From Bradyrhizobium sp. CCGUVB1N3 (GTDB lineage Bacteria > Pseudomonadota > Alphaproteobacteria > Rhizobiales > Xanthobacteraceae), in assembly GCF_024199925.1 (NCBI RefSeq), contig NZ_JANADR010000001.1:7195501-7259500 (forward strand): a stretch of DNA of 64,000 nt, read 5' to 3'. Positions 1 through 64,000 of this stretch are shown here, in pieces (within the stretch, counting starts at the first letter, position 1; every line of letters starts with the position of its first letter). Both the position numbers and the translations under genes were made by a program. The notes below the pieces were generated by a model that saw nothing but the letters and a program-made list of their open reading frames with translations, did not search any database and was not told the DNA's origin.

Positions 1-1
1 C

Positions 2-1204
2 GAGATTCCGCTAGGCTCCAGTGCCTACAAGATCAAGGAGTCCGTCGCCGGCCGTAGCGTCGTATTGGAGCGGGTGAGGGACTATTGGGCGCGCGATATC
101 AACGTCAATGTCGGGCGTAATAATTTCGATGAATTGCGCTACGAGTTCTTCCGGGACGCGACCGTGGCGATCGAGGCCTTCAAGGCCGACCAGGTGGACT
201 GGCGCACTGAAAACAGCGCGAAGAACTGGGCCACTGCTTATGATTTCCCCGCCGTGTCCGAAAAGCGCGTGATCCTGGAAGAATTCCCCAATCGCAGCTC
301 AGGCGTGATGCAGGCATTTGTGCCGAATCTGCGCCGCGCCAAGTTCAGCGATCCCCGGGTGCGACGGGCGCTCAATTACGCGTTCGACTTCGAGGAGATG
401 AACAAGCAGATTTTCTATGGTCAGTACAAGCGCATCGGCAGCTATTTCGATGGCATTGAGGACCTGATGGCTACCGGACTGCCGCAGGGGAAGGAACTCG
501 AGATTCTTGAACCCTTGCGCGGCGAAGTTCCGCCCGAGGTCTTCACGACCCCCTACACCAACCCGGTTGGCGGCAGCCCGGAATCAGTGCGCGACAATCT
601 GCGTGAGGCGCTGCGTCTGCTGAAAGAGGCCGGCTACGAAGTGCGTGATCGCAAGCTGATTGATACCAGGACCGGCTCACAGCTCGCCCTCGAATTGTTG
701 AGCCAGGATCCGGCCTTCGAACGGGTTACCCTGTTCTACAAGCCGTCGTTGGAGCGGCTGGGCATCGCGGTCACCGTGCGAACCGTCGACCCGATCCAAT
801 ACGAGAACAGGCTTCGCGATTGGGATTTCGACATCGTCACCAACTCTTGGGGAGAGTCGCAGTCTCCCGGCAACGAGCAGCGCGAAGCCTGGGGTTCCAA
901 GGCCGCCGACGCGGCTGGTTCCCGCAACATTGCCGGAATCAAGAATCCCGCCATCGACAAGTTGATCGAAGGGGTGATCTTCGCGAAAAGCCGCGACGAT
1001 CTCGTCGCCGCCACTAAGGCGCTGGATCGTGTCCTCCTGTGGAATCACTATGTCGTGCCGCAGTGGACGTATTCGAAGGTGCGCACGGCGCGGTGGGATC
1101 GTTTCGGCCGGCCAGCGGAATTGCCCAAATACGGCCAGTCCGGTTTTCCCTTCATCTGGTGGTACGACGCAGACAAGGCGGCGCGGATCGCAAAGAAGTC
1201 GTGA
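2..1204 (+). CDS. Peptide/microcin C-type ABC transporter substrate-binding protein, 5' end missing
   Basis: The reading frame is already open at base 2 and starts outside the window, so only the C-terminal 400 residues are seen. The first residues (PLGSSAYKI) match the conserved PLGSGPYK segment of family 5 (YejA/OppA-like) binding proteins, which capture peptides in the periplasm for a membrane permease. The next gene encodes a paralogue with the same landmarks (NNFD..RYEFFRD, DPRVRRALNYAFDFE). It is followed by the second binding protein after only 14 bases and then by two permeases and an ATPase, so it is part of one importer operon. The exact substrate cannot be told from sequence. Confidence 0.9.
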   Translation, partial: EIPLGSSAYKIKESVAGRSVVLERVRDYWARDINVNVGRNNFDELRYEFFRDATVAIEAFKADQVDWRTENSAKNWATAYDFPAVSEKRVILEEFPNRSSGVMQAFVPNLRRAKFSDPRVRRALNYAFDFEEMNKQIFYGQYKRIGSYFDGIEDLMATGLPQGKELEILEPLRGEVPPEVFTTPYTNPVGGSPESVRDNLREALRLLKEAGYEVRDRKLIDTRTGSQLALELLSQDPAFERVTLFYKPSLERLGIAVTVRTVDPIQYENRLRDWDFDIVTNSWGESQSPGNEQREAWGSKAADAAGSRNIAGIKNPAIDKLIEGVIFAKSRDDLVAATKALDRVLLWNHYVVPQWTYSKVRTARWDRFGRPAELPKYGQSGFPFIWWYDADKAARIAKKS

Positions 1205-1218
1205 AGGACATTGTTCGC

Positions 1219-3117
1219 ATGGCGCAGCTTTCACGTCGGCATGTGCTGGCCGTAGGCGCTGGCGGTGCCTTAAGCGCATCGCTCGGTCCGTCCTGGCTGC
1301 GCCGTGCGGCGGCATCGGAGATGCCGGCCGAGATGCACGGCATCTCAGCGTTCGGCGATCTCAAATATCCGTCCGACTTCCACCATTTCGACTACGTCAA
1401 TGTCGATGCGCCGAAGGGCGGCACGTTCTCGCTGATTCCGGCTGTGCGCGCCTACAACCAATCCTATTTCACGTTCAGCTCGCTCAACGCCTTCATCCTC
1501 AAGGGCGAGGGCGCGCAAGGTATGGACCTGACCTTCGTTTCGCTGATGGCGCATGCCGGCGACGAGCCCGACGCGATGTACGGCTATGCCGCCAAATCGG
1601 TGCAGATCTCGCCCGACAAGCTCGCCTATCGCTATAGGATCCGGCCCGAGGCGCGGTTCCACGACGGCTCGAAGCTGACCGCGCATGACGTCGCCTTCTC
1701 CATCAATACGCTGAAGGAGAAGGGCCATCCGCTGATCCAGTTGCAGATGCGCGACGTCAAAGGCGCCGAAGCGCTCGATGACGTCACGGTGGTGGTGAAT
1801 TTTGCAGAGAAGCGCGCGCGCGACGTGCCGCTTTATGCGGCGGGCCTACCGATCTTTTCGAAGGCCTATTACGCGACGCGGCCGTTCGACGAATCGTCGA
1901 CCGACGTTCCGCTGGGGTCTGGCCCCTACAAGGTCGGGAGATTCGAGATCAACCGCTACATCGAGTTCGAGCGGGTGAAGGATTGGTGGGCGGCCGATCT
2001 TCCCGTTTGCCGCGGCTGCAACAATTTCGACATCGTGCGCTACGAGTTCTACCGCGATCGGGACGTTGCGTTCGAGGGCTTTACCGGCAAGAACTATCTT
2101 TACCGCGAGGAATTCACCTCACGCATCTGGGCGACGCGCTACGATTTCCCCGCCGTCAAGGACGGCCGCGTCAAGCGCGAACAGGTGCCGGACCGCACGC
2201 CGTCGGGTGGCCAAGGCTGGTTCATCAACACCCGGCGCGACAAGTTCAAGGACGTCAAGATTCGCGACGCCATGAACTGCGCGTTCGATTTCGAGTGGAC
2301 CAACAAGACCATCATGTACGGCGCCTATGCGCGCACAATCTCGCCGTTCCAGAACTCGGACCTCGTTGCACAGGGCATGCCCACGGCCGAGGAATTGAAG
2401 CTGCTTGAGCCTTATCGGGGGCAGGTCCCCGACGAGGTGTTCGGCGAGCCCTACGTACCACCGGTAACGGACGGCTCAGGCCAGGACCGCACGCTGTTGC
2501 GCAAGGCACAGCAGTTGCTCCAGGAGGCAAAGCTTCCGGTCAAGGACGGCAAGCGTCTCCTGCCGAACGGCGATGTCTTTACTGTCGAGTTCCTGATCGA
2601 AGAGCCGTCGTTCCAGCCGCATCACGCGTCCTTCATCAAGAACCTGAACACGCTGGGGATCGAGGCCAGTTTGCGCCTCGTCGATGCCGTTCAGCATCGC
2701 GCGCGCGTCGAAGCCTTCGATTTCGACGTTACAGTCGAACGCATCAGCATGACGCCGACACCCGGTGACAGCCTGCGCACCTATTTTACCGCACAGGCCG
2801 CAGCGACGAAGGGATCGTATAATCTGGCAGGCGTCGCCAGTCCGGCGATCGACGCGCTGGTGGAGAAGGCGATGGCGGCCAATACGCGCGATGAGCTGAC
2901 GGTCGCCTGCCGCGCGATCGATCGCGTCTTTCGTGCTGGGCGCTATTGGGTGCCGCAATGGAATAACACCAGCCACCGGCTGGCCTATTGGGACATGTTC
3001 GATCACCCGGAGAAGTTGCCGCGCTACCAGCTCAGCGATTATTCCAGCGACGTCGGCGAGCGGACCCTGTGGTGGTTCGACGCCGCCAAGGCCGCCAAGC
3101 TCGATCAGGCGAAGTAG
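1219..3117 (+). CDS. yejA: Peptide/microcin C-type ABC transporter substrate-binding protein with Tat-like signal
   Basis: This 632-residue family 5 solute-binding protein is the full-length paralogue of the truncated gene before it. The chosen ATG gives an N-terminus with a twin arginine (SRRH, residues 5-8), a hydrophobic stretch and an Ala-rich cleavage region, as in Tat-exported YejA-like proteins. An in-frame GTG at 1201 is an alternative start that would overlap the previous stop codon. The body shows the family landmarks PLGSGPYKVGRF and NNFDIVRYEFYRD. It ends 3 bases before the YejB-type permease, so it is the periplasmic receptor of this importer. Tandem receptors suggest a widened substrate range; that is inference. 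Confidence 0.93.
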   Translation: MAQLSRRHVLAVGAGGALSASLGPSWLRRAAASEMPAEMHGISAFGDLKYPSDFHHFDYVNVDAPKGGTFSLIPAVRAYNQSYFTFSSLNAFILKGEGAQGMDLTFVSLMAHAGDEPDAMYGYAAKSVQISPDKLAYRYRIRPEARFHDGSKLTAHDVAFSINTLKEKGHPLIQLQMRDVKGAEALDDVTVVVNFAEKRARDVPLYAAGLPIFSKAYYATRPFDESSTDVPLGSGPYKVGRFEINRYIEFERVKDWWAADLPVCRGCNNFDIVRYEFYRDRDVAFEGFTGKNYLYREEFTSRIWATRYDFPAVKDGRVKREQVPDRTPSGGQGWFINTRRDKFKDVKIRDAMNCAFDFEWTNKTIMYGAYARTISPFQNSDLVAQGMPTAEELKLLEPYRGQVPDEVFGEPYVPPVTDGSGQDRTLLRKAQQLLQEAKLPVKDGKRLLPNGDVFTVEFLIEEPSFQPHHASFIKNLNTLGIEASLRLVDAVQHRARVEAFDFDVTVERISMTPTPGDSLRTYFTAQAAATKGSYNLAGVASPAIDALVEKAMAANTRDELTVACRAIDRVFRAGRYWVPQWNNTSHRLAYWDMFDHPEKLPRYQLSDYSSDVGERTLWWFDAAKAAKLDQAK

Positions 3118-3120
3118 CTC

Positions 3121-4230
3121 ATGAGCGCCTATATCGCCCGCCGCATTCTCCTGATGATCCCGACGCTGCTCGGGATCCTCTTCATTTCCTTCGTCGTGGT
3201 GCAATTCGCGCCGGGCGGCCCGGTCGAGCGCGTGATCGCGCAGCTCTCCGGCGCCGACACCGGCGGCACCTCGCGTATCTCGGGTGGCGGCGACTTCGCG
3301 CAGCGCGCGCCGGGACAGCTCGGCGCCGGCGCCGACGCGGTCAACTCGAAATACCGCGGCGCGCAGGGGCTCGATCCCGAGTTCATCAAGAAACTGGAGC
3401 AGCAGTTCGGCTTCGACAAGCCGGCGCCCGAGCGCTTCCTGATGATGGTCTGGAATTTCGCGCGGTTCGATTTCGGCACCAGCTATTTCCGCACCGTCAG
3501 CGTCATTCAGCTCATCAAGGAGAAACTGCCGGTCTCGATCTCGCTCGGCATCTGGCTGACGCTGATAACGTATCTGATCTCGATCCCGCTCGGCATTCGC
3601 AAGGCGGTCAAGGACGGTGCGCGGTTCGACACCTGGACCTCGGCGGTGATCGTGCTCGGCTACGCGATTCCCGGCTTCCTGTTCGCGATCCTCCTGATCA
3701 TCCTGTTTGCCGGCGGCTCCTTCTTCAACTGGTTCCCGCTGCGCGGGCTGACGTCCGACGGCTGGTCGCAATTCCCCTGGTACTGGAAGATCCTCGACTA
3801 TTTCTGGCACCTGACCTTGCCGCTGATCTCGATGGCGCTCGGTGCGTTTGCGACCATGACGTTTCTCACCAAGAACTCGTTCCTGGACGAGATCCGCAAG
3901 CAATACGTCATGACTGCGCGGGCCAAGGGCTGTAGCGAGCGCCAGGTGCTCTATGGCCACATCTTCCGCAATGCCATGTTGATCGTGATCGCGGGCTTCC
4001 CCGGCGCCTTCATCAGCGCCTTCTTCTCCGGCTCGCTTCTGATCGAGACCATCTTCTCGCTGGACGGGCTCGGGCTGCTCGGTTTCGAAAGCGTTCTCAA
4101 CCGTGATTATCCCGTCGTGTTCGGCACGCTCTACATCTTTTCGCTGATGGGTCTCGTGGTCAATCTGATCTCCGATCTGACCTATATGTGGATCGATCCC
4201 CGGATCGATTTCGAGGCGCGGGAGGTCTGA
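3121..4230 (+). CDS. yejB: ABC transporter permease, YejB type
   Basis: The 369-residue protein starts [19 protein letters not shown], the typical first membrane helix of DppB/YejB permeases. A long periplasmic insert follows (about residues 35-100), then several further helices and the EAA loop around [17 protein letters not shown]. It should form the inner-membrane channel with the next gene product for uptake of peptides or microcin C-like compounds. Its stop codon overlaps the start of the next gene by one base (TGATG), which points to translational coupling. Confidence 0.93.
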
Positions 4231-5408
4231 TGTCGGTCACCGCGCCCACACCGATCGAGACCAAGACCACATCGCCGGTCGGCGAGGTCGCGCCGGCGCC
4301 GCGCAAGGCGTTCGCCCCGTCGCCGCTCAACCAGCGGCGCTGGCAGAACTTCAAGGCGAACCGGCGCGGCTACTGGTCGTTCTGGATCTTCATGGTCCTG
4401 TTCGTGGTCTCGCTGTTCGCCGAATTGATCGCCAACGACCGTCCCTTCATGATCAAGTTCGACGGCCGTCTCTACTGGCCCGCCTTCGTCACCTATTCGG
4501 AGACCACCTTTGGCGGTGATTTCGAGACCGCGGCCGACTATCGCGATCCCTACTTGCAGAAGCTGATCAAGGACAAGGGCGGCATGATCGTCTGGCCGCT
4601 GATCCGCTATTCCTACGACACCCACAATCTCGACCTGCCGACGCCCGCGCCGTCGCCGCCGACCTGGATGCTGACGGAGGCGCAATGCAAGCCGGTGGTG
4701 GAGAAGAAGGGCCTGAAGAGCTGCCGTGATCTCGAATACAACTGGCTCGGCACCGACGACCAGGGCCGCGACGTGGTCGCGCGGCTGATCTACGGCTTCC
4801 GCATCTCGGTGCTGTTCGGCCTGACGTTGACCATCGTTTCGTCCGTCATCGGCATCATCGCCGGCGGCGTGCAGGGCTATTTCGGCGGCTGGATAGATCT
4901 GTTGTTCCAGCGCTTCATCGAGATATGGAACGCCATACCCTATCTCTATCTGCTGCTCATCATATCGGCGGTGCTCCCGCCGGGCTTCTTCATCCTGCTC
5001 GGCATCATGGTGCTGTTTCACTGGGTGGCGCTGGTCGGCCTCGTGCGCGCGGAGTTCTTGCGCGGGCGGAATTTCGAATACATCCAGGCTGCGCGGGCGC
5101 TCGGGGTCTCCAATGCCGTGATCATGTTCCGCCACCTGCTGCCGAACGCCATGGTCGCGACGATGACGTTCCTGCCGTTCATAGTCTCCTCGTCGGTGAT
5201 GACGCTGACGGCCCTCGACTTCCTCGGCTTCGGCCTGCCGCCCGGCTCGCCGTCGCTCGGCGAGATGCTGGCGCAGGCCAAGGCCAACGTGCAGGCGCCG
5301 TGGCTCGGCTTCTCCGGCTTCTTCGCCGTCGCGATCATGCTGTCGCTCCTGATCTTCACCGGCGAAGCAGTGCGCGACGCCTTCGATCCGCGCAAGACGT
5401 TCAGGTAA
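4230..5408 (+). CDS. yejE: ABC transporter permease, YejE type
   Basis: The ATG at 4230 overlaps the stop of the previous permease. The 392-residue product has a long cytoplasmic N-terminus with an SPLNQRRWQNFKANRRGYWSF-like motif, one membrane helix, and a large periplasmic insert (about 60-190), then the NWLGTDDQGRDVVARL segment and the permease domain with its EAA loop (IQAARALGVSNAVIMFRHLLPN). This is the usual build of YejE, the partner of YejB. An upstream in-frame start at 4188 would read deep into yejB and is less likely. Confidence 0.93.
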   Translation: MSVTAPTPIETKTTSPVGEVAPAPRKAFAPSPLNQRRWQNFKANRRGYWSFWIFMVLFVVSLFAELIANDRPFMIKFDGRLYWPAFVTYSETTFGGDFETAADYRDPYLQKLIKDKGGMIVWPLIRYSYDTHNLDLPTPAPSPPTWMLTEAQCKPVVEKKGLKSCRDLEYNWLGTDDQGRDVVARLIYGFRISVLFGLTLTIVSSVIGIIAGGVQGYFGGWIDLLFQRFIEIWNAIPYLYLLLIISAVLPPGFFILLGIMVLFHWVALVGLVRAEFLRGRNFEYIQAARALGVSNAVIMFRHLLPNAMVATMTFLPFIVSSSVMTLTALDFLGFGLPPGSPSLGEMLAQAKANVQAPWLGFSGFFAVAIMLSLLIFTGEAVRDAFDPRKTFR

Positions 5409-5411
5409 GCG

Positions 5412-7049
5412 ATGGACGCGATCAACCAACCCCTGCTCAGCGTGCGCGACCTCTCGGTGGCCTTCCACCAGGGCGGCGGCACGACGCTCGCCGTCGACAA
5501 GGTGTCGTTCCAGATCAAGCGCGGCGAATGCGTGGCGCTGGTCGGCGAATCCGGCTCCGGCAAGTCGGTCAGCGCGCTCTCGGTCATGAAGCTCCTGCCC
5601 TATCCGAACGCCTCGCATCCCTCGGGAAGCATCCGCTTCAAGGGGCGTGAGATCCTGAACCTCTCGGAACAGGAGATGCGCGGCATCCGCGGCAGCGACA
5701 TCTCGATCATCTTCCAGGAGCCGATGACCTCGCTCAATCCGTTACACACGATCGAGGCGCAGATCGGCGAGATCATCCAGCTCCACAATCCGACCAGCAA
5801 TGCGCTGGCGCGCAAGCGGACGCTGGAGCTGCTCACCCAGGTCGGCATCCCAGATCCCGAGACCCGGCTCGCGAGCTATCCGCACCAGCTCTCCGGCGGC
5901 CAGCGTCAGCGCGTGATGATCGCGATGGCGCTCGCCAACGAACCCGACCTCCTGATTGCGGACGAGCCGACCACGGCGCTCGACGTCACGGTGCAGGCGC
6001 AGATCCTGGCGCTGCTCGCCGAGATCCGCTCGCGCCTCGGCATGAGCCTGCTCTTCATCACCCACGACCTCGGCATCGTGCGCCGCATCGCTGACACCGT
6101 CTGCGTGATGAACGGCGGCAAGATCGTCGAGCAGGGCCCGGTCGAGCAGGTCTTCAACAGTCCCAAGCATCCCTATACGCGCGACCTGCTCGCGGCCGAG
6201 CCGAGGCCGGATCCGGCGCCGCCGCAGCCGAACGCGCCGGTCGTGATGTCGGCGGACGCGCTAAAAGTCTGGTTTCCGATCAAGCGCGGCTTCCTGCGCA
6301 AGACCGTCGGCCACATCAAGGCGGTCGACGGCGTCAGCGTCGCCGTGCGCAAGGGCGAAACGCTCGGCGTCGTCGGCGAGTCCGGCTCCGGCAAGACCAC
6401 GCTCGGGCTGGCGCTGTTGCGTCTGATCTCGTCGAACGGCCGCATCGTCTTCCTGGGGAAAGACATCCAGGGCCTGCGTTTCAAGGAGATGCGCCCGTTC
6501 CGGCGCGACATGCAGGTCGTGTTCCAGGATCCGTTCGGCTCGCTCAGTCCGCGCATGTCGGTCGCCGATATCGTCGGCGAGGGCCTCTCGGTGCATCAGC
6601 CAAAACTGTCGCGCGAGGACAGCGAGGCGCGCGTCATCAAGGCGCTGGAGGATGTGGGCCTCAATCCGGAGACGCGCTTCCGCTATCCGCATGAATTTTC
6701 CGGCGGCCAGCGCCAGCGCATCAGCATCGCACGCGCGATCGTGCTCGAGCCCGATTTCGTCGTACTGGACGAGCCGACCAGCGCGCTCGACATGCTGTTC
6801 CAGGCGCAGATGGTCGATCTGCTGCGCGAATTGCAGCGCAAGCGCAATCTCACCTACATGTTCATCTCGCATGACCTTCGCGTCGTAGCCTCGCTCGCCA
6901 GCCATCTGATCGTGATGCGCGGCGGCAAGGTGGTCGAGGAAGGGCAGGCGGCGGAGCTGTTCAAGAACCCGAAGACAGATTACACGCGCGCGCTGTTTGC
7001 GGCGGCGTTCCGGCTGGAGACGGCAGGGAATGGGGCGGTGGCGACGTAG
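5412..7049 (+). CDS. yejF: ABC transporter ATP-binding protein with two nucleotide-binding domains, YejF type
   Basis: The 545-residue protein carries two complete ATPase modules in tandem. The first has Walker A GESGSGKS (45-52) and signature LSGGQRQR (160-167). The second has Walker A GESGSGKT (322-329), signature FSGGQRQR (429-436) and Walker B VVLDEP (451-456). This fused layout is the rule for YejF and for DppD-DppF fusions and powers the YejBE channel from the cytoplasm. It begins 3 bases after yejE and closes the operon. A short palindromic repeat follows 5 bases after its stop codon. Confidence 0.94.
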
Positions 7050-7054
7050 TTGCT

Positions 7055-7097
7055 GTCATTCCGGGTTCGCGCGTTGGTGCGCGTGCCCCGGAATGAC
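7055..7097. repeat. Palindromic intergenic repeat (GTCATTCCGGG family)
   Basis: GTCATTCCGGG at 7055-7065 pairs with CCCGGAATGAC at 7087-7097. The element lies between the convergent yejF and NlpC/P60 genes. The same arms recur at 33590-33678. Such elements are dispersed in Bradyrhizobium-like genomes; here it could act as a transcript end. Confidence 0.8.
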
Positions 7098-7105
7098 GCT
7101 CTGGG

Positions 7106-7948
7106 TTAGAGCCGCTTGATCGCGACGACCTCGCTTCCGGCCTGCTTGATCCGCGCGATCGCGGGCTCGGTCGCCTCGATCACCGCCGCCATGTGATGCG
7201 CGTTGGCGTGGACCATGGTGCTGCCGTCGCGCACGATCGCGACATGGCCCTTCCAGAAGATCAGATCGCCGCGTTGCAGCCTGGTCCTCTCATGCAGCCC
7301 CAGGGTTCGTCCCAGACCCGCCAGTTGCATGTCGCTGTCGCGCGGGCAGCCGATGCCAGCGGCGGTCAGTGAAACCTGGACCAGCCCGGAGCAATCGATG
7401 CCCAGTGAGCTCTTGCCGCCCCAGAGATAGGGCGTGCCGACGAAGCGCTCGGCCACGGTGACGAAGTCCGGCTCGCGGTGGTCGAGAGCGACGAGGTGCG
7501 TCTTCGGCAGATAGTGTCCCTCGCGGGTAATCGCGAAGGGGCCATCGTCGCGTGTCACGGCAACCTTCGACCCCATCACGAGCGTTTCGGATGGCGGCAG
7601 CTTGATCGACGGGCCGGGAAAGGCAAAGGTCCGGAGCGCGCCGACCCTGTGTGTTGGCGCAGCCGCGGGCTTGGCGAGCGCCGCATCGGGAATCCAGCCG
7701 ACATAGCCGTCGCTTACGAGCTGGCCCCAGGCCCAGCCTTCGCCGTTGCGATCGTAGACCGTGATGCGCTCGCCGCGCAGCGCCTCCGACATCAGCATCG
7801 CGTTCGACGACGGCTGTTCGCGCAGCGGCGCGATCGCCTCGATCACCTCGAACTCCTCGCCGGTGACGAAGCGCTCCGCCTGCACCTTGCCTTCGAGATA
7901 TTTCGCCGCGATGTCGCCGCGCGCCGGGGTCAGCCGCTTGTCATGCAT
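7106..7948 (-). CDS. NlpC/P60 family cysteine peptidase with SH3-type domain
   Basis: The 280-residue protein has an SH3b-like N-terminal half (about 30-150) and a C-terminal NlpC/P60 domain. The catalytic Cys is C186 in the DCSGLVQ motif and the His is H235 in KGHVAIVRD, with a third polar residue likely around H247. Enzymes of this family cut gamma-D-glutamyl-diamino acid bonds in cell-wall peptides. No signal peptide is visible, so it probably acts on recycled muropeptides in the cytoplasm. Its start overlaps by 8 bases the end of the interrupted aminopeptidase gene, so the two were one operon, a pairing that suits peptide recycling. The IS element upstream probably alters its expression. 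Confidence 0.9.
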   Translation of the reverse strand: MHDKRLTPARGDIAAKYLEGKVQAERFVTGEEFEVIEAIAPLREQPSSNAMLMSEALRGERITVYDRNGEGWAWGQLVSDGYVGWIPDAALAKPAAAPTHRVGALRTFAFPGPSIKLPPSETLVMGSKVAVTRDDGPFAITREGHYLPKTHLVALDHREPDFVTVAERFVGTPYLWGGKSSLGIDCSGLVQVSLTAAGIGCPRDSDMQLAGLGRTLGLHERTRLQRGDLIFWKGHVAIVRDGSTMVHANAHHMAAVIEATEPAIARIKQAGSEVVAIKRL

Positions 7949-8264
7949 AGCGTTCGCTCAGCAGTAGGTAGAGTGCGCGCGCGGCCTGGCATTCGCCGCC
8001 CTCGGGTCGCGCGGGTTTCGCCGATGGCGTCCAGGCGTAGATGTCGATATGCAGCCAGCTCTTCGCCTGCTCGACGAAACGCTGCAGGAACAGCGCGCAG
8101 GTGATCGAGCCGGCGAAGGTGCCCGATGGCGCGTTGGTAATATTGGCCGTCTTGGAGTCCAGCCAGGAATCGTAAGCCGGCCATAGCGGCATGCGCCACA
8201 ACGGATCGTTCTCCCTGACGGCGCAGCGCGCGACGTCGGCAGCAAGCGTCTCATCATTGGTGTA

Positions 8265-8285
8265 ATACCAATCCTCATAATGATC
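8265..8285. repeat. Terminal inverted repeat of the IS630 element, orfB end
   Basis: The sequence from 8266 (TACCAATCCTCATAATGAT) matches the inverted other end at 9411-9430 at most of the outer 11 positions. Confidence 0.75.
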
Positions 8286-8838
8286 GACCGATGTAAGCCC
8301 AATCGCGGAGCCCGATCGACATGATCTTCCACGGCTGCGCGATGAGGGTGTTCCAGGCGTAACAGCAGTGGTCGACGATGTCGTCGTAGGATTTGAAGAC
8401 GCGGTTTGACAGCCAATTTTGGCGCATGAACTGCCAGATGTTCTCCTGGCTGTTCAGCTCGGGCGAACGCGGCGGCAATGGCAGCAGCGAGATGTTGTGC
8501 GGAACGCTCAGCTGCTTCGCTCCGTGCCATCCAGCCTGATCGAGGATGATGATGGCGTGGGCACCATGGCTGACCTTGGTGGATATCTCATCGAGATGAA
8601 GCTGCATTGCTTCGGTGTTGCAGAAAGGTAGTACCAGAGCGGCGCCAGTTCCGAGTTCAGGACATACGGCACCGAACAGGTACGTCGATTGCGTACGCTG
8701 GTCATGGGCTGCCCGCGGCCGCGATCCCTTTCTGGCCCAGCGATAGGTGAGCTTATTCTTCTGGCCCACCCGCATCTCATCCTGGAACCACACCTCTACC
8801 GGCGTGTCCGGCGCAAGGCTGCTGCGGATGTCCTCCAC
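8275..8838 (-). CDS. IS630-family transposase, catalytic part (OrfB)
   Basis: This frame encodes the DDE catalytic half: D20 in WFQDEMRVG, D100 in IIILDQAGWHG and E132 in PELNSQENIWQF. It has no start or ribosome site of its own; the frame stays open upstream of the listed ATG back to a run of seven A on the coding strand (8852-8858). A -1 shift there would join the OrfA residues EAYKK to NFHSSVEDIRSS and give one full transposase. All catalytic residues are present, so the element may still be active. Confidence 0.85.
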   Translation of the reverse strand: MEDIRSSLAPDTPVEVWFQDEMRVGQKNKLTYRWARKGSRPRAAHDQRTQSTYLFGAVCPELGTGAALVLPFCNTEAMQLHLDEISTKVSHGAHAIIILDQAGWHGAKQLSVPHNISLLPLPPRSPELNSQENIWQFMRQNWLSNRVFKSYDDIVDHCCYAWNTLIAQPWKIMSIGLRDWAYIGRSL

Positions 8839-9344
8839 GCTGGAGTGGAAGTTTTTTTATATGCCTCGATCGCATCGGGATCCTGCTTGTAAGCTCTCGG
8901 CCGGGCGCTGACGTGTGAGAAGCCGAGGTCCTTGAGGGCGCGATAGACCGTGTCGTCTGATACCGAGATGCCAAACTCCTCGTGCAGCCGCATGATCAGG
9001 TCACACGCCCGCCAGCGCACCACGCCATGGATGGCCGGGATCGGCCCTTCGTCCACGATCTGCGCCAGAAACGCCCGATGCTCCTCGTTGAGCTTCGCCG
9101 GCGCACCTGGCGCGGGGACATTGATCAAACCATCCGGCCCTTGCTCGTTGAACCGGATCACCCAGTCGCGTAGCGTCTGCCGGTCCATCCCGCCGACCTT
9201 GGCGGCCTCCGTGCGCGAGGCGCCATCGAGCACCGCAGCAATCGCCAGAAGCCGCCGAACCTGATCGCTGTCCTTCGCCCGCCGCGCTAACCGGCGCACC
9301 TCAACCGCCGTCAAATCCGTCCGAACCGCAATCGGCTGGCCCAT
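8796..9344 (-). CDS. IS630-family transposase, DNA-binding part (OrfA)
   Basis: The 182-residue frame contains winged-helix/HTH segments (DQVRRLLAIAAVLDG, RTEAAKVGGMDRQTLRDWV) that bind the terminal repeats. The ATG at 9344 is preceded by a clear GGAGGG ribosome site; an upstream TTG at 9359 is less likely. The frame overlaps OrfB by 43 bases, and the overlap contains the A7 slippery run. After the slip point OrfA continues with an unrelated Arg-rich tail. Confidence 0.85.
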   Translation of the reverse strand: MGQPIAVRTDLTAVEVRRLARRAKDSDQVRRLLAIAAVLDGASRTEAAKVGGMDRQTLRDWVIRFNEQGPDGLINVPAPGAPAKLNEEHRAFLAQIVDEGPIPAIHGVVRWRACDLIMRLHEEFGISVSDDTVYRALKDLGFSHVSARPRAYKQDPDAIEAYKKTSTPAWRTSAAALRRTRR

Positions 9345-9409
9345 GGCAACTCCCTCCAATTGCCATGTTGAATCATCGACCCGCTGATTTGGAAAGCCCC
9401 ACCGTGAGT

Positions 9410-9430
9410 CACCACCTCAGCGGATTAGTA
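9410..9430. repeat. Terminal inverted repeat of the IS630 element, orfA end
   Basis: On the minus strand the end reads TACTAATCCGCTGAGGTGG, an imperfect copy of the opposite terminus at 8266. Confidence 0.75.
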
Positions 9431-10702
9431 TAAAAGGGCGGTAAATCCGGCCCCAGCGCGACGCGCGCCGCGCCGGTCAGCGTGCCCAGGTCGATCAGCA
9501 GATCGGGCTTCTCCTCGTCCGCCAGCGCCAGCGCGTCAGCGAGCACCAGGCGGCCCTCGGCATCGGTGTTGCCGATCTCGACCGTGATCCCCTTGCGCGA
9601 GGGGAAGATGTCGAGCGGCCGGAAGGCGTTGCCGGCGACCGCATTCTCCACGGCGGGGATCAGCACGCGCAGCCGCACCTTGAGCTTGGCGCCCATCACC
9701 ATGCGCGCGAGCGCCAGCACGTTGGCGGCACCGCCCATGTCCTTCTTCATGATCAGCATGCCGCTCGACGGCTTCAGGTCGAGCCCGCCGGTATCGAAGC
9801 AGACGCCCTTGCCGACCAGCGTGACCTTGGGATGCGCAGGGTTGCCCCAGGTGATGTCGATCAGTCGCGGCGCGCGGGTCGAGGCCATGCCGACGGCATG
9901 GATCAGCGGAAAATTCTGCGCCTTCAATTCGTCGCCGATGATGCAGCCAAAGCTTGCGCTGAACTCGGCGGCAAGCGCCTGCGCGGCCGCCGCGAGTTCC
10001 TCCGGCCCCATGTCGTTGGCGGGGGTGTTGACGAGATCGCGCGCCAGACACGCAGCTTCCGCAATCCGCGAAATCTCAACAGCGTCGACCCCGTCGGGCG
10101 GCACCAGCCTGACCTCGGGCGCATCCGCCTTGCGGTAACGGGCAAAGCGGTAGCTGCCGAGCGCAAAGGCGAGGGCGGCGAGGCGCGTATCGTGCGGCGC
10201 ATTGGCGAAGCGATAGGTGCCCGGCGGCAGCAGCCCCGGCAGGCTGCCTGCCCGGAACAAGTCGCGCGATCGTGCGGCCTCGTCCTCGAGGCCGAACAGC
10301 ACCCCTGCGATCGCGCCGTCCGGCGCGGGCAATGCGAGATATGCGCCCGGCTTTCCGGCAAAGCCGTTGGCCGCTGCGAACTGGCGTTGCGGCGGCGACA
10401 GCGTCTCGGCGACCTGGTCCCAGCTCGATTTGGTCACGAAGGTAATGGGAACGGCGGCAGACGACGTTTCGAATACGGAAGGCATTGGCGGGTCCGGCCC
10501 AAGATGGTTCAGATTGGATGACAAGAGACTTTGCAGAGTTTCGCGGCACCTGCAATCGGCTTCGCCGTCACCCCGGCGCGCCCCCGCGAGCCGCTACTCG
10601 CCTCGCCGTCACCATGCTAGGTTCCGGCAAAACGCGCCCGCGGCGTCGGTGCCTGCGGGTCCAAGAGCGGGTCCAAGGCGAGCCGTGCCGGGAGGGAATG
10701 CA

Positions 10703-10906
10703 ATGGAATTTCTGTGGAGCGTGGTCGCGTTTTTCGGCCAGGCCATCGAGGCGGTCTTCGCCTATGTCGAGCATCATCACTGGATCTTCGCATTCCTCGC
10801 CGGCGGCTACGTTTTCTATCTCCACGACCGCGCGGTCCATGCGCGCTTCGACGCGCTCGACAAGCGCCTCGACGAGGTCAGGAAGCGGCTGGCCATGGAA
10901 TATTGA
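10703..10906 (+). CDS. Small hypothetical membrane protein (67 aa)
   Basis: A strong ribosome site (GGGAGGGAATGCA) precedes the ATG. The product has an N-terminal hydrophobic region (residues 1-20), a HHHW patch, a second hydrophobic stretch (WIFAFLAGGYVFYL) and a charged amphipathic C-terminus (ARFDALDKRLDEVRKRL) that may form a coiled coil. I do not recognise a family. It stands alone between the aminopeptidase gene and tadD. Confidence 0.6.
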   Translation: MEFLWSVVAFFGQAIEAVFAYVEHHHWIFAFLAGGYVFYLHDRAVHARFDALDKRLDEVRKRLAMEY

Positions 10907-11017
10907 GCCGCGCCTCGTGGCACCTTCGGCGATTCGATCGCGCAGCTACGAAGAGGCGACACCAAATCCCGGAAGTGACCTCGACGCGGCGCCGTCGGCC
11001 GGCGCGCCATGGCCCGC

Positions 11018-11040
11018 GTTAACCGGCCGTTAGGGTTAAC
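11018..11040. promoter_or_regulatory. Inverted repeat upstream of tadD, possible CtrA-like site
   Basis: GTTAACC at 11018-11024 and GGTTAAC at 11034-11040 form a 7-base inverted repeat 54 bases before the tadD ATG. TTAA-N7-TTAG within it is one base off the CtrA consensus TTAA-N7-TTAA, and CtrA controls Flp pilus genes in Caulobacter. The assignment is tentative. Confidence 0.3.
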
Positions 11041-11093
11041 AGTCTATTGCTGGCGCGTTCGGCTCGATCAAACGGCTCGAGAGTCAAAGCGTC

Positions 11094-11906
11094 ATGCGTC
11101 AGCGGTTTTGTGTTGCCCGGCTTCTTGCGTCCAGCTCGCTGGTAGCGGTCTTGGCCGCAAGCCTAGGCGGGTGCCAGACCATGGCCGACATCACGGGCTC
11201 GGTGACGCCGCGCGCAGAAGCCGCCGCGCCCGCAGATCCTGCCCGCGCCGCCGACATCTATGGCGAGCGCTACCGCGCCAATCCCAAGGATCCCGATGCC
11301 GCGCTCGCCTATGGCCAGGCGCTGCGCGCCAACGGCCAGCGCGCGCAGGCCGCCGCGGTGCTGGAGCAGGCAACCATCGCCCATCCCGGCAACAAGCCGC
11401 TTCTGGCGCTCTATGGCCGCGCGCTCGCCGACAACGGCAATTTCCAGCAGGCCTTCGACGTGCTGTCGAAGGCGCACTCGCCCGACAATCCGGACTGGCG
11501 CCTGCTCTCCGTGCAGGGCACCTGCCTCGACCAGATGGGCAAGCACGAGGAGGCGCGCCGCTACTATGTCAGCGCGCTGAAGATCACGCCCGGCGATCCC
11601 GGCGTCCTGTCCAATCTCGGCCTCTCCTACATGCTCACGAAGGAGCTGCCGCGGGCGGAAGAGACGCTCCGGCAGGCCTATGCCTCGCCACGCGCCAGCG
11701 CGCGGGTGCGGCAGAATCTTGCACTGGTGGTGGGCCTGCAGGGACGCTTCGCGGAAGCCGAGACCATCGTCAAGGCCGACCTGCCGCCGGACGAGGCCGC
11801 GGCCAACGTCGCCTACCTCAAGGAAATGCTCAGCCGCAACGACGCACCGCGCAGTCAGACCAAGCGCATGCCGGTGCCGGTCGCTTCCCTCAGCCAATCC
11901 GAATAG
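11094..11906 (+). CDS. tadD: TadD-like TPR lipoprotein of the Flp pilus system
   Basis: The 270-residue protein has a lipoprotein signal with lipobox LGGC (Cys27) and then several TPR-type helical repeats (for example DAALAYGQALRANGQRAQAAAVLEQA). TadD-type lipoproteins help assemble the outer-membrane secretin of the Flp/Tad pilus. The gene converges on tadC and the rest of the locus lies on the opposite strand just beyond. A hairpin follows its stop codon. The TPR call is firm; the TadD role rests on context. Confidence 0.85.
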   Translation: MRQRFCVARLLASSSLVAVLAASLGGCQTMADITGSVTPRAEAAAPADPARAADIYGERYRANPKDPDAALAYGQALRANGQRAQAAAVLEQATIAHPGNKPLLALYGRALADNGNFQQAFDVLSKAHSPDNPDWRLLSVQGTCLDQMGKHEEARRYYVSALKITPGDPGVLSNLGLSYMLTKELPRAEETLRQAYASPRASARVRQNLALVVGLQGRFAEAETIVKADLPPDEAAANVAYLKEMLSRNDAPRSQTKRMPVPVASLSQSE

Positions 11907-11940
11907 CTGGCCAAAGCCGGACGAGTTCTTGTTGAATCGG

Positions 11941-11968
11941 TGCGAGCCGAGGCACGCCTCGGCTCGCA
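11941..11968 (+). terminator. Hairpin after tadD
   Basis: TGCGAGCCGAGG and its complement CCTCGGCTCGCA form a 12-base-pair stem, followed by ATTTGATTT. It lies 34 bases after the tadD stop between convergent genes. Confidence 0.65.
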
Positions 11969-12000
11969 TTTGATTTCACAGTGTTCTGGGCTTGTTCGAC

Positions 12001-12021
12001 GCGGGCCGGTGTGCGGCCCGC
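12001..12021 (-). terminator. Hairpin after tadC
   Basis: GCGGGCCG and CGGCCCGC enclose a five-base loop just downstream of the tadC stop codon. No T run follows on the minus strand, so intrinsic termination is not assured. Confidence 0.4.
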
Positions 12022-12029
12022 GCGAGCCG

Positions 12030-13004
12030 TCAGTGCAGCTCGGAGACCTTGATGCCGGTCGGTCCGAGAATGACGACGAACAGCACCGGCAGGAAGAACA
12101 GGATCATCGGCACCGTCAGCTTCGGCGGCAGCGCGGCGGCCTTCTTCTCGGCTTCGTTCATGCGCATGTCGCGGTTTTCCTGCGCCATCACGCGCAAGGA
12201 GTGGCCGAGCGGGGTGCCGTAGCGCTCCGCCTGCTGGAGCGCGAGGCAGACCGATTTGACGCCTTCGAGGCCGGTACGCCGCGCCAGGTTCTCATAGGCC
12301 ACCTTGCGGTCCTGCAAGTAGGACAGCTCGGCCGTGGTCAGCGTGAATTCCTCCGAGAGCGCGATCGACTGGCCGACGATCTCGGTCGCGACTTTCCGGA
12401 ACGCCATCTCGACCGACATGCCGGACTCGATGCAGATCAGCAGCAGGTCGAGCGCGTCGGGAAAGGCGCGCTTGATCGAAAGCTGGCGCTTGGAGATCGC
12501 GTTCTTCAGGAACAGCATCGGCGCCTGGAGGCCGAGATAGGCGGCGCCGACGCAGATACCGACCTTGATCGGCAGCGACTGCTGCATATGCGCGATCAGG
12601 AACACGTAGAGCATGGAGCCGACGAACAGCACGAGCGGCGTCACCATGCGGGCGAACAGGAAGGTGATGTAGGGCGCCTGGCCGCGATAGCCTGCCATCA
12701 CGAGCTTCTCGCGCGCGGCTTCCTGCGCCAGCCATTTGGTGAGGTTGAAGTCCTCGACCACCCTGGAGACGAGCTGCTTCGGCGTCTGTCGCAGCGAGAC
12801 CTTCTCGGACTTGGCGAGCCGGTCGCGCTCGCGCTGCCGGATGCGCTCGCGCTCGCTTGCCACCGATTTCATGCGCTTGGCAAGACCTTCGCCGGCGAAC
12901 AGCGGCATCACCAGCGTGTAGACGGTGGCACTGGCGGCGATCGCCGCCAGCAGCATCGTCATGAAGTGAACGTCGTGCAGTTTCGTGACGAGGAGATCGA
13001 CCAT
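12030..13004 (-). CDS. tadC: Flp pilus inner-membrane platform protein TadC
   Basis: The 324-residue protein is a T2SS protein F family member. An N-terminal helix (about 14-36) and a charged cytoplasmic segment lead to two central helices and the conserved region RAFPDALDLLLICIESGMSVEMAFRKV, then a final helix near the C-terminus (LTVPMILFFLPVLFVVILG). With TadB it forms the membrane platform on which the CpaF ATPase drives pilin assembly. It follows tadB after 10 bases and ends the minus-strand operon. Confidence 0.92.
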   Translation of the reverse strand: MVDLLVTKLHDVHFMTMLLAAIAASATVYTLVMPLFAGEGLAKRMKSVASERERIRQRERDRLAKSEKVSLRQTPKQLVSRVVEDFNLTKWLAQEAAREKLVMAGYRGQAPYITFLFARMVTPLVLFVGSMLYVFLIAHMQQSLPIKVGICVGAAYLGLQAPMLFLKNAISKRQLSIKRAFPDALDLLLICIESGMSVEMAFRKVATEIVGQSIALSEEFTLTTAELSYLQDRKVAYENLARRTGLEGVKSVCLALQQAERYGTPLGHSLRVMAQENRDMRMNEAEKKAAALPPKLTVPMILFFLPVLFVVILGPTGIKVSELH

Positions 13005-13014
13005 ACTGGCACCG

Positions 13015-13992
13015 TCAGAAATCGAAGTTGATCATTTTCTTCATCACCATGATGCCGATCGACATCCAGACGACGCAGCCGACCAGCATGAGCTGACCGG
13101 TGGGATGGGTCCACAGCAGCGAGATGTATTGCGGGGTCGTGAGATAGACGAGGAACATCACGATCGGCGGCAGCGAGCCGATGATGCCGGCCGAGGCCTT
13201 GGCCTCCATCGACATCGCCTGGATCTTTTCCTTCATCTTCTTGCGGTCGCGCAGCACCTTGGAGAGGTTGCCGAGTGCCTCGGAGAGGTTGCCGCCGGAT
13301 TTCTGCTGGATCGACACGACGATGCCGAAGAAGTTCGCCTCCGGCAACGGCATGCGCTCATAGAGACGCGAGCAGGCCTCACCCAGCGGCATGCCGATCG
13401 CCTGGGTCTCGATGATCGCCAAAAATTCGCTGCGCAGCGGCTCCGGCGAATCGGCCGCGACGACCTTGATCGATTCGAACAGCGGCAGGCCGGCCTTGAT
13501 GCCGCGGACGATGACGTCGACGGCGTCCGGGAGCGCTGCCAGGAACTTGTTCTCGCGGCGCTTCTTCAGGAAGCTCAGCATCCAGCGCGGCAGGCCGAAG
13601 CCGCCAGCGAAGGCAAGGCCCACGGCCCCCAGCAATCCGCCGCCAACGAACATGGCGAGGAAGAAGAACACGCCGCCGAGCGCGGCCGAGACGATCCAGA
13701 ATTTCTGCGGCGTCCAGTCGAGCCCGGCCTGCGACAGCCGCACATTGAGCGGAACGCTCTTTTCCTGAAGGCGACGCTGCTCGAGATCCTTGAGCGTGCT
13801 CTCGACCTGCTCGCGGCGCGAGCGCTGGCTTTTCTCGGCCTGCCGTGCCGCGACCGGCTCGGCGCGCGCGACGGAGGCGCGGCGGTTCTCTGCCTTTCGC
13901 TCGCCGGACAACAGCGGATAGAGGAAAACCCAGGCGACGCCGCCGACGGCGGCGGTGGCGAGAAAGGTGAGGGCGAGGACTTGCATCTTCAT
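13015..13992 (-). CDS. tadB: Flp pilus inner-membrane platform protein TadB
   Basis: The 325-residue T2SS-F family protein has an N-terminal helix (about 5-27), a charged segment, two central helices, the conserved stretch LPDAVDVIVRGIKAGLPLFESIK and QKSGGNLSEALGNLSKVLRDRKKM, and two C-terminal helices. It partners TadC beneath the pilus. It lies 13 bases downstream of cpaF in the same operon. Confidence 0.92.
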   Translation of the reverse strand: MKMQVLALTFLATAAVGGVAWVFLYPLLSGERKAENRRASVARAEPVAARQAEKSQRSRREQVESTLKDLEQRRLQEKSVPLNVRLSQAGLDWTPQKFWIVSAALGGVFFFLAMFVGGGLLGAVGLAFAGGFGLPRWMLSFLKKRRENKFLAALPDAVDVIVRGIKAGLPLFESIKVVAADSPEPLRSEFLAIIETQAIGMPLGEACSRLYERMPLPEANFFGIVVSIQQKSGGNLSEALGNLSKVLRDRKKMKEKIQAMSMEAKASAGIIGSLPPIVMFLVYLTTPQYISLLWTHPTGQLMLVGCVVWMSIGIMVMKKMINFDF

Positions 13993-14005
13993 GGTGCGTT
14001 ACCGC

Positions 14006-15475
14006 TCACGTCTTAGCCGCCACTTCCGCCGCATCGAGCGCGGCGGCAAGGCGCTTCTCCTCGCCGTAATAGCGGGCGCGCTCCCAGAAGCGGGGGCGGC
14101 CGATGCCGGTCGAGCGATGCCGTCCGATGATCTTGCCGTTGGCGTCCTCGCCCACGAGGTCATAGAGGAAGATGTCCTGGGTGATGATGGTGTCGCCTTC
14201 CATGCCCATCACCTCGGTGACGTGGGTGATGCGGCGCGAACCGTCGCGCAGGCGGGCGGCCTGGATGATGACGTCGATGGAGGCGCAGATCATTTCGCGG
14301 ATGGTGCGCGAGGGCAGGGAGAAGCCGCCCATCGTGATCATGGATTCGCAGCGCGACAGCGCCTCGCGCGGATTGTTGGCGTGCAGCGTGCCCATCGAGC
14401 CGTCATGGCCGGTGTTCATGGCCTGCAACAGGTCGAAGGCTTCGGGTCCGCGGACTTCGCCGACGATGATGCGTTCGGGGCGCATACGCAGGCAGTTGCG
14501 CACCAATTCGCGCATCGTGACCTGGCCTTCACCCTCGATGTTGGGCGGACGGGTTTCCAGCCGCACCACGTGAGGCTGCTGGAGCTGGAGCTCGGCCGCG
14601 TCCTCGCAGGTGATCACGCGCTCGTCGTGCTCGATGTAGTTGGTCATACAGTTGAGCAGCGTGGTCTTGCCCGAGCCGGTACCGCCGGAGATCAGCACGT
14701 TGCAGCGGCAGCGGCCGATGATCTGGAGGATCTCGGCGCCTTCAGGGGTGATCGCGCCGAACTTGACGAGCTGATCCAGCGTCAGCTTGTCCTTCCTGAA
14801 CTTGCGGATGGTGAGCGCGGGGCCGTCGATCGACAGCGGCGGCACGATGGCGTTGACGCGGGAGCCGTCGGCGAGACGGGCGTCGCAGATCGGCGAGGAT
14901 TCGTCGACGCGCCGGCCGACCTGGCTGACGATGCGCTGGCAGATGTTGAGGAGCTGCTGGTTGTCGCGGAAGCGGATGCCGGTGCGCTGGATCTTGCCGC
15001 CGACTTCGATGAACACCGTGTTGGCGCCGTTGACCATGATGTCGGCGATGTCGTCGCGCGACAGCAGCGGCTCGAGCGGACCGTAGCCGAGCACGTCGTT
15101 GCAGATGTCGTCGAGCAGTTCCTCCTGCTCGGCGATCGACATCACGATGTTCTTGATCGCGATGATCTCGTTGACGATGTCGCGGATTTCCTCGCGCGCG
15201 GATTCGGAGTCGAGCTTGGCGAGCTGGGCGAGGTCGATCGCCTCGATCAGGGCGCCGAAGATGGTCGCCTTGACCTCGTAGTAGTTGTCCGAGCGGCGGC
15301 TCTCCATCGGCGGAGGCGGCGGAGCCTTGATCGGCGCCAGCGGCGGCGAGGCGATGGCCGGGGGCGGCGGCGCGCGCGAAACACTCGGCGCCGGGGCCTG
15401 GGCAGGCTCTGGCGACACGGCGCCGGGCTTGGGGGCCCGAAGATCAGTGTCTGTTCCGCTACGCTTACCGAACAC
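14006..15475 (-). CDS. cpaF: Flp pilus assembly ATPase CpaF/TadA
   Basis: The 489-residue protein begins with a Pro/Ala-rich linker (about 15-58) and continues as a secretion ATPase. Walker A is GGTGSGKT (264-271), and the His/Asp-box regions TCEDAAELQLQQPHV and GEVRGPEAFDLLQAMNTGHDGSMGTLHAN are present. It powers extension, and in some species retraction, of Flp pili. It follows cpaE after 20 bases. All key residues are intact. Confidence 0.95.
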   Translation of the reverse strand: MFGKRSGTDTDLRAPKPGAVSPEPAQAPAPSVSRAPPPPAIASPPLAPIKAPPPPPMESRRSDNYYEVKATIFGALIEAIDLAQLAKLDSESAREEIRDIVNEIIAIKNIVMSIAEQEELLDDICNDVLGYGPLEPLLSRDDIADIMVNGANTVFIEVGGKIQRTGIRFRDNQQLLNICQRIVSQVGRRVDESSPICDARLADGSRVNAIVPPLSIDGPALTIRKFRKDKLTLDQLVKFGAITPEGAEILQIIGRCRCNVLISGGTGSGKTTLLNCMTNYIEHDERVITCEDAAELQLQQPHVVRLETRPPNIEGEGQVTMRELVRNCLRMRPERIIVGEVRGPEAFDLLQAMNTGHDGSMGTLHANNPREALSRCESMITMGGFSLPSRTIREMICASIDVIIQAARLRDGSRRITHVTEVMGMEGDTIITQDIFLYDLVGEDANGKIIGRHRSTGIGRPRFWERARYYGEEKRLAAALDAAEVAAKT

Positions 15476-15495
15476 TTAACGACTCCATGCGGCGG

Positions 15496-16764
15496 CTATT
15501 TTCCGCGCAACTTCTCAATCAGGGGTGAAAGGAACGACGACTTTTGTTTCTTGGTCTCGCTGCGGCCGGTCAGGCGCTGGGCGATCTGGAGGAACATGTC
15601 GATCGACTTATGGTTGGCCGAGATTTCCGCGATCATCTGGCCGTTATTGGCGGCCGAGCCGAAAGTCTGGGGCTCGAACGGGATCGAGGCGATCGGCTGG
15701 CTCTCGATCGCCTTGGCGAACTCGGTGGCGGCGATTTCGGGGCGTTTGGGGACGCCAACCTGGTTCAGGCAGTACAGTGGCGGCCGATCGTTCGGCCGGG
15801 CCGCTTTCAAGAGGTCGAACAGGTTCTTGGTGTTGCGCAGGTTCGCAAGGTCGGGCGCGGCCACGATCAGGATGTCGTCCGCCCCGATCAAGGCGCGCTT
15901 GGTCCAGCCCGTCCATTGGTGCGGGATGTCGAGCACGATGCAGGGCATGGTCGAGCGCAGCGTGTCGAACACCGCGTCAAAGGCGTCGGTGCCGAAATCA
16001 TAGACCCGGTCGAGCGTGGCCGGCGCAGCCAGCAGGCTCAAATGGTCGGTACATTTCGACAGCAGGCGGTCGACGAAGGCCGTATCGACGCGGTCCGGCG
16101 AGAACACGGCATCGGCGATGCCCTGCGGCGGATCCTGGTTGTAGTCGAGCCCGGCGGTGCCGAAGGCGAGATCGAGATCGGCGACCACCGCGTCCATGGC
16201 GAGGTCGCGCGCGATCGCCCAGGCGACATTGTGGCTGATGGTGGAGGCGCCGACGCCGCCCTTGGCGCCGACGACCGCGATGATGCGGCCGACCGCCTTG
16301 GCTTCCGGCGCCGAGAACAGATTGCAGATCGATCGCACCACGTCGATCGGGCCAACCGGTGCCAGCACATAGTCGCTGACGCCGCGGCGTACCAGCTCGC
16401 GATAGAGCATGACGTCGTTGATGCGGCCGATCACGACGACGCGGGTGCCGGCATCGCAGACTGTCGCAAGCTGGTCGAGCCCGCCGAGCAGGTCAGCCCG
16501 CCCGTCGCTCTCCAGGACGATCACGTTCGGTGTGGGCGCGGAGCGATAGGCTTCGGCCGCAGCCACGATGCCGCCCATCTGGATCTTCAGATGAGCCTTG
16601 CCGAGGCGGCGGTCCTCGCCGGCCGACTGCACGGCGGCGGCGGTCTCCACGGTCTCGCAGAACGCCTGGACCGAGACGCGCGGGGCAGGTGCAATATGCT
16701 CCTCTGCCGGCGGCGGCGCGCCCTGCGGCTGCTCTTCGTGAGTCTGGCGAGCGTAGCTGATCAT
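15496..16764 (-). CDS. cpaE: Flp pilus localisation ATPase-like protein CpaE/TadZ
   Basis: The 422-residue protein has a receiver-like N-terminal domain (about 80-155) and a ParA/MinD-like domain. Its P-loop reads KGGVGAST (168-175): the second lysine of the usual KGGVGKST is an alanine (A173), a change seen in TadZ-type proteins that act more as polar localisation factors than as strong ATPases. The ATG overlaps the cpaD stop by 4 bases. It probably places the pilus machine at the cell pole. Confidence 0.92.
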   Translation of the reverse strand: MISYARQTHEEQPQGAPPPAEEHIAPAPRVSVQAFCETVETAAAVQSAGEDRRLGKAHLKIQMGGIVAAAEAYRSAPTPNVIVLESDGRADLLGGLDQLATVCDAGTRVVVIGRINDVMLYRELVRRGVSDYVLAPVGPIDVVRSICNLFSAPEAKAVGRIIAVVGAKGGVGASTISHNVAWAIARDLAMDAVVADLDLAFGTAGLDYNQDPPQGIADAVFSPDRVDTAFVDRLLSKCTDHLSLLAAPATLDRVYDFGTDAFDAVFDTLRSTMPCIVLDIPHQWTGWTKRALIGADDILIVAAPDLANLRNTKNLFDLLKAARPNDRPPLYCLNQVGVPKRPEIAATEFAKAIESQPIASIPFEPQTFGSAANNGQMIAEISANHKSIDMFLQIAQRLTGRSETKKQKSSFLSPLIEKLRGK

Positions 16765-17498
16765 TTGCCGGTGTCGCTGAGTTTGGCCTTTTCGGCCTCG
16801 GGATAGGTGGTCGCCGTCGTCATGCCCTTGCGATATTTCTCGAAGGCTTCACTGCGGCGGGTGGTGTAGGCCGGCGTTTCAGGCCGCGGCTGCTCGAGAT
16901 CCGACGGATTATCTATCATTGCAGCCATGTTGCGCTGATAGCTGCAGCCGAAATTGTAATAGGACTTGTTCTCGAACCATCGCGGGTTCTTGGCGGAAGG
17001 ACCGAGATCTTCCGGCCATAGCCCGCAGGGACCCGCGATCGCGGCGATCCTGGAATAGGTCAGGCGGATCGGCGGCAGGAAGCGCTGGTCTTCGGGGTGA
17101 TAGCGGCGCACGATGACGCCGCGCGGCGGCAGGCCGGCGGCAGCCAGTATGGCCTGGATTTCCCGCAGCGTTTCCGCAGCCGGGCGCGCATTGGGTGTGT
17201 CGGTCGGCACGTCGATATGGATCGCACCGGTGCCCTCATGCGTCCAGGTCGACGCCAGGCCCATGACGTCGGCGCGCTGGGCTGCGGTCAGGCCGCCGCG
17301 CGCGTGGCCGACGAAGACGACGATGGAGCGGTTCTGCTCCTCGATCGCGATCGGGTGGCGCTGCTTGTAATCCTCGGGAATGGAGGCGGTGACCGCCTCG
17401 TCGGTATGAGTGCAGGCGCCGAGCGCGATCGCAATGCCGACGAGCGCGCCGCTGACGCGAAGGGCGCTGTTGCGATTCTGGGGTGATCTGGTGGTCAT
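16761..17498 (-). CDS. cpaD: Flp pilus lipoprotein CpaD
   Basis: The 245-residue protein has a lipoprotein signal with lipobox LGAC (Cys29) and matches the CpaD family (QRADVMGLASTW, GVIVRRYHPEDQRFLPPIRLTYSRIAA, NFGCSYQRNMAAMIDNPSDLEQPRP). CpaD is an outer-membrane-associated component acting with the secretin CpaC. It sits between cpaC and cpaE and is coupled to cpaE by a 4-base overlap. Confidence 0.92.
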   Translation of the reverse strand: MTTRSPQNRNSALRVSGALVGIAIALGACTHTDEAVTASIPEDYKQRHPIAIEEQNRSIVVFVGHARGGLTAAQRADVMGLASTWTHEGTGAIHIDVPTDTPNARPAAETLREIQAILAAAGLPPRGVIVRRYHPEDQRFLPPIRLTYSRIAAIAGPCGLWPEDLGPSAKNPRWFENKSYYNFGCSYQRNMAAMIDNPSDLEQPRPETPAYTTRRSEAFEKYRKGMTTATTYPEAEKAKLSDTGK

Positions 17499-17519
17499 TC
17501 TCGAAGTCCCCGTTCCGCC

Positions 17520-19010
17520 TCAGTCCGTGATGAAGCCGTAGGTGCCGCGGTAATTCCGCGCGGGATCGACCCGGCCCGGCACGCCATAGATGCGGTTGAT
17601 GTTGCCGAGCAGCTCGGCCTGTGGATCGGAAGGCGCGGCAAAGCCGTCATCCGGACGCGACAGGTCCTTCTGCGCGACGGCGCGCACGATGTAGGGCGTC
17701 ACCAGAACCACCAGCTCGGTCTGGTTATTGACGTAGTCGCGGCTGCGGAACAGCGTGCCGAGCACCGGAAGCTGCATCAGCCCGGGCAAGCCGCTGATCG
17801 CCTGCTTGGTCTGCTCCTGGATCAGGCCCGCCATCGCCATCGCGCCGCCGGAGGGAATTTCCAGCGTGGTCTCGGCCCGTCGGGTCTTGATTGAGGGCAC
17901 CGTCAGCGAGTTCACCGTGCTCGAGGTGACCGCCTGCGACAGCGTGATCGAATTGTCGTTGGAGAGCTCCGAGACCTCGGTCATGACGCGCAGGCTGATC
18001 TTGCCTTCGGTCAGGACGACCGGCGTGAAGTTGAGCGAGATGCCGAACTTCTTGAAGCTGATCTGGGTGGTACAGACGTGCGTGGTCGGATCGCAGGCAT
18101 AGCCCGCCGGCACCGGGAATTCACCGCCGGCGATGAAGGTCGCCGACTCGCCCGAGATCGCGGTCAGGTTCGGCTCGGCGAGCGTGCGGATCACGCCCGC
18201 GGTTTCCATCGCGCGCAGCGTCGCCTGCACGGAGGGGGTCGAGCCGAACTTCGTGTCAAGGCTGTTGCCGGACACCAGGTTGCGGCCCAGGGCCGTGAAC
18301 GGGTTGGAGTTGGTGAAGTTCACCACCGCGGTGCCGTAAGCGAGATTGGCAGAGAGGTCGATGCCGAGCTGCTTGATGATGTTGCGCGCGACTTCGGCGA
18401 CCGTCACCTTCAGCATGACCTGGTCGCGGCCGCGGACCACGATGGAGTTCACCACCTTGTCGGCGCCGCCGGCAAGGCGCGCGGCGAGGTCGTTGGCCTG
18501 CTGGGCCTCGATCGGGTTGGCCGCCGTGCCGGTCAGGATGACATTCTCGCCGAGACCGTCGATCTGGATATCCGAGTTGGGCGAGACCTGCTTCAGCGCG
18601 GCGCGGATGCCGTTGAGGTCGCGCTTGACCGCGATGTCATAGGCCGCGATCTGCTGGCCGGCGGAATCGAAGAACACGATGTTGGTCTGGCCGACGGCCG
18701 CACCGATGATATAGGCGCGCTGCGCCGAGCGGACCACCGCGTTGGCGATCTTGGGATCAGCGACCAGCACGTCCTTGATCTCACGCGGCAGGTCGATCAC
18801 GATCGACTTGCCGACGCCGAGCGACAGGAAACGCGCGTTCATCTGGCCGTCGGCCGCGATCGGCGCCGCGTTGCGATAGTCGGCGGCGATGACCGGGGTG
18901 AGCGCCGGATTGAGCGTCAGTGCGAGCGCGCCTGAAAACGACAGGGCGCGGACCATGCTGGTCCGCAGCGCCGCCCGATTGCCCCTGCATTTCATATCGA
19001 AAGCCCCCAT
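17520..19010 (-). CDS. cpaC: Flp pilus outer-membrane secretin CpaC/RcpA
   Basis: From the ATG at 19010 the product is 496 residues with a signal sequence (ALSFSGALALTLNPALTPVIAA), an N-terminal pilus-secretin/BON region (about 50-200) and a C-terminal secretin domain with VTEVSELSNDN and VPSIKTRRAETTLEIPSGG. It forms the outer-membrane channel for the pilus. The frame stays open upstream, but that 111-residue extension lacks the family pattern and overlaps the cpaB remnant, so the later start was taken. It starts 8 bases after that remnant. Confidence 0.93.
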   Translation of the reverse strand: MGAFDMKCRGNRAALRTSMVRALSFSGALALTLNPALTPVIAADYRNAAPIAADGQMNARFLSLGVGKSIVIDLPREIKDVLVADPKIANAVVRSAQRAYIIGAAVGQTNIVFFDSAGQQIAAYDIAVKRDLNGIRAALKQVSPNSDIQIDGLGENVILTGTAANPIEAQQANDLAARLAGGADKVVNSIVVRGRDQVMLKVTVAEVARNIIKQLGIDLSANLAYGTAVVNFTNSNPFTALGRNLVSGNSLDTKFGSTPSVQATLRAMETAGVIRTLAEPNLTAISGESATFIAGGEFPVPAGYACDPTTHVCTTQISFKKFGISLNFTPVVLTEGKISLRVMTEVSELSNDNSITLSQAVTSSTVNSLTVPSIKTRRAETTLEIPSGGAMAMAGLIQEQTKQAISGLPGLMQLPVLGTLFRSRDYVNNQTELVVLVTPYIVRAVAQKDLSRPDDGFAAPSDPQAELLGNINRIYGVPGRVDPARNYRGTYGFITD

Positions 19011-19018
19011 CGTCACTT

Positions 19019-19324
19019 CTATGCAGTCATCTGGCTCGGAATGCCGAAGCGAACGATCGAGACGCTCTCGCCGCGCCTGCGCGCCGGCTCGTTCTCGTTC
19101 TCGTTCTTGGCTTTGACGTCGGCGATACTGCGCAGCGACAGCGTGCCGGTCTGGCGCGCACGTAAAAGCGTCTCGGTCTGTTCCGGCTTCAGTTGCAGGA
19201 CATTGACGGTCGGAAGCTGAGCGGTCGGAGCAGGCGCCGGGCTGTCGGACCCGCTCGCCGGGTATGCGGCGATGCCGCCGGCACCGATAGCAACCGTCAG
19301 GACGACAATGCGTGCGGTATTCAT
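19019..19324 (-). pseudogene. cpaB: Internally deleted CpaB remnant (101 codons)
   Basis: The N-terminus (MNTARIVVLTVAIGAGGIAAY, then AQLPTVNVL) and the C-terminus (RQTGTLSLRSIAD) both align with the intact CpaB encoded at 21711. The middle, including the SAF domain, is missing: after VNVL the sequence jumps straight to QLKPEQTETLLRARQ. Two further codons are lost inside the GTLSLALRS motif. The frame remains open, so a 101-residue peptide could still be made, but it cannot do the periplasmic job of CpaB. It lies exactly where cpaB belongs, between cpaA and cpaC. Confidence 0.85.
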
Positions 19325-19451
19325 TACGCTTCACTTTCCACAAGACGCCGCGACGCTGCCGCCGCCGTGATGGCAGTTGACCAGCTAAACGTCAAAGCAT
19401 GGTTAATGAGGCGTATCTAAATCGCCTTAACGCCGGGTTTATCCGGAGTGT

Positions 19452-19976
19452 TCAGCGCAGCGCGAGGTGAGCGAGATCAATCGCTTTCACCCATTCCGTC
19501 TCCGGATAGACCATCAGCGCGCCGATCGCGAGCGCGATGCCGTAGGGGATGTCGCCCTCCTTGGCGTGCAGCCGCGCGAGCCAGGCCTGTCCGGCAAGTC
19601 CGTAAGGCAACGGCCATTGCCGAAACTGGAGTAGCAGCAGGGTCAGCGCGCCGCCGAACAGCGAGGCGTAGAGCAGGAAGTTCATCAGATGGGTAAAGCC
19701 GAACCAAAGCGCGACCGAGGCTGCGACTTTCGCGTCGCCGCCGCCGACCCAGCCCATGGCAAAGCAGCCGAATGCGACGACCAGCATCAGGGCACCGGCG
19801 CCGACATGGGTCAGCATGTCGTAAGGTGCCATGCCACCCGCCAGCGCAAGGACGAAGAAGCCGGCGACCAGCGCCAGCGATACCCGGTTCGAGATGGTCA
19901 TCGTGAACAGGTCGCTCGCGGCGGCGAAGGCTATCAGGGCCGGGAAGAGCAGAAGGCGCGCGAGGTCGAGGATCAT
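19452..19976 (-). CDS. cpaA: Prepilin peptidase CpaA (A24 family)
   Basis: The 174-residue membrane protein has the two aspartates of A24 aspartic prepilin peptidases: D22 in AASDLFTMTISN and D81 in VGGGDAK. Several hydrophobic helices surround them. It cleaves the leader of the Flp pilin and the TadE-type pseudopilins. It lies downstream of the pilin gene and upstream of the cpaB remnant on the same strand. Confidence 0.93.
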   Translation of the reverse strand: MILDLARLLLFPALIAFAAASDLFTMTISNRVSLALVAGFFVLALAGGMAPYDMLTHVGAGALMLVVAFGCFAMGWVGGGDAKVAASVALWFGFTHLMNFLLYASLFGGALTLLLLQFRQWPLPYGLAGQAWLARLHAKEGDIPYGIALAIGALMVYPETEWVKAIDLAHLALR

Positions 19977-20074
19977 GATCTGCTTCTCAAGGGCGCGCTG
20001 GCCGGCGCGGGATCGGAGCTCGCGGGATTCTAGCCGTCAGTGCTAAACAAACCTGAAACGGGATGCGGCGGAGA

Positions 20075-20209
20075 TCACCAGATGCTGGCGATCCGGGCCG
20101 CGAGCGCGACCAGTGCGAGCAACAGCGCAAGGCAGACCCAATAGGTCGGCGCCTCGCTATGCGCGGAAGCTGCCGTCTCGAACACGGCATCGGCTCTGGT
20201 TTTACGCAA
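20075..20209 (-). CDS. Possible small single-helix membrane protein between pilin and cpaA
   Basis: A 44-codon frame opens at TTG 20209 (GTG 20185 is an alternative) and ends in a strongly hydrophobic segment (YWVCLALLLALVALAARIASIW). No clear ribosome site is visible, and the overlapping frame of 67 codons lacks a protein-like pattern. Its place between the pilin terminator and cpaA fits a small accessory protein, but this is not proven. Confidence 0.3.
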   Translation of the reverse strand: MRKTRADAVFETAASAHSEAPTYWVCLALLLALVALAARIASIW

Positions 20210-20242
20210 CGCCACTGGAACTCAAGGCTTTCCGGAAAGACA

Positions 20243-20266
20243 AAGCCCCGGACGTATCCGGGGCTT
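20243..20266 (-). terminator. Terminator after the Flp pilin gene
   Basis: AAGCCCCGGA and TCCGGGGCTT form a perfect 10-base-pair stem with a four-base loop, followed on the minus strand by TGTCTTTCC. It lies 22 bases past the pilin stop, which would let pilin mRNA accumulate above the rest of the locus. Confidence 0.75.
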
Positions 20267-20287
20267 CTGCTGCAACTGGTCGGGCGC

Positions 20288-20452
20288 TTACTTCAGCGAG
20301 CTGCTGATCGAGCCGAACTTGGAGTTCAGCGAGGTGCCGAGGTTGTTGACGACGGTGATGATCGCGAGCGCGATGCCGGCGGCGATCAGGCCGTACTCGA
20401 TGGCGGTGGCGCCGGATTCGTCCTTCACGAAACGCGCAATCAGGTTCTTCAT
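20288..20452 (-). CDS. pilA: Flp/Fap-type major pilin
   Basis: The gene encodes 54 residues: a short positively charged leader ending in G14, then ATAIEYGLIA, the Flp-type motif with Glu at +5 and Tyr at +6 of the mature pilin, and a hydrophobic helix (about 15-40). Prepilin peptidase CpaA would cut after G14. It is the structural subunit of the Flp pilus used in surface attachment. A strong terminator follows directly, and about 260 bases of upstream sequence hold its promoter. Confidence 0.93.
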   Translation of the reverse strand: MKNLIARFVKDESGATAIEYGLIAAGIALAIITVVNNLGTSLNSKFGSISSSLK

Positions 20453-20734
20453 GAGTAAAACTCCATGTGGGTGTGGGTGGCTTCGTTCGGCGCAATTCTC
20501 TAGCGTTGCGAGGATGAGAGCTCAGCCGTTGCGGTACGGTTAACCTGATCACGGAAACTCGATCGTGGCGTGATGCTTTTCACCAGAGTCAATTTCCTCT
20601 TAAGGCGCTCGCCCGAATTCGCGGCACTTGCGGCCGGCGGAACGAAAAGTCGCCGATATGCGGAAGCGGCTTCACGCTCCCTTAAATTTCGAAGCGTAGG
20701 CGTAAAGCCGAGACAGATGAGAAGTGAGACGCTG

Positions 20735-21562
20735 ATGTCGAGCCTGCCCATGGACGTCGCCCTGATGCTTGGCGAGACCATCGCAAAGGTCATTCCCGTT
20801 ACCGCGGCGCTCGCGGTGGTCTTCACGGTGCTCGAGCATTTCTGGGCCTGCAATCCCGGCGTGCCATGGTGGCGCAAGCGCGAGATCGTCACCGACATCT
20901 GCTACTGGTTCTTCGTGCCGGTGTTTGCGCGCACGATGCGGATCGGGCTCTTGATCGTGGCTGCCGGCGTCGTCTTCAACATCCACGATCCCGACGAGCT
21001 GATCGCCTTCTACGACAACGGTCACGGTCCGCTCTCGGAGCTGCCGCTCTGGGCGCAGGCGGCGCTGTTCCTCATCCTGTCGGATTTCATGCTGTACTGG
21101 CTGCACCGGCTGTTTCACGGCGGCGGCTTCTGGAAGTACCATGCGATCCATCATTCCTCGGAGGAGCTGGGCTGGATCTCAGCGGCGCGCTTCCATCCGG
21201 TGAATCTCGTGCTCGGCACGATCGGCGTCGACGTCGTGCTGCTCACCGTCGGCATCTCGCCGAACGTAATGATCTGGCTCGGGCCGTTCACCACCTTCCA
21301 TTCGGCGTTCGTGCACGCCAATCTCAACTGGACGTTTGGACCGTTCAAATACGTGCTGGCGACGCCGGTGTTTCACCGCTGGCACCACACCTCGCTCGAG
21401 CAGGGCGGCAATACCAATTTTGCCGGCACCTTCCCGCTCTGGGACATCCTGTTCGGGACCTTCCGGATGCCGGCGAACGAGCTGCCGCAGGACTATGGCA
21501 AGGACGAAGCGGAGATGCCGAGCGAGATCGGCGGCCAGCTCGCCTATCCGTTCCGCCACTAG
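20735..21562 (+). CDS. Sterol desaturase / fatty acid hydroxylase family membrane protein
   Basis: The product is about 275 residues with several hydrophobic helices and the histidine boxes of the superfamily: HRLFH, HAIHH and a late HRWHH. These ligate a di-iron centre that hydroxylates or desaturates lipids in the inner membrane. ATG 20735 is preceded by GAAGTGAG; an in-frame ATG at 20717 is also possible. It separates the two halves of the pilus locus without an obvious functional link to it. Confidence 0.88.
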   Translation: MSSLPMDVALMLGETIAKVIPVTAALAVVFTVLEHFWACNPGVPWWRKREIVTDICYWFFVPVFARTMRIGLLIVAAGVVFNIHDPDELIAFYDNGHGPLSELPLWAQAALFLILSDFMLYWLHRLFHGGGFWKYHAIHHSSEELGWISAARFHPVNLVLGTIGVDVVLLTVGISPNVMIWLGPFTTFHSAFVHANLNWTFGPFKYVLATPVFHRWHHTSLEQGGNTNFAGTFPLWDILFGTFRMPANELPQDYGKDEAEMPSEIGGQLAYPFRH

Positions 21563-21710
21563 ATCGGAGCCTCGCGCGCCCGCCGGAAAAGGCGGGCCGC
21601 AGCCGCCGTTCGCCCGAGTTGGATCGGCTTCATTAACGTCACTTTGACGTCTGGCCAGCTATGTTCCTGAACGGCGGAGAACCCGCTCGGGGTAGTGTGA
21701 GAGTAAAGTT

Positions 21711-22520
21711 ATGAAGCCCGCCCGTTTTATTGTCCTAGCGATCGCCCTCATAGCCGGCGCCCTCGCGGCTTATCTCGCAAGCAGTTCGTCGGACAGCGGT
21801 GCTCCCCCGCCTCAACCAGTCGCCCAATTGCCGACCGTTGATGTTCTCGTCGCCAAGACCGACATCGGATTGGGACAGACGGTCGGTCCCAACGAGCTTC
21901 AGTGGCAGACGTGGACGCAATCCACCGCCAGCGGCAGTTTTATTCGTCGCCCCGATCGTCCCGAAGCAATGACGCAAATTACAGGTTCGATTGCGCGTCA
22001 GCCGTTTGTCGCCGGCGAGCCGATCCGAGAGCAGAAACTGGTCAAGGCAGACGGCTCCGGCTTCATGGCGGCCATCCTGCCTTCGGGCAAGCGCGCCATT
22101 TCGACCGAGATATCTGCTGAGACAGGCGCAGGCGGCTTCATATTGCCGAATGATCGCGTGGACGTGATTCTCACGAAGCGCGAGAAGCCGACCAATACGG
22201 ATGGGCCTCAGACCGACACCATTTCGTCGCAAGCCATTCTGACCAACATACGTGTTCTTGCGATCGATCAAGCCCCCAAAGAGAAGGAGGGGCAGAATGC
22301 AGTTGTGGGCAGGACCGCCACCCTGGAGTTGACACCCAACGAAGTTGAACTGCTGGCAGCATCGCGTCAGAGCGGCACTCTATCCCTCGCATTGCGCAGC
22401 ATTGCCGATAGCAACAAGAATGTCGTAGCTGAGAACGACACCAGCAACCTCATTACTGTTTATCGGGGTGCCACCTCCACGGAGGTGCTCAACTGCAAGC
22501 CCTCGTGTGGCCGAAAATAG
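21711..22520 (+). CDS. cpaB: Flp pilus assembly protein CpaB/RcpC, intact copy
   Basis: The 269-residue protein has an N-terminal membrane anchor (residues 5-23), a Pro-rich spacer, and the SAF and RcpC domains (DIGLGQTVGPNELQWQTW, GGFILPNDRVDVILT, GTLSLALRSIAD). CpaB is the periplasmic partner of the secretin. This copy is full length, unlike the remnant at 19019-19324 in the cpaA-cpaC operon, and is encoded on the opposite strand just before two TadE-type genes. It has a 148-base upstream gap for its own promoter. It probably supplies the CpaB function of this locus. Confidence 0.9.
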   Translation: MKPARFIVLAIALIAGALAAYLASSSSDSGAPPPQPVAQLPTVDVLVAKTDIGLGQTVGPNELQWQTWTQSTASGSFIRRPDRPEAMTQITGSIARQPFVAGEPIREQKLVKADGSGFMAAILPSGKRAISTEISAETGAGGFILPNDRVDVILTKREKPTNTDGPQTDTISSQAILTNIRVLAIDQAPKEKEGQNAVVGRTATLELTPNEVELLAASRQSGTLSLALRSIADSNKNVVAENDTSNLITVYRGATSTEVLNCKPSCGRK

Positions 22521-22668
22521 CTTCCATCCGGGCCGCGCGTCGCGATCGGACATTGGTTTACGCGCCGCTAACGCCACGCGCCGTGATCCGCCGACCCGGC
22601 GAACACTTAAACAATCGCTTTTCTCTATGCGACTGGCAGATGATCGCTGCCGCCTGGGATTTTCTGCG

Positions 22669-23256
22669 ATGCCATCGCCTACCGTCTGGAAGTTTTCGAT
22701 CCTCAGCATGACGCAGCGGTTTCGCCGCAACCGCCGCGGTTCTGCGGCGGTCGAGTTCGCGCTGGTCGCGCCGATCTTCTTCGCGCTGCTGTTCGCAATC
22801 ATCGAGACCGCGATCATGTTCTTCGCAGGCCAGGTGCTCGAGACTGTCACGCAGGATTCCGCGCGCTCGGTCCTGACCGGCCAGGCGCAGTCCGGCTCGG
22901 TGTCGACCTGCGCGGTCTCCGGCGTGGCGGCGGCGTGCACGCAGACGACGTTCAAGAATTACGTCTGCACCCAGATCCCGGCGCTGTTCTTCGATTGCAG
23001 CAGTCTCTACGTCGACGTCTCGAGCTATTCGTCGTTCTCGGCGGTCACGCTGCCGAGCCATATCGATTCGGCCGGCAATTTCGATACCAACATGAGCTAC
23101 AGCGCCGGCAGCGCCGGCGACATCGTGGTCGTCCGGCTGTTCTACCAGTGGCCACTCTACGTCACCGGGCTCGGCTACAACCCCTCGAATCTCGCAGGCA
23201 ACAAGCGCCTCCTGGTCGCGACGGCCGCCTTCAAGAACGAACCCTACTCCAACTGA
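22669..23256 (+). CDS. tadE: TadE-type pseudopilin
   Basis: With ATG 22669 the product is 195 residues. A basic leader (RFRRNRRG) is followed by SAAVEFALVAPIFFALLFAI, the TadE motif with Glu at +5, and a periplasmic part with paired cysteines. Prepilin peptidase should cut after the Gly. Other in-frame ATGs lie at 22627 and 22708. The stop overlaps the next start (TGATG). TadE proteins are minor pseudopilins that stabilise or nucleate Flp pili. Confidence 0.88.
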   Translation: MPSPTVWKFSILSMTQRFRRNRRGSAAVEFALVAPIFFALLFAIIETAIMFFAGQVLETVTQDSARSVLTGQAQSGSVSTCAVSGVAAACTQTTFKNYVCTQIPALFFDCSSLYVDVSSYSSFSAVTLPSHIDSAGNFDTNMSYSAGSAGDIVVVRLFYQWPLYVTGLGYNPSNLAGNKRLLVATAAFKNEPYSN

Positions 23257-23861
23257 TGCCAACGGATCCGAGCGGACCCATGCAGGCGATTGCGAACATC
23301 TGGCGAAACGCCGCCTCCTCCGCGCGCGATTTCGGCGCCGACAGCCGCGCGCTGGCGGCGACCGAGTTCGCGGTGATGGTGCCGCTGATGCTGGTGTTGT
23401 TCTTCGGCACCATCGAGGTTTCGTCGGGGGTGGCGATCGACCGCAAGGTCACGATCATGGCGCGCACGCTGTCCGACCTCACCTCGCAATCGACGTCGGT
23501 CGGCGACACCGACATGACCAACTTTTTCGCGGCGTCCTACGGCATCATGACGCCATACTACAACAGCACGGTTACCTCCGCGACGATCAGCGAGCTCTAC
23601 GTCGATCCCACGACCAAGGTGGCGCGCGTGCAATGGAGCAAGGGATCCTCGGCGCGGTCGCAGGCCTCGGTGGTGACCATCCCCTCGACGCTCGCGATCG
23701 GCGGCACCTATGTGATTTTCAGCGAGGTCAGCTACGTCTACACGCCGACGATCGGCTACGTGCTCACGAGCTCGATCACGCTGAGCGACGTCGCTTATTC
23801 GCGCCCGCGCCAATCGACTTGCGTTTATTACAGCTCGTCGACGAGCTGCACGACGTACTGA
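23256..23861 (+). CDS. Second TadE/TadG-type pseudopilin
   Basis: The 201-residue protein has the pseudopilin-like segment SRALAATEFAVMVPLMLVLFFG near the N-terminus, followed by a Ser/Thr/Tyr-rich periplasmic region ending with two close cysteines. It is translationally coupled to the preceding TadE gene (one-base overlap), so the two products probably work as a pair. An in-frame ATG at 23280 is an alternative start. A bidirectional terminator follows. Confidence 0.87.
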   Translation: MPTDPSGPMQAIANIWRNAASSARDFGADSRALAATEFAVMVPLMLVLFFGTIEVSSGVAIDRKVTIMARTLSDLTSQSTSVGDTDMTNFFAASYGIMTPYYNSTVTSATISELYVDPTTKVARVQWSKGSSARSQASVVTIPSTLAIGGTYVIFSEVSYVYTPTIGYVLTSSITLSDVAYSRPRQSTCVYYSSSTSCTTY

Positions 23862-23885
23862 GCTCGCTTGATTTTCGGACATGAA

Positions 23886-23914
23886 AAAAGGCCGTGCGCA
23901 ACGCACGGCCTTTT
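23886..23914. terminator. Bidirectional terminator between the pseudopilin and cold shock genes
   Basis: AAAAGGCCGTGCG and CGCACGGCCTTTT form a 13-base-pair stem with T runs on both strands. It serves the tadE operon on the plus strand and the cold shock gene on the minus strand. Confidence 0.88.
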
Positions 23915-23947
23915 CGTTTGCTTAAGTCCGCCTGGCGCGGGCCAGCC

Positions 23948-24160
23948 TTAGCCGGCCGAGCGGAGGTTGTCGGCTGCCGACTTGCCGGAGCGACGATCGG
24001 CCACGATCTCGTAGGAGATCTTCTGGCCTTCGCGCAGCGTGCCGAGGCCGGCACGTTCCACGGCGCTGATGTGCACGAACACGTCCTTGCCGCCGTCGTC
24101 GGGCTGGATGAAGCCAAAACCCTTGGTCGCGTTAAACCACTTCACGGTTCCCATGCTCAT
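23948..24160 (-). CDS. Cold shock domain protein
   Basis: The 70-residue protein has the RNA-binding motifs KGFGFI (RNP1) and VFVHI (RNP2) of the CspA family, which melt RNA secondary structure. The ATG at 24160 follows GAGAAGGGA. A long leader (over 200 bases) lies upstream, as is common for cold-shock genes. It neighbours IF-1 and an RNA helicase on the same strand. Confidence 0.94.
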
Positions 24161-24353
24161 GGGGGTAGTCCCTTCTCAGATACACAGTGTCGATGCCCGC
24201 TTTCGCGGACGGGTTAGATCGAATTTCTGGAAGGGTCGTCAGCGTGTCTGAACCGGCTGTACCGGTGGATGCTAATGTCGTCCGGCCGAAAATCGATTAA
24301 TTCATTTTATTGGAAAGGGGGTCTCAAAACAATCCTGACGTGCACGATTTTTT

Positions 24354-24378
24354 GATCTGCCGCTGGTGGCGGCAGATC
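24354..24378 (-). other. Strong hairpin between infA and the cold shock gene
   Basis: GATCTGCCGC and GCGGCAGATC form a perfect 10-base-pair stem around a five-base loop, 61 bases past the infA stop. On the minus strand it is followed by A residues, so it is not a classical terminator in that direction. It may stabilise the infA 3' end or belong to the cold shock leader. Confidence 0.5.
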
Positions 24379-24438
24379 TTGTGCAGGTCGGTATTTTAGT
24401 TCCATCCCGCGAGCGCGGCACGGGGCAGGCGGTGAGGC

Positions 24439-24729
24439 CTAGCGGCGGCGGAACTGGCCGCCCCGCTGGGCGCCACCCCGAGGGGGACCACCGGCGGACG
24501 CGGGACGTTCGTCCTTGTGACGGAAAATCAGCCGTCCCTTTTCCAGGTCGTAGGGCGACATCTCCACCGTTACACGGTCGCCCGCCAGCGTCTTGATGCG
24601 GTTCTTCTTCATCTTGCCGGCGGTATAGGCGACGATCTCGTGCCCGGCGTCGAGCTGCACGCGGTAGCGCGCGTCGGGGAGGATTTCGGTGACCAGTCCT
24701 TCGAACTGGATCAGCTCTTCCTTAGCCAT
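24439..24729 (-). CDS. infA: Translation initiation factor IF-1 with C-terminal extension
   Basis: The S1-type OB fold is complete ([55 protein letters not shown]). IF-1 binds the ribosomal A site during initiation. At 96 residues it is about 24 longer than usual; the tail is Gly/Arg-rich ([15 protein letters not shown]), which may add RNA affinity. It starts 28 bases after the helicase gene, so the two are probably co-transcribed. Confidence 0.93.
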
Positions 24730-24757
24730 GATTATCTCCAGGTCGTGGGACGGCTAG

Positions 24758-26236
24758 TTAGCGCGAATAGGGTTTGCGGTTGGGCCGACCGTTCGGACGA
24801 CTCTCGCGGCGTAAAAACGCAACGCCTTGTATCCCATCAGAATGGCCGGCGCCATGCGCGGGACGCTGTTCCGGCCGATCGTTTGGTGAGGAATTCGACT
24901 TACCACCGGAACGGCGGCGGCGAGACCCCTTTGAGGCCTTGTGGCCGTCGCCGGGCCTGCCATCCACATGTCGCCCGTCGCCATGCCGGCCATCGCCATG
25001 CCGCGCGCCCTGCGGGCGCGGACCAGGGCGGCCCGGACGATGCTGCTTCGCGGGAGCAGACGGGGCGTGCGCCGCCTCGCGGCCGGCGTCAGTGCGGTGA
25101 TCCTCCCGCGGGAGCGCAACGCGGATCAGGCGCTCGATGTCGCGGAGGTAGCTGAGCTCCTCGCCGCCTGCGACCAGCGAGATCGCGGTGCCGTCGGCGC
25201 CGGCGCGCGCGGTGCGGCCGATGCGGTGCACATAGGTCTCGGGCACGTTGGGCAGGTCGAAATTGATGACGTGGGTGATGCCGTCGACATCGATGCCGCG
25301 GGCGGCGATGTCGGTGGCGACCAGCGTGCGGATTTCACCGGAGCGGAACTGCGCCAGCGTCCGCTCGCGATGGTTCTGCGACTTGTTGCCGTGGATGGCG
25401 CTGGCGGCGATGCCAGCCCTCTCAAGCGTCTTCACGACCTTGTCGGCGCCGTGCTTGGTGCGGGTGAAGACCAGCGCGCGGTTGATCGGCTCGTCCTTCA
25501 GGAGCTTGGTCAGGAAGGCAGGCTTGGCCGAGAAATCCACCTGGATGATGCGCTGGCGGATGCGTTCCGCCGTCGAGGACACCGGGGTGACGGCGACGCG
25601 CGCCGGATCGCGCAGCATCGAGTCGGCAAGCTCGGCGATGTCCTTCGGCATGGTGGCCGAGAAGAACAGCGTCTGGCGCCTGATCGGCAGCTTGGCGACG
25701 ATTTTGCGGATGTCGTTGATGAAGCCCATGTCGAGCATGCGGTCGGCTTCATCGAGCACCAGGAACTCGACGCTGGAGAGCTTCAGCCCGTTGCTCTGGA
25801 CGAGGTCGAGCAGGCGGCCGGGGGTAGCCACCAGCACCTCGACGCCCTGCATCAGCGAGCGGACCTGGCGGCCCATCGGCACACCGCCGATGGCGAGCGT
25901 CGAGGACAGGCGGATGTGGCGGCCATAGGCGTTGAAGCTGTCGAGGATCTGGCCGGACAGCTCGCGGGTCGGCGACAGCACGAGCACGCGGCAGGTCTTG
26001 GGCTGCGGCTTGACGCGGTTGTCCAGCAGGCGGTGCAGGATCGGCAGCGCGAAGGACGCGGTCTTGCCGGTGCCGGTCTGGGCAATGCCGACGACGTCGC
26101 GCCCGGTCAATGCGAGGGGGATGGTCTGGGCCTGAATGGGGGTCGGCGTGACGTAGTTTTCTTCTTTGAGGGCACGCGAAATGGGATCGGCCAGGCCGAA
26201 GTCCTGAAAGGAAGTCAAAAGAGGGGCTCTTTCCAT
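24758..26236 (-). CDS. rhlE: DEAD-box RNA helicase, RhlE type
   Basis: From ATG 26236 the product is 492 residues with motif I AQTGTGKT (52-59), DEAD box (162-165), SATMP and [10 protein letters not shown]. The C-terminus is basic with a short HGDGR repeat and an Arg/Gly-rich end. It unwinds structured RNA in ribosome assembly or at low temperature. The frame extends 81 codons further upstream but that part lacks family similarity. The untranslated leader contains two hairpins just before the start codon. Confidence 0.93.
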
Positions 26237-26251
26237 GTCAAAAGCGAGCGC

Positions 26252-26296
26252 CCACGCTGTTCCGCGTGGCGTGCGCAAGGGTGTCGAGAAGACACC
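26252..26296 (-). promoter_or_regulatory. Paired hairpins in the helicase mRNA leader
   Basis: On the minus strand GGTGTC-TTCTC-GACACC (26296-26280) and CCACGC-GGAACA-GCGTGG (26269-26252) form two stem-loops ending 15 bases before the ATG. They could mask the start region or act as a temperature-responsive leader; no ribosome site is otherwise obvious. Confidence 0.4.
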
Positions 26297-26652
26297 TGCG
26301 TGTTTGGGGTGTCGGATTGCTTGATGAGAGGGGCAAGCCAGAGACCCAAACGGGCTTAAGAACACGCGGCTCGCTACGACCCGTCGATCATTCGGATGAT
26401 TCGGGTCTCGGACCCTCATATGGAACATCCCGGGGGCGCTTTCAAGGCGGCGCGGCCGCAGCCTGGCATTGCGGTGCACGAATAGTTATGCCGGAAATTT
26501 AGACAGTGAGCATTTTTTGATTAAAAAATAGACCGGATGCCGCATAAGCATACATTTTTATTGCCCAATATTTGGGCCGATCGAGCGTGTCAAATCCCGG
26601 GTTCCGGGTAAAATCTTTTTACAAAACAGTTAGTTATCCGCATTCACGCCCA
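26297..26652. other. Divergent intergenic region between helicase and urtA
   Basis: No gene is supported here. The left part is the helicase leader and promoter. The right part becomes AT-rich (26500-26640, with TTTTTTGATTAAAAAATAG) and leads into the sigma-54 promoter of urtA, a layout that fits activator binding upstream. Confidence 0.6.
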
Positions 26653-26667
26653 TGGCATGGTTCTTGC
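26653..26667 (+). promoter_or_regulatory. Sigma-54 (RpoN) promoter of the urt operon
   Basis: TGGCATGGTTCTTGC matches the -24/-12 consensus TGGCAC-N5-TTGC with the GG and GC exactly 12 apart and one mismatch. It lies 73 bases before the urtA ATG. Nitrogen-controlled urea uptake through NtrC and RpoN is well known in proteobacteria. Confidence 0.8.
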
Positions 26668-26740
26668 GATTCCGTTAATCGCTGGCGGCCGTGGGGCCGT
26701 TCGCAGCGTTTTCACGTCTGCGTCAGGGAGATGATAGCTC

Positions 26741-28063
26741 ATGCTTACTAAATCCACTCACGATATAGCGGCGTCATTTAGCCGCCGCGGCTTGCTCGCC
26801 GCGACCGCCGGACTGATGCTGGGTCTGGCTTCCATTACCGGCGCAAAGGCCGCAGACGACACCATTAAGGTCGGTGTGCTGCACTCTCTCTCAGGCACCA
26901 TGGCCATCAGCGAGACCACGCTGAAAGACACCATCCTCTTCCTGATCGACGAGCAGAACAAGAAGGGCGGCGTGCTCGGCAAGAAGCTCGAGGCCGTCGT
27001 CGTCGACCCCGCTTCGAACTGGCCGCTGTTCGCCGAGAAGGCGCGCGAGCTGATCACCAAGGACAAGGTCGCCGTCGTGTTCGGCTGCTGGACCTCGGTG
27101 TCGCGCAAGTCGGTGCTCCCGGTCTTCAAGGAGCTGAACAACATCCTGTTCTACCCCGTGCAGTACGAGGGCGAAGAGTCCGAGCGTAACGTGTTCTACA
27201 CGGGTGCTGCGCCGAACCAGCAGGCGATCCCCGCCGTCGACTACCTGATGAAGGACGAGAAGGTGAAGCGCTGGGTGCTCGCGGGTACCGACTACGTCTA
27301 TCCGCGCACCACCAACAAGATCCTGGAAGCCTATCTGAAGTCCAAGGGTGTCGCCCAGGAAGACATCATGATCAACTACACGCCGTTCGGTCACTCCGAC
27401 TGGCAGACGATCGTGGCCGACATCAAGAAGTTCGGCTCGGCCGGCAAGAAGACCGCGGTGGTCTCGACCATCAACGGCGACGCCAACGTTCCCTTCTACA
27501 AGGAGCTCGGCAACCAGGGCATCAAGGCCAAGGACATCCCGGTGGTCGCGTTCTCGGTGGGTGAGGAAGAGCTCGCCGGCATCGACACCAAGCCGCTGGT
27601 CGGCCATCTCGCCGCCTGGAACTACTTCGAGTCGATCAAGACTCCGGCGAACGAGAAGTTCATCAAGGAGTGGCAGGCCTACACCAAGAACCCGAAGCGC
27701 ACCACCAACGACCCGATGGAAGCGCATGTGATCGGCTTCAACATGTGGGTGAAGGCGGTCGAGAAGGTGAAGTCGACCGATCCGGACAAGGTGATCGATG
27801 CGCTTCCCGGCATCGAGGCGCCGAACCTGACCGGTGGCACCTCCAAGATGCTGCCGAACCACCACATCACCAAGCCGGTGTTCATCGGCGAGATCAAGGG
27901 CAACGGCCAGTTCGACGTGGTCTGGAAGACCCCGAGCCTCGTTCCGGGCGACGCCTGGTCGAAGGAGCTCGACGGCTCCAAGGACCTGGTCGGCGACTGG
28001 GTCGAGAAGAAGTGCGGCAACTACAACGTCAAGACCAACAAGTGCCTCGGTTCGGGCTCCTGA
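26741..28063 (+). CDS. urtA: Urea ABC transporter substrate-binding protein UrtA
   Basis: The 440-residue protein has a Tat-like signal (SRRGLLAATAGLMLG, cleavage near AKA) and the UrtA pattern IKVGVLHSLSGTMAISETTLKD, PVQYEGEESERNVFYTGAAPNQQ. It captures urea in the periplasm. GGGAGATGATAGCTC before the ATG supplies the ribosome site. A sigma-54 promoter precedes it and a stable hairpin follows, separating it from urtB; this usually raises binding-protein mRNA above that of the permease. Confidence 0.96.
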   Translation: MLTKSTHDIAASFSRRGLLAATAGLMLGLASITGAKAADDTIKVGVLHSLSGTMAISETTLKDTILFLIDEQNKKGGVLGKKLEAVVVDPASNWPLFAEKARELITKDKVAVVFGCWTSVSRKSVLPVFKELNNILFYPVQYEGEESERNVFYTGAAPNQQAIPAVDYLMKDEKVKRWVLAGTDYVYPRTTNKILEAYLKSKGVAQEDIMINYTPFGHSDWQTIVADIKKFGSAGKKTAVVSTINGDANVPFYKELGNQGIKAKDIPVVAFSVGEEELAGIDTKPLVGHLAAWNYFESIKTPANEKFIKEWQAYTKNPKRTTNDPMEAHVIGFNMWVKAVEKVKSTDPDKVIDALPGIEAPNLTGGTSKMLPNHHITKPVFIGEIKGNGQFDVVWKTPSLVPGDAWSKELDGSKDLVGDWVEKKCGNYNVKTNKCLGSGS

Positions 28064-28090
28064 TCCCGGTTTGACGTGATATGACGACAC

Positions 28091-28120
28091 GGAGAGGGCG
28101 GCGATCCCGCCGCCCTCTCC
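28091..28120 (+). other. Intercistronic stem-loop between urtA and urtB
   Basis: GGAGAGGGCGGC and GCCGCCCTCTCC form a perfect 12-base-pair stem with a six-base loop and no T run. It is likely an mRNA stabiliser or partial attenuator that lets UrtA be made in excess. Confidence 0.7.
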
Positions 28121-28146
28121 ACCCATTTCTGCCGGGGTAATTCACA

Positions 28147-29754
28147 GTGCTCGCAAAATTGCCAGCCCGTCTCTGCACGCTTGCGCTTTCGTTTTTCCTG
28201 ATCGCGTTCGCGCTGCCGGCCTTGGCCGGTCCGTTCGAGGATGCGGTCGCCAAATTCGCCAACGACGATTTTTCCGACACTGAAGAAGCGATCGGCGTGG
28301 TCGCGAGCAGCGGAAATCCGCTCGCTCTTCCGATCATCAGCGCGCTGCAGGACGGCCGTCTGATGGCCGATCCGGACAGCAAGAAGGTTTATGTCACCGG
28401 CGCGGACGGCAAGTCGATCGATGCCGCAACCGGTCAGTCCGTCGCGAGCGTTCCCGACAGCGCCAGCGCGGTTCGTCTCAACAACCGTCTGCGCCGCAGC
28501 GTTGATGCCGCGCTCGGCAGCCTGACCCTGATGTCGCCCGATCTTTCGACGCGCATGCAGGCCGCGCAATCCGTCTTCAAGTCGCACGAGGAGAGCGCGC
28601 TCGAAGCCGTCGACAACGCGCTCGCCAAGGAAACCAGCAAGTCCGTCAGGACGGTGCTCGGTGAAGCCCGCGCGGCGATCCTGCTGTTCAAATCCGACGC
28701 CACGGAGGTCGAGAAGCTCGAAGCCGTCGCCACCATCAAGGCCAGAGGCGACCAGGAAGCGCTGGCGCTGCTGACCGGCATGGGTGACCAGCCGGCTTCG
28801 GTGACGAAGGCCGCGGCAAGCGCGATCGGCTCGATCCAGAGCTCGCTCGCGGTCTGGTCCACGGTGCAGAACGCCTGGTACGGCCTCTCGCTCGGCTCGG
28901 TGCTGCTGCTTGCTGCGATCGGCCTCGCCATCACCTTCGGCGTGATGGGCGTCATCAACATGGCCCATGGCGAGATGGTGATGCTGGGCGCCTATACCAC
29001 CTTCGTCGTGCAGGAGGTGATCCGCACCCGCTATCCCGCATTGTTCGACTATTCGCTGCTGATCGCCGTGCCGCTCGCCTTCCTGGTGTCTGGCGCGATC
29101 GGCGTCTTGATCGAGCGCAGCATCATCCGCTTCCTCTACGGCCGCCCGCTGGAGACGCTGCTCGCGACCTGGGGCCTGTCCTTGGTGCTCCAGCAGGCGG
29201 TGCGCACCGCATTCGGTCCGACCAACCGGGAGGTCGGCAACCCCTCCTGGATGAGCGGAGCGTTCGAGCTCGGACAGATCACCATCACCTATAACCGGCT
29301 CTGGATCCTCTGCTTCACGCTTGCGGTGTTCGCGATCCTGCTTGCGATGCTGCGCTACACTGCGCTCGGCCTTGAAATGCGCGCGGTGACTCAGAACCGC
29401 CGCATGGCGGCCTCAATGGGCATTGCCACCTCGCGCGTCGACGCGCTGACCTTCGGCCTCGGCTCCGGCATTGCCGGCATCGCCGGCGTCGCGCTGTCGC
29501 AGATCGACAATGTCAGCCCCAATCTCGGCCAGAGCTACATCATCGACAGCTTCATGGTCGTCGTGTTCGGCGGGGTCGGCAATCTCTGGGGCACGCTGGT
29601 CGGCGCCTTCACGCTCGGCATCGCCAACAAGTTCCTGGAGCCGGTCGCCGGCGCCGTGCTCGGCAAGATCGCGATCCTGGTCCTGATCATCCTGTTCATT
29701 CAAAAGCGCCCGCGCGGCCTGTTCGCGCTCAAGGGCCGTGCGGTGGAAGCATGA
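28147..29754 (+). CDS. urtB: Urea ABC transporter permease UrtB
   Basis: Starting at GTG 28147, the 535-residue product has a signal sequence, an extra N-terminal periplasmic domain of about 220 residues found in UrtB proteins, and a LivH-like permease domain (ITFGVMGVINMAHGEMVMLGAY, LGIATSRVDALTFGLGSGIAGIAG-type region). It forms the channel with UrtC. Its stop overlaps the urtC start by 4 bases. Confidence 0.95.
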   Translation: MLAKLPARLCTLALSFFLIAFALPALAGPFEDAVAKFANDDFSDTEEAIGVVASSGNPLALPIISALQDGRLMADPDSKKVYVTGADGKSIDAATGQSVASVPDSASAVRLNNRLRRSVDAALGSLTLMSPDLSTRMQAAQSVFKSHEESALEAVDNALAKETSKSVRTVLGEARAAILLFKSDATEVEKLEAVATIKARGDQEALALLTGMGDQPASVTKAAASAIGSIQSSLAVWSTVQNAWYGLSLGSVLLLAAIGLAITFGVMGVINMAHGEMVMLGAYTTFVVQEVIRTRYPALFDYSLLIAVPLAFLVSGAIGVLIERSIIRFLYGRPLETLLATWGLSLVLQQAVRTAFGPTNREVGNPSWMSGAFELGQITITYNRLWILCFTLAVFAILLAMLRYTALGLEMRAVTQNRRMAASMGIATSRVDALTFGLGSGIAGIAGVALSQIDNVSPNLGQSYIIDSFMVVVFGGVGNLWGTLVGAFTLGIANKFLEPVAGAVLGKIAILVLIILFIQKRPRGLFALKGRAVEA

Positions 29755-30920
29755 CCCCTCACATGCTCACGCGATCGCTGGACCGCGGCGCGACGATGTT
29801 TCTCGCCGTCGTCGCCGCCTGCGGCATCCTGATTCCGCTCTCAAACCTGCTGTTGCCTGCCGGCTCGTTCTTCCAGGTGCCGACTTATCTGGTCGCGCTT
29901 TGGGGCAAGTATGTCTGCTACGCCATTCTAGCGCTCTCGATCGACCTGATCTGGGGCTATTGCGGCATCCTCTCGCTCGGCCACGGCGCGTTCTTCGCGC
30001 TCGGCGGCTACGCCATGGGCATGTACCTGATGCGGCAGATCGGCACCCGCGGCGTCTACGGCAATCCGATGCTGCCCGACTTCATGGTGTTCCTGAACTG
30101 GCAGAAGCTGCCCTGGTACTGGTACGGCTTCGACATGTTCTGGTTCGCCGCGCTGATGGTGCTGTTCGTGCCCGGCCTGCTCGCCTTCTGCTTCGGCTGG
30201 CTCGCCTTCCGCTCGCGCGTCACCGGCGTCTACCTGTCGATCATCACGCAGGCGATGACCTATGCGCTCTTGCTCGGCTTCTTCCGCAACGATTTCGGCT
30301 TCGGTGGCAACAACGGCCTGACCGACTTCAAGGATATCCTTGGCTTCAACGTGCAGGCCGAAGGTACCCGCGCCACGCTGTTCGCGCTCAGCTGTCTCGC
30401 CTTGATCGCCGGCTTCCTGATCTGCCGGGCCATCGTCACCTCAAAGCTCGGCAAGGTGCTGATCGCGATCCGCGACGCGGAATCGCGCACGCGCTTCCTC
30501 GGCTACCGCGTCGAGTCCTACAAGCTGTTCGTGTTCACGGTGTCGGCCTGCATGGCCGGCGTCGCCGGTGCGCTCTACGTGCCGCAGGTCGGCATCATCA
30601 ACCCGAGCGAATTCGCGCCGGGCAACTCGATCGAGGCGGTGATCTGGGTCGCGGTCGGTGGCCGCGGCACGCTGATCGGCGCAGCGCTCGGCGCCGTCGT
30701 CGTCAACTACGCCAAGACGTTCTTCACCTCAGGCGTGCTGGCGCCGTATTGGCTGTTCATGCTGGGCGCGCTGTTCATCCTGGTGACGCTGCTGCTGCCA
30801 AAGGGCATCGTCGGCACCTTCAATTCGTGGTGGGAGCCGTTCAAGGCAAAGCGCCCGGCGGAAACCACCGAGAGCGCGGCGCGTGAAGACGGCGTCAGCG
30901 AACCGAAGATGGCGGAGTAG
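29751..30920 (+). CDS. urtC: Urea ABC transporter permease UrtC
   Basis: The 389-residue LivM-like permease has about ten hydrophobic segments and the motifs DLIWGYCGILSLGHGAFFALGGY and IRDAESRTRFLGY. It pairs with UrtB in the inner membrane. The ATG lies in a 4-base overlap with urtB. Confidence 0.95.
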   Translation: MTPHMLTRSLDRGATMFLAVVAACGILIPLSNLLLPAGSFFQVPTYLVALWGKYVCYAILALSIDLIWGYCGILSLGHGAFFALGGYAMGMYLMRQIGTRGVYGNPMLPDFMVFLNWQKLPWYWYGFDMFWFAALMVLFVPGLLAFCFGWLAFRSRVTGVYLSIITQAMTYALLLGFFRNDFGFGGNNGLTDFKDILGFNVQAEGTRATLFALSCLALIAGFLICRAIVTSKLGKVLIAIRDAESRTRFLGYRVESYKLFVFTVSACMAGVAGALYVPQVGIINPSEFAPGNSIEAVIWVAVGGRGTLIGAALGAVVVNYAKTFFTSGVLAPYWLFMLGALFILVTLLLPKGIVGTFNSWWEPFKAKRPAETTESAAREDGVSEPKMAE

Positions 30921-30926
30921 GCGGAT

Positions 30927-31688
30927 ATGAACGTCATGGACACCCGCGCGACCTCCGCGATGCTCTATCTCGACGGCGTGCACGTCTCGTTCGACGGGTT
31001 TCACGCCATCAACAATTTGTCGCTCACGCTCGCGCCCGGCGAAATGCGGGCCATCATCGGGCCGAACGGCGCCGGCAAGACCACGATGATGGACATCATC
31101 ACCGGCAAGACCAAGCCGGACGAAGGCACCGTGCTGTTCGACGGCGTCACCGATCTCACGCGCCTCGATGAGACCCGCATCGCCGAGCTCGGCATTGGCC
31201 GCAAATTCCAGAAGCCGACGGTGTTCGAGAGCCAGACGGTCGAGGACAATCTCCTGCTCGCGCTCAACGTCGACCACTCGGTTCGCGGCACGCTGTTCTG
31301 GCGCGGCAGCAAGGCGGAATCCGAGCGCATCGACAAGGTGCTGGAGACCATCCGCCTCACCGATGCGCGAGGTCGCCTCGCCGGCAGCCTCAGCCACGGC
31401 CAGAAGCAGTGGCTGGAGATCGGCATGCTGCTGGCGCAGGATCCAAAGCTCCTGCTGGTCGACGAGCCCGTCGCGGGCATGACCGACGTCGAGACGCATC
31501 TCACCGCCGAGCTCTTGAAGGAGATCAACAAGAACCACACCGTGATGGTCGTCGAGCACGACATGACCTTCGTTCGCGAATTGGGCGTGAAGGTCACCTG
31601 CCTGCACGAGGGCTCGGTGCTTGCCGAAGGCACCATCGACCAAGTCTCGTCCAACGAGCGGGTCATCGAAGTCTATTTGGGACGCTGA
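30927..31688 (+). CDS. urtD: Urea ABC transporter ATP-binding protein UrtD
   Basis: The 253-residue LivG-like ATPase has Walker A GPNGAGKT (45-52), signature LSHGQKQWLE and Walker B LLLVDEPVAGMTD. The DVETHLTAELL stretch is typical of UrtD. It hydrolyses ATP for urea uptake together with UrtE. It follows urtC after 6 bases. Confidence 0.95.
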   Translation: MNVMDTRATSAMLYLDGVHVSFDGFHAINNLSLTLAPGEMRAIIGPNGAGKTTMMDIITGKTKPDEGTVLFDGVTDLTRLDETRIAELGIGRKFQKPTVFESQTVEDNLLLALNVDHSVRGTLFWRGSKAESERIDKVLETIRLTDARGRLAGSLSHGQKQWLEIGMLLAQDPKLLLVDEPVAGMTDVETHLTAELLKEINKNHTVMVVEHDMTFVRELGVKVTCLHEGSVLAEGTIDQVSSNERVIEVYLGR

Positions 31689-31691
31689 GCG

Positions 31692-32387
31692 ATGCTTGAG
31701 GTCAAGGACATCAACCTGTTCTACGGCGCGGCCCAGGCGCTGCGCGGGGTCTCGATCGCGGCCGAGCCCGGCAAGGTCACTTGTGTGCTTGGGCGCAATG
31801 GCGTCGGGAAGACCTCGCTGCTGCGCGCCATGGTCGGCCAATATCCGATCTCCTCGGGCGCGATCGTGTTCGACGGCAGCGACATCACGGCGCTGAAGCC
31901 CTATGAGCGGGCACGCAAGGGCATCGGCTTCGTGCCGCAGGGCCGCGAAATCTTTCCGCTGCTGACGGTCGAGGAAAATCTCAAGACCGGCTTCGGCCCG
32001 CTCAAGCGCGACGAGCGCTTCATCCCCGATGACGTGTTCTCGCTGTTTCCGGTGCTGCAATCCATGCTCGGCCGTCGTGGCGGCGACCTCTCCGGCGGCC
32101 AGCAGCAGCAGCTCGCGATCGGCCGCGCGCTGGTGATGCGGCCGAAATTGCTGCTGCTCGACGAGCCGACCGAGGGCATCCAGCCGTCGATCATCAAGGA
32201 CATCGGCCGCGCGATCTCTTATTTGCGCAACCTCGGCAACATCGCCATCGTGCTGGTCGAACAATATCTCGACTTTGCCTGCGAACTCGGCGACAGTTTT
32301 GCCGTGATGGATCGCGGCGCGGTGAAATACACCTGCGACCGCACCAATCTCGATCCCGGCGAGATCAGCCGCCAGATGGCGCTGTAA
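31692..32387 (+). CDS. urtE: Urea ABC transporter ATP-binding protein UrtE
   Basis: The 231-residue LivF-like ATPase has Walker A GRNGVGKT (34-41), signature LSGGQQQQLAIGRAL and Walker B LLLLDEPTEGIQPS. It ends 35 bases before ureD, so uptake and hydrolysis genes are probably read as one transcript. Confidence 0.95.
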   Translation: MLEVKDINLFYGAAQALRGVSIAAEPGKVTCVLGRNGVGKTSLLRAMVGQYPISSGAIVFDGSDITALKPYERARKGIGFVPQGREIFPLLTVEENLKTGFGPLKRDERFIPDDVFSLFPVLQSMLGRRGGDLSGGQQQQLAIGRALVMRPKLLLLDEPTEGIQPSIIKDIGRAISYLRNLGNIAIVLVEQYLDFACELGDSFAVMDRGAVKYTCDRTNLDPGEISRQMAL

Positions 32388-32422
32388 GCCTTTCATTCTG
32401 CCGCGACCGGCTGGGGAGGCGG

Positions 32423-33253
32423 ATGCGCAGCGACGTTTCAGCCACGTCCAGTGTTTTCGAGGCCAACCGCGCCCGCGGCGCGGTGCGCTTCGACGTCCAT
32501 GCGCGCGAGGGCGTGACGCGGCGTGGGGCGTTGCACGAATCCGGCTCCTTGCGCGTGCGCTTTCCTTCGCCGGAAGGCGAGGGGCTCTCCGGCGTGTTCG
32601 TCAACACCGCCGGTGGGGTTGCCGGCGGAGACCGTTTTGACATCGAGATTTCGGCAGGCGAGGGCTCGCGCCTGACGCTGACCACGGCGGCAGCCGAGAA
32701 GGTCTATCGCGCGCCCGGCAAGGCGGCAGAGCTCAATATCGCCCTGAAGGTCGCCGCAGGCGCGCATCTCGGCTGGCTGCCCCAGGAGACGATCCTGTTC
32801 GATCGCGCCCGTGTCCATCGCCGCTTCGACATCGCACTCGATGGCGCGGCCTCGCTCCTGCTCTGCGAGATCGTGGTGTTCGGCCGCACCGCGATGGGCG
32901 AGCGCATGGAGCAGGGCGAGTTCGTCGACCGCTGGCGGATCTCTCGTGGCGGCAAGCTGGTTTTCGCCGAAACTGTCAGGCTCGACGGCAATATCGGCGC
33001 CAAGCTCGCTCGATCTGCGGTGGCCAAGGGCGGCGCGGCGATCGGCACGGCCCTGATCGTGCCCGGTGACGAGGCATTGATCGGGCGCATCCGGGAAGCT
33101 TCGGAATCATTCTCCGGCGAGGTCGGGATATCCGCCTGGAATGGCTTTGCAATGGCGCGGTTCTGTGCCCAAGATGCGGCGCGCTTGCGCGCCGACATGA
33201 TGGCGGTGCTGGCGCGCACCGGCGCCACGCTGCCGCGGCTGTGGCTGAATTGA
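32423..33253 (+). CDS. ureD: Urease accessory protein UreD
   Basis: The 276-residue protein has the UreD landmarks GVFVNTAGGVAGGDRFDIEI, TTAAAEKVYRAPG and LGWLPQETILFDRARVHR. UreD is the scaffold that binds apo-urease and receives the UreF-UreG-nickel complex. It follows the transporter genes and precedes ureA. Confidence 0.95.
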   Translation: MRSDVSATSSVFEANRARGAVRFDVHAREGVTRRGALHESGSLRVRFPSPEGEGLSGVFVNTAGGVAGGDRFDIEISAGEGSRLTLTTAAAEKVYRAPGKAAELNIALKVAAGAHLGWLPQETILFDRARVHRRFDIALDGAASLLLCEIVVFGRTAMGERMEQGEFVDRWRISRGGKLVFAETVRLDGNIGAKLARSAVAKGGAAIGTALIVPGDEALIGRIREASESFSGEVGISAWNGFAMARFCAQDAARLRADMMAVLARTGATLPRLWLN

Positions 33254-33277
33254 CGAACTCACGAACAGAGATTTTGC

Positions 33278-33580
33278 ATGAACCTGTCTCCCCGCGAAAA
33301 GGACAAGCTTCTGATCTCGATGGCGGCCATCGTGGCGCGGCGCAGGCTCGAGCGCGGCGTCAAGCTGAACCACCCGGAGGCGATCGCGATCATCTCCGAT
33401 TTCATTCTGGAAGGCGCGCGTGACGGCCGCACCGTGGCCGAGCTGATGCAGGCCGGCGCGCAGGTTCTGACCCGCGACCAGGTGATGCCGGGCATTCCCG
33501 AGATGATCCACGACATCCAGGTCGAAGCGACGTTTCCGGACGGCACCAAGCTCGTCACCGTCCACGAGCCGATCAGGTGA
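33278..33580 (+). CDS. ureA: Urease gamma subunit UreA
   Basis: The 100-residue protein begins [20 protein letters not shown] and contains [21 protein letters not shown] and [20 protein letters not shown], all standard for UreA. Length is normal. A palindromic repeat separates it from ureB. Confidence 0.97.
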
Positions 33581-33589
33581 TTCAAATTC

Positions 33590-33678
33590 GTCATTCCGGG
33601 GTGCCCGCAGGGCGAACCCGGAATCCAGAGATTGTTGATCGAGATTCCGGGTTCTCGCTCTGCGAGCCCCGGAATGAC
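33590..33678. repeat. Palindromic intergenic repeat between ureA and ureB
   Basis: GTCATTCCGGGG at the left and CCCCGGAATGAC at the right (33667-33678) flank an inner pair (CCCGGAAT / ATTCCGGG), so the 89-base unit folds into a compound hairpin. It belongs to the same family as 7055-7097. It sits 9 bases after the ureA stop and 14 bases before the ureB start. Confidence 0.85.
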
Positions 33679-33692
33679 GGAGGAAGGCAAAC

Positions 33693-33998
33693 ATGATCCC
33701 CGGCGAACTCTTCATCAAGGACGGCGAGATCGAACTCAATGCCGGCCGCAAGACCGTGACGCTGACCGTCGCCAACACCGGCGACCGTCCGATCCAGGTC
33801 GGCTCGCACTATCATTTCTTCGAGACCAATCCGGCGCTGAAATTCGATCGCAAGAAAGCCCGCGGCATGCGCCTCGACATCGCCGCCGGCACCGCCGTCC
33901 GCTTCGAGCCCGGCCAGACCCGCGACGTCCAGCTCGTCGCCCTGGCCGGCAAGAAAACCATCTACGGTTTTCGTGGCGACGTGATGGGGAAGTTGTGA
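33693..33998 (+). CDS. ureB: Urease beta subunit UreB
   Basis: The 101-residue protein contains [34 protein letters not shown] and [10 protein letters not shown], the usual UreB pattern. GGAGGAAGG precedes the ATG. It joins UreA and UreC in the urease core. It ends 3 bases before an HD-domain gene, not before ureC. Confidence 0.97.
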
Positions 33999-34001
33999 GG
34001 C

Positions 34002-34541
34002 ATGCGGCCGCCCGTCCGGTTCATTTCAGAAGCTGCCGAAGTGGCCGCGCGCCGGCATAAGAGCATGGTGCGCAAGGGGCGGGGCAACGAGCCCTACGTA
34101 AATCACCTTGCCGAGGTCGCAAATCTGCTTGCGATCGCAACTGACGGCGCGGATGCCGAACTCGTTGCAGCCGGCTGGCTGCACGATACGCTCGAGGACA
34201 CCGAGACCACGACCAAAGAGCTCTCGCTAAGATTCTCTGATCGTGTGGCCTCCCTCGTCATCGAATGCACAGATGACATGAGTCTGCCAAAGGCCGAGCG
34301 GCGGCGGCGACAAGTCGTCGATGCGCCGAAGAAGTCGGACGACGCCAAGCTCATCAAAATTGCCGACAAGATCAGCAATGTCGAGGCTCGTATTCGTTCC
34401 AACCCGACCGCTGAGGAGCGCGTCGATCTGATCGAGTACACGGACTGGGCCGAGCAGGTCGTCGCGGGCTGCCGCGGCGGCAATGCCTACCTCGACGAGA
34501 AGTTCGACGACGCGGTGGAGCGAGCGAGGGCCTCGCTGTGA
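34002..34541 (+). CDS. Small HD-domain protein resembling a (p)ppGpp hydrolase, inside the urease operon
   Basis: The 179-residue protein carries the hydrolase motifs of RelA/SpoT-type and MESH1-type enzymes: H35 in [13 protein letters not shown]61-D62 with E65-D66 in [11 protein letters not shown], and D122/N126 in IKIADKISN. There is no synthetase or regulatory domain, so it would be a single-domain alarmone hydrolase. It is encoded between ureB (3-base gap) and ureC (37 bases), hence co-expressed with urease. The fold is well supported; the substrate is inferred, and other nucleotide pyrophosphates are possible. Confidence 0.85.
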
Positions 34542-34578
34542 GCGCCATCAAAACATTCAAACGCAAACGGGGCTTGTG

Positions 34579-36294
<1,716 letters not shown>

Positions 36295-36314
36295 AATTAC
36301 CCTCAACTTCACTG

Positions 36315-36344
36315 CCCTCGGAGCCTGTCCGAGGGCGGATTTTC
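36315..36344 (+). terminator. Hairpin after ureC
   Basis: CCCTCGGA and TCCGAGGG form an eight-base-pair stem with loop GCCTG, followed by CGGATTTTCC. It may partly end transcription after the structural genes, leaving lower levels of the accessory genes. Confidence 0.55.
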
Positions 36345-36423
36345 CGGTTTTGCGTCTCGTCGTGCTTGGTCTAATGTCGCGCCCGGTATCTTGAAGCCAG
36401 AAGAAAAGCCGGGAGGATTTCTC

Positions 36424-36723
36424 GTGATCTACGTCGTTGCCACCTTGACCATCAAGCCCGAAACGCACGCCGAATTCATTGCCGCCGCCACCGCCTGCAT
36501 CAAGGAGACGCGGAAGGAGCCCGGCAATATCGCCTATGATTTGCACGAGAGCGTCACCGATCACACCAAGATGGTGTTCGTCGAGCAGTGGGAGAATGCC
36601 GAGGCGTTGGTGCCTCATCGTGCAGCCGAACACATGAAGACGTTCGGCCGGGTCGCGGTAAAGTGCTTCGCGGCGCCGCCGAAGATCGAAGTGATCACGC
36701 CGGAAAAAGTCGAGACACGGTAA
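36424..36723 (+). CDS. ABM-domain (antibiotic biosynthesis monooxygenase-like) protein
   Basis: From GTG 36424, preceded by GGGAGGA, the product is 99 residues with the ABM dimeric ferredoxin-like pattern: VVATLTIKPETHAEF, KEPGNIAYDLHES and MVFVEQWENAEALVPHRAAEHMKTF. Members include quinol and heme monooxygenases and many of unknown role. It lies between ureC and ureE, 12 bases before ureE, so it is probably co-expressed with the nickel accessory genes, though its role there is unknown. Confidence 0.85.
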   Translation: MIYVVATLTIKPETHAEFIAAATACIKETRKEPGNIAYDLHESVTDHTKMVFVEQWENAEALVPHRAAEHMKTFGRVAVKCFAAPPKIEVITPEKVETR

Positions 36724-36735
36724 CAGGATAAAACC

Positions 36736-37359
36736 ATGATCCGGGCGACGCAGGTCAAGGGGCAGCACCGCTTCACGGAAGCAGCGGCGGATACGGTCGT
36801 GCTCGATTTCGACGACCGGCACCGCCGCCGCATGGCGATGACGGGCACGCGCGGGCTCGAGTTCCTGCTCGACCTCGAAAACGCCGTCGCGCTGCGCGGC
36901 GGCGATGCGCTGGTGCTGGAGGACGGCCGGCTGGTCGAGGTGGTCGCCGCTCCCGAGCCGCTGCTCGAGATCCGCGGCCACGATCCGCACCATCTCATCC
37001 GCGTCGCCTGGCATCTCGGCAACCGGCACCTGCCGACGCAGATCATGGCCAAGAGCCTGCGTATCCGAAAGGATCACGTCATCGAGGCGATGGTAAAGGG
37101 TCTTGGCGCGCGGGTGATCGAGATCGAGGCGCCCTTCGATCCCGAAGGCGGCGCCTATGCCGACGCCGGCCACGCGCACGCTGACGATCATGGGCATGAC
37201 CATGCGCATCATGATCACGGGCACCACGATCATGATCACCACCATCACGATCATGCCGCGCATGACCACCATGATCACGGTCACCATCATCACCACGATG
37301 AGCATTGTGACCATCCCGACCATCACCACGGCCACGGCCATGCTCATGACCACAAATGA
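36736..37359 (+). CDS. ureE: Urease accessory nickel chaperone UreE with long His-rich tail
   Basis: The 207-residue protein has the UreE N- and C-domains ([37 protein letters not shown]) and a C-terminal tail (146-207) in which about 34 of 62 residues are His, mixed with Asp. UreE delivers nickel to urease; the tail should bind several more nickel ions and act as a store. Its last 14 bases overlap the ureF start. Confidence 0.95.
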
Positions 37360-38068
37360 GCCGGCTGGTGCCGGCCGCCTGACCGAGCGTGAGGCGGCGG
37401 CGCTGTACCGGCTGATGACGTGGCTGTCGCCGGCGTTTCCCGTCGGCGGCTTCTCCTACTCCAGCGGCATCGAATGGGCGGTGGAGGCGGGCGACATCAT
37501 CGACACGGCGACGCTTACGAACTGGCTCGACGCGATGCTCGGCGATGGCGCGGGCTTTTGCGATGCGATTTTCCTGGTGCAGGCGTTTCGCGCAGCGGAG
37601 GCGGGCGATGAGGCCCGCTTGCGTGACATCGCGGAGCTGGCGACCGCCTTCGTGCCATCACGCGAGCGACAGCTCGAGACCACGGCGCAGGGCCGCGCCT
37701 TCATCGACATCGCGCGAGCGGCCTGGAATGCGGATGGGCTGGATGCGATGGTCGCGCACTGCGCGGGGCCGCTGATCTATCCCGTCGCGGTCGGCGTGGT
37801 CGCTAGCGCCCATGGCGTCCGGCTCGAGCCCACGCTGCATGCCTTCCTGCACGCGCTGGTCTCGAATTGGATTTCGGCGGCAAGCCGGCTGATCCCGCTC
37901 GGCCAGACCGACAGCCAGCGTGTGCTCGCCGCGCTTGAGCCCGCCGTTGCCGCGACCGCCGCGCGCGCGTTGAGCGCGACCTTGGACGACCTCGGCAGCG
38001 CGACGTTCCGCGCCGATCTCGCAAGCCTGCGGCACGAGACCCAGTATACGCGGCTGTTCAGGTCGTGA
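37346..38068 (+). CDS. ureF: Urease accessory protein UreF
   Basis: The 240-residue protein has the UreF motifs [25 protein letters not shown] and [19 protein letters not shown]. UreF links UreD to UreG in the activation complex. ATG 37346 overlaps the ureE tail; the open frame further upstream is only the shadow of the His-codon repeat. A 122-base palindromic repeat follows. Confidence 0.94.
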
Positions 38069-38093
38069 GCGCCAAGGTGTTTAACCGATCGTC

Positions 38094-38215
38094 GTCGTCC
38101 CGGCGAAGGCCGGGACCCATAACCACATATCTTCGTGGCTATGGAGAGATGCGGCCACAGCCCATCGCATCAACTGAGTTCGGTGGCTATGGGTCCCGGC
38201 CTTCGCCGGGACGAC
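38094..38215. repeat. Palindromic intergenic repeat between ureF and ureG
   Basis: GTCGTCCCGGCGAAGGCC at 38094 and its inverted copy ending at 38215 bound a 122-base unit; the arms continue through GGGACCCATA. Each arm is itself a small hairpin (CCCGGC..GCCGGG). It is a different family from 33590-33678 and lies 20 bases before ureG. Confidence 0.85.
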
Positions 38216-38235
38216 TTTAGGAAAGAGCGAGCCAT

Positions 38236-38859
38236 ATGTCGAAATCTCACGGCCCCCTGCGTGTCGGTATCGGCGGTCCGGTCGGATCGGGCAAGACCGC
38301 GCTGATGGATCTGCTCTGCAAGTCCATGCGCGAGCGCTATGACATCGCGGCGATCACCAACGACATCTACACCAAGTGGGATGCAGAGTACCTCGTGCGC
38401 TCGGGCTCACTGACGCCGGACCGCATTGCCGGCGTCGAGACCGGCGGCTGTCCGCATACCGCGATCCGCGAGGATGCCTCGATGAATCTCGCCGCGGTCG
38501 CCGATATGCGCGCAAAATTTCCCGGTCTCGATCTGGTGCTGATCGAGTCCGGTGGCGACAATCTCGCTGCCACTTTTTCCCCGGAGCTCGCCGACATTAC
38601 CATCTATGTCATCGACGTGGCCGCGGGCGACAAGATACCGTCCAAGGGTGGGCCGGGCATCACGCGCTCCGACCTCCTGGTCATCAACAAGATCGACCTC
38701 GCTCCGCATGTCGGCGCCTCGCTGGAGAAGATGCAGACTGACGCCAAGCGGATGCGGGGCGAGCGGCCCTTCGTCATGACCAACCTGAAGAAGAGCGAGG
38801 GACTCGACCGCATCATCGGCTTCATCGAGGCCAAGGGTGGGCTGAAAAGGGTGGGCTGA
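38236..38859 (+). CDS. ureG: Urease accessory GTPase UreG
   Basis: The 207-residue SIMIBI GTPase has P-loop GPVGSGKT (14-21), the nickel/zinc-binding [16 protein letters not shown] motif, [17 protein letters not shown] and the NKIDLAP guanine motif. It couples GTP hydrolysis to nickel insertion into urease. It is the last gene of the urea region. Confidence 0.96.
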
Positions 38860-39197
38860 AAAAGGGCGGGCTGACGAGGACGGGTTGAAGGGCAGGTCCG
38901 GCGCCCGGCGACATCAGCCAAGTCTGACACGACTGTTAGTATCTGCCCGTTAATATCTGCGGCAAAATGTGTCTCCGCGGAACCAATGGTCGCCATGGTG
39001 ATTAACTTACTCGGTGCCCGGAGCGCTGACGCCTCGGCTGGCGGATTAAGCATTCCGGTCAACCCAAGTTGCGTCCCGATGGCTCCTCCTTCATTATCGT
39101 CTTCCGTGGGGTTTCACTCTCTTTCGGCAATTGGCCGTTCGAGCGGCGTTCAGATGCTCCGTGTTATTCGCCAGCCTCTCATCTTCTGAGTAAACGA
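38860..39197. other. Region upstream of the HWE kinase, with an apparent frame break
   Basis: No separate gene is supported. A frame opening at 38986 reads protein-like residues (VGFHSLSAIGRSSGVQMLRVIRQPLIF region) and then stops at 39189, just where the kinase frame takes over. This suggests the original kinase N-terminus lies here and was shifted out of frame by about two inserted bases near 39185. A GGAAC at 38979-38983 resembles an EcfG -35 element but lacks a good -10. Confidence 0.4.
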
Positions 39198-40856
39198 GTG
39201 GTCCGGCTGGGATTCATCATCGGTTTTATCGCGCTGCTCGGGATACTGCTCTCCGGGCTCGCGGCCTATCGCGTCCACGATCAGGAGCTGGCGATCGATC
39301 GTATCGCGCTGGCCCGCGCGATCGACGTTCATGCGAGCCTGGTGCAGGACCGCTTGACCGAACGCGAGCTTCTGGCGCGCGTCGCCTCCGGCCTGTTCCG
39401 TACGCCCGCCGTGATCAAGCCGAACATGCTGGAGCCGCTGCGCTCTGCCATCTATGCATTCAAGACCGATTTCGTTGTCGCCTCCTGGATCGCCCGGCTC
39501 AAGCCGGCGGAACTGGGCGCGGCGCAGGCGGCGCTCAGCTCCGCCGGCTTTCCCAATTCGGGCATCCGCAACTACGACGACACGCGGCTCGACACCACGA
39601 AGATCACCCAGCCGATCAACGTGCTGATGGACCTCGAGCCGCGCAGCGAGGAGACCAAGGCGCTGCTCGGCCGCAGCTACGATCAGGACGGCGTGCGCGG
39701 CGCGATGCTGGCGCGCGCCATGGCCGAGAAGAAATCGGTCGCCTCCGATCCGGTGCCGCTGCTCCGTCCGAACGGACCCATCGGCATCATCGTGGCGGCG
39801 CCCGTCATTCCGGAAGGCGCGACGGAGCCTGCCGGGTTCATCACGTTTTCCTACGAGCTCGCTTCGCTGATGCTGACCAATGACGACATGTCGTTGTTCT
39901 CGGTCGCATTGCGCGACCCGCGCGCGACCGGCGGCGAGCTGATCGCCAACGACCAGGGCGTCGTCAGCGCGCGGACCATCTCGCAGGATGGTCCACAGCC
40001 CTCCTCGACGCGCTCGGTCAGCTTCGGCGGCCGCGACTGGCAGCTCAGCTACTTCGCCAAGACCAATTCGGCGCGGCGCGCCGAGCAGACCGCCGTCATC
40101 GTCGCTGCAATCGGCTTCGCCATCACGGCGATGGTGTGCGGACTGTTCGGTTATGTCGCCTACAACAACTTAAGGCTAAGCCGCGAAATCCAGGTGCGGA
40201 TCGGTTTCGAGCGCCGGCTGACGGCCGTCATCGACGAGCTCAATCATCGCGTGAAGAACATTCTGGCGGTGATCCAGTCGATCGTGACGCGCACGCTGCG
40301 CCACGGCTCCGACATCGACGTCGCGCGCGAACTCTTGATCGGGCGCATCCACGCGATGTCCAACGTGGTTTCGCTGCTCAGCGAAAGCCAGTGGCAGGGT
40401 GTCAAGCTGAAAGGCCTGTTCGAGGCGCGCGCCATCCCGCATGCCGATCGCATCGCCATCAGCGGGCCCGACATCGCAGTCAGTGCGCGCGCCGCGCAGA
40501 GCCTGTCGCTGCTGTTCTTCGAGCTCGCCTCGCATTCCGACGAGGGCCTGTCGCTGGTCGGCAAGCATCCGCACATCACCGCGAACTGGACGGTGACGGG
40601 CGAGGAGCCAGATACGGTCTTCCATTTCCGCTGGGAGGAGTTCAACACCAGCGAGGCGACACGGCGCGCCGATTCCGATTTCGGCCTGATCCTGCTCGAC
40701 CGCGTCGCGCCCGAAGCGCTCGGCGGCAGCGCCAAGCGCTACTTCACCGATGCGTCCTATGTCTACGAGCTGACCGCACCGATGGAGACCGTCGTCGACA
40801 TGACCGAGCGCGACCGCACGGAGCAGTTTTCCGCGCCGGTCAGGCCAGTGCGGTAG
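39198..40856 (+). CDS. Membrane sensor histidine kinase, HWE/HisKA_2 type, next to the general stress genes
   Basis: From GTG 39198 (552 residues) a membrane helix is followed by a periplasmic CHASE-like domain of about 275 residues, a second helix (VIVAAIGFAITAMVCGLFGY), and a kinase with ELNHRVKNILAVIQSI, the HWE/HRxxN phosphoacceptor box. The ATP lobe is unusual: where relatives have HELATNA, this protein has FELASHSDE, so the N-box Asn is missing. It lies beside ecfG-nepR-phyR and is a likely PhyR-pathway sensor, perhaps with weak or no kinase activity. The start is uncertain; a TTG at 39069 gives a longer frame. Confidence 0.8.
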   Translation: MVRLGFIIGFIALLGILLSGLAAYRVHDQELAIDRIALARAIDVHASLVQDRLTERELLARVASGLFRTPAVIKPNMLEPLRSAIYAFKTDFVVASWIARLKPAELGAAQAALSSAGFPNSGIRNYDDTRLDTTKITQPINVLMDLEPRSEETKALLGRSYDQDGVRGAMLARAMAEKKSVASDPVPLLRPNGPIGIIVAAPVIPEGATEPAGFITFSYELASLMLTNDDMSLFSVALRDPRATGGELIANDQGVVSARTISQDGPQPSSTRSVSFGGRDWQLSYFAKTNSARRAEQTAVIVAAIGFAITAMVCGLFGYVAYNNLRLSREIQVRIGFERRLTAVIDELNHRVKNILAVIQSIVTRTLRHGSDIDVARELLIGRIHAMSNVVSLLSESQWQGVKLKGLFEARAIPHADRIAISGPDIAVSARAAQSLSLLFFELASHSDEGLSLVGKHPHITANWTVTGEEPDTVFHFRWEEFNTSEATRRADSDFGLILLDRVAPEALGGSAKRYFTDASYVYELTAPMETVVDMTERDRTEQFSAPVRPVR

Positions 40857-40881
40857 CGATTGATATCAGTGAAGCCGGCAA

Positions 40882-41061
40882 CACTCACCCTCCCCTGGAG
40901 GGGGAGGGTCGGCTCACATTGAGCGAAGCGAAATGTGAGACGGGGTGGGGTGACAGTCTCTCCGCGGATGTAGTGCCCGCGTGGAGAGATCGCCCCACCC
41001 CGCTTTGCATGCCGCTTCGCTACATGCAAAGCGACCCTCCCCCTCCAGGGGAGGGTGAGTG
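40882..41061. repeat. Large palindromic intergenic repeat downstream of the HWE kinase
   Basis: CACTCACCCTCCCCTGGAG at 40882 pairs with its inverted copy ending at 41061; inside, CACCCTCCCC and GGGGAGGG blocks and paired CATTTCGCTTCGC-like arms add further stems. The 180-base unit separates the kinase gene from the convergent ecfG and may end both transcripts. Confidence 0.85.
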
Positions 41062-41139
41062 ATCAATCGCATACGCATGCGAAGGCGGCCACGGAAGTGG
41101 CCGCCTTCCCTTGCCCATCATTCCGACCGAAGCTGTCCG

Positions 41140-41688
41140 TCAGCCGCCGCTGCCGCCGATCACGGCGCGCACGGTCTCATCGGGGCCGAAATCTTCGGCG
41201 CCGTCGACATACAGCAGTGCTGCGAGCTTCGAGCGCGCGCGGTTGACGCGGCTCTTGATCGTGCCGACCGCGCAGCCGCAGATCGAGGCCGCGTCCTCAT
41301 AGGAGAAGCCGGACGCACCGACGAGGATCAGAGCCTCGCGCTGGTCCTGCGGCAGCTTTTCGAGCGCAGTGCGAAACTCCTCGAACTCGAGATGCGCATT
41401 CTGCGACGGCTGGGTCTTCAGCGTCTTGGCATAGTTGCCTTCAGCATCCTCCACCTCCCGCCGCCGCTTGCGATAATCGGAGCGGAACAGGTTGCGCAGG
41501 ATGGTGAACAGCCAGGCCGGCAGGTTTGAGCCGGGCTGGAACGAGTCGATGTTGGCGAGTGCGCGCAACAACGTCTCCTGGACCAGATCGTCGGCTCTGT
41601 CGGCATTGCCGCTCAGTGAGATGGCGAAAGCGCGCAAGCTTGGGACTGCCGCCAGGATGTCGTCGCGCAGGGATTCCGTGAGAGGCAT
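41140..41688 (-). CDS. ecfG: General stress response ECF sigma factor EcfG
   Basis: The 182-residue protein has sigma region 2 (LRAFAISLSGNADRADDLVQETLLRAL, LPAWLFTILRNLFRSDYRKRR) and region 4 (LPQDQREALILVGASGFSYEDAASICGCAVGTIKSRVNRAR). It matches the EcfG group of alphaproteobacteria, which recognises GGAAC-N16/17-CGTT. Its ATG overlaps the nepR stop by one base. It is held inactive by NepR until PhyR is phosphorylated. Confidence 0.94.
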   Translation of the reverse strand: MPLTESLRDDILAAVPSLRAFAISLSGNADRADDLVQETLLRALANIDSFQPGSNLPAWLFTILRNLFRSDYRKRRREVEDAEGNYAKTLKTQPSQNAHLEFEEFRTALEKLPQDQREALILVGASGFSYEDAASICGCAVGTIKSRVNRARSKLAALLYVDGAEDFGPDETVRAVIGGSGG

Positions 41689-41918
41689 TAGTCCCTCCCA
41701 TTGTTGTCGTTGGATCCCCCATTGGTTTGATCTTGGGGTGTCCCTCCCGGCGCATCAAGCTTCTTGATCAGCTCGGCGAACCGCTCGGGAACCCCCTGCC
41801 GCACGACGTCGTCGTACATGGCGCGCAATTGATGGCCGATCCGGGATTGGATTTCCGGTGTCAGCCCTCCCTTGCCGGGGGTCGTGTTTCTGCTGGCTTG
41901 AGATTTGAGATCTTTCAT
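41688..41918 (-). CDS. nepR: Anti-sigma factor NepR
   Basis: From ATG 41918 the product is 76 residues with the NepR core IQSRIGHQLRAMYDDVVRQGVPERFAELIKKLD-type helices, Gly/Asn-rich at both ends. NepR binds EcfG, and phosphorylated PhyR takes NepR away. A GTG at 41930 would add four residues. It is read first in the nepR-ecfG operon. Confidence 0.93.
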   Translation of the reverse strand: MKDLKSQASRNTTPGKGGLTPEIQSRIGHQLRAMYDDVVRQGVPERFAELIKKLDAPGGTPQDQTNGGSNDNNGRD

Positions 41919-42000
41919 GACCTGTTCCACGTTTCCCCGAGTTAAGTCACTGTCAAATCGAGAAATTTTCTCAACCGGGAGCCGTTCCCTAGTAAGGCCT

Positions 42001-42025
42001 AATGCGAACTTCGGCGAAAAGTTCC
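42001..42025 (-). promoter_or_regulatory. EcfG-type promoter of nepR-ecfG
   Basis: On the minus strand GGAAC (42025-42021) is spaced 16 bases from CATT (42004-42001), one base off the consensus GGAAC-N16-CGTT. It allows the operon to amplify itself under stress. Confidence 0.65.
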
Positions 42026-42034
42026 AGACTGAAC

Positions 42035-42059
42035 GGAACTTTTCTTATGCTCAGGCGTA
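42035..42059 (+). promoter_or_regulatory. EcfG-type promoter of phyR
   Basis: GGAAC at 42035-42039 is spaced 16 bases from CGTA at 42056-42059, one base off GGAAC-N16-CGTT. Autoregulation of phyR by its own sigma factor is common in this pathway. Confidence 0.7.
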
Positions 42060-42126
42060 ATCACGCCAGCAGGGGAACCCGGGCCGCCCCTGGCCGATGT
42101 CTGGCCCAAAGACGAATGGAGTGGGG

Positions 42127-42933
42127 ATGTCCCGATCACAGCTTGTTGCTGAACACTTGCCGTTGTTGCGTCGGTACGCGCGTGCCCTGACGGGCAGCCA
42201 GCCGTCCGGCGACGCCTATGTCGCAGCCATGTTGGAAGCCATGCTCGGGGATCCGGCGGTGCTCGATGAGGGCCATGGACCGCGCGCCGGCCTGTTTCGG
42301 CTGTTCACCCAGATCTGGAATTCGGTCTCGCTCAACGATGATGCGGAGGTGACGACGCTGCCGATGCCGCCGGAGCGGCGGTTGTCGAACATCACGCCGC
42401 TGCCACGCCAGGCCTTCCTGCTGCTGTCGCTCGAGGGATTTTCTGAGGAGGAAGTCGCCTTCATCCTCGGCACCGACGTCGGCGAGACGCGCAGGCTCGC
42501 GGACGCTGCGGGCCGCGAGATGGCGGCGGAGATCGCGACCGACGTGCTGATCATCGAGGACGAGACCTTCATCGCCATGGACCTCGAGAGCCTCGTGAAG
42601 AATCTCGGGCACAACGTGGTCGGCGTCGCCCGCACCCATGCAGATGCGGTGGCGCTCGCCAAGAACAAGCGGCCCGGCCTGATCCTCGCCGACATCCAGC
42701 TTGCCGACGGCTCCTCGGGCCTCGATGCGGTCAACGAGCTCCTGCGCACCTTCGAGGTGCCGGTGGTGTTCATCACCGCTTATCCGGAGCGCTTCCTCAC
42801 CGGCGAGCGGCCGGAGCCGGCGTTCCTGATCTCAAAGCCGTTCCAGCCCGCGATGGTCTCGGCGGTGGCGAGCCAGGCGCTGTTCTTCCAGCGCAACTCG
42901 CGCAACCGCACGCCCAAAGCGCCGGCGGCGTAA
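42127..42933 (+). CDS. phyR: General stress response regulator PhyR
   Basis: From ATG 42127 the 268-residue protein has an N-terminal sigma-like domain (1-120, with RQAFLLLSLEGFSEEEVAFILG) that mimics EcfG and a C-terminal receiver domain with E144/D145 and phosphoacceptor D189 (LILADIQLADGSSG), VVFITAYP and the SKPF lysine. On phosphorylation it binds NepR and frees EcfG. It is divergent from nepR-ecfG, with a terminator after it. Confidence 0.95.
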   Translation: MSRSQLVAEHLPLLRRYARALTGSQPSGDAYVAAMLEAMLGDPAVLDEGHGPRAGLFRLFTQIWNSVSLNDDAEVTTLPMPPERRLSNITPLPRQAFLLLSLEGFSEEEVAFILGTDVGETRRLADAAGREMAAEIATDVLIIEDETFIAMDLESLVKNLGHNVVGVARTHADAVALAKNKRPGLILADIQLADGSSGLDAVNELLRTFEVPVVFITAYPERFLTGERPEPAFLISKPFQPAMVSAVASQALFFQRNSRNRTPKAPAA

Positions 42934-42973
42934 CGAAGCGGCGGCGTAGGACATAGAACGGAGTGACGAACTG

Positions 42974-43007
42974 ATCCGGCGCGCCGACATGTGCGCGCCG
43001 GATTTTT
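42974..43007 (+). terminator. Terminator after phyR
   Basis: ATCCGGCGCGC and GCGCGCCGGAT form an 11-base-pair stem around an eight-base loop, followed by a run of T to 43007. Confidence 0.88.
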
Positions 43008-43104
43008 CTTGTTCGTCCGGCGCGCTTGACGGCCGCGGAATTCGTCCTCCATAGGTGATGGAAACGGTCGCGAGGCGGCCGCGATTTGTCTGGAGAATTT
43101 GCCC

Positions 43105-43698
43105 ATGCTCGACCAGTCGCAGCTCGATCGTCTCGCCATCCGCGATCTCCTCGAGAACTGGGTGGTGTGGCGCGACGCCGGTGACTGGGAGCGCTTTGCG
43201 ACCGTCTGGCACACCGAGGGGTGGATGTCGGCGACCTGGTTTCAGGGACCGGCCGCGGACTTCATCCGGGTCAGCCGCGAAGGCTTTGCCAAGGGCGTGC
43301 GCATCCTGCACTTCCTCGGCGGCACCAGCATCGATCTCGCCGGCGAGCGCGCCATCGCGCAGACCAAGATGACGATCTCGCAACGGGCGCCGGTCCACGA
43401 AGTCGTCTGCGACGTGGTCTGCACCGGGCGCTTCTACGACTTCCTGGAGAAGCGGCAGGGCAAATGGGGCATCGTTCGCCGCCAGCCGATCTACGAGAAG
43501 GACCGGCTCGATCCGGTCGATCCCGCCGCGGTCCTCCGGCTCGACGCGGAGCGTCTGGCCGCGCTTCCCGAAGGCTACCGTCACCTCGGCTACATGCAGG
43601 AGCTGATTGGCTACAAGGTCAAGCGCGACATGCCGGGCCTGACCGGCGCCGAGGTCGAGAAGCTTTATTTGGAAGGGCGGGAGTGGCTGGCGCATTGA
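43105..43698 (+). CDS. SnoaL/NTF2-like domain protein
   Basis: The 197-residue protein has an NTF2-like fold pattern: LDRLAIRDLLENWVVWRDAGDWERFATVWHTEGWM, then VCDVVCTGRFYDFLEKRQGKWGIVRRQPIYEKDRLDPV. This nuclear-transport-factor-2-like superfamily includes hydratases, dehydratases and isomerases of small molecules; the substrate here is unknown. GGAGA precedes the ATG. It is the last core-type gene before the integrase. Confidence 0.85.
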   Translation: MLDQSQLDRLAIRDLLENWVVWRDAGDWERFATVWHTEGWMSATWFQGPAADFIRVSREGFAKGVRILHFLGGTSIDLAGERAIAQTKMTISQRAPVHEVVCDVVCTGRFYDFLEKRQGKWGIVRRQPIYEKDRLDPVDPAAVLRLDAERLAALPEGYRHLGYMQELIGYKVKRDMPGLTGAEVEKLYLEGREWLAH

Positions 43699-43899
43699 CC
43701 GCAGAAAAAAGTAAGGCGCGACTGGCATCACCACGTCAGTTATGGAATTCCGCGCGCGTCCTCAATCGTTCGCTACGGCCTTCTAACGTGTTGTAAGTTA
43801 TGCTATAATCGTCTCAACGGAAATCCGTTGCCGTTCACGGTCGTTCGCCGCAATCCGCTGCAATCCGTGTTCAATGGTGGGGCGGATGGTGGGGCGGTT

Positions 43900-45165
43900 A
43901 TGGCCAAACGACAGTTGCACAAGCTCTCCGCGCGGGAAGCGGAGACCATCGTCGAGCCCGGGCGCCACGGCGACGGGGGCGGGCTTTACCTCGCGATCGA
44001 GACGGGTGCACACGCACGACGGCAATGGATTTTCCTGTACCGCGTGCGCGGCACCGGCAAGCGCAGAGAGGTCGGGTTGGGCCCCGCCAAGGGCAAAGGC
44101 AAGGACGGCATCTCGCTCGCGGATGCTCGACTCAAGGCTGCCGATGCCCGCAAGAAACTAGCCGAAGGCAAGGACCCGTTGGCTGAACGGCGCGCCGAAA
44201 TGCAGGCGACCACCACGTTCGGAGAATTCGCGGACGACTTCCTGACATCGATCAAGGCCGGATTCAAAGGCAAGAATACGCTCGATGACTGGACACGAGA
44301 CCTGAAGGCGCGATGCAAGCCCATCCGAGGCATGGAGCTCACCAACATCACAGTGAACGACGTGCTGGGGATTCTGTCGCCCATCTGGATGACGATCAAC
44401 CGCACGGCCCGCGAAACGCGCAGCCGGATTGAGCGCGTGCTTGACGCCGCCGAGGCCAGGGGCTTTCGGTCCGGGAAAAACCCCGCGATGTGGAAGACCT
44501 TGAAGCCGCTCTTGCCAAAGTCGAAGCGGTCGAAGCGTCATCATAGGGCTGCGCCCTACAAGGACATCCCTAGCATCGTCCAGATGCTGCAAGCCAAGCA
44601 CGACGGGGCCGATACAACGGTCAATCTCGCAGCTGAATGCATCATCTTGACGGCGGTGCGGACCGGCGAGGCTCGATTGATGCGCGTGCGCGAGGTGAAC
44701 TTCGCAGAGCGGCTTTGGACCATCCCGGCGGAGCGGATGAAGACAGAAGACCACCCCGAAGGCCAAGATTTCGAAGTACCGCTCTGCGACCGCGCAATCG
44801 AAATCCTGAACGCCGTCATCCCAAAGAATGCGGCTCGCGATGCCTACATGTTTGCCGGACAATGGTCAAAGGACCATACGAAGCCGCTAGGCATGAATGC
44901 CGTGCTCCACGCGCTCAAGGCGGTTTATCCCGCGATGACCACGCATGGCTGCCGGTCCAGCTTCCGCGATTGGGCGGGTGACGAAACGCGTTTCGAGCGA
45001 GAAATTGCGGAAATGGCATTGGCCCACAAGGTGGGCGATGAGACAGAGCAGGCCTACCGCCGTGGCAATGCCTTGAAGAAGCGGCGGCACTTGATGGACG
45101 CTTGGGGCCGATACGTCGCAAGCGGTTCTAACGTGATCCGATTTGCTCGTCGGGAGTCAATATAG
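43900..45165 (+). CDS. Tyrosine recombinase / integrase, P4 type
   Basis: From ATG 43900 the product is 421 residues: an N-terminal arm-binding DUF4102-like domain (GLYLAIETGAHARRQWIFLYR), a core-binding domain and the catalytic domain with R254 (TAVRTGE), H349 and R352 (THGCRSSFRDW), H376 and Y386, a complete set. Such integrases insert genomic islands, often at tRNA genes, but no tRNA is visible beside it. The orientation and the change in gene content downstream mark it as the island border. Confidence 0.93.
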   Translation: MAKRQLHKLSAREAETIVEPGRHGDGGGLYLAIETGAHARRQWIFLYRVRGTGKRREVGLGPAKGKGKDGISLADARLKAADARKKLAEGKDPLAERRAEMQATTTFGEFADDFLTSIKAGFKGKNTLDDWTRDLKARCKPIRGMELTNITVNDVLGILSPIWMTINRTARETRSRIERVLDAAEARGFRSGKNPAMWKTLKPLLPKSKRSKRHHRAAPYKDIPSIVQMLQAKHDGADTTVNLAAECIILTAVRTGEARLMRVREVNFAERLWTIPAERMKTEDHPEGQDFEVPLCDRAIEILNAVIPKNAARDAYMFAGQWSKDHTKPLGMNAVLHALKAVYPAMTTHGCRSSFRDWAGDETRFEREIAEMALAHKVGDETEQAYRRGNALKKRRHLMDAWGRYVASGSNVIRFARRESI

Positions 45166-45735
45166 CTCCTCTCGGCATCAGCACCGGTTTTCGGCTTAGC
45201 AGCCATCATTCGATTGCGAGCGAATGGACCGCTCGCATGAAGCGCATAGCAAATCTCGTGACTGGCTTGCTAGATCATTCCCCCGGCACATACCAGAGCA
45301 TCACCGAAGTATCCCCGCACCCTCCCATGGCTCTCGAGTAAGCAGCCGCCGACCAACTGACTTTCCGACATCAGATCAGCTATTGCCACAATCACTCGTG
45401 AGGCGGATCCGGACGACGCATGTGCGAGGTTGGATCCATCCGATACCGGACACCAACCAGCACGCGGCGCTGGTGCCGGGCTAGTAGTTGCGCTTCCGAG
45501 AGCAGCTTGCCCGTAATCCCGACGATCTTACGGGTGTGAGCGTACTGGCGCGGCCGATATCGCTGCCGTCGGTGAATGAGCTCAACCATTACTGTCCGGG
45601 CCGAGCTCTCCCGACTGAGGCTTCAGCCTTTGAGTGCAAGCAGACGGCGAGTTCTCGTCCAAGGGAAGCGCGTGCATGACGAAGGCCGGCCTGACGAAAC
45701 AGGCCTTGCACTGCAATCTGGACAAGTAGCTCGAC
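45166..45735. other. Gene-poor stretch after the integrase
   Basis: Only short frames without clear ribosome sites occur (for example 65 codons at 45589-45392, minus, Arg-rich). None is convincing. The composition is less GC-rich than the flanking core genome. Confidence 0.55.
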
Positions 45736-45894
45736 TTAGAACAGACCGGGGCTCAGATCTAACCCATACGTCATTGCAGCCGTTAGCGAGAGTAGTAGGC
45801 CGATCCCGCAAAAGATAACAAGCGTTTTAAGTGTTTCAACATCAACGTTCGTTCCGGTCGTGCGGGATAGGACCTTAGCTATTTCCGCAATCAT
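45736..45894 (-). CDS. Small membrane protein (52 aa)
   Basis: CGGAG nine bases before the ATG gives a good ribosome site. The product has a polar N-terminus (IAEIAKVLSRTTGTNVDVETLK), one hydrophobic helix (LVIFCGIGLLLSLTAAMTYG) and ends LDLSPGLF. Short proteins of this build recur in Bradyrhizobium-like genomes as far as I recall; the function is unknown. Confidence 0.65.
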   Translation of the reverse strand: MIAEIAKVLSRTTGTNVDVETLKTLVIFCGIGLLLSLTAAMTYGLDLSPGLF

Positions 45895-46075
45895 TGCTCA
45901 ACTCCGAAGGGCGACGCAGTTGTCGTTCTTGTAGGCCAAATTTCAATCAGCTTAGTTGGTTTCGAGCCCGGCAAGTTCGTAGACACCGCGAACGCCTGCC
46001 GACGGCCCGACTTGAATTGCCTTGTTCGTTTGAGGAAATTGCACACCAAGACGAAGAAGCCCCCTCCGGCGCCCG

Positions 46076-46210
46076 ATGAAAATTAGAACGGTTCCTGTGT
46101 TCGCACTATGCGTTTTTGCGTTGGCCGTGCAGTATTTGTGCTCTGAGTCAGGTGTGGCGCGGGAATGCGTCATTGGCTTTAAGCTCGGCGAATGGGCGCG
46201 CAATGCTTAG
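46076..46210 (+). CDS. Possible small secreted protein (44 aa)
   Basis: A 44-codon frame begins MKIRTVPVFALCVFALAVQYLC, resembling a signal sequence, followed by a short Cys-containing remainder. No strong ribosome site is visible (GGCGCCCG only). Support is limited to the signal-like pattern and relaxed composition. Confidence 0.3.
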   Translation: MKIRTVPVFALCVFALAVQYLCSESGVARECVIGFKLGEWARNA

Positions 46211-46667
46211 GCGGCCTGCAAAACGCAGCAGCTCAAGCATCTCAATCCTATAATCGTTTGCGTCTTCATCGCCGCGAGGCGGCGAGCGGCCCCCTGATCG
46301 TGCCGGAAAAATGCATTTGTTCATAGCAACAGCAGGAATAGTGCACTCGATTCAAATAATAATCTATGTGTTGGCCGGACAGGCGGTGACGGCAGCGAGC
46401 GCTGCTCTCACTCTGCGATGCAATCGAGCGCGATGCATGTCCAATCACGACCTTGTCTCGGGAAGTCTCCTGGCGCTGACGGCGTCTGGCATTGCGCTCC
46501 TTTGCTCTAGTCCGCTCGCCTTTGCCTTGATTTAAAGCCAACATACCGACTGCCTTTGACGCGGCAGGAAATGATTGGCGCTCGGCCACGCAGCAGAGCC
46601 TCAAGGGCGCAGGCAGATCACCTGAAACTGCACGAGTTGTTCGATGATCTCTGGTGAGTCGGTTGCA
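46211..46667. other. Gene-poor stretch upstream of the DUF6894-like gene
   Basis: A 74-codon plus-strand frame at 46311 has hydrophobic patches but no ribosome site or family likeness, and the long minus-strand frame over it looks like a shadow. Nothing here is supported as a gene. Confidence 0.5.
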
Positions 46668-46946
46668 ATGAAGAGATACTATTTTGATATCCGCGACGGT
46701 AGCCAATTCATCCGTGACGATGAAGGAGTAGAGCTGCCGGACATCGAGTCTGCACGGCACGAGGCGAGCGCAGCGCTTTCGGAAATAACCCGCGAATGGG
46801 GGAGAGGCGGGCCCCAGCATCAAATGGCTGTTGAGGTTCGCGATGATCGTGGCCCAATCTTCAAGGCAAGATTTAGCTTCGTGATCGAAGAGCCCGACCT
46901 GATAGCCCCCGATTGGATTCGAAATGCAGTTTCGGACGCCGATTGA
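46668..46946 (+). CDS. DUF6894-like small protein
   Basis: From ATG 46668 the product has 92 residues starting MKRYYFDIRDGSQFIRDDEG, then LPDIESARHEASAALSEI and MAVEVRDDRGPIFKARFSF. This matches a family of small rhizobial proteins of unknown function (DUF6894 type) that are common in islands. ATG 46644 is an alternative start but would add an unusual N-terminus. Confidence 0.75.
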   Translation: MKRYYFDIRDGSQFIRDDEGVELPDIESARHEASAALSEITREWGRGGPQHQMAVEVRDDRGPIFKARFSFVIEEPDLIAPDWIRNAVSDAD

Positions 46947-47175
46947 CCGTCGAATTCGCGGATCTATAAGTACGCTCGTGCAGCCAAGGCCCATCCCAGG
47001 GCCTCCTCGATCTGAGACCTCAGGCGATCGAGCACGTCCTTCCATGACGCTCTTAAGTCAAGTCGGCGTTGTCGCCAACGTCAAGCTTCACCAAAAGCCT
47101 GAAGCGGCTTTCCATCTCTGATGCCCAGGAACCGCGCCAGCTATTGGGACCGTAGGCGTCAATTATTAAGCGTCC

Positions 47176-47400
47176 TTGCCCGGCTCGTCGCGCCTAAGCT
47201 GTTGCTGCTTGTATTCTGCTTGGACGGCAGGATCTTTCGTGTTGGTGATCACCATTGCTTCGATGAGAGACTACGAAGAACTTACCAAGCGGTTGTTCTT
47301 CGAAAATCACAACGTCAAGCATTTCAAGACCATGGTGGTCATGGATCGCGTCAAGGCGTCGATGGGCCTAAAGTTGCCCACCGACAAGACGACGACGTAG
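47176..47400 (+). pseudogene. 3' fragment of an Lrp/AsnC-family regulator
   Basis: The frame reads SFVLVITIASMRDYEELTKR, then HNVKHFKTMVVMDRVKASMGLKLP to the stop. This fits the ligand-binding RAM domain and C-terminus of Lrp/AsnC regulators. The DNA-binding N-terminal part is absent and the first residues (CCCLYSAWTAG) look out of place, so it is a truncated remnant, probably from rearrangement within the island. Confidence 0.65.
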
Positions 47401-47414
47401 ATCGCCCGCTTCGA

Positions 47415-50333
47415 TCAATCGTCGAGCGCCATTGCCAGCACGCGCGCGACGTGAACGGCTTCTCGGGCGGCCCCGTCCCAGATCTGATGGCGACAACTTG
47501 TGCCGTCTGCGACGACGAGATCCTCAGGGTCTGCCTGACGAACGGCGGGGAAAAGAGACAATTCGCCCATGGCCATCGAGATATCGATCGTGGCTGCCGC
47601 GTAGCCGAATGCCCCGGACATGCCGCAACAACTGGACTCGATAGGCTTGACGTCGAGTCCCGGGACAGCCCGCAACGTTTTCTCCACCGCTCCCATCGCG
47701 TCGAACGCTTTTTGATGGCAATGACCATGCAGATGCACGGTCCGTCCGCCTTGGTCCCGGAAAGACAAGGTTGTAGCACCTGTGGCGAGATCGTCGGCCA
47801 GCAATTCTTCGATCAGCCTTGCCGCCTTGGCCAGCGGCGCAACGTCTTCCTTCGGCAGGAGGGCGGCAAACTCGTCACGGAACGTCATCAGGCATGAGGG
47901 TTCAAGCCCCACGATCCTCGCTCCCCTCGACACGAATGGCGCCAGCGCTTCCGCAGTTCGTCTCGCTTCGATGCGGGCCTCCTCAACAAGGCCTGCCGAA
48001 AGGAACGTTCGTCCGCAGCACAATGGCCGACCGCCGTCCCTTGCGGTGACATGATGCATCCGGTATCCGCCGGCCTGCAGCACTTTTTCAGCAGCTTCCA
48101 AGTTCTCGCGTTCGAAGTACCGATTGAAGGTGTCGCCGAAGAGCACGACGTCGCGCCCGTCTCCCACGACGTCCGATGGGGCAGCTGCACGGCGCCTGTC
48201 GCGCCAAGGGGAACGCCACACAGGCAATGTGCGTCGGGCGGAAAACCCCAGCCAGCGTTCGGTTAGCCACGCCAAGCCAGGTATGCGGTCGCGCAAATTC
48301 ATGAAAGGGGCGAGCTTTGCAGCAAGTGGTGCATAGCGCGGCAAATATGCGATCAGCCACTCCTTGAGCGGCAGACCATGCCGACCATGGTAGTGGTGCA
48401 GAAATTCGATTTTCATCCGCGCCATGTCGACGCCCGTGGGGCAGTCACGCTTGCAACCCTTGCAGGAGACGCAAAGGTCCAGTGTTTCCTTCATCTCTGG
48501 AGAGGTTAGGGCTTCCGGGCCAAGTTGTCCGGAGATCGCGAGCCGCAACGTATTTGCCCGGCCTCGGGTGAGGTGTTGCTCTTGCCGCGTGACGCGCCAG
48601 GACGGACACATCGTGCCTCCCGCCATCTTCCGGCATGTACCGTTGTTGTTGCACATCTCGACGGCGCCGCCGAAGCCGCCCCATTCTGACCAGTCGAGAG
48701 CTGTCTTCGCGGGAGCAGAGGCGCGGTATTCCGGCGGAAAGCGCATCAAGCTGCGATCGTCCATGTGATAAGGCCGGACGATCTTGCCTGGATTGAACCG
48801 GTTCCCGGGGTCGAACGCGTCCTTGACCTCCTCGAAGGCGCGTGTGAGCGATCCGCCAAACATCGGCTCGATGAAATCTGAGCGGGAGATGCCATCTCCG
48901 TGTTCGCCTGAGAACGACCCTTTGAATCGTCTCACAAGGTCGCAAGCTTCTTCGGCGATGGCTCGCATCGCCTTGACGCCCTCTTCGGTCTTCATGTTCA
49001 GGATGGGACGAACATGGAGGCAGCCGACGGACGCGTGGGCATACCAGGTTCCGCGCGTGCCGTGCTTCTCGAATAGGGCCGTCACCGCATCCGTGTAATC
49101 GGCCAGGTGCTCCAGAGGAACGGCACAATCTTCGATGAACGAGACGGGTTTCCCATCCCCTTTCATCGACATCATGATGTTCAGACAGGCTTCTCGAACT
49201 TCCCAAACCCGCTTCTGTCGCTCTGGTTCGATGACCTCGACCACCGCATCCGCAAAGCCGTGGTCGGCCATGCATTGATCCAGTCGTTTCAGATCTTTTT
49301 TCAGTTCCGAGAGATTATCTCCAGCGAACTCGACCAGGAGGAGGCAGTTCGGTTTTCCTCTCGTGATATCGTTGAGAGTGCGGATGAACAGCGGGATGTC
49401 GGCGCCGAGAACCAGAACGTTGTTGTCGACGAGCTCGACCGCCACGGGATTTAGTGCGACGAGATGCTGGGTCGTCTCCATGGCAGCCCGAAAGCTCGGG
49501 AAGTGGCAGACGCCCATGACGCGATGCCGGGGCAGCGGCGAGAGGAGCAGTGTCGCTTCCGTCGTGATTGCAAGAGTGCCTTCCGAGCCGACCAGCAGGT
49601 GGGAGAGGTTGGGCCGGACCGCCAGCAATTCATCGAGGTTATAGCCGCCGACGCGACGCTGGACCTTCGGAAAGATGGTCTCGATCTCGGATCGATGGCG
49701 CTCGGCCAGCGCGAGCATCCTGTTCATCAAATCGCGGGTGCGCGAAGATGAGTTATCGCCGATCGGTCGATCACTTAGCGTGAAGGATTCGCCGTCATTG
49801 AACATGGCCTTGAGTGCGATGACATTGTCGACGGTCTTGCCATATCTGAGCGAGCGCGCTCCGGAAGAATTGTTGCCCGTCATCCCGCCGATCGTGCAGC
49901 GGCTCGCCGTCGACGGCTCGACGGGGAAGAACAGGCCGTCTTTCTTGACGAATGTGTTGAGTGCCTCGAGAACGATCCCGGGGGCGACTGAGATCGAACG
50001 GGCCGTGGGATCGTACTCGCGGATCGCGTTGAAGTAGCGGCTCAGGTCGAGCACGAGGCCATTGCCGATCGGTTGGCCATTCTGAGAAGTGCCGCCGCCA
50101 CGCGCGATCACGGGGATTCCGTGTTCGGCTGCAATTGTCAGTGCCGCCGCGATGTCTGCCTCGGTTTTTGGGAAGGCGACGCCTTGGGGCATGATCTGAT
50201 AGATCGAGGCGTCCGTCGCATACCGTCCGCGGGTGAATGCATCGAAGCGGACCTCACCCTCCAATGCGCGAGAGAGCTGTCTCTCGAAGGCGACATCGTG
50301 CCGGTAGGGGCCTGCATATGCGGTCTGGTTCAT
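47415..50333 (-). CDS. FAD-linked and Fe-S 2-hydroxyacid dehydrogenase-like oxidoreductase (972 aa)
   Basis: The protein fuses a PCMH-type FAD domain (about 45-230, with PVIARGGGTSQNGQPIGNG), a FAD-linked oxidase C-terminal domain (HASVGCLHVRPILN, GEHGDGISRSDF), a 4Fe-4S-type region (CVSCKGCKRDCPTGVDM) and CCG domains (PLCCGRTF, SSCCGMSG). Fused enzymes of this kind oxidise D-lactate, glycolate or D-2-hydroxyglutarate and feed electrons to the respiratory chain. It is preceded by a GntR gene in the same direction. A D-2-hydroxy acid substrate is inferred. Confidence 0.9.
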   Translation of the reverse strand: MNQTAYAGPYRHDVAFERQLSRALEGEVRFDAFTRGRYATDASIYQIMPQGVAFPKTEADIAAALTIAAEHGIPVIARGGGTSQNGQPIGNGLVLDLSRYFNAIREYDPTARSISVAPGIVLEALNTFVKKDGLFFPVEPSTASRCTIGGMTGNNSSGARSLRYGKTVDNVIALKAMFNDGESFTLSDRPIGDNSSSRTRDLMNRMLALAERHRSEIETIFPKVQRRVGGYNLDELLAVRPNLSHLLVGSEGTLAITTEATLLLSPLPRHRVMGVCHFPSFRAAMETTQHLVALNPVAVELVDNNVLVLGADIPLFIRTLNDITRGKPNCLLLVEFAGDNLSELKKDLKRLDQCMADHGFADAVVEVIEPERQKRVWEVREACLNIMMSMKGDGKPVSFIEDCAVPLEHLADYTDAVTALFEKHGTRGTWYAHASVGCLHVRPILNMKTEEGVKAMRAIAEEACDLVRRFKGSFSGEHGDGISRSDFIEPMFGGSLTRAFEEVKDAFDPGNRFNPGKIVRPYHMDDRSLMRFPPEYRASAPAKTALDWSEWGGFGGAVEMCNNNGTCRKMAGGTMCPSWRVTRQEQHLTRGRANTLRLAISGQLGPEALTSPEMKETLDLCVSCKGCKRDCPTGVDMARMKIEFLHHYHGRHGLPLKEWLIAYLPRYAPLAAKLAPFMNLRDRIPGLAWLTERWLGFSARRTLPVWRSPWRDRRRAAAPSDVVGDGRDVVLFGDTFNRYFERENLEAAEKVLQAGGYRMHHVTARDGGRPLCCGRTFLSAGLVEEARIEARRTAEALAPFVSRGARIVGLEPSCLMTFRDEFAALLPKEDVAPLAKAARLIEELLADDLATGATTLSFRDQGGRTVHLHGHCHQKAFDAMGAVEKTLRAVPGLDVKPIESSCCGMSGAFGYAAATIDISMAMGELSLFPAVRQADPEDLVVADGTSCRHQIWDGAAREAVHVARVLAMALDD

Positions 50334-50509
50334 GTCGCGCCTTCATCATGAAGCCCAGAGACGAAGGAATGGGTGAATCACCGACGGGAATGGGCCCTGT
50401 CTGGCCTCGGTCCCCCATCCGCACTGCCCGTGTCCGTCCCTGTTGGGTTCGGTACCGCGCCGGCTTACGATCAGTTGGCGCGTCGGCAGGACACTAGAAC
50501 GAAACAATT

Positions 50510-50519
50510 TTGCATGCAA
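50510..50519. promoter_or_regulatory. Palindrome TTGCATGCAA, candidate GntR operator
   Basis: This perfect 10-base palindrome lies 177 bases before the dehydrogenase start, between it and the GntR gene, within an AT-rich stretch. FadR/GntR-type regulators bind TTG-N4-CAA-like sites. Confidence 0.45.
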
Positions 50520-50591
50520 TATTGAATTGGATATCGCAGAATATGCCGACACAATGCCGGATGTGGGCCAAGTGCTCGACAGGAGGGCGCC

Positions 50592-51296
50592 TTAAGTCTG
50601 TCCCTGCGCGGCCTTTCGCTTGTTTCTGAGGTGAGCGAACAGAATGTTGGCCAATTCGCCTCCGGATCGGCGGCGGAGCGCGTCCAGGATGGCCTCGTGT
50701 TCGCGCATGGCCTCCCCCCAGCGATCGCGATCTCTGGCCAGATTGGCCGTATAGCGAACCCGGCGGATCCGGCCAGACAGGTTGGCGTAAGTCGCCGTTA
50801 GGCTGGGATTTCGAGCGGCCGCCAGGATCTTTTGGTGGATGGCCTGATTGCTCTGGAAGTATTCGTGCATGTCCCGCCGAAGATAATCTCGGTACATATC
50901 GTGGTGAATCTGCTCAATTTCGGCGATTTCCTCGTCCGTTATGCGCTCGCAGGCCAGTCGACCTGCCAGCGCCTCGAGACCTCCCATGAGGTCGAAGAGG
51001 TCCCGGATGTCGTCGGAGCTCAAGGCGCGGATGCGCGCGCCGCGATTGGGGAGCAGTTCGATCAGCCCTTCGGCGGCCAGCACCTTCAGGGCTTCGCGGA
51101 GGGGAGTCCGCGAAATGTTGAACTGCTCGCATAGGGTTCGTTCGGGAACGCGTGCTCCGTCGGCGAGATTGCCTTCGACGATGAAATCCCGAAGCTTGCC
51201 AAGCAGTTCGTCGTGCAACGAGGCGGGGCCTTTGTCGTCCCCGTGAGCTGCTGGGGTTGTCTGATCTTCGGATGGTTCAAGCGCTGTGTCGGTCAT
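50592..51296 (-). CDS. GntR-family regulator with FCD domain
   Basis: The 234-residue protein has a winged HTH (about 28-95, DGARVPERTLCEQFNISRTPLREALKVLAAEGLIELL) and an all-helical FCD ligand domain with EALAGRLACERI and metal-site histidines (H131, H153 region, H196-like). FCD regulators bind small organic acids. It lies between the dehydrogenase gene and the divergent aminotransferase gene, so it probably controls both. Confidence 0.92.
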   Translation of the reverse strand: MTDTALEPSEDQTTPAAHGDDKGPASLHDELLGKLRDFIVEGNLADGARVPERTLCEQFNISRTPLREALKVLAAEGLIELLPNRGARIRALSSDDIRDLFDLMGGLEALAGRLACERITDEEIAEIEQIHHDMYRDYLRRDMHEYFQSNQAIHQKILAAARNPSLTATYANLSGRIRRVRYTANLARDRDRWGEAMREHEAILDALRRRSGGELANILFAHLRNKRKAAQGQT

Positions 51297-51345
51297 CTCT
51301 TATCGGTAAGCCCGCCGGGAGAAGTTGTCGAGGCTCCATAGTCAT

Positions 51346-51362
51346 ATTTTGAATTCCAAAAT
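51346..51362. promoter_or_regulatory. Near-palindrome upstream of the aminotransferase gene
   Basis: ATTTTGAATTCCAAAAT is a near-perfect inverted repeat between the divergent GntR and aminotransferase starts. TTCCAAAA recurs at 51372. It is a candidate operator for the GntR protein. Confidence 0.45.
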
Positions 51363-51445
51363 TGGATTGACTTCCAAAAAAATGAATGCAAAAGAGAGCG
51401 GGGCGCACCGCTGGTCAGCGCTTAGCCCATTTGGAGGAAGTCATC

Positions 51446-52627
51446 ATGCAAGGTCGCCACTTTTTGCAGATTCCCGGACCTAGCCCGATACCCGACCGCA
51501 TCCTGCGCGCGATCGCGATGCCCATTATCGATCATCGGAGTGCCGAATTCGCCGAGTTGGGGAATTGCGTGCTCGATGGCTGCAAGGACGTGTTCAAGAC
51601 GAAGCAGCCCGTCATTATTTTCCCCTCGTCCGGCACCGGTGCCTGGGAAGCTGCCATCGTCAATACCTTGTCGCCGCGCGACAAGGTTCTCATGGTCGAG
51701 ACGGGGCATTTCGCAACGCTTTGGAAACAGATCGCTACGCGTTTCGGTCTTGAGGTCGACTTCGTCCCCGGCGACTGGCGCCATGGCGCCGATCCAGCAG
51801 CAATCGAGGCAAAATTGCTGGAGGACAAATCCCACAGCATCAAAGCGGTGATGGTTGTCCATAACGAGACCTCCACGGGAGCGACCAGCCGGATCGCCGA
51901 GATCCGACAGTCTATCGATGCAGCGAAGCATCCGGCATTGTTCATGGTCGACACCATCTCCTCGCTCGCCTCAGTCGACTACCGCCACGATGAATGGAAG
52001 GTTGACGTGACGGTCTCCGGATCTCAGAAGGGATTGATGCTTCCTCCTGGATTGGGCTTCAACGCGATTTCTGAAAAGGCGTTGACTGCGTCGAAGGACA
52101 ACAAGATGCCCCGGTCCTTTTGGGACTGGCAGGAGATGCTGAAGCACAACAATGCAGGGTTCTTTCCGTACACTCCTGCCACCAACTTGCTTTTCGGGCT
52201 GAAAGAAGCGCTCGAGATGCTGAAAGAGGAGGGGTTCGACAACGTCTTCGCCCGACACAAGCGTCTCGCGACGGCGTGTCGCGCCGCGGTCGAAGCGTGG
52301 GGCCTTGAAGTGCTCTGTCAAAATCCGGCCGAGCAGTCGCCCGTTCTGACCGGGGTCTTGATGCCACCGGGCCATGACGCCGATCGCTTTCGCAAGATCA
52401 CGCTCGAGAAGTACAACGTCTCGCTCGGCTCCGGACTGGGCAAGGTCGCCGGCAAGGTCTTCCGCATCGGTCATCTCGGCGAATGTAACGAGCTCAGCTT
52501 GCTCGGAGCGTTATCCGGAGTGGAGATGGGTCTGACGGCTGCTGGGGTGCCTCACCGCGGAGAAGGTGTTGATGCCGCGATGGCCGTTTTCGAGGACAAG
52601 CAGCGGATCAATCGAGCGCAGCAATAG
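51446..52627 (+). CDS. PLP-dependent aminotransferase, serine-glyoxylate type
   Basis: The 393-residue class V aminotransferase follows the pattern of serine-glyoxylate aminotransferase: IPGPSPIPDRIL, FPSSGTGAWEAAIVNTL, VVHNETSTGA, D169 in FMVDTISS and the PLP lysine K195 in SGSQKG. It should pass an amino group to glyoxylate or a similar keto acid. GGAGGAAG precedes the ATG. Close relatives use serine or aspartate as donors, so the exact pair is open. Context links it to the hydroxyacid dehydrogenase. Confidence 0.88.
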   Translation: MQGRHFLQIPGPSPIPDRILRAIAMPIIDHRSAEFAELGNCVLDGCKDVFKTKQPVIIFPSSGTGAWEAAIVNTLSPRDKVLMVETGHFATLWKQIATRFGLEVDFVPGDWRHGADPAAIEAKLLEDKSHSIKAVMVVHNETSTGATSRIAEIRQSIDAAKHPALFMVDTISSLASVDYRHDEWKVDVTVSGSQKGLMLPPGLGFNAISEKALTASKDNKMPRSFWDWQEMLKHNNAGFFPYTPATNLLFGLKEALEMLKEEGFDNVFARHKRLATACRAAVEAWGLEVLCQNPAEQSPVLTGVLMPPGHDADRFRKITLEKYNVSLGSGLGKVAGKVFRIGHLGECNELSLLGALSGVEMGLTAAGVPHRGEGVDAAMAVFEDKQRINRAQQ

Positions 52628-52890
52628 TCGTCGGCTTGCGGCAGAGATCCCTGCGCTCCTTTCCATGATCGAACGGGATCTCGCAAGGCGGCTTTGTGAC
52701 CTGCGGCCACATTCTGCAACATTCTTGCAAGGTGGGAGCGCATTTGGATGCGTTTCCCACCGTCAAACGTAATACCGATAGGTTCGGATAAGCAGTGCGC
52801 TGGGTCATTGAGAAATCGAATGCAGACGATCCTCGGTGCTCAAGCTCAGTTTCCTGGACAGCCGCGTTTGTCTCCTTTCCTCCCAAACTT
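52628..52890. other. Non-coding stretch after the aminotransferase gene
   Basis: No supported gene. Short frames on both strands lack start signals and family likeness. A clear terminator ends the stretch. Confidence 0.5.
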
Positions 52891-52917
52891 GCCGGGGCTT
52901 GTGTCCCGGCTTTTTTT
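52891..52917 (+). terminator. Rho-independent terminator
   Basis: GCCGGG and CCCGGC enclose a loop and are followed by seven T. It is the end of the aminotransferase transcript or of an unseen short transcript. Confidence 0.75.
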
Positions 52918-53038
52918 GGGGGGAGCGATCAAGGTTCGGCGGCCACAGGTCATTGAGTGGCCAGCAGCCAGCTAATCCGAAACCGCTTTCAAACGGCGGC
53001 TGCGATCACTCGGCTCGGATCTGAAAGATCCGAGGGAG

Positions 53039-54667
53039 ATGAGTTGGACAAATTTCCTATCGAGCGGTGTCGGTGCTGACATGAGAAATTTCGAAACGCC
53101 GGGACGTTCCGAAGCATTCGGCGTCAACGGAATGGCCGCGACCCCGCACCCGCTAGCCACGCTGGCCGCAATCGACGTGCTCCGCGAAGGCGGCAACGCC
53201 ATAGATGCAGCTGTGGCGGCTGGAGCTGTGCTTGCTGTCGTTGAGCCAACCCAGACCGGCGTGGGTGGAGACTGCTTCGTTCTGCTGAAGCGGGAAGGGC
53301 AGCCGATCATCGCGCTCAACGGATCCGGAGCGGCGCCGTCGGCCGCGAGTGTCGAACGGCTAACAGAAGCCGGCGTAACGACGCTCGACCCTGAGAGTGC
53401 GCACGCGGTTACTGTTCCAGGTGCCGTGCGAACGTGGGCCCGGCTGGCCGAGGATCATGGAACGCGTGATCTCGCGCGTCTCCTTTCACCCGCCATTGCC
53501 GCTGCGGAAAATGGCTATCCTGTCGCTGAGCGGCTGGCGAGGGACTGGGGGAGGCAGGTGCCGAAGCTCTCTCGTCTGGCCGCTACGACTTCGGTCTTTC
53601 TCCCCCGCGGCGAAACGCCGGCCCCCGGCGATTTGCACACGCAGCCTATGCTGGCCCGCACCCTTCGGGATGTCGCCGCAAAGGGGGCCGACGTGTTTTA
53701 CGAGGGATGGATTGCAGAGAGCATCGTAAAGGCGCTGCGCTCGCTTGGTGGCTTTCATACCGTCGAGGATTTTGCTGCCTTCCGGCCGCGCTACGAGAGG
53801 CCGATATCCGCGTCCTACCGTGGTTTCGAACTGTGGGAATGTCCGCCGAATGGCACAGGCGTTGCTGCTTTGGCCATGGCAAGTCTGCTCGACCGTTACA
53901 ATGTCGCCGACTTCGCTCCGGTATCGGTGGAGCGCTACCATCTCTTGGCCGAGATCGCGCGCATTGGCTATGCGGAGCGCGACGCCTTCGTCGCCGATCC
54001 CGATACCGGGCATGTGCCAGTCGAGCGCATGACCTCATCAGCCCGCGCCGACATCCTCTCTCGCCGGATATCATTGAGCGGGCGGCTGACCGACATCACG
54101 CCGATCACAATGCCGGAACACAAAGATACGGTGTTCCTGTCAGTCGTGGACAAAGATCGTACCGCGGTTTCATTCATCAACTCCGTCTTCGATGATTTCG
54201 GCAGCGGCATCGTGGCACCCGAATGCGGGGTCTTGCTGCACAACCGCGGCTTCGGCTTTGTGCTCGAGCCCGGCCATCCCAACGTACTCGCGGGTGGCAA
54301 GCGACCAATGCACACCATCCTGCCTGCCATGCTGACGCGAGGCGGCGAATGCGTCTTATCGTTCGGCGTGACAGGAGGGCATTTCCAGCCCATAGGACAG
54401 ATCCAGGTCCTGTCGAACCTTCTTGATCACAAAATGTCGGTGCAGGAAGCGATCGACCAACCGCGTATCTTCGCACGCGGCGACGTGCTGGACGTCGAAG
54501 CGACCGTTCCGGCCAAGATTGTCGAGGGGCTTCGTGCGTTGGGGCATCTTCCTACGCGAGTGTCAAATCCACTCGGAACAGCCCAGGCGATATGGATCGA
54601 CCGCAAACGTGGACTTCTCAGAGGTGGGGCTGATTTCCGTCGGGATGGCATCGCCCTTGGCTATTGA
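53039..54667 (+). CDS. Gamma-glutamyltransferase-family Ntn hydrolase without signal peptide
   Basis: The 542-residue protein has GGT family landmarks: PHPLATLAAIDVLREGGNAIDAAVA, VGGDCFVLL, and the predicted self-cleavage Thr T364 in KDTVFLSVVDKDRTAVSF, then GGKRPMHTILPAML. GGT-type enzymes split gamma-glutamyl amides or acylate related substrates. No signal sequence is present, so it is likely cytoplasmic, unlike periplasmic GGTs. ATG 53081 is an alternative start. Its place beside an amine-oxidase operon suggests catabolism of an imported gamma-glutamyl compound. Confidence 0.88.
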   Translation: MSWTNFLSSGVGADMRNFETPGRSEAFGVNGMAATPHPLATLAAIDVLREGGNAIDAAVAAGAVLAVVEPTQTGVGGDCFVLLKREGQPIIALNGSGAAPSAASVERLTEAGVTTLDPESAHAVTVPGAVRTWARLAEDHGTRDLARLLSPAIAAAENGYPVAERLARDWGRQVPKLSRLAATTSVFLPRGETPAPGDLHTQPMLARTLRDVAAKGADVFYEGWIAESIVKALRSLGGFHTVEDFAAFRPRYERPISASYRGFELWECPPNGTGVAALAMASLLDRYNVADFAPVSVERYHLLAEIARIGYAERDAFVADPDTGHVPVERMTSSARADILSRRISLSGRLTDITPITMPEHKDTVFLSVVDKDRTAVSFINSVFDDFGSGIVAPECGVLLHNRGFGFVLEPGHPNVLAGGKRPMHTILPAMLTRGGECVLSFGVTGGHFQPIGQIQVLSNLLDHKMSVQEAIDQPRIFARGDVLDVEATVPAKIVEGLRALGHLPTRVSNPLGTAQAIWIDRKRGLLRGGADFRRDGIALGY

Positions 54668-54861
54668 GATCAGATGTTTTCCGCTGCGGGTGCAACCCCG
54701 GTGTAATGTTTGAGTTGATGCTTCGATAGGGAGATTGCGCCGGAGTTTAGGGGCGCCGACCAGCGCCGCCTCTGAGCTTGTGCGAAATTCGGTCGCGTTC
54801 GTTTGACACGAACTTCCAGGCACGCGGTCGCATTCGACACGACGCGTAGAACAGGGTGGCC

Positions 54862-56724
54862 TCAATCGGCTTCGTTCACCCTGACCAGATGCCCCTCCGA
54901 CACTTCCCGGTACTTTCTTGCAGGTGGTTCATATCCGATCGGTCTGACCGGGCTCCTCAATTCGTCACCGGCGATGCCCCGCCGGATCCTGCGCCGCGCG
55001 GGATCCGGCACCGGTACCGCCGCCATGAGCTTTCTTGTGTAGGGGTGTTGCGGATTTTCGAACACAGCCGCGCGCGGCCCGATCTCAACGATCTCGCCGA
55101 GATACATGACCGCCACACGGTGGCTCACCCGCTCAACAACGGCCATGTCGTGGGAGATGAAGAGGAAAGCCAAATTGAGGCTCTGCTGCAAATCGAGCAA
55201 CAGGTTGCAGACCTGCGCCTTGATGGACACGTCGAGTGCCGACACCGCTTCATCGGCAACGATGACTTTCGGATCCAGCATGAGCGCACGGGCGATCGCG
55301 ATGCGCTGGCGTTGCCCGCCGGAGAATTCATGAGGAAACCGCCGCATCATATCTGGCGACAACCCGACCTTTTCCATCAAGACTGCAGCCTTGTCGCGAG
55401 CTTGTACGCCTGAGCCAAGCCGATGTTGAATAAACGGCTCGACCAGCGCCGATCCGATGCTCAGGCGCGGGTTGAGCGAGGCATACGGATCCTGGAACAC
55501 CATCTGGATCGAGCGTCGCATTTTGCGAAGTGCGGAATGGTCAAGCTTCATCACGTCCTGACCATCAACCACCACACTTCCGCCCGTTGGCTTCACCAGT
55601 CGCGTAATGGATCTGCCGGCGGTGGACTTGCCGCATCCCGACTCCCCTACCAGCGACAGCGTCTCGCCCTCGAGCAGATTGAAAGACACGTTTTCAACTG
55701 CATGTACCGCCCCGGCTTTGCGGCCGAACAGCCCGGAGCGGATATTGAAGCGCATCGTCAGGTCTTTGACGTCGAGGATCGGCGCCTTGCTTCTAGCGAC
55801 TGTATCGGCGACGTCGGGAAGCACCTGTTGTTCGCCAGTCTTCGTGTCCAGGATCGGGAAACGCAGCGGCAGCTTCCGATCGCCCATCGAACCGAGGCGC
55901 GGTACGGCCGAAAGCAGCGCGCGCGTGTATGGATGCTTCCCGCGGTGGAAGATGTCGGCCGTCGCGCCGGTTTCGACCGCATCTCCACGAAACATGACGA
56001 TGGTTCTGTCAGCCAATTCCGCCACGACACCCATATCGTGAGTAATGAAGAGGACCGACGTTCCTTCCTCTTCCTGTAGGGTCTTGATCAGGTCGAGAAT
56101 CTGGCCTTGGATGGTCACATCCAGCGCTGTCGTCGGCTCGTCGGCGATCAGGAGTTTCGGCTTCGACGCGAGCGCCATCGCGATCATCACGCGCTGGCGC
56201 ATGCCTCCGGAAAATTGATGCGGATATTCGTCGTATCGACCCTTGGCGTTCGGAATCTGAACCTTTTCAAGCAGCCTGAGGACTTCGGTTCTGGCGTCAG
56301 CCTTGGAAATATCCTTATGGACAGTGAGTGCTTCGGCGATCTGCTTGCCGATGGGGATGATCGGGTTGAGCGAGGTCATCGGCTCCTGGAAGATCATCGA
56401 AATCTCGTTGCCGCGGATCTGGCGCATGTCCTCTTCCGGAAGAGACAGCAGATTTCTTCCGGACAGCAGAACCTTGCCGTCCACGCGGCTTGATCGGGGC
56501 GCCAGCAAGCGCATGATCGAGAGGGAAGTAACGGATTTGCCCGAACCTGATTCACCGACGATCGCCATCGTCTCGCGTGGCGCGATGTCGAATGAAATAT
56601 TGCGGATGACGGTTTTCCAGCCATCATCGACCTTGAACGAGGTCGTGAGATCGCAAACGGAAAGGACGGGGGGCGCGGATGTTGCAATTTGCCCGGCGGC
56701 GGCCTCTTGAATGGGCGACGTCAT
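54862..56724 (-). CDS. Peptide-type ABC transporter ATP-binding protein, double domain
   Basis: The 620-residue protein carries two DppD/DppF-like ATPase modules: GESGSGKS near residue 55, [26 protein letters not shown], then GESGCGKST and [15 protein letters not shown]. It energises the import of an oligopeptide- or opine-like substrate through the two preceding permeases. Its ATG overlaps the permease stop by 4 bases. It is the last gene of a seven-gene operon. Confidence 0.93.
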
Positions 56725-57599
56725 TGCGCGCTCCTTGTTTTCGGGTCGATCGCGTCGCGCAGCGCGTCACCAAGAATGTTCAGGGCGAGTACGGTCAGAA
56801 GGATGGCCAGCGAGGGAAAGACAACCAGCCACCAGGCACTCAGGATGTTCTCGAAACCCTCACGGATCATGCCACCCCATGTCGCGGTGGGCGGTCGAAC
56901 GCCGAGCCCGATGAACGCCAATGACGCTTCGGTGCGAATGGCGGACGCCATCCAAAGCGAAGCGACAACGACAATGTCGGACAGGATGTTCGGAAGAATA
57001 TGAACCCCCATGATCCGGGACGGCGAAAAGCCAAGCGAGCGGCCTGCCTCAACGAATTCGCGCCGCTTCACAGCGATCGTCGGAGCTCGCGCCACACGGG
57101 CAAATGGAGCGGTTTCGGTGATGGCAATCGCAATAATCAGGTTTTCGAAGCTGGCGCCGAGCATTGCTGCGACCATCAGACCCAACAGCAGCGTCGGAAA
57201 CGACAGCATCACGTCGACGATACCCATCACGATCTGATCGAACACACCGCCGATATAGCCCGCCAGGATCCCGAATGCAGACCCGATCACCATTGCGATC
57301 AGTACGGAAAAGAAACCGATCGACAGCGATATGCGTGCTCCGTAGAGCAGCCGCGAGAGGACATCGCGTCCGTAGCTGTCCGTTCCCAGCCAGAACTGGG
57401 CGGAAGGCGGGCTTAGTCGATGAAGAATATTCTGCTTCAGCGGATTGAAGGGTGAGACGAGCGGCGCGAAAACGGCGAGCAGAATGATCAGTGTCAGAAG
57501 GCCGATGCCGAGCCACGAAAAGCGGTTGCGACGGAATGCCGTCAAGACCGGGTTCGGCTGCCGCTTCGGTGCGGCCTGAGAAACAATAGTGTCGGTCAT
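56721..57599 (-). CDS. Peptide-type ABC transporter permease, DppC type
   Basis: The 292-residue permease has an N-terminal helix, the FWLGTDSYGRDVLSRLLYGARISL segment and the EAA loop (EAGRSLGFSPSRIMGVHILPN). It forms the channel with the upstream DppB-type permease; both its ends overlap neighbours by 4 bases. Confidence 0.93.
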   Translation of the reverse strand: MTDTIVSQAAPKRQPNPVLTAFRRNRFSWLGIGLLTLIILLAVFAPLVSPFNPLKQNILHRLSPPSAQFWLGTDSYGRDVLSRLLYGARISLSIGFFSVLIAMVIGSAFGILAGYIGGVFDQIVMGIVDVMLSFPTLLLGLMVAAMLGASFENLIIAIAITETAPFARVARAPTIAVKRREFVEAGRSLGFSPSRIMGVHILPNILSDIVVVASLWMASAIRTEASLAFIGLGVRPPTATWGGMIREGFENILSAWWLVVFPSLAILLTVLALNILGDALRDAIDPKTRSAQ

Positions 57600-58537
57600 T
57601 GGGCAAGACCCACTCTGGGATCGACGATGGCGTAGATGAGATCGGTGACCGTGTTCACGATGATGACAAAGGTTGCGAAGACCACCATCAGTCCTTGAAG
57701 CATCGTGTAATCACGGGATTGCAGAGCACCCAGGATGAGCTTGCCGAGCCCCGGACGTGTGAAAACGATCTCGGTGAGCACAGAATTTCCGATGAGGGTC
57801 CCGAAATAGAGGCCTACCACCGTCACGATGGGTATAAGAGCATTGCCAAGAGCATGCCGAAAAATGAGGCTTCGCGGGCGAACACCTTTTGCACGGGCGG
57901 TGCGAATATAGTCTTCGCCCATGACATCGAGCATCGAGGAGCGTGTTACGCGCGCGATATAAGCGGTCATGATCAGCCCAAGGTTCAGGGCGGGGAGCAA
58001 TAGATTCCGAAGATGATCGATAGGGTCGCTGGTGGCGCGGCTCATGACGGGCAGCCAATGCAGCCAGACTGCAAACGCCAAAAGCATCAGGATCGCCGAG
58101 ACGAAGCCGGGGAAGGATAGGCCTACAAGCGATAGAATACGGCTGAGATAGTCGGGCCACTGGTCTCGACGCACAGCGGCTGTCACGCCTAACGGAAGAC
58201 CGAGTAGTGTTCCGATCAGCATCGCTGCTGCGGCGAGTTCAAGTGTATAAGGAAGGACGAGGGTTACCTCTTCGAGCACCGTGCGACCGCTCACCATCGA
58301 GCGACCGAAATTTCCGGTCAGCATGTCCGACAAAAAATGTAGGTATTGGACCCCGATCGGTTGGTCGAGGCCTAGCTGCACCCTCAGCGCCTGAAGCGCC
58401 GCGCCGCTTGCTCTATCACCGAGCATGGCAATTGCGGCGTCGCCGGGAACAAGGCGCACCAGTACAAAAACCATGGTGAGCATGGCGATCAATGTGGGGA
58501 TCGCGAGCAAAAGTCTTCGGATCGCATAACCTATCAT
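57596..58537 (-). CDS. Peptide-type ABC transporter permease, DppB type
   Basis: The 313-residue permease begins MIGYAIRRLLLAIPTLIAML and has the EAA loop (RTARAKGVRPRSLIFRHALGNALIPI). It is coupled to the upstream amine-oxidase gene by a 4-base overlap, which ties transport and oxidation together. Confidence 0.93.
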   Translation of the reverse strand: MIGYAIRRLLLAIPTLIAMLTMVFVLVRLVPGDAAIAMLGDRASGAALQALRVQLGLDQPIGVQYLHFLSDMLTGNFGRSMVSGRTVLEEVTLVLPYTLELAAAAMLIGTLLGLPLGVTAAVRRDQWPDYLSRILSLVGLSFPGFVSAILMLLAFAVWLHWLPVMSRATSDPIDHLRNLLLPALNLGLIMTAYIARVTRSSMLDVMGEDYIRTARAKGVRPRSLIFRHALGNALIPIVTVVGLYFGTLIGNSVLTEIVFTRPGLGKLILGALQSRDYTMLQGLMVVFATFVIIVNTVTDLIYAIVDPRVGLAQ

Positions 58538-59655
58538 GCGGCCACCCTTTCTATGGAGACGCGGCTTGCGCAGAAGGCATCGAGATTGTGATTGGTTCGA
58601 CCCTGACAGATCAAGTCAGCGACGACCCGTCCGACGGATGGAACGAGCTGAAATCCATGTCCGGAAAAGCCGAAGACATGTATCAAGCCCTCGACCTGCT
58701 GCGAAAAGCCGATGACTGGACGGTGGTCGGAGGTCATCGCTTCCATACCCACCCATGTTCTGACGATCCGTACGTCTTCCAGCTCGGGAAATACGCGGAT
58801 CGCTGCTTGCACCGATGCTGCCAGCGCGACGACGTCGACGGTGGCCGATTGCCGATCTGCTGCCAGTTTCCCTTGAGAACCGCCTCCAATGAGAAATGTC
58901 CCCTGAGAGGTCTGTTTCAACGACAGCTTCTTGCCGAATGACGCTACGACGGGCTTGATTCTGGGGGCGGAACGTTCCGTCACCACCATCATAGAGGTGC
59001 GGATCGCATGCTGCAGCGGATCACCGGCAAGTTCAGAAACATGATCCGCCCAGGCACCGGCCGCGTTGACGACAGTCTCAGCCTCGAAGACGCCACGCGA
59101 CGTCTCGGCTCGCCAACCGGTCGCGGATCGGGTCAAGGCCGTCACGAGGCATTCTTCGGTGATATTTACGCCGGCCCGGATGGCTGCATCTCGAAAGGCC
59201 CTGATGGTTCGATGCGGATCGGCCGAGCCGTCGCTGGACACCCATGCGCCACCCAGGCAATGGGCGGATATGCCTGGCACAAAGCTTCGTATTTCATCGG
59301 GACCGACCATCTGCTCATGGAAATGGCCCATGGCTTGAAGCCGCTTGATACGCATCTCAATCTTCGTCAGCGACGGCTCGTCTTCGGCAACTTGCAATTG
59401 GCCGCAGGCGACGAAGCCACAATCGTCGCCGACGAGACGCTCCATGTCCTGCCAGTCCCTGGCAGCCTCGAGGCTGAGAGGCAGTTCGGCAACGTCCCGA
59501 CCGAGGGTGCGCACACCGGCGGCTGTTGCGCCCGAAGCATGTCGTCCGAGAAAGTGTCGCTCGACGAGCTGAACAGTCGCACCTCGCCGCGCGGCGTGAA
59601 GGGCGGCGGAAAGGCCGTGCAGACCGCCTCCTATAATCAGGACGTCGGCGCTCAT
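58534..59655 (-). CDS. FAD-dependent amine oxidoreductase (DAO family), second copy
   Basis: The 373-residue protein starts with the FAD fold VLIIGGGLHGLSAALHAARRG and keeps the DAO-family pattern (VVNAAGAWADHVSELAG, RTWVGMEAMTSDHRPVIGFS, GFSGHGFQLVPSVGR). Such enzymes oxidise secondary amines or D-amino acids, as in sarcosine or glycine oxidases. It overlaps the HcnB-like gene by 4 bases. Two DAO-type proteins in one operon are unusual; this one may act on the product of the first. Confidence 0.9.
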   Translation of the reverse strand: MSADVLIIGGGLHGLSAALHAARRGATVQLVERHFLGRHASGATAAGVRTLGRDVAELPLSLEAARDWQDMERLVGDDCGFVACGQLQVAEDEPSLTKIEMRIKRLQAMGHFHEQMVGPDEIRSFVPGISAHCLGGAWVSSDGSADPHRTIRAFRDAAIRAGVNITEECLVTALTRSATGWRAETSRGVFEAETVVNAAGAWADHVSELAGDPLQHAIRTSMMVVTERSAPRIKPVVASFGKKLSLKQTSQGTFLIGGGSQGKLAADRQSATVDVVALAASVQAAIRVFPELEDVRIVRTWVGMEAMTSDHRPVIGFSQQVEGLIHVFGFSGHGFQLVPSVGRVVADLICQGRTNHNLDAFCASRVSIERVAA

Positions 59656-61031
59656 GTCGCGCCCTCCGCTTTTTCCAACGATGCGATCTCTCCAAGAGTG
59701 ACCGGTTTCAACGGCGGACGAATATGGAAGAAACGGACCTCGCTGACCGGAAGATCATGGACCTCTGCGAGTAGCGCCTGAACCGTGTAGCCGCACTGGC
59801 GCCCTTGGCAGGGCCCCATTCCGCAACGTGTCGCAGCCTTTACCGCGCTGGGATCGGCGGGGCAGGTGCGTGCGGCGGCTCGAATAGCGCCGGCTGTAAC
59901 TTCCTCGCAGCGACACGCGATGACGTCATCGGCGAGCCGGGTCCGCGGAGGGGGATACATGGCATCGAGGAACGGTCGCAATGCGAGCGCTCGCTCACGG
60001 CGTCGATCGAGAGGCACCCTCTGTCGAAGCCTGTCTGTTTCGGAGGAAATCCCAAGCCGGCCAGCGATGCCGAGTGCAGCGATCTCTCCGGAAATGGTCG
60101 CGGCCAGCCAGCCGCCGATTCCGCTCGCATCACCGGCCACGAAAAGACTTTTGCGGCTGGTTTCTCCCCACCGGTCGAGCTTCGCCGCCAGATATCCCTG
60201 TTCGTCGTTCCAGTGATGGGCGCAGTCCAACGCCAGCGTTTCGTGAATGCGCGGCACGACACCCTCGTGAACCAACAGCACGTCCGCTTCGACGCGATGG
60301 CGTTTTCCCTCCACCTCCCAGGTCAGATGCTCGAGGCGCTCGTTGCCTTCGGCTCGCAAGTCTGAGAAGCCCCGCACCATCACGCCGCTGCGCTTGATCC
60401 CGCGAAGCCATCGCAGGCCTTTGAGCAAGCCGTCAAAGTCACGCCAGGCCCCGGGGAGACGGCTCAAGGCGGACAGGCGGGGAGGGGTCGAAGTGTCGAG
60501 AAAGCCAGCAATGCGACCCCCGAGGTCAAGAAGCTGGGTTGCATAGAGGAGCGGCAACGGCCCGGCCCCGGCAATCCAGACTTTGCCCTCGGGCAACATC
60601 CCTCCGGATTTGAGAAGGATTTGCGCCGCCCCCACGGTCATCACGCCCGGCAGGGTCCAGCCTGCGAACGGCACTGGCCGTTCCTGGGCTCCGTTGGCAA
60701 GCAATACCGCGCGAGCTGCGATACGCCGGGCTTTACCCTCGGCAGTCAGAAAAAGATTCCAGCCGTCTTCGATCTGCCAGACCTGTGTCGACGGCATGTA
60801 TTCAGCGCCGGACGCCCGAAAGGCAGCCGCGAGTGCCTGTCCCTTCTGATAGTCTTTGCCGAGCGCCGGGAAAACAGGACTACTGGTATTCCGCTCGATC
60901 CCTCTGAATATCTGTCCGCCCGGCGAAGGTTGTTCGTCGATGACAACTACGGAAGCGCCGAGCTCGCGCAGGCGAATAGCAGCGCTCATACCGGCTGGAC
61001 CCGCGCCGACGATCGCGACATCGTAACTCAT
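59652..61031 (-). CDS. HcnB/opine-oxidase-like FAD/NAD(P)-binding oxidoreductase
   Basis: The 459-residue protein has GAGPAGMSAAIRLRELG at the N-terminus, a second nucleotide-binding fold, and a C-terminal BFD-like 2Fe-2S region (ACRCEEVTAGAIRAA, then GMGPCQGRQCG). It matches the alpha subunit of opine oxidases and HcnB. With the preceding 2Fe-2S protein and DAO-family protein it should form a membrane-linked or soluble amine dehydrogenase. It is coupled to both neighbours. Confidence 0.9.
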   Translation of the reverse strand: MSYDVAIVGAGPAGMSAAIRLRELGASVVVIDEQPSPGGQIFRGIERNTSSPVFPALGKDYQKGQALAAAFRASGAEYMPSTQVWQIEDGWNLFLTAEGKARRIAARAVLLANGAQERPVPFAGWTLPGVMTVGAAQILLKSGGMLPEGKVWIAGAGPLPLLYATQLLDLGGRIAGFLDTSTPPRLSALSRLPGAWRDFDGLLKGLRWLRGIKRSGVMVRGFSDLRAEGNERLEHLTWEVEGKRHRVEADVLLVHEGVVPRIHETLALDCAHHWNDEQGYLAAKLDRWGETSRKSLFVAGDASGIGGWLAATISGEIAALGIAGRLGISSETDRLRQRVPLDRRRERALALRPFLDAMYPPPRTRLADDVIACRCEEVTAGAIRAAARTCPADPSAVKAATRCGMGPCQGRQCGYTVQALLAEVHDLPVSEVRFFHIRPPLKPVTLGEIASLEKAEGAT

Positions 61032-61327
61032 CGTGATATTTCCCGCGGCCCGCGCTGGCTTTCAATTCGCATCCCGGGTCGGACCGGAACGAGACATCCT
61101 TGAGTGGAAGCAATTCCGTCCACGATCGCCAGACACTCGAAGCAAACGCCCATTTGACAGTAAGGCAGCCTTGGCGTCCCGCCGACCGGCGACCTACGGC
61201 CCGCACCGGGAACGCGCAGAAGCACGCTGGCAACCGTCTCGCCGTCCCAGGCGGGCGTCTCCACGCCATTCACGAGCACGGTCATGTCGGACCGTTTGCC
61301 GAGCTGTTCACGCACACTTTTGAACAT
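61028..61327 (-). CDS. Small 2Fe-2S protein, HcnA/opine-oxidase gamma type
   Basis: From ATG 61327, preceded by GGAAGA, the 99-residue product has the Fer2_4 cysteine pattern C57, C62, C65, C78 (LPYCQMGVCFECLAIVDG, TQGCLVPV). It carries electrons between the two larger subunits. Its first 20 bases overlap the end of the upstream DAO gene, so translation is coupled. Further upstream in-frame ATGs (61339) are less likely. Confidence 0.88.
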   Translation of the reverse strand: MFKSVREQLGKRSDMTVLVNGVETPAWDGETVASVLLRVPGAGRRSPVGGTPRLPYCQMGVCFECLAIVDGIASTQGCLVPVRPGMRIESQRGPREISR

Positions 61328-62429
61328 CGAATCTTCCATTTGAAAAAGCGGCCAGGTCGGTCGACAGCCTTCCTTCAAGCATTGCTGGAGCGACGATCGC
61401 AGCGTGAACCGCCGCAAGCGTCACCCCTGAGTGGCAGGCGGCAGCAAAGAGACCGGGATGGGCTGCGGATTCGGCGTAGATCGGAGAACCATCGGGAGGC
61501 ATGACTCGAAAGCCGCTCCATTGACGGACCAGCTGCGCCGACGCCAGTGCCGGAATAATCCGTGTTGCCCGAAGGGCGAGCGTCGTCGCCGATGCAACGG
61601 TTACCCCCCGATCGGTGGCGTCTTCCTTTGTCGCGCCGATCATGACGGTACCGTCGGCCGTCTGTCGCAAGCCACTGCCGGGATAAGGCAGGAGTGGCTG
61701 AAGCCGTTCGGTGACGAGAAGCTGACCGCGCTCGGAGCGCAGCGGGATTTTGAAGCCGATAGGATCGGTCAGGGCAGGCGTCGCGAGACCTGCGGCAACC
61801 ACAACGCGCGGCGCGGCATAGGTGCCAAGAGCCGCTTTCACGGTAAATCCACTCGTTCCGGGCTCGATCGATTCCACGGTGTTGCGAAAAAGGATCTTTC
61901 CACCTGCGGCGACTATGCCGCGCTGGAGGGCGGCCAGAAGCTGCAATGGGTTTACGTGACCATCGGCCTCACAATAACTGGCGCCGACAACCTCCGGACC
62001 GAAGCCGACAGCCGGCATCATTCGTTCGAGCTCGCGGCGATCGACCATTCGCGTGTCGTTCCGCGGCACGTAGTTGTGCGTCCGCTTATTGAGCGCCTCG
62101 CGAGCTTCGTATTCAGCCTCGCTCAAGCAATAAATCATGCCGCCAGGTCGGGAATAGTCGACCCGCATCCCGATCGTTTCGGTCAACTCGCGAAGAAAGG
62201 CCGGCCATAGGTCCGCACTTTGACGGCTCAGTTGATGGTAAGCGGGTGCGTTCGATCCCTTTCCCTGAACCCAAACAAGACCAAAATTAGCCCGTGCCGC
62301 GCGCATGTCCTGATCTTCTCCATCAAGGACGATGACTTCTTGTCCCCGCTTGGCGAATCCATAGGCAAGTGCGGCTCCAACAACGGCTCCCCCAATAACG
62401 ATAACGTCCGCGTCCACCCTCATCTCCAT
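61308..62429 (-). CDS. HcnC/opine-oxidase beta-like FAD-dependent oxidoreductase
   Basis: The 373-residue DAO-family protein has VIVIGGAVVGAALAYGFAKRG, the substrate-side segment CEADGHVNPLQLLAALQRG, VVVAAGLATPAL and GLFAAACHSGVTLAAVHAAIVAP. It is the catalytic beta-like subunit of the trio and is first in the operon, divergent from a LysR gene. Its substrate is likely an N-substituted amino acid, by family. The start may also be ATG 62423. Confidence 0.9.
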   Translation of the reverse strand: MEMRVDADVIVIGGAVVGAALAYGFAKRGQEVIVLDGEDQDMRAARANFGLVWVQGKGSNAPAYHQLSRQSADLWPAFLRELTETIGMRVDYSRPGGMIYCLSEAEYEAREALNKRTHNYVPRNDTRMVDRRELERMMPAVGFGPEVVGASYCEADGHVNPLQLLAALQRGIVAAGGKILFRNTVESIEPGTSGFTVKAALGTYAAPRVVVAAGLATPALTDPIGFKIPLRSERGQLLVTERLQPLLPYPGSGLRQTADGTVMIGATKEDATDRGVTVASATTLALRATRIIPALASAQLVRQWSGFRVMPPDGSPIYAESAAHPGLFAAACHSGVTLAAVHAAIVAPAMLEGRLSTDLAAFSNGRFDVQKCA

Positions 62430-62510
62430 TGGTTATTGTCGAGCCTAGGAAGCGAGTGTAGAAAGTCAAAGTCGTTTAGTTCGATGACGTATTCGCTAGG
62501 GTTATAACTA
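62430..62510. promoter_or_regulatory. Divergent promoter region of the oxidase operon and LysR gene
   Basis: This 81-base gap holds the palindrome GTTATAAC (62501-62508) just before the LysR ATG and AT-rich sequence around 62460-62505. LysR proteins usually bind such divergent gaps and regulate both sides. Confidence 0.5.
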
Positions 62511-63413
62511 ATGAGGGATCCAAGCCTGAGGCAACTTGAGGCACTCATGGCTGTCGTCGAAAGTGGCACCGTCAGCCGCGCTGCTGAGGTCCTAAGAATC
62601 TCGCAGCCAGCAGCAAGCAAGCTCATCCAGGATCTGGAAGCAGATACTGGGCTGCAGCTGTTCGAGCGCGAGAGTGGCCGACTGGTGCCGACCGGGCGCG
62701 GAATGCGTCTGTATGAAGAGGTCGAGCGCATTTTCGGCGGCGTGCACCAATTGGCTCGCGCCGTGGATGCAATCCGGCGCGAGGAGCATGGCCACCTGCT
62801 GATCGGCACTATGCCGGCATTGTCGGGCCCATTCATCACCCGCGTGGTTGCGGGATTCAAAGAGCGGCATCGGGATGTTTTTGTTTCCATCGAAGCTCGC
62901 AGCTCCCAGTTTCTGACGGAAGCCGTCCTGCTTCGTCGTGTCGATTTGGCTCTCGTCATCAGCGGCCTGGAACATTCGTCCGTTCAGGTCGACCGCGTAA
63001 AATGTCCGCCGGCCGTGGTGGCGCTCCCTCTGGGACACAGGCTTTCCGATCTGTCAGACCTGTCTCCGATCGATCTCAAGGATGAACCCTTCATCGCATT
63101 CGCGCCGACGGGAACGATGCGCAGCAAGGTCGATGCCGCCTTTGAAAGGTTCGGCCTGAGGCCAAACATCGCCATCGAGGCAACGACCGCCCCGAATGTC
63201 GCCGAGCTGGTTGCGGCCGGATTGGGCGTGACCGTAGCCGACCCTTTGGCCCTAGAGCACGTTGCCGGTCGGATCACATCAAGGCCGTTTACGCCGGTCA
63301 TCGACTTCGACTACGTGCTGATCCGTCCGATCCGTGCGAGAAAGAGCGATCTGGTCGCTGATTTCGCGGCAGAAGTACATGCCGCAGCAAAGACGCCAAA
63401 ACTCACAGCATAG
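62511..63413 (+). CDS. LysR-family transcriptional regulator
   Basis: The 300-residue protein has the N-terminal HTH (MRDPSLRQLEALMAVVESG, then TVSRAAEVLRISQPAASKLIQDLEADTGLQLFER) and a periplasmic-binding-like effector domain. It is divergent from the oxidase operon and ends 65 bases before the convergent binding-protein gene; it is the likely local activator. Confidence 0.93.
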   Translation: MRDPSLRQLEALMAVVESGTVSRAAEVLRISQPAASKLIQDLEADTGLQLFERESGRLVPTGRGMRLYEEVERIFGGVHQLARAVDAIRREEHGHLLIGTMPALSGPFITRVVAGFKERHRDVFVSIEARSSQFLTEAVLLRRVDLALVISGLEHSSVQVDRVKCPPAVVALPLGHRLSDLSDLSPIDLKDEPFIAFAPTGTMRSKVDAAFERFGLRPNIAIEATTAPNVAELVAAGLGVTVADPLALEHVAGRITSRPFTPVIDFDYVLIRPIRARKSDLVADFAAEVHAAAKTPKLTA

Positions 63414-63478
63414 AGAAAACTCGCCGACCTTGAGCAATATCGGAACTGCCTCCGGTCAGGTCAGTCGGGGAAAACCGG

Positions 63479-64000
63479 TCAGCGGTTGATCGTTGTTTGC
63501 TCGGTAATTGGGGGTGCCAGGTTCAAGGAGCCCTTGAGTTCGTAACCGTAGTTTAGACTTTTGCTATGGACCCAGACCTGCATCAGGCTGAACAGAGGCA
63601 CGCCGCACACCTGGTCGTAGATTTTCTTCTGAGCGGCGGACCAAAGTTTCAAACGTTCTTCGTCCGTCGTGGCTTTTCGCGCGGCCGTGATATCGGCATC
63701 GCCGGCGTCGCAATGTGCGAAGTTCGTCACCGCAGTGGGCTTTCCGATCGACGCATCCGAGTGGTAAAATTGGCTCAGATAGCTGTCTGCGACGGGGTAA
63801 CGGGCGGCGCCGTAAAAGACCACATCGCTCAGATCCTTGCGGATTTGTTCGTGATAGGTCGGATGATCAACGATCTGCATTTGCAGGTTGATCCCCGCTT
63901 CTGCCAACTGGGCCTGAATGACCTCCATGATAGGCTGCTGAGCGGAGTTGGATGAGACGACCGCCGACAAGGTTAAACCGTTCTTGAAGCCGGCCTCCGC
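63479..64000 (-). CDS. Peptide-type ABC transporter substrate-binding protein, 3' end only
   Basis: The open frame enters from beyond the window and ends at 63479; 173 residues are seen. The pattern AEAGFKNGLTLSAVVSSNS, then IMEVIQAQLAEAGINLQMQIVD and QVCGVPLFSLMQVWVHSK is the C-terminal lobe of family 5 binding proteins. It is the probable receptor for the permease and ATPase genes of the operon, encoded across the LysR gene. Confidence 0.9.
   Translation of the reverse strand, partial: AEAGFKNGLTLSAVVSSNSAQQPIMEVIQAQLAEAGINLQMQIVDHPTYHEQIRKDLSDVVFYGAARYPVADSYLSQFYHSDASIGKPTAVTNFAHCDAGDADITAARKATTDEERLKLWSAAQKKIYDQVCGVPLFSLMQVWVHSKSLNYGYELKGSLNLAPPITEQTTINR

Follow-up and report, generated by a model that had tools for sequence, protein, structure and literature searches.

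A nine-gene string in this stretch of Bradyrhizobium DNA (the window, 64,000 nucleotides in all) has the gene set and order of a sac operon, a type already known from Ti plasmids and carried here on the chromosome of a nodulating-type Bradyrhizobium. The operon very probably serves import of a D,L-succinamopine/leucinopine-type opine and its oxidation by a flavin opine dehydrogenase. By analogy with its relatives, SacA would bind the iminodiacid opine in the periplasm, SacBCD would carry it into the cell, and the dehydrogenase would oxidize the secondary amine, so that the opine breaks down to 2-oxoglutarate and either asparagine or leucine as the L-amino acid, with the cleavage products presumably entering general metabolism.

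All nine sac-type frames and the frame of a convergent γ-glutamyltransferase (GGT)-like gene were open upon ORF analysis of the window, extended for sacA, of which the 3′ third alone lies within the window (Table 1). The first-pass annotation had described seven overlapping genes flanked by a LysR regulator and a binding protein, with a GGT-family gene converging on them, and this layout was found as described: five of the six junctions are 4-base ATGA overlaps, the sixth is a 20-base overlap, and the GGT-like gene is separated from the operon by 194 bases. The Pfam family of every gene likewise agreed with the earlier naming (for sacA, the in-window part was scanned with Pfam and the whole protein with NCBIfam).

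Table 1. Features of the sac region, in window numbering. Identity is amino acid identity to the corresponding proteins of pTiEU6, pTiCFBP4996, and pAtCFBP4996a.
Feature	Assignment	Position	Strand	Basis	Identity (%)
sacE	type-1 β (catalytic, FAD) subunit of flavin opine dehydrogenase (DAO1)	61308..62429	-	PF01266	80-88
sacF	γ subunit, 2Fe-2S ferredoxin-like	61028..61327	-	PF13510	85-87
sacG	α subunit, NAD/FAD-fold oxidoreductase with BFD-type 2Fe-2S domain	59652..61031	-	PF07992, PF04324, PF17806	86-88
sacH	type-2 β subunit (DAO2), alternative catalytic subunit	58534..59655	-	PF01266	81-84
sacB	importer permease	57596..58537	-	PF00528	94
sacC	importer permease	56721..57599	-	PF00528, OppC_N	92-93
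sacD	fused double ATPase of importer	54862..56724	-	two PF00005 stretches	88-89
sacR	LysR-type regulator, divergent from sacE	62511..63413	+	PF00126, PF03466	83-88
sacA	family-5 periplasmic binding protein, 523 aa	63479..65050	-	sequence comparison	78-88
GGT-like gene	Ntn hydrolase, neighbor judged outside the sac system	53039..54667	+	PF01019	
42-base element	putative SacR box, sacE-sacR intergenic	62465..62506	-	genome scan, ≤3 mismatches	
Twin element	upstream of sacA	65093-65134		genome scan, ≤3 mismatches	

The system had been put forward as a new catabolic system, a description superseded by its match to Ti-plasmid sac operons. A single collinear 10.3-kb match, from 54,871–54,877 to 65,137–65,139 (1,139 bases past the window), was detected on each of pTiEU6, pTiCFBP4996, and pAtCFBP4996a at 77.6 to 80.6% DNA identity, with 78 to 94% identity among the nine proteins. 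Genes follow the order A-R-E-F-G-H-B-C-D with R divergent from E, identical in content, order, and orientation to the operons of these three plasmids; unlike them, the Bradyrhizobium operon is chromosomal, and unlike pTiEU6 sac it has the GGT-like module as its convergent neighbor. Apart from the collinear block, the three plasmids showed no match in the extended window from 43 kb upward. SacG was found at 80 to 90% identity in 34 plasmid records, at least 80% of the stretch 54862–62529 was present in one place in 41 of 72,556 records, and the nearest plasmid sequences to the operon were Ti-type opine operons, pAtCFBP4996a being the closest plasmid among those compared. A tree built for SacE alone among the sac proteins (63 rows) placed it in a clade of 13 that includes pTiEU6, pTiCFBP4996, and pAtCFBP4996a (support 99/94); across the tree, plasmid copies are scattered among copies whose origin differs or is unknown. 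Each of the 18 gene comparisons with pTiEU6 and pAtCFBP4996a gave a dN/dS of 0.035 to 0.094, and the sac genes are thus under purifying selection. A recent transfer from either plasmid is disfavored by dS values of at least 0.9.

Of the plasmids compared, only the succinamopine Ti plasmid pTiEU6 and pTi6.2 have an opine known from tumors. On pTiEU6, sacA–H and sacR were assigned to succinamopine/leucinopine import and catabolism, and the operon adjoins T-DNA with a succinamopine synthase gene (PMC6733357, in excerpt); the assignment is itself sequence based. The opine type of pTiCFBP4996 is listed as unknown (PMC8756689, in excerpt). A search of the 81.4 kb surrounding the window at E 1e-5 found no match to six further pTiEU6 genes (odh, sus, asparaginase, two hydantoinase/oxoprolinase genes, and mmgE). 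Directly after sacD, odh is present in five of five plasmid loci compared and in a Neorhizobium locus but absent from the Bradyrhizobium operon; since PMC6733357 leaves open what odh does in catabolism, it was not taken as defining the sac type. The LEC region of pTi6.2 (Rhizobium rhododendri, leucinopine) contains sacA, R, E, F, G, B, C, and D in the same order at 75 to 90% identity, with a C-terminal remnant alone of sacH, which is whole in the Bradyrhizobium operon. Bradyrhizobium SacH was 49.6 to 49.7% identical to NC_010929 and KX388536, which we take to be pTiBo542/pTiChry5. The lec genes of pTiBo542/pTiChry5 (L,L-leucinopine/succinamopine) encode an importer and dehydrogenase related to the Bradyrhizobium sac proteins but lack a sacE counterpart in table 2 of PMC6733357. 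R. rhododendri rho-6.2, the host of pTi6.2, a plasmid that has lost the extra β subunit, consumed leucinopine from the medium (PMC10410297, in excerpt).

The first-pass annotation was also right in placing the opine-oxidase-like trio together with a further DAO and its own importer in one gene string. Subunit motifs were compared with those of flavin-containing opine dehydrogenases (OpnDH). SacF contains C-x4-C-x2-C-x12-C from residue 57, fitting the γ-subunit motif C-x4-C-x2-C-x11/12-C, and the Arg-x-Trp FMN motif of β subunits is present in SacE (position 302) and SacH (position 299). The GxGxxG FAD motif is intact in SacG and SacH, while SacE has GGAVVG instead, a variant shared with SacE of pTiEU6, pTiCFBP4996, and pAtCFBP4996a and contained in just 8 of 120 homologs. 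In SacG, C-x-C and C-x4-C occur from residue 373 with a spacing of 27, as compared to the α-subunit motif C-x-C-x15~20-C-x4-C (PMC4575208). The same spacing of 27 was seen in SacG of five of five sac relatives (pTiEU6, pAtCFBP4996a, pTiCFBP4996, pTi6.2, and the Neorhizobium locus), and spacing was 32 in the genome's own other Odh-type cluster. This spacing slightly lowers confidence in the preferred reading, as does the fact that no opine is known for the plasmids closest to the operon.

The two DAOs had been read as two successive amine oxidations, an interpretation rejected here in favor of alternative β subunits, as in the OdhB1-C-A-B2 arrangement of B. japonicum USDA110 (bll7193–bll7190), where two β subunits share one α-γ core to form AB1C and AB2C complexes, both octopine dehydrogenases, with AB1C a poor one (PMC4575208). 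Similarly, a common SacG-SacF core combined with either SacE or SacH would form two enzymes whose substrate ranges may differ. The best-scoring solved relative of SacH was 1y56_B, deposited as sarcosine oxidase. A cluster of OdhB1-C-A-B2 order occurs at 9.81 Mb of the same genome (identity 40% for SacG, 43% for SacE, and 41% for SacH) and, by gene order, is probably the counterpart of bll7190–7193; the sac operon, a relative of Ti type that includes an Opp-type importer, is distinct from it. As the one characterized Bradyrhizobium OdhB1-C-A-B2 enzyme performed poorly (octopine Km of 19.5 mM with Cl2Ind; PMC4575208), some members may have a true substrate other than opines.

Family libraries yielded no consistent substrate name for the operon: SacD passed the cut-offs of 7 of the 25 NCBIfam models listed, including staphylopine, nickel, and peptide importers alike, and none of the other sac proteins reached an NCBIfam cut-off among the matches listed. 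The best-scoring solved relatives of SacA were 6tfq/6tfs/6tfx (495 bits), i.e., MoaA of Rhizobium radiobacter, an opine-binding protein. EDTA degraders possess an importer together with an iminodiacetate oxidase (eppABCD-idaA). An EDTA/iminodiacetate-type system, combining an Opp-type importer with a DAO, was disfavored because the operon matches those of Ti plasmids and SacA resembles MoaA. 6TFX is listed as MoaA, to which the EDTA-binding protein EppA is 18.2% identical (table in PMC7312458), EppA there being set against MoaA rather than SacA. More broadly, the substrate could be another iminodiacid, be it an opine of the octopine family or a compound from plants or soil, for example a chelator resembling aminopolycarboxylates. 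Consistent with this, SacA (78%) and SacE (80%) are the proteins most divergent from pTiEU6, relatives of SacG at no more than 54% identity occur in varied bacteria (e.g., Paracoccus, Pseudomonas, and Vibrio), SacE has a 78% relative in Chelatococcus asaccharovorans, and SacD is unselective among importer models. However, the whole operon, SacA included, matches a pTiEU6 operon beside a succinamopine synthase gene, and such a substrate is considered unlikely, if the foremost of the alternatives. Under the preferred succinamopine/leucinopine reading, the opine of the Bradyrhizobium operon may still differ from that of pTiEU6, given that SacA and SacE are least conserved. The earlier proposal of an opine-like substrate is thus probably right, with the Ti sac match now naming the class of a substrate that had been left unnamed; the exact opine cannot be named with certainty.

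A 42-base element occurs at only two places in the 10.4-Mb genome (≤3 mismatches), both of them sac promoters, and at the same two places with 0 to 2 mismatches on pTiEU6, pTiCFBP4996, pAtCFBP4996a, and the Neorhizobium locus. SacR probably controls the sacA and sacEFGHBCD units through this shared element, a putative SacR-binding site of sac operons. The same scan revealed no element near the GGT-like gene.

In the first-pass annotation, the GGT-like enzyme was to free glutamate from an imported γ-glutamyl conjugate, two amine oxidations then releasing glyoxylate for the nearby aminotransferase. The convergent gene does exceed the NCBIfam TIGR00066 γ-glutamyltransferase cut-off (367.9 versus 357.85 bits) and retains the catalytic threonine (T364, E. 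coli position 391) and both glycines (E. coli G483 and G484), with E. coli T409 replaced by S382, and it adjoins a BhcA-like aminotransferase gene (462 bits, below the cut-off of 650). By contrast, all six pocket positions checked against E. coli are replaced (R114, N411, Q430, D433, S462, and S463 by S96, F384, R403, G406, H425, and T426, the last being a mild change), positions that hold the γ-glutamyl group in the E. coli enzyme. The best-scoring solved relative was 2nlz, deposited as cephalosporin acylase, and the N terminus has no signal-like hydrophobic stretch as judged by eye. The gene forms a module with the aminotransferase, a GntR regulator, and a YdiJ-like dehydrogenase, a second copy of which is located at ∼5.08 Mb (95–100% protein identity); a copy is also found in one sampled genus genome without Ti-type sacG, the GGT-like protein is at least 91% identical in three other sampled genus genomes, all three likewise without it, and the gene was found at none of 85 sacG loci (half-length coverage required). 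Given this duplication, independent occurrence, and altered pocket, the GGT-like gene was judged a neighbor, leaving the γ-glutamyl pathway extremely improbable. Nor is glyoxylate the expected keto acid, which is 2-oxoglutarate (PMC6733357, in excerpt), and the aminotransferase that was to receive it is one of the GGT-module genes.

Among 195 sampled genus genomes, Ti-type sacG was found in this genome only; SacE is 97% identical in Bradyrhizobium sp. Ec3.3. The operon lies close to one boundary of a ∼0.9-Mb low-GC region with nodA and nifH, although 2 of 17 GC samples outside 7.28–8.17 Mb were also low (0.592 at 6.90 Mb and 0.611 at 5.12 Mb). Since no tRNA marking an island boundary was found in the window, including 41001–46000, the edge was placed by GC content and an integrase-like gene. 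No opine synthase was found in the island; the genome's only PF02317 match, a protein 25% identical to pTiEU6 sus, is at 9.18 Mb, outside the low-GC region. That the operon is a nonfunctional relic of an island gained by horizontal transfer might be suggested by the missing odh and by an IS5-family transposase gene starting 245 bases from the element upstream of sacA, but is very unlikely considering the nine open frames, the low dN/dS, the retention of both promoter elements, and the 97% identical SacE in strain Ec3.3.

Opine uptake genes in rhizobia are already in print (PMC4070871, PMC3557214, PMC10745273, PMC5315480, and PMC8756689, in excerpt). One speculative and rather improbable extension is that D,L-iminodiacid opines or their analogs are a real legume root or nodule nutrient independent of Agrobacterium galls, the operon being symbiosis-island cargo and an older soil or rhizosphere operon recruited by Ti plasmids; such recruitment is compatible with the mixture of plasmid and other-origin copies in the SacE tree. 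As another natural operon with both β subunits, the sac operon raises the question of the role of the extra one. An unnamed catabolic system thereby becomes a named and testable one, in which a legume symbiont may live on crown-gall nutrients, and the opine-cheater idea would extend to cargo genes of symbiosis islands.

The genes named in the first-pass annotation were present where it had placed them in the window (C1:7195501-7259500 of a 10.44-Mb genome in three contigs), all with open frames, and its seven-gene string is joined by overlaps, five of the six junctions being ATGA and the other 20 bases. The binding protein gene crosses the window end and encodes 523 aa in the extended window. 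When the Pyr_redox protein (SacG) was used as a tblastn query against 72,556 plasmid records, 555 matched, 34 of them at 80-90% identity, and the best 40 of the 555 were all from Agrobacterium or Rhizobium. As annotated, pTiEU6, pAtCFBP4996a, and pTiCFBP4996 each carry nine genes in the order and orientation of the window, namely sacA (binding protein), sacR (LysR), and sacEFGHBCD (SacE and SacH, DAO or beta subunits; SacF, gamma; SacG, alpha; SacBC, permeases; SacD, ATPase). What had been proposed as a new catabolic system is thus a match to the Ti/pAt sac operon, with 78-94% protein identity across the nine genes. At the DNA level, each of the three plasmids gave a single unbroken match (54,871-54,877 to 65,137-65,139; 77.6-80.6%), and above 43 kb no further match to them was found except a 122-base cross-match within the operon (pAtCFBP4996a locus). 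At least 80% of 54862-62529 was found in one place in 41 plasmid records. When the genes were compared one by one with those of pTiEU6 and pAtCFBP4996a, dN/dS was 0.035-0.094 in 18 of 18 cases, indicating that the sac genes are maintained, while dS of at least 0.9 argues that the window operon is not a recent copy of either.

Features of the window and its genome, with scores and protein identities
Feature	Position	Score	Identity to pTiEU6, pAtCFBP4996a, pTiCFBP4996
Integrase-like gene	window 43828-45165	86 bits vs cut-off 434	
YdiJ-like dehydrogenase	window 47415-50333	573 bits vs cut-off 1350	
SacA			78-88%
SacR			83-88%
SacE			80-88%
SacF			85-87%
SacG			86-88%
SacH			81-84%
SacB			94%
SacC			92-93%
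SacD			88-89%
nodA	7.888 Mb		
nifH	two places, 7.965 and 7.988 Mb		

Among 195 genus genomes, a sample from a larger group, sacG was matched at E 1e-60 in 113, and the Ti-type gene occurred in the window's genome only; four others had sacG at 53-55%, and the remaining 108 best matches were at 39-45%. Among 397 genomes of the order, none besides the window's own exceeded 61% identity. In the genome-contig search, the best among the matches listed, which may omit the window's own genome, was Neorhizobium galegae DS1978 at 71%. SacE has a 97% match in Bradyrhizobium sp. Ec3.3, so further Bradyrhizobium members carry Ti-type genes. In the SacE tree the window groups with protein row P0001 (100/99), within a 13-row clade (99/94) that also holds pTiEU6, pTiCFBP4996, pAtCFBP4996a, and others, plasmid copies being interspersed with other copies. 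A SacE relative at 78% (P0009) comes from a contig of 5.5 Mb labelled Chelatococcus asaccharovorans. Chromosomal opine dehydrogenases of Bradyrhizobium and rhizobial opine uptake genes are already described in PMC4575208, PMC3557214, and PMC4070871; in the open-licence literature, which leaves subscription journals mostly outside, no earlier account was found that places a sac operon in Bradyrhizobium or within a symbiosis island.

The operon probably rides close to one edge of the symbiosis island, since a low-GC stretch (0.567-0.619 in 23 of 23 samples, 7.28-8.17 Mb; at least 0.619 in 15 of 17 samples elsewhere in the genome) holds nodA and nifH, with the integrase-like gene in the window. 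The latter sits where GC drops from about 0.64 to 0.57-0.60; no tRNA adjoining it was found.

Alignment of both window promoter regions with those of relatives yielded a shared element, TATAAY-N6-GAATAC-N7-AANNNANCGACTTTGAY (25 specified bases), common to the sacA and sacE promoters with identical spacing. The window matches arise by construction, because the pattern was derived from these sequences; the informative points are the identical spacing, the outcome of the genome scan, and the Neorhizobium promoter. A scan of the whole genome at up to three mismatches found no third place, and a backward-read control had no match at that threshold. The Neorhizobium sacA promoter, outside the derivation set, carries the element with no mismatches; the copy of the A. 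vitis CG957 plasmid was also outside but is identical to that of pTi6.2, which was inside. Plasmid copies differ by two mismatches in two sacA copies and one in one sacE copy, and pTi6.2 and CG957 have no sacE-side element at up to six. Further loci gave one match each at six (L020, L021) and four (L106) mismatches; none was found in L022, nor in L103-L105 and L158, each only about 4.4 kb long. The element is a candidate SacR box.

The first-pass annotation had included the GGT-like enzyme in the system. The gene is instead last in a string of YdiJ-like dehydrogenase, GntR, aminotransferase, and GGT-like genes, and we conclude that it is a neighbor of the sac operon rather than a partner: the module is duplicated and occurs at 91-95% in a genus genome lacking Ti-type sacG (G128), none of 85 sacG loci contains a GGT relative (half-length coverage, E 1e-15; 80 from the genome-contig search and five plasmid, 3.4-41 kb, median 21 kb), and the gamma-glutamyl pocket positions differ in six of six checked, one mildly, with the catalytic Thr kept. 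Counting against this reading, the protein exceeds the NCBIfam gamma-glutamyltransferase cut-off. The module, with its BhcA-like aminotransferase, has two genomic copies, at window 47236-54677 and about C1:5075386-5083891. In the second (about 5.075-5.084 Mb), GntR and that part of the dehydrogenase which falls within locus L152 are 100% identical, the aminotransferase 98.8%, and the GGT-like protein 95.5% (DNA, 97-99% and 93%). There, the aminotransferase and GGT-like genes are separated by 937 bases that match, at 99.9% identity, the IS5-family element found upstream of sacA. In loci from two other genus genomes (G095, G171), no other gene of the module accompanies the GGT-like gene.

A second beta1-gamma-alpha-beta2 opine-dehydrogenase-like cluster (L099 7373-11352; C1:9.810-9.814 Mb) may correspond to bll7193-bll7190 of B. 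japonicum; sacG relatives of the 39-45% class are in 113 of 195 genus genomes, this gene order being checked at L099 alone. A distant cluster (L100 4464-13107; C1:157-166 kb) has a SacA-like binding protein at 53%, permeases at 54-60%, ATPase-like pieces at 55%, and DAO/Pyr_redox relatives at 33%, and is apparently a further iminodiacid or opine system.

The best-scoring solved relatives are 1y56_B for SacH, from what we take to be an archaeal proline dehydrogenase complex, glycine oxidase 4ysh for SacE, and 6tfq/6tfs/6tfx (495 bits) for SacA; MoaA presumably binds mannopinic-type opines. 6TFX is listed as MoaA in PMC7312458, and PMC4575208 relates its type-2 beta subunits to the archaeal proline dehydrogenase complex. 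The latter paper shows that two distinct complexes, AB1C and AB2C, are formed from the four-gene string OdhB1-C-A-B2 of B. japonicum, and that both have weak octopine dehydrogenase activity (AB2C, Km 19.5 mM with Cl2Ind in the octopine assay; AB1C, poorly active). This two-complex arrangement accounts for the second DAO, earlier read as an extra amine oxidase.

No known opine was found for the two plasmids nearest to the window operon, pAtCFBP4996a and pTiCFBP4996 (the latter's type is listed as unknown in PMC8756689), which counts against a firm substrate. Two further plasmids, pTi6.2 and that of A. vitis CG957, have the operon with the second DAO reduced to a C-terminal remnant (59% over residues 299-373 and 52% over 268-373, respectively); the sacG-sacB stretches (L017 15377-15854, L018 15377-15856) match the SacH C-terminal part only. 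The pTi6.2 host, whose plasmid lacks a whole sacH, consumed leucinopine, probably D,L- (PMC10410297), while for strains with pTiEU6, which carries both sacE and sacH, degradation of leucinopine as well as succinamopine has been reported (PMC6733357). By this comparison, SacE alone may be enough for leucinopine, and SacH would broaden the substrate range.
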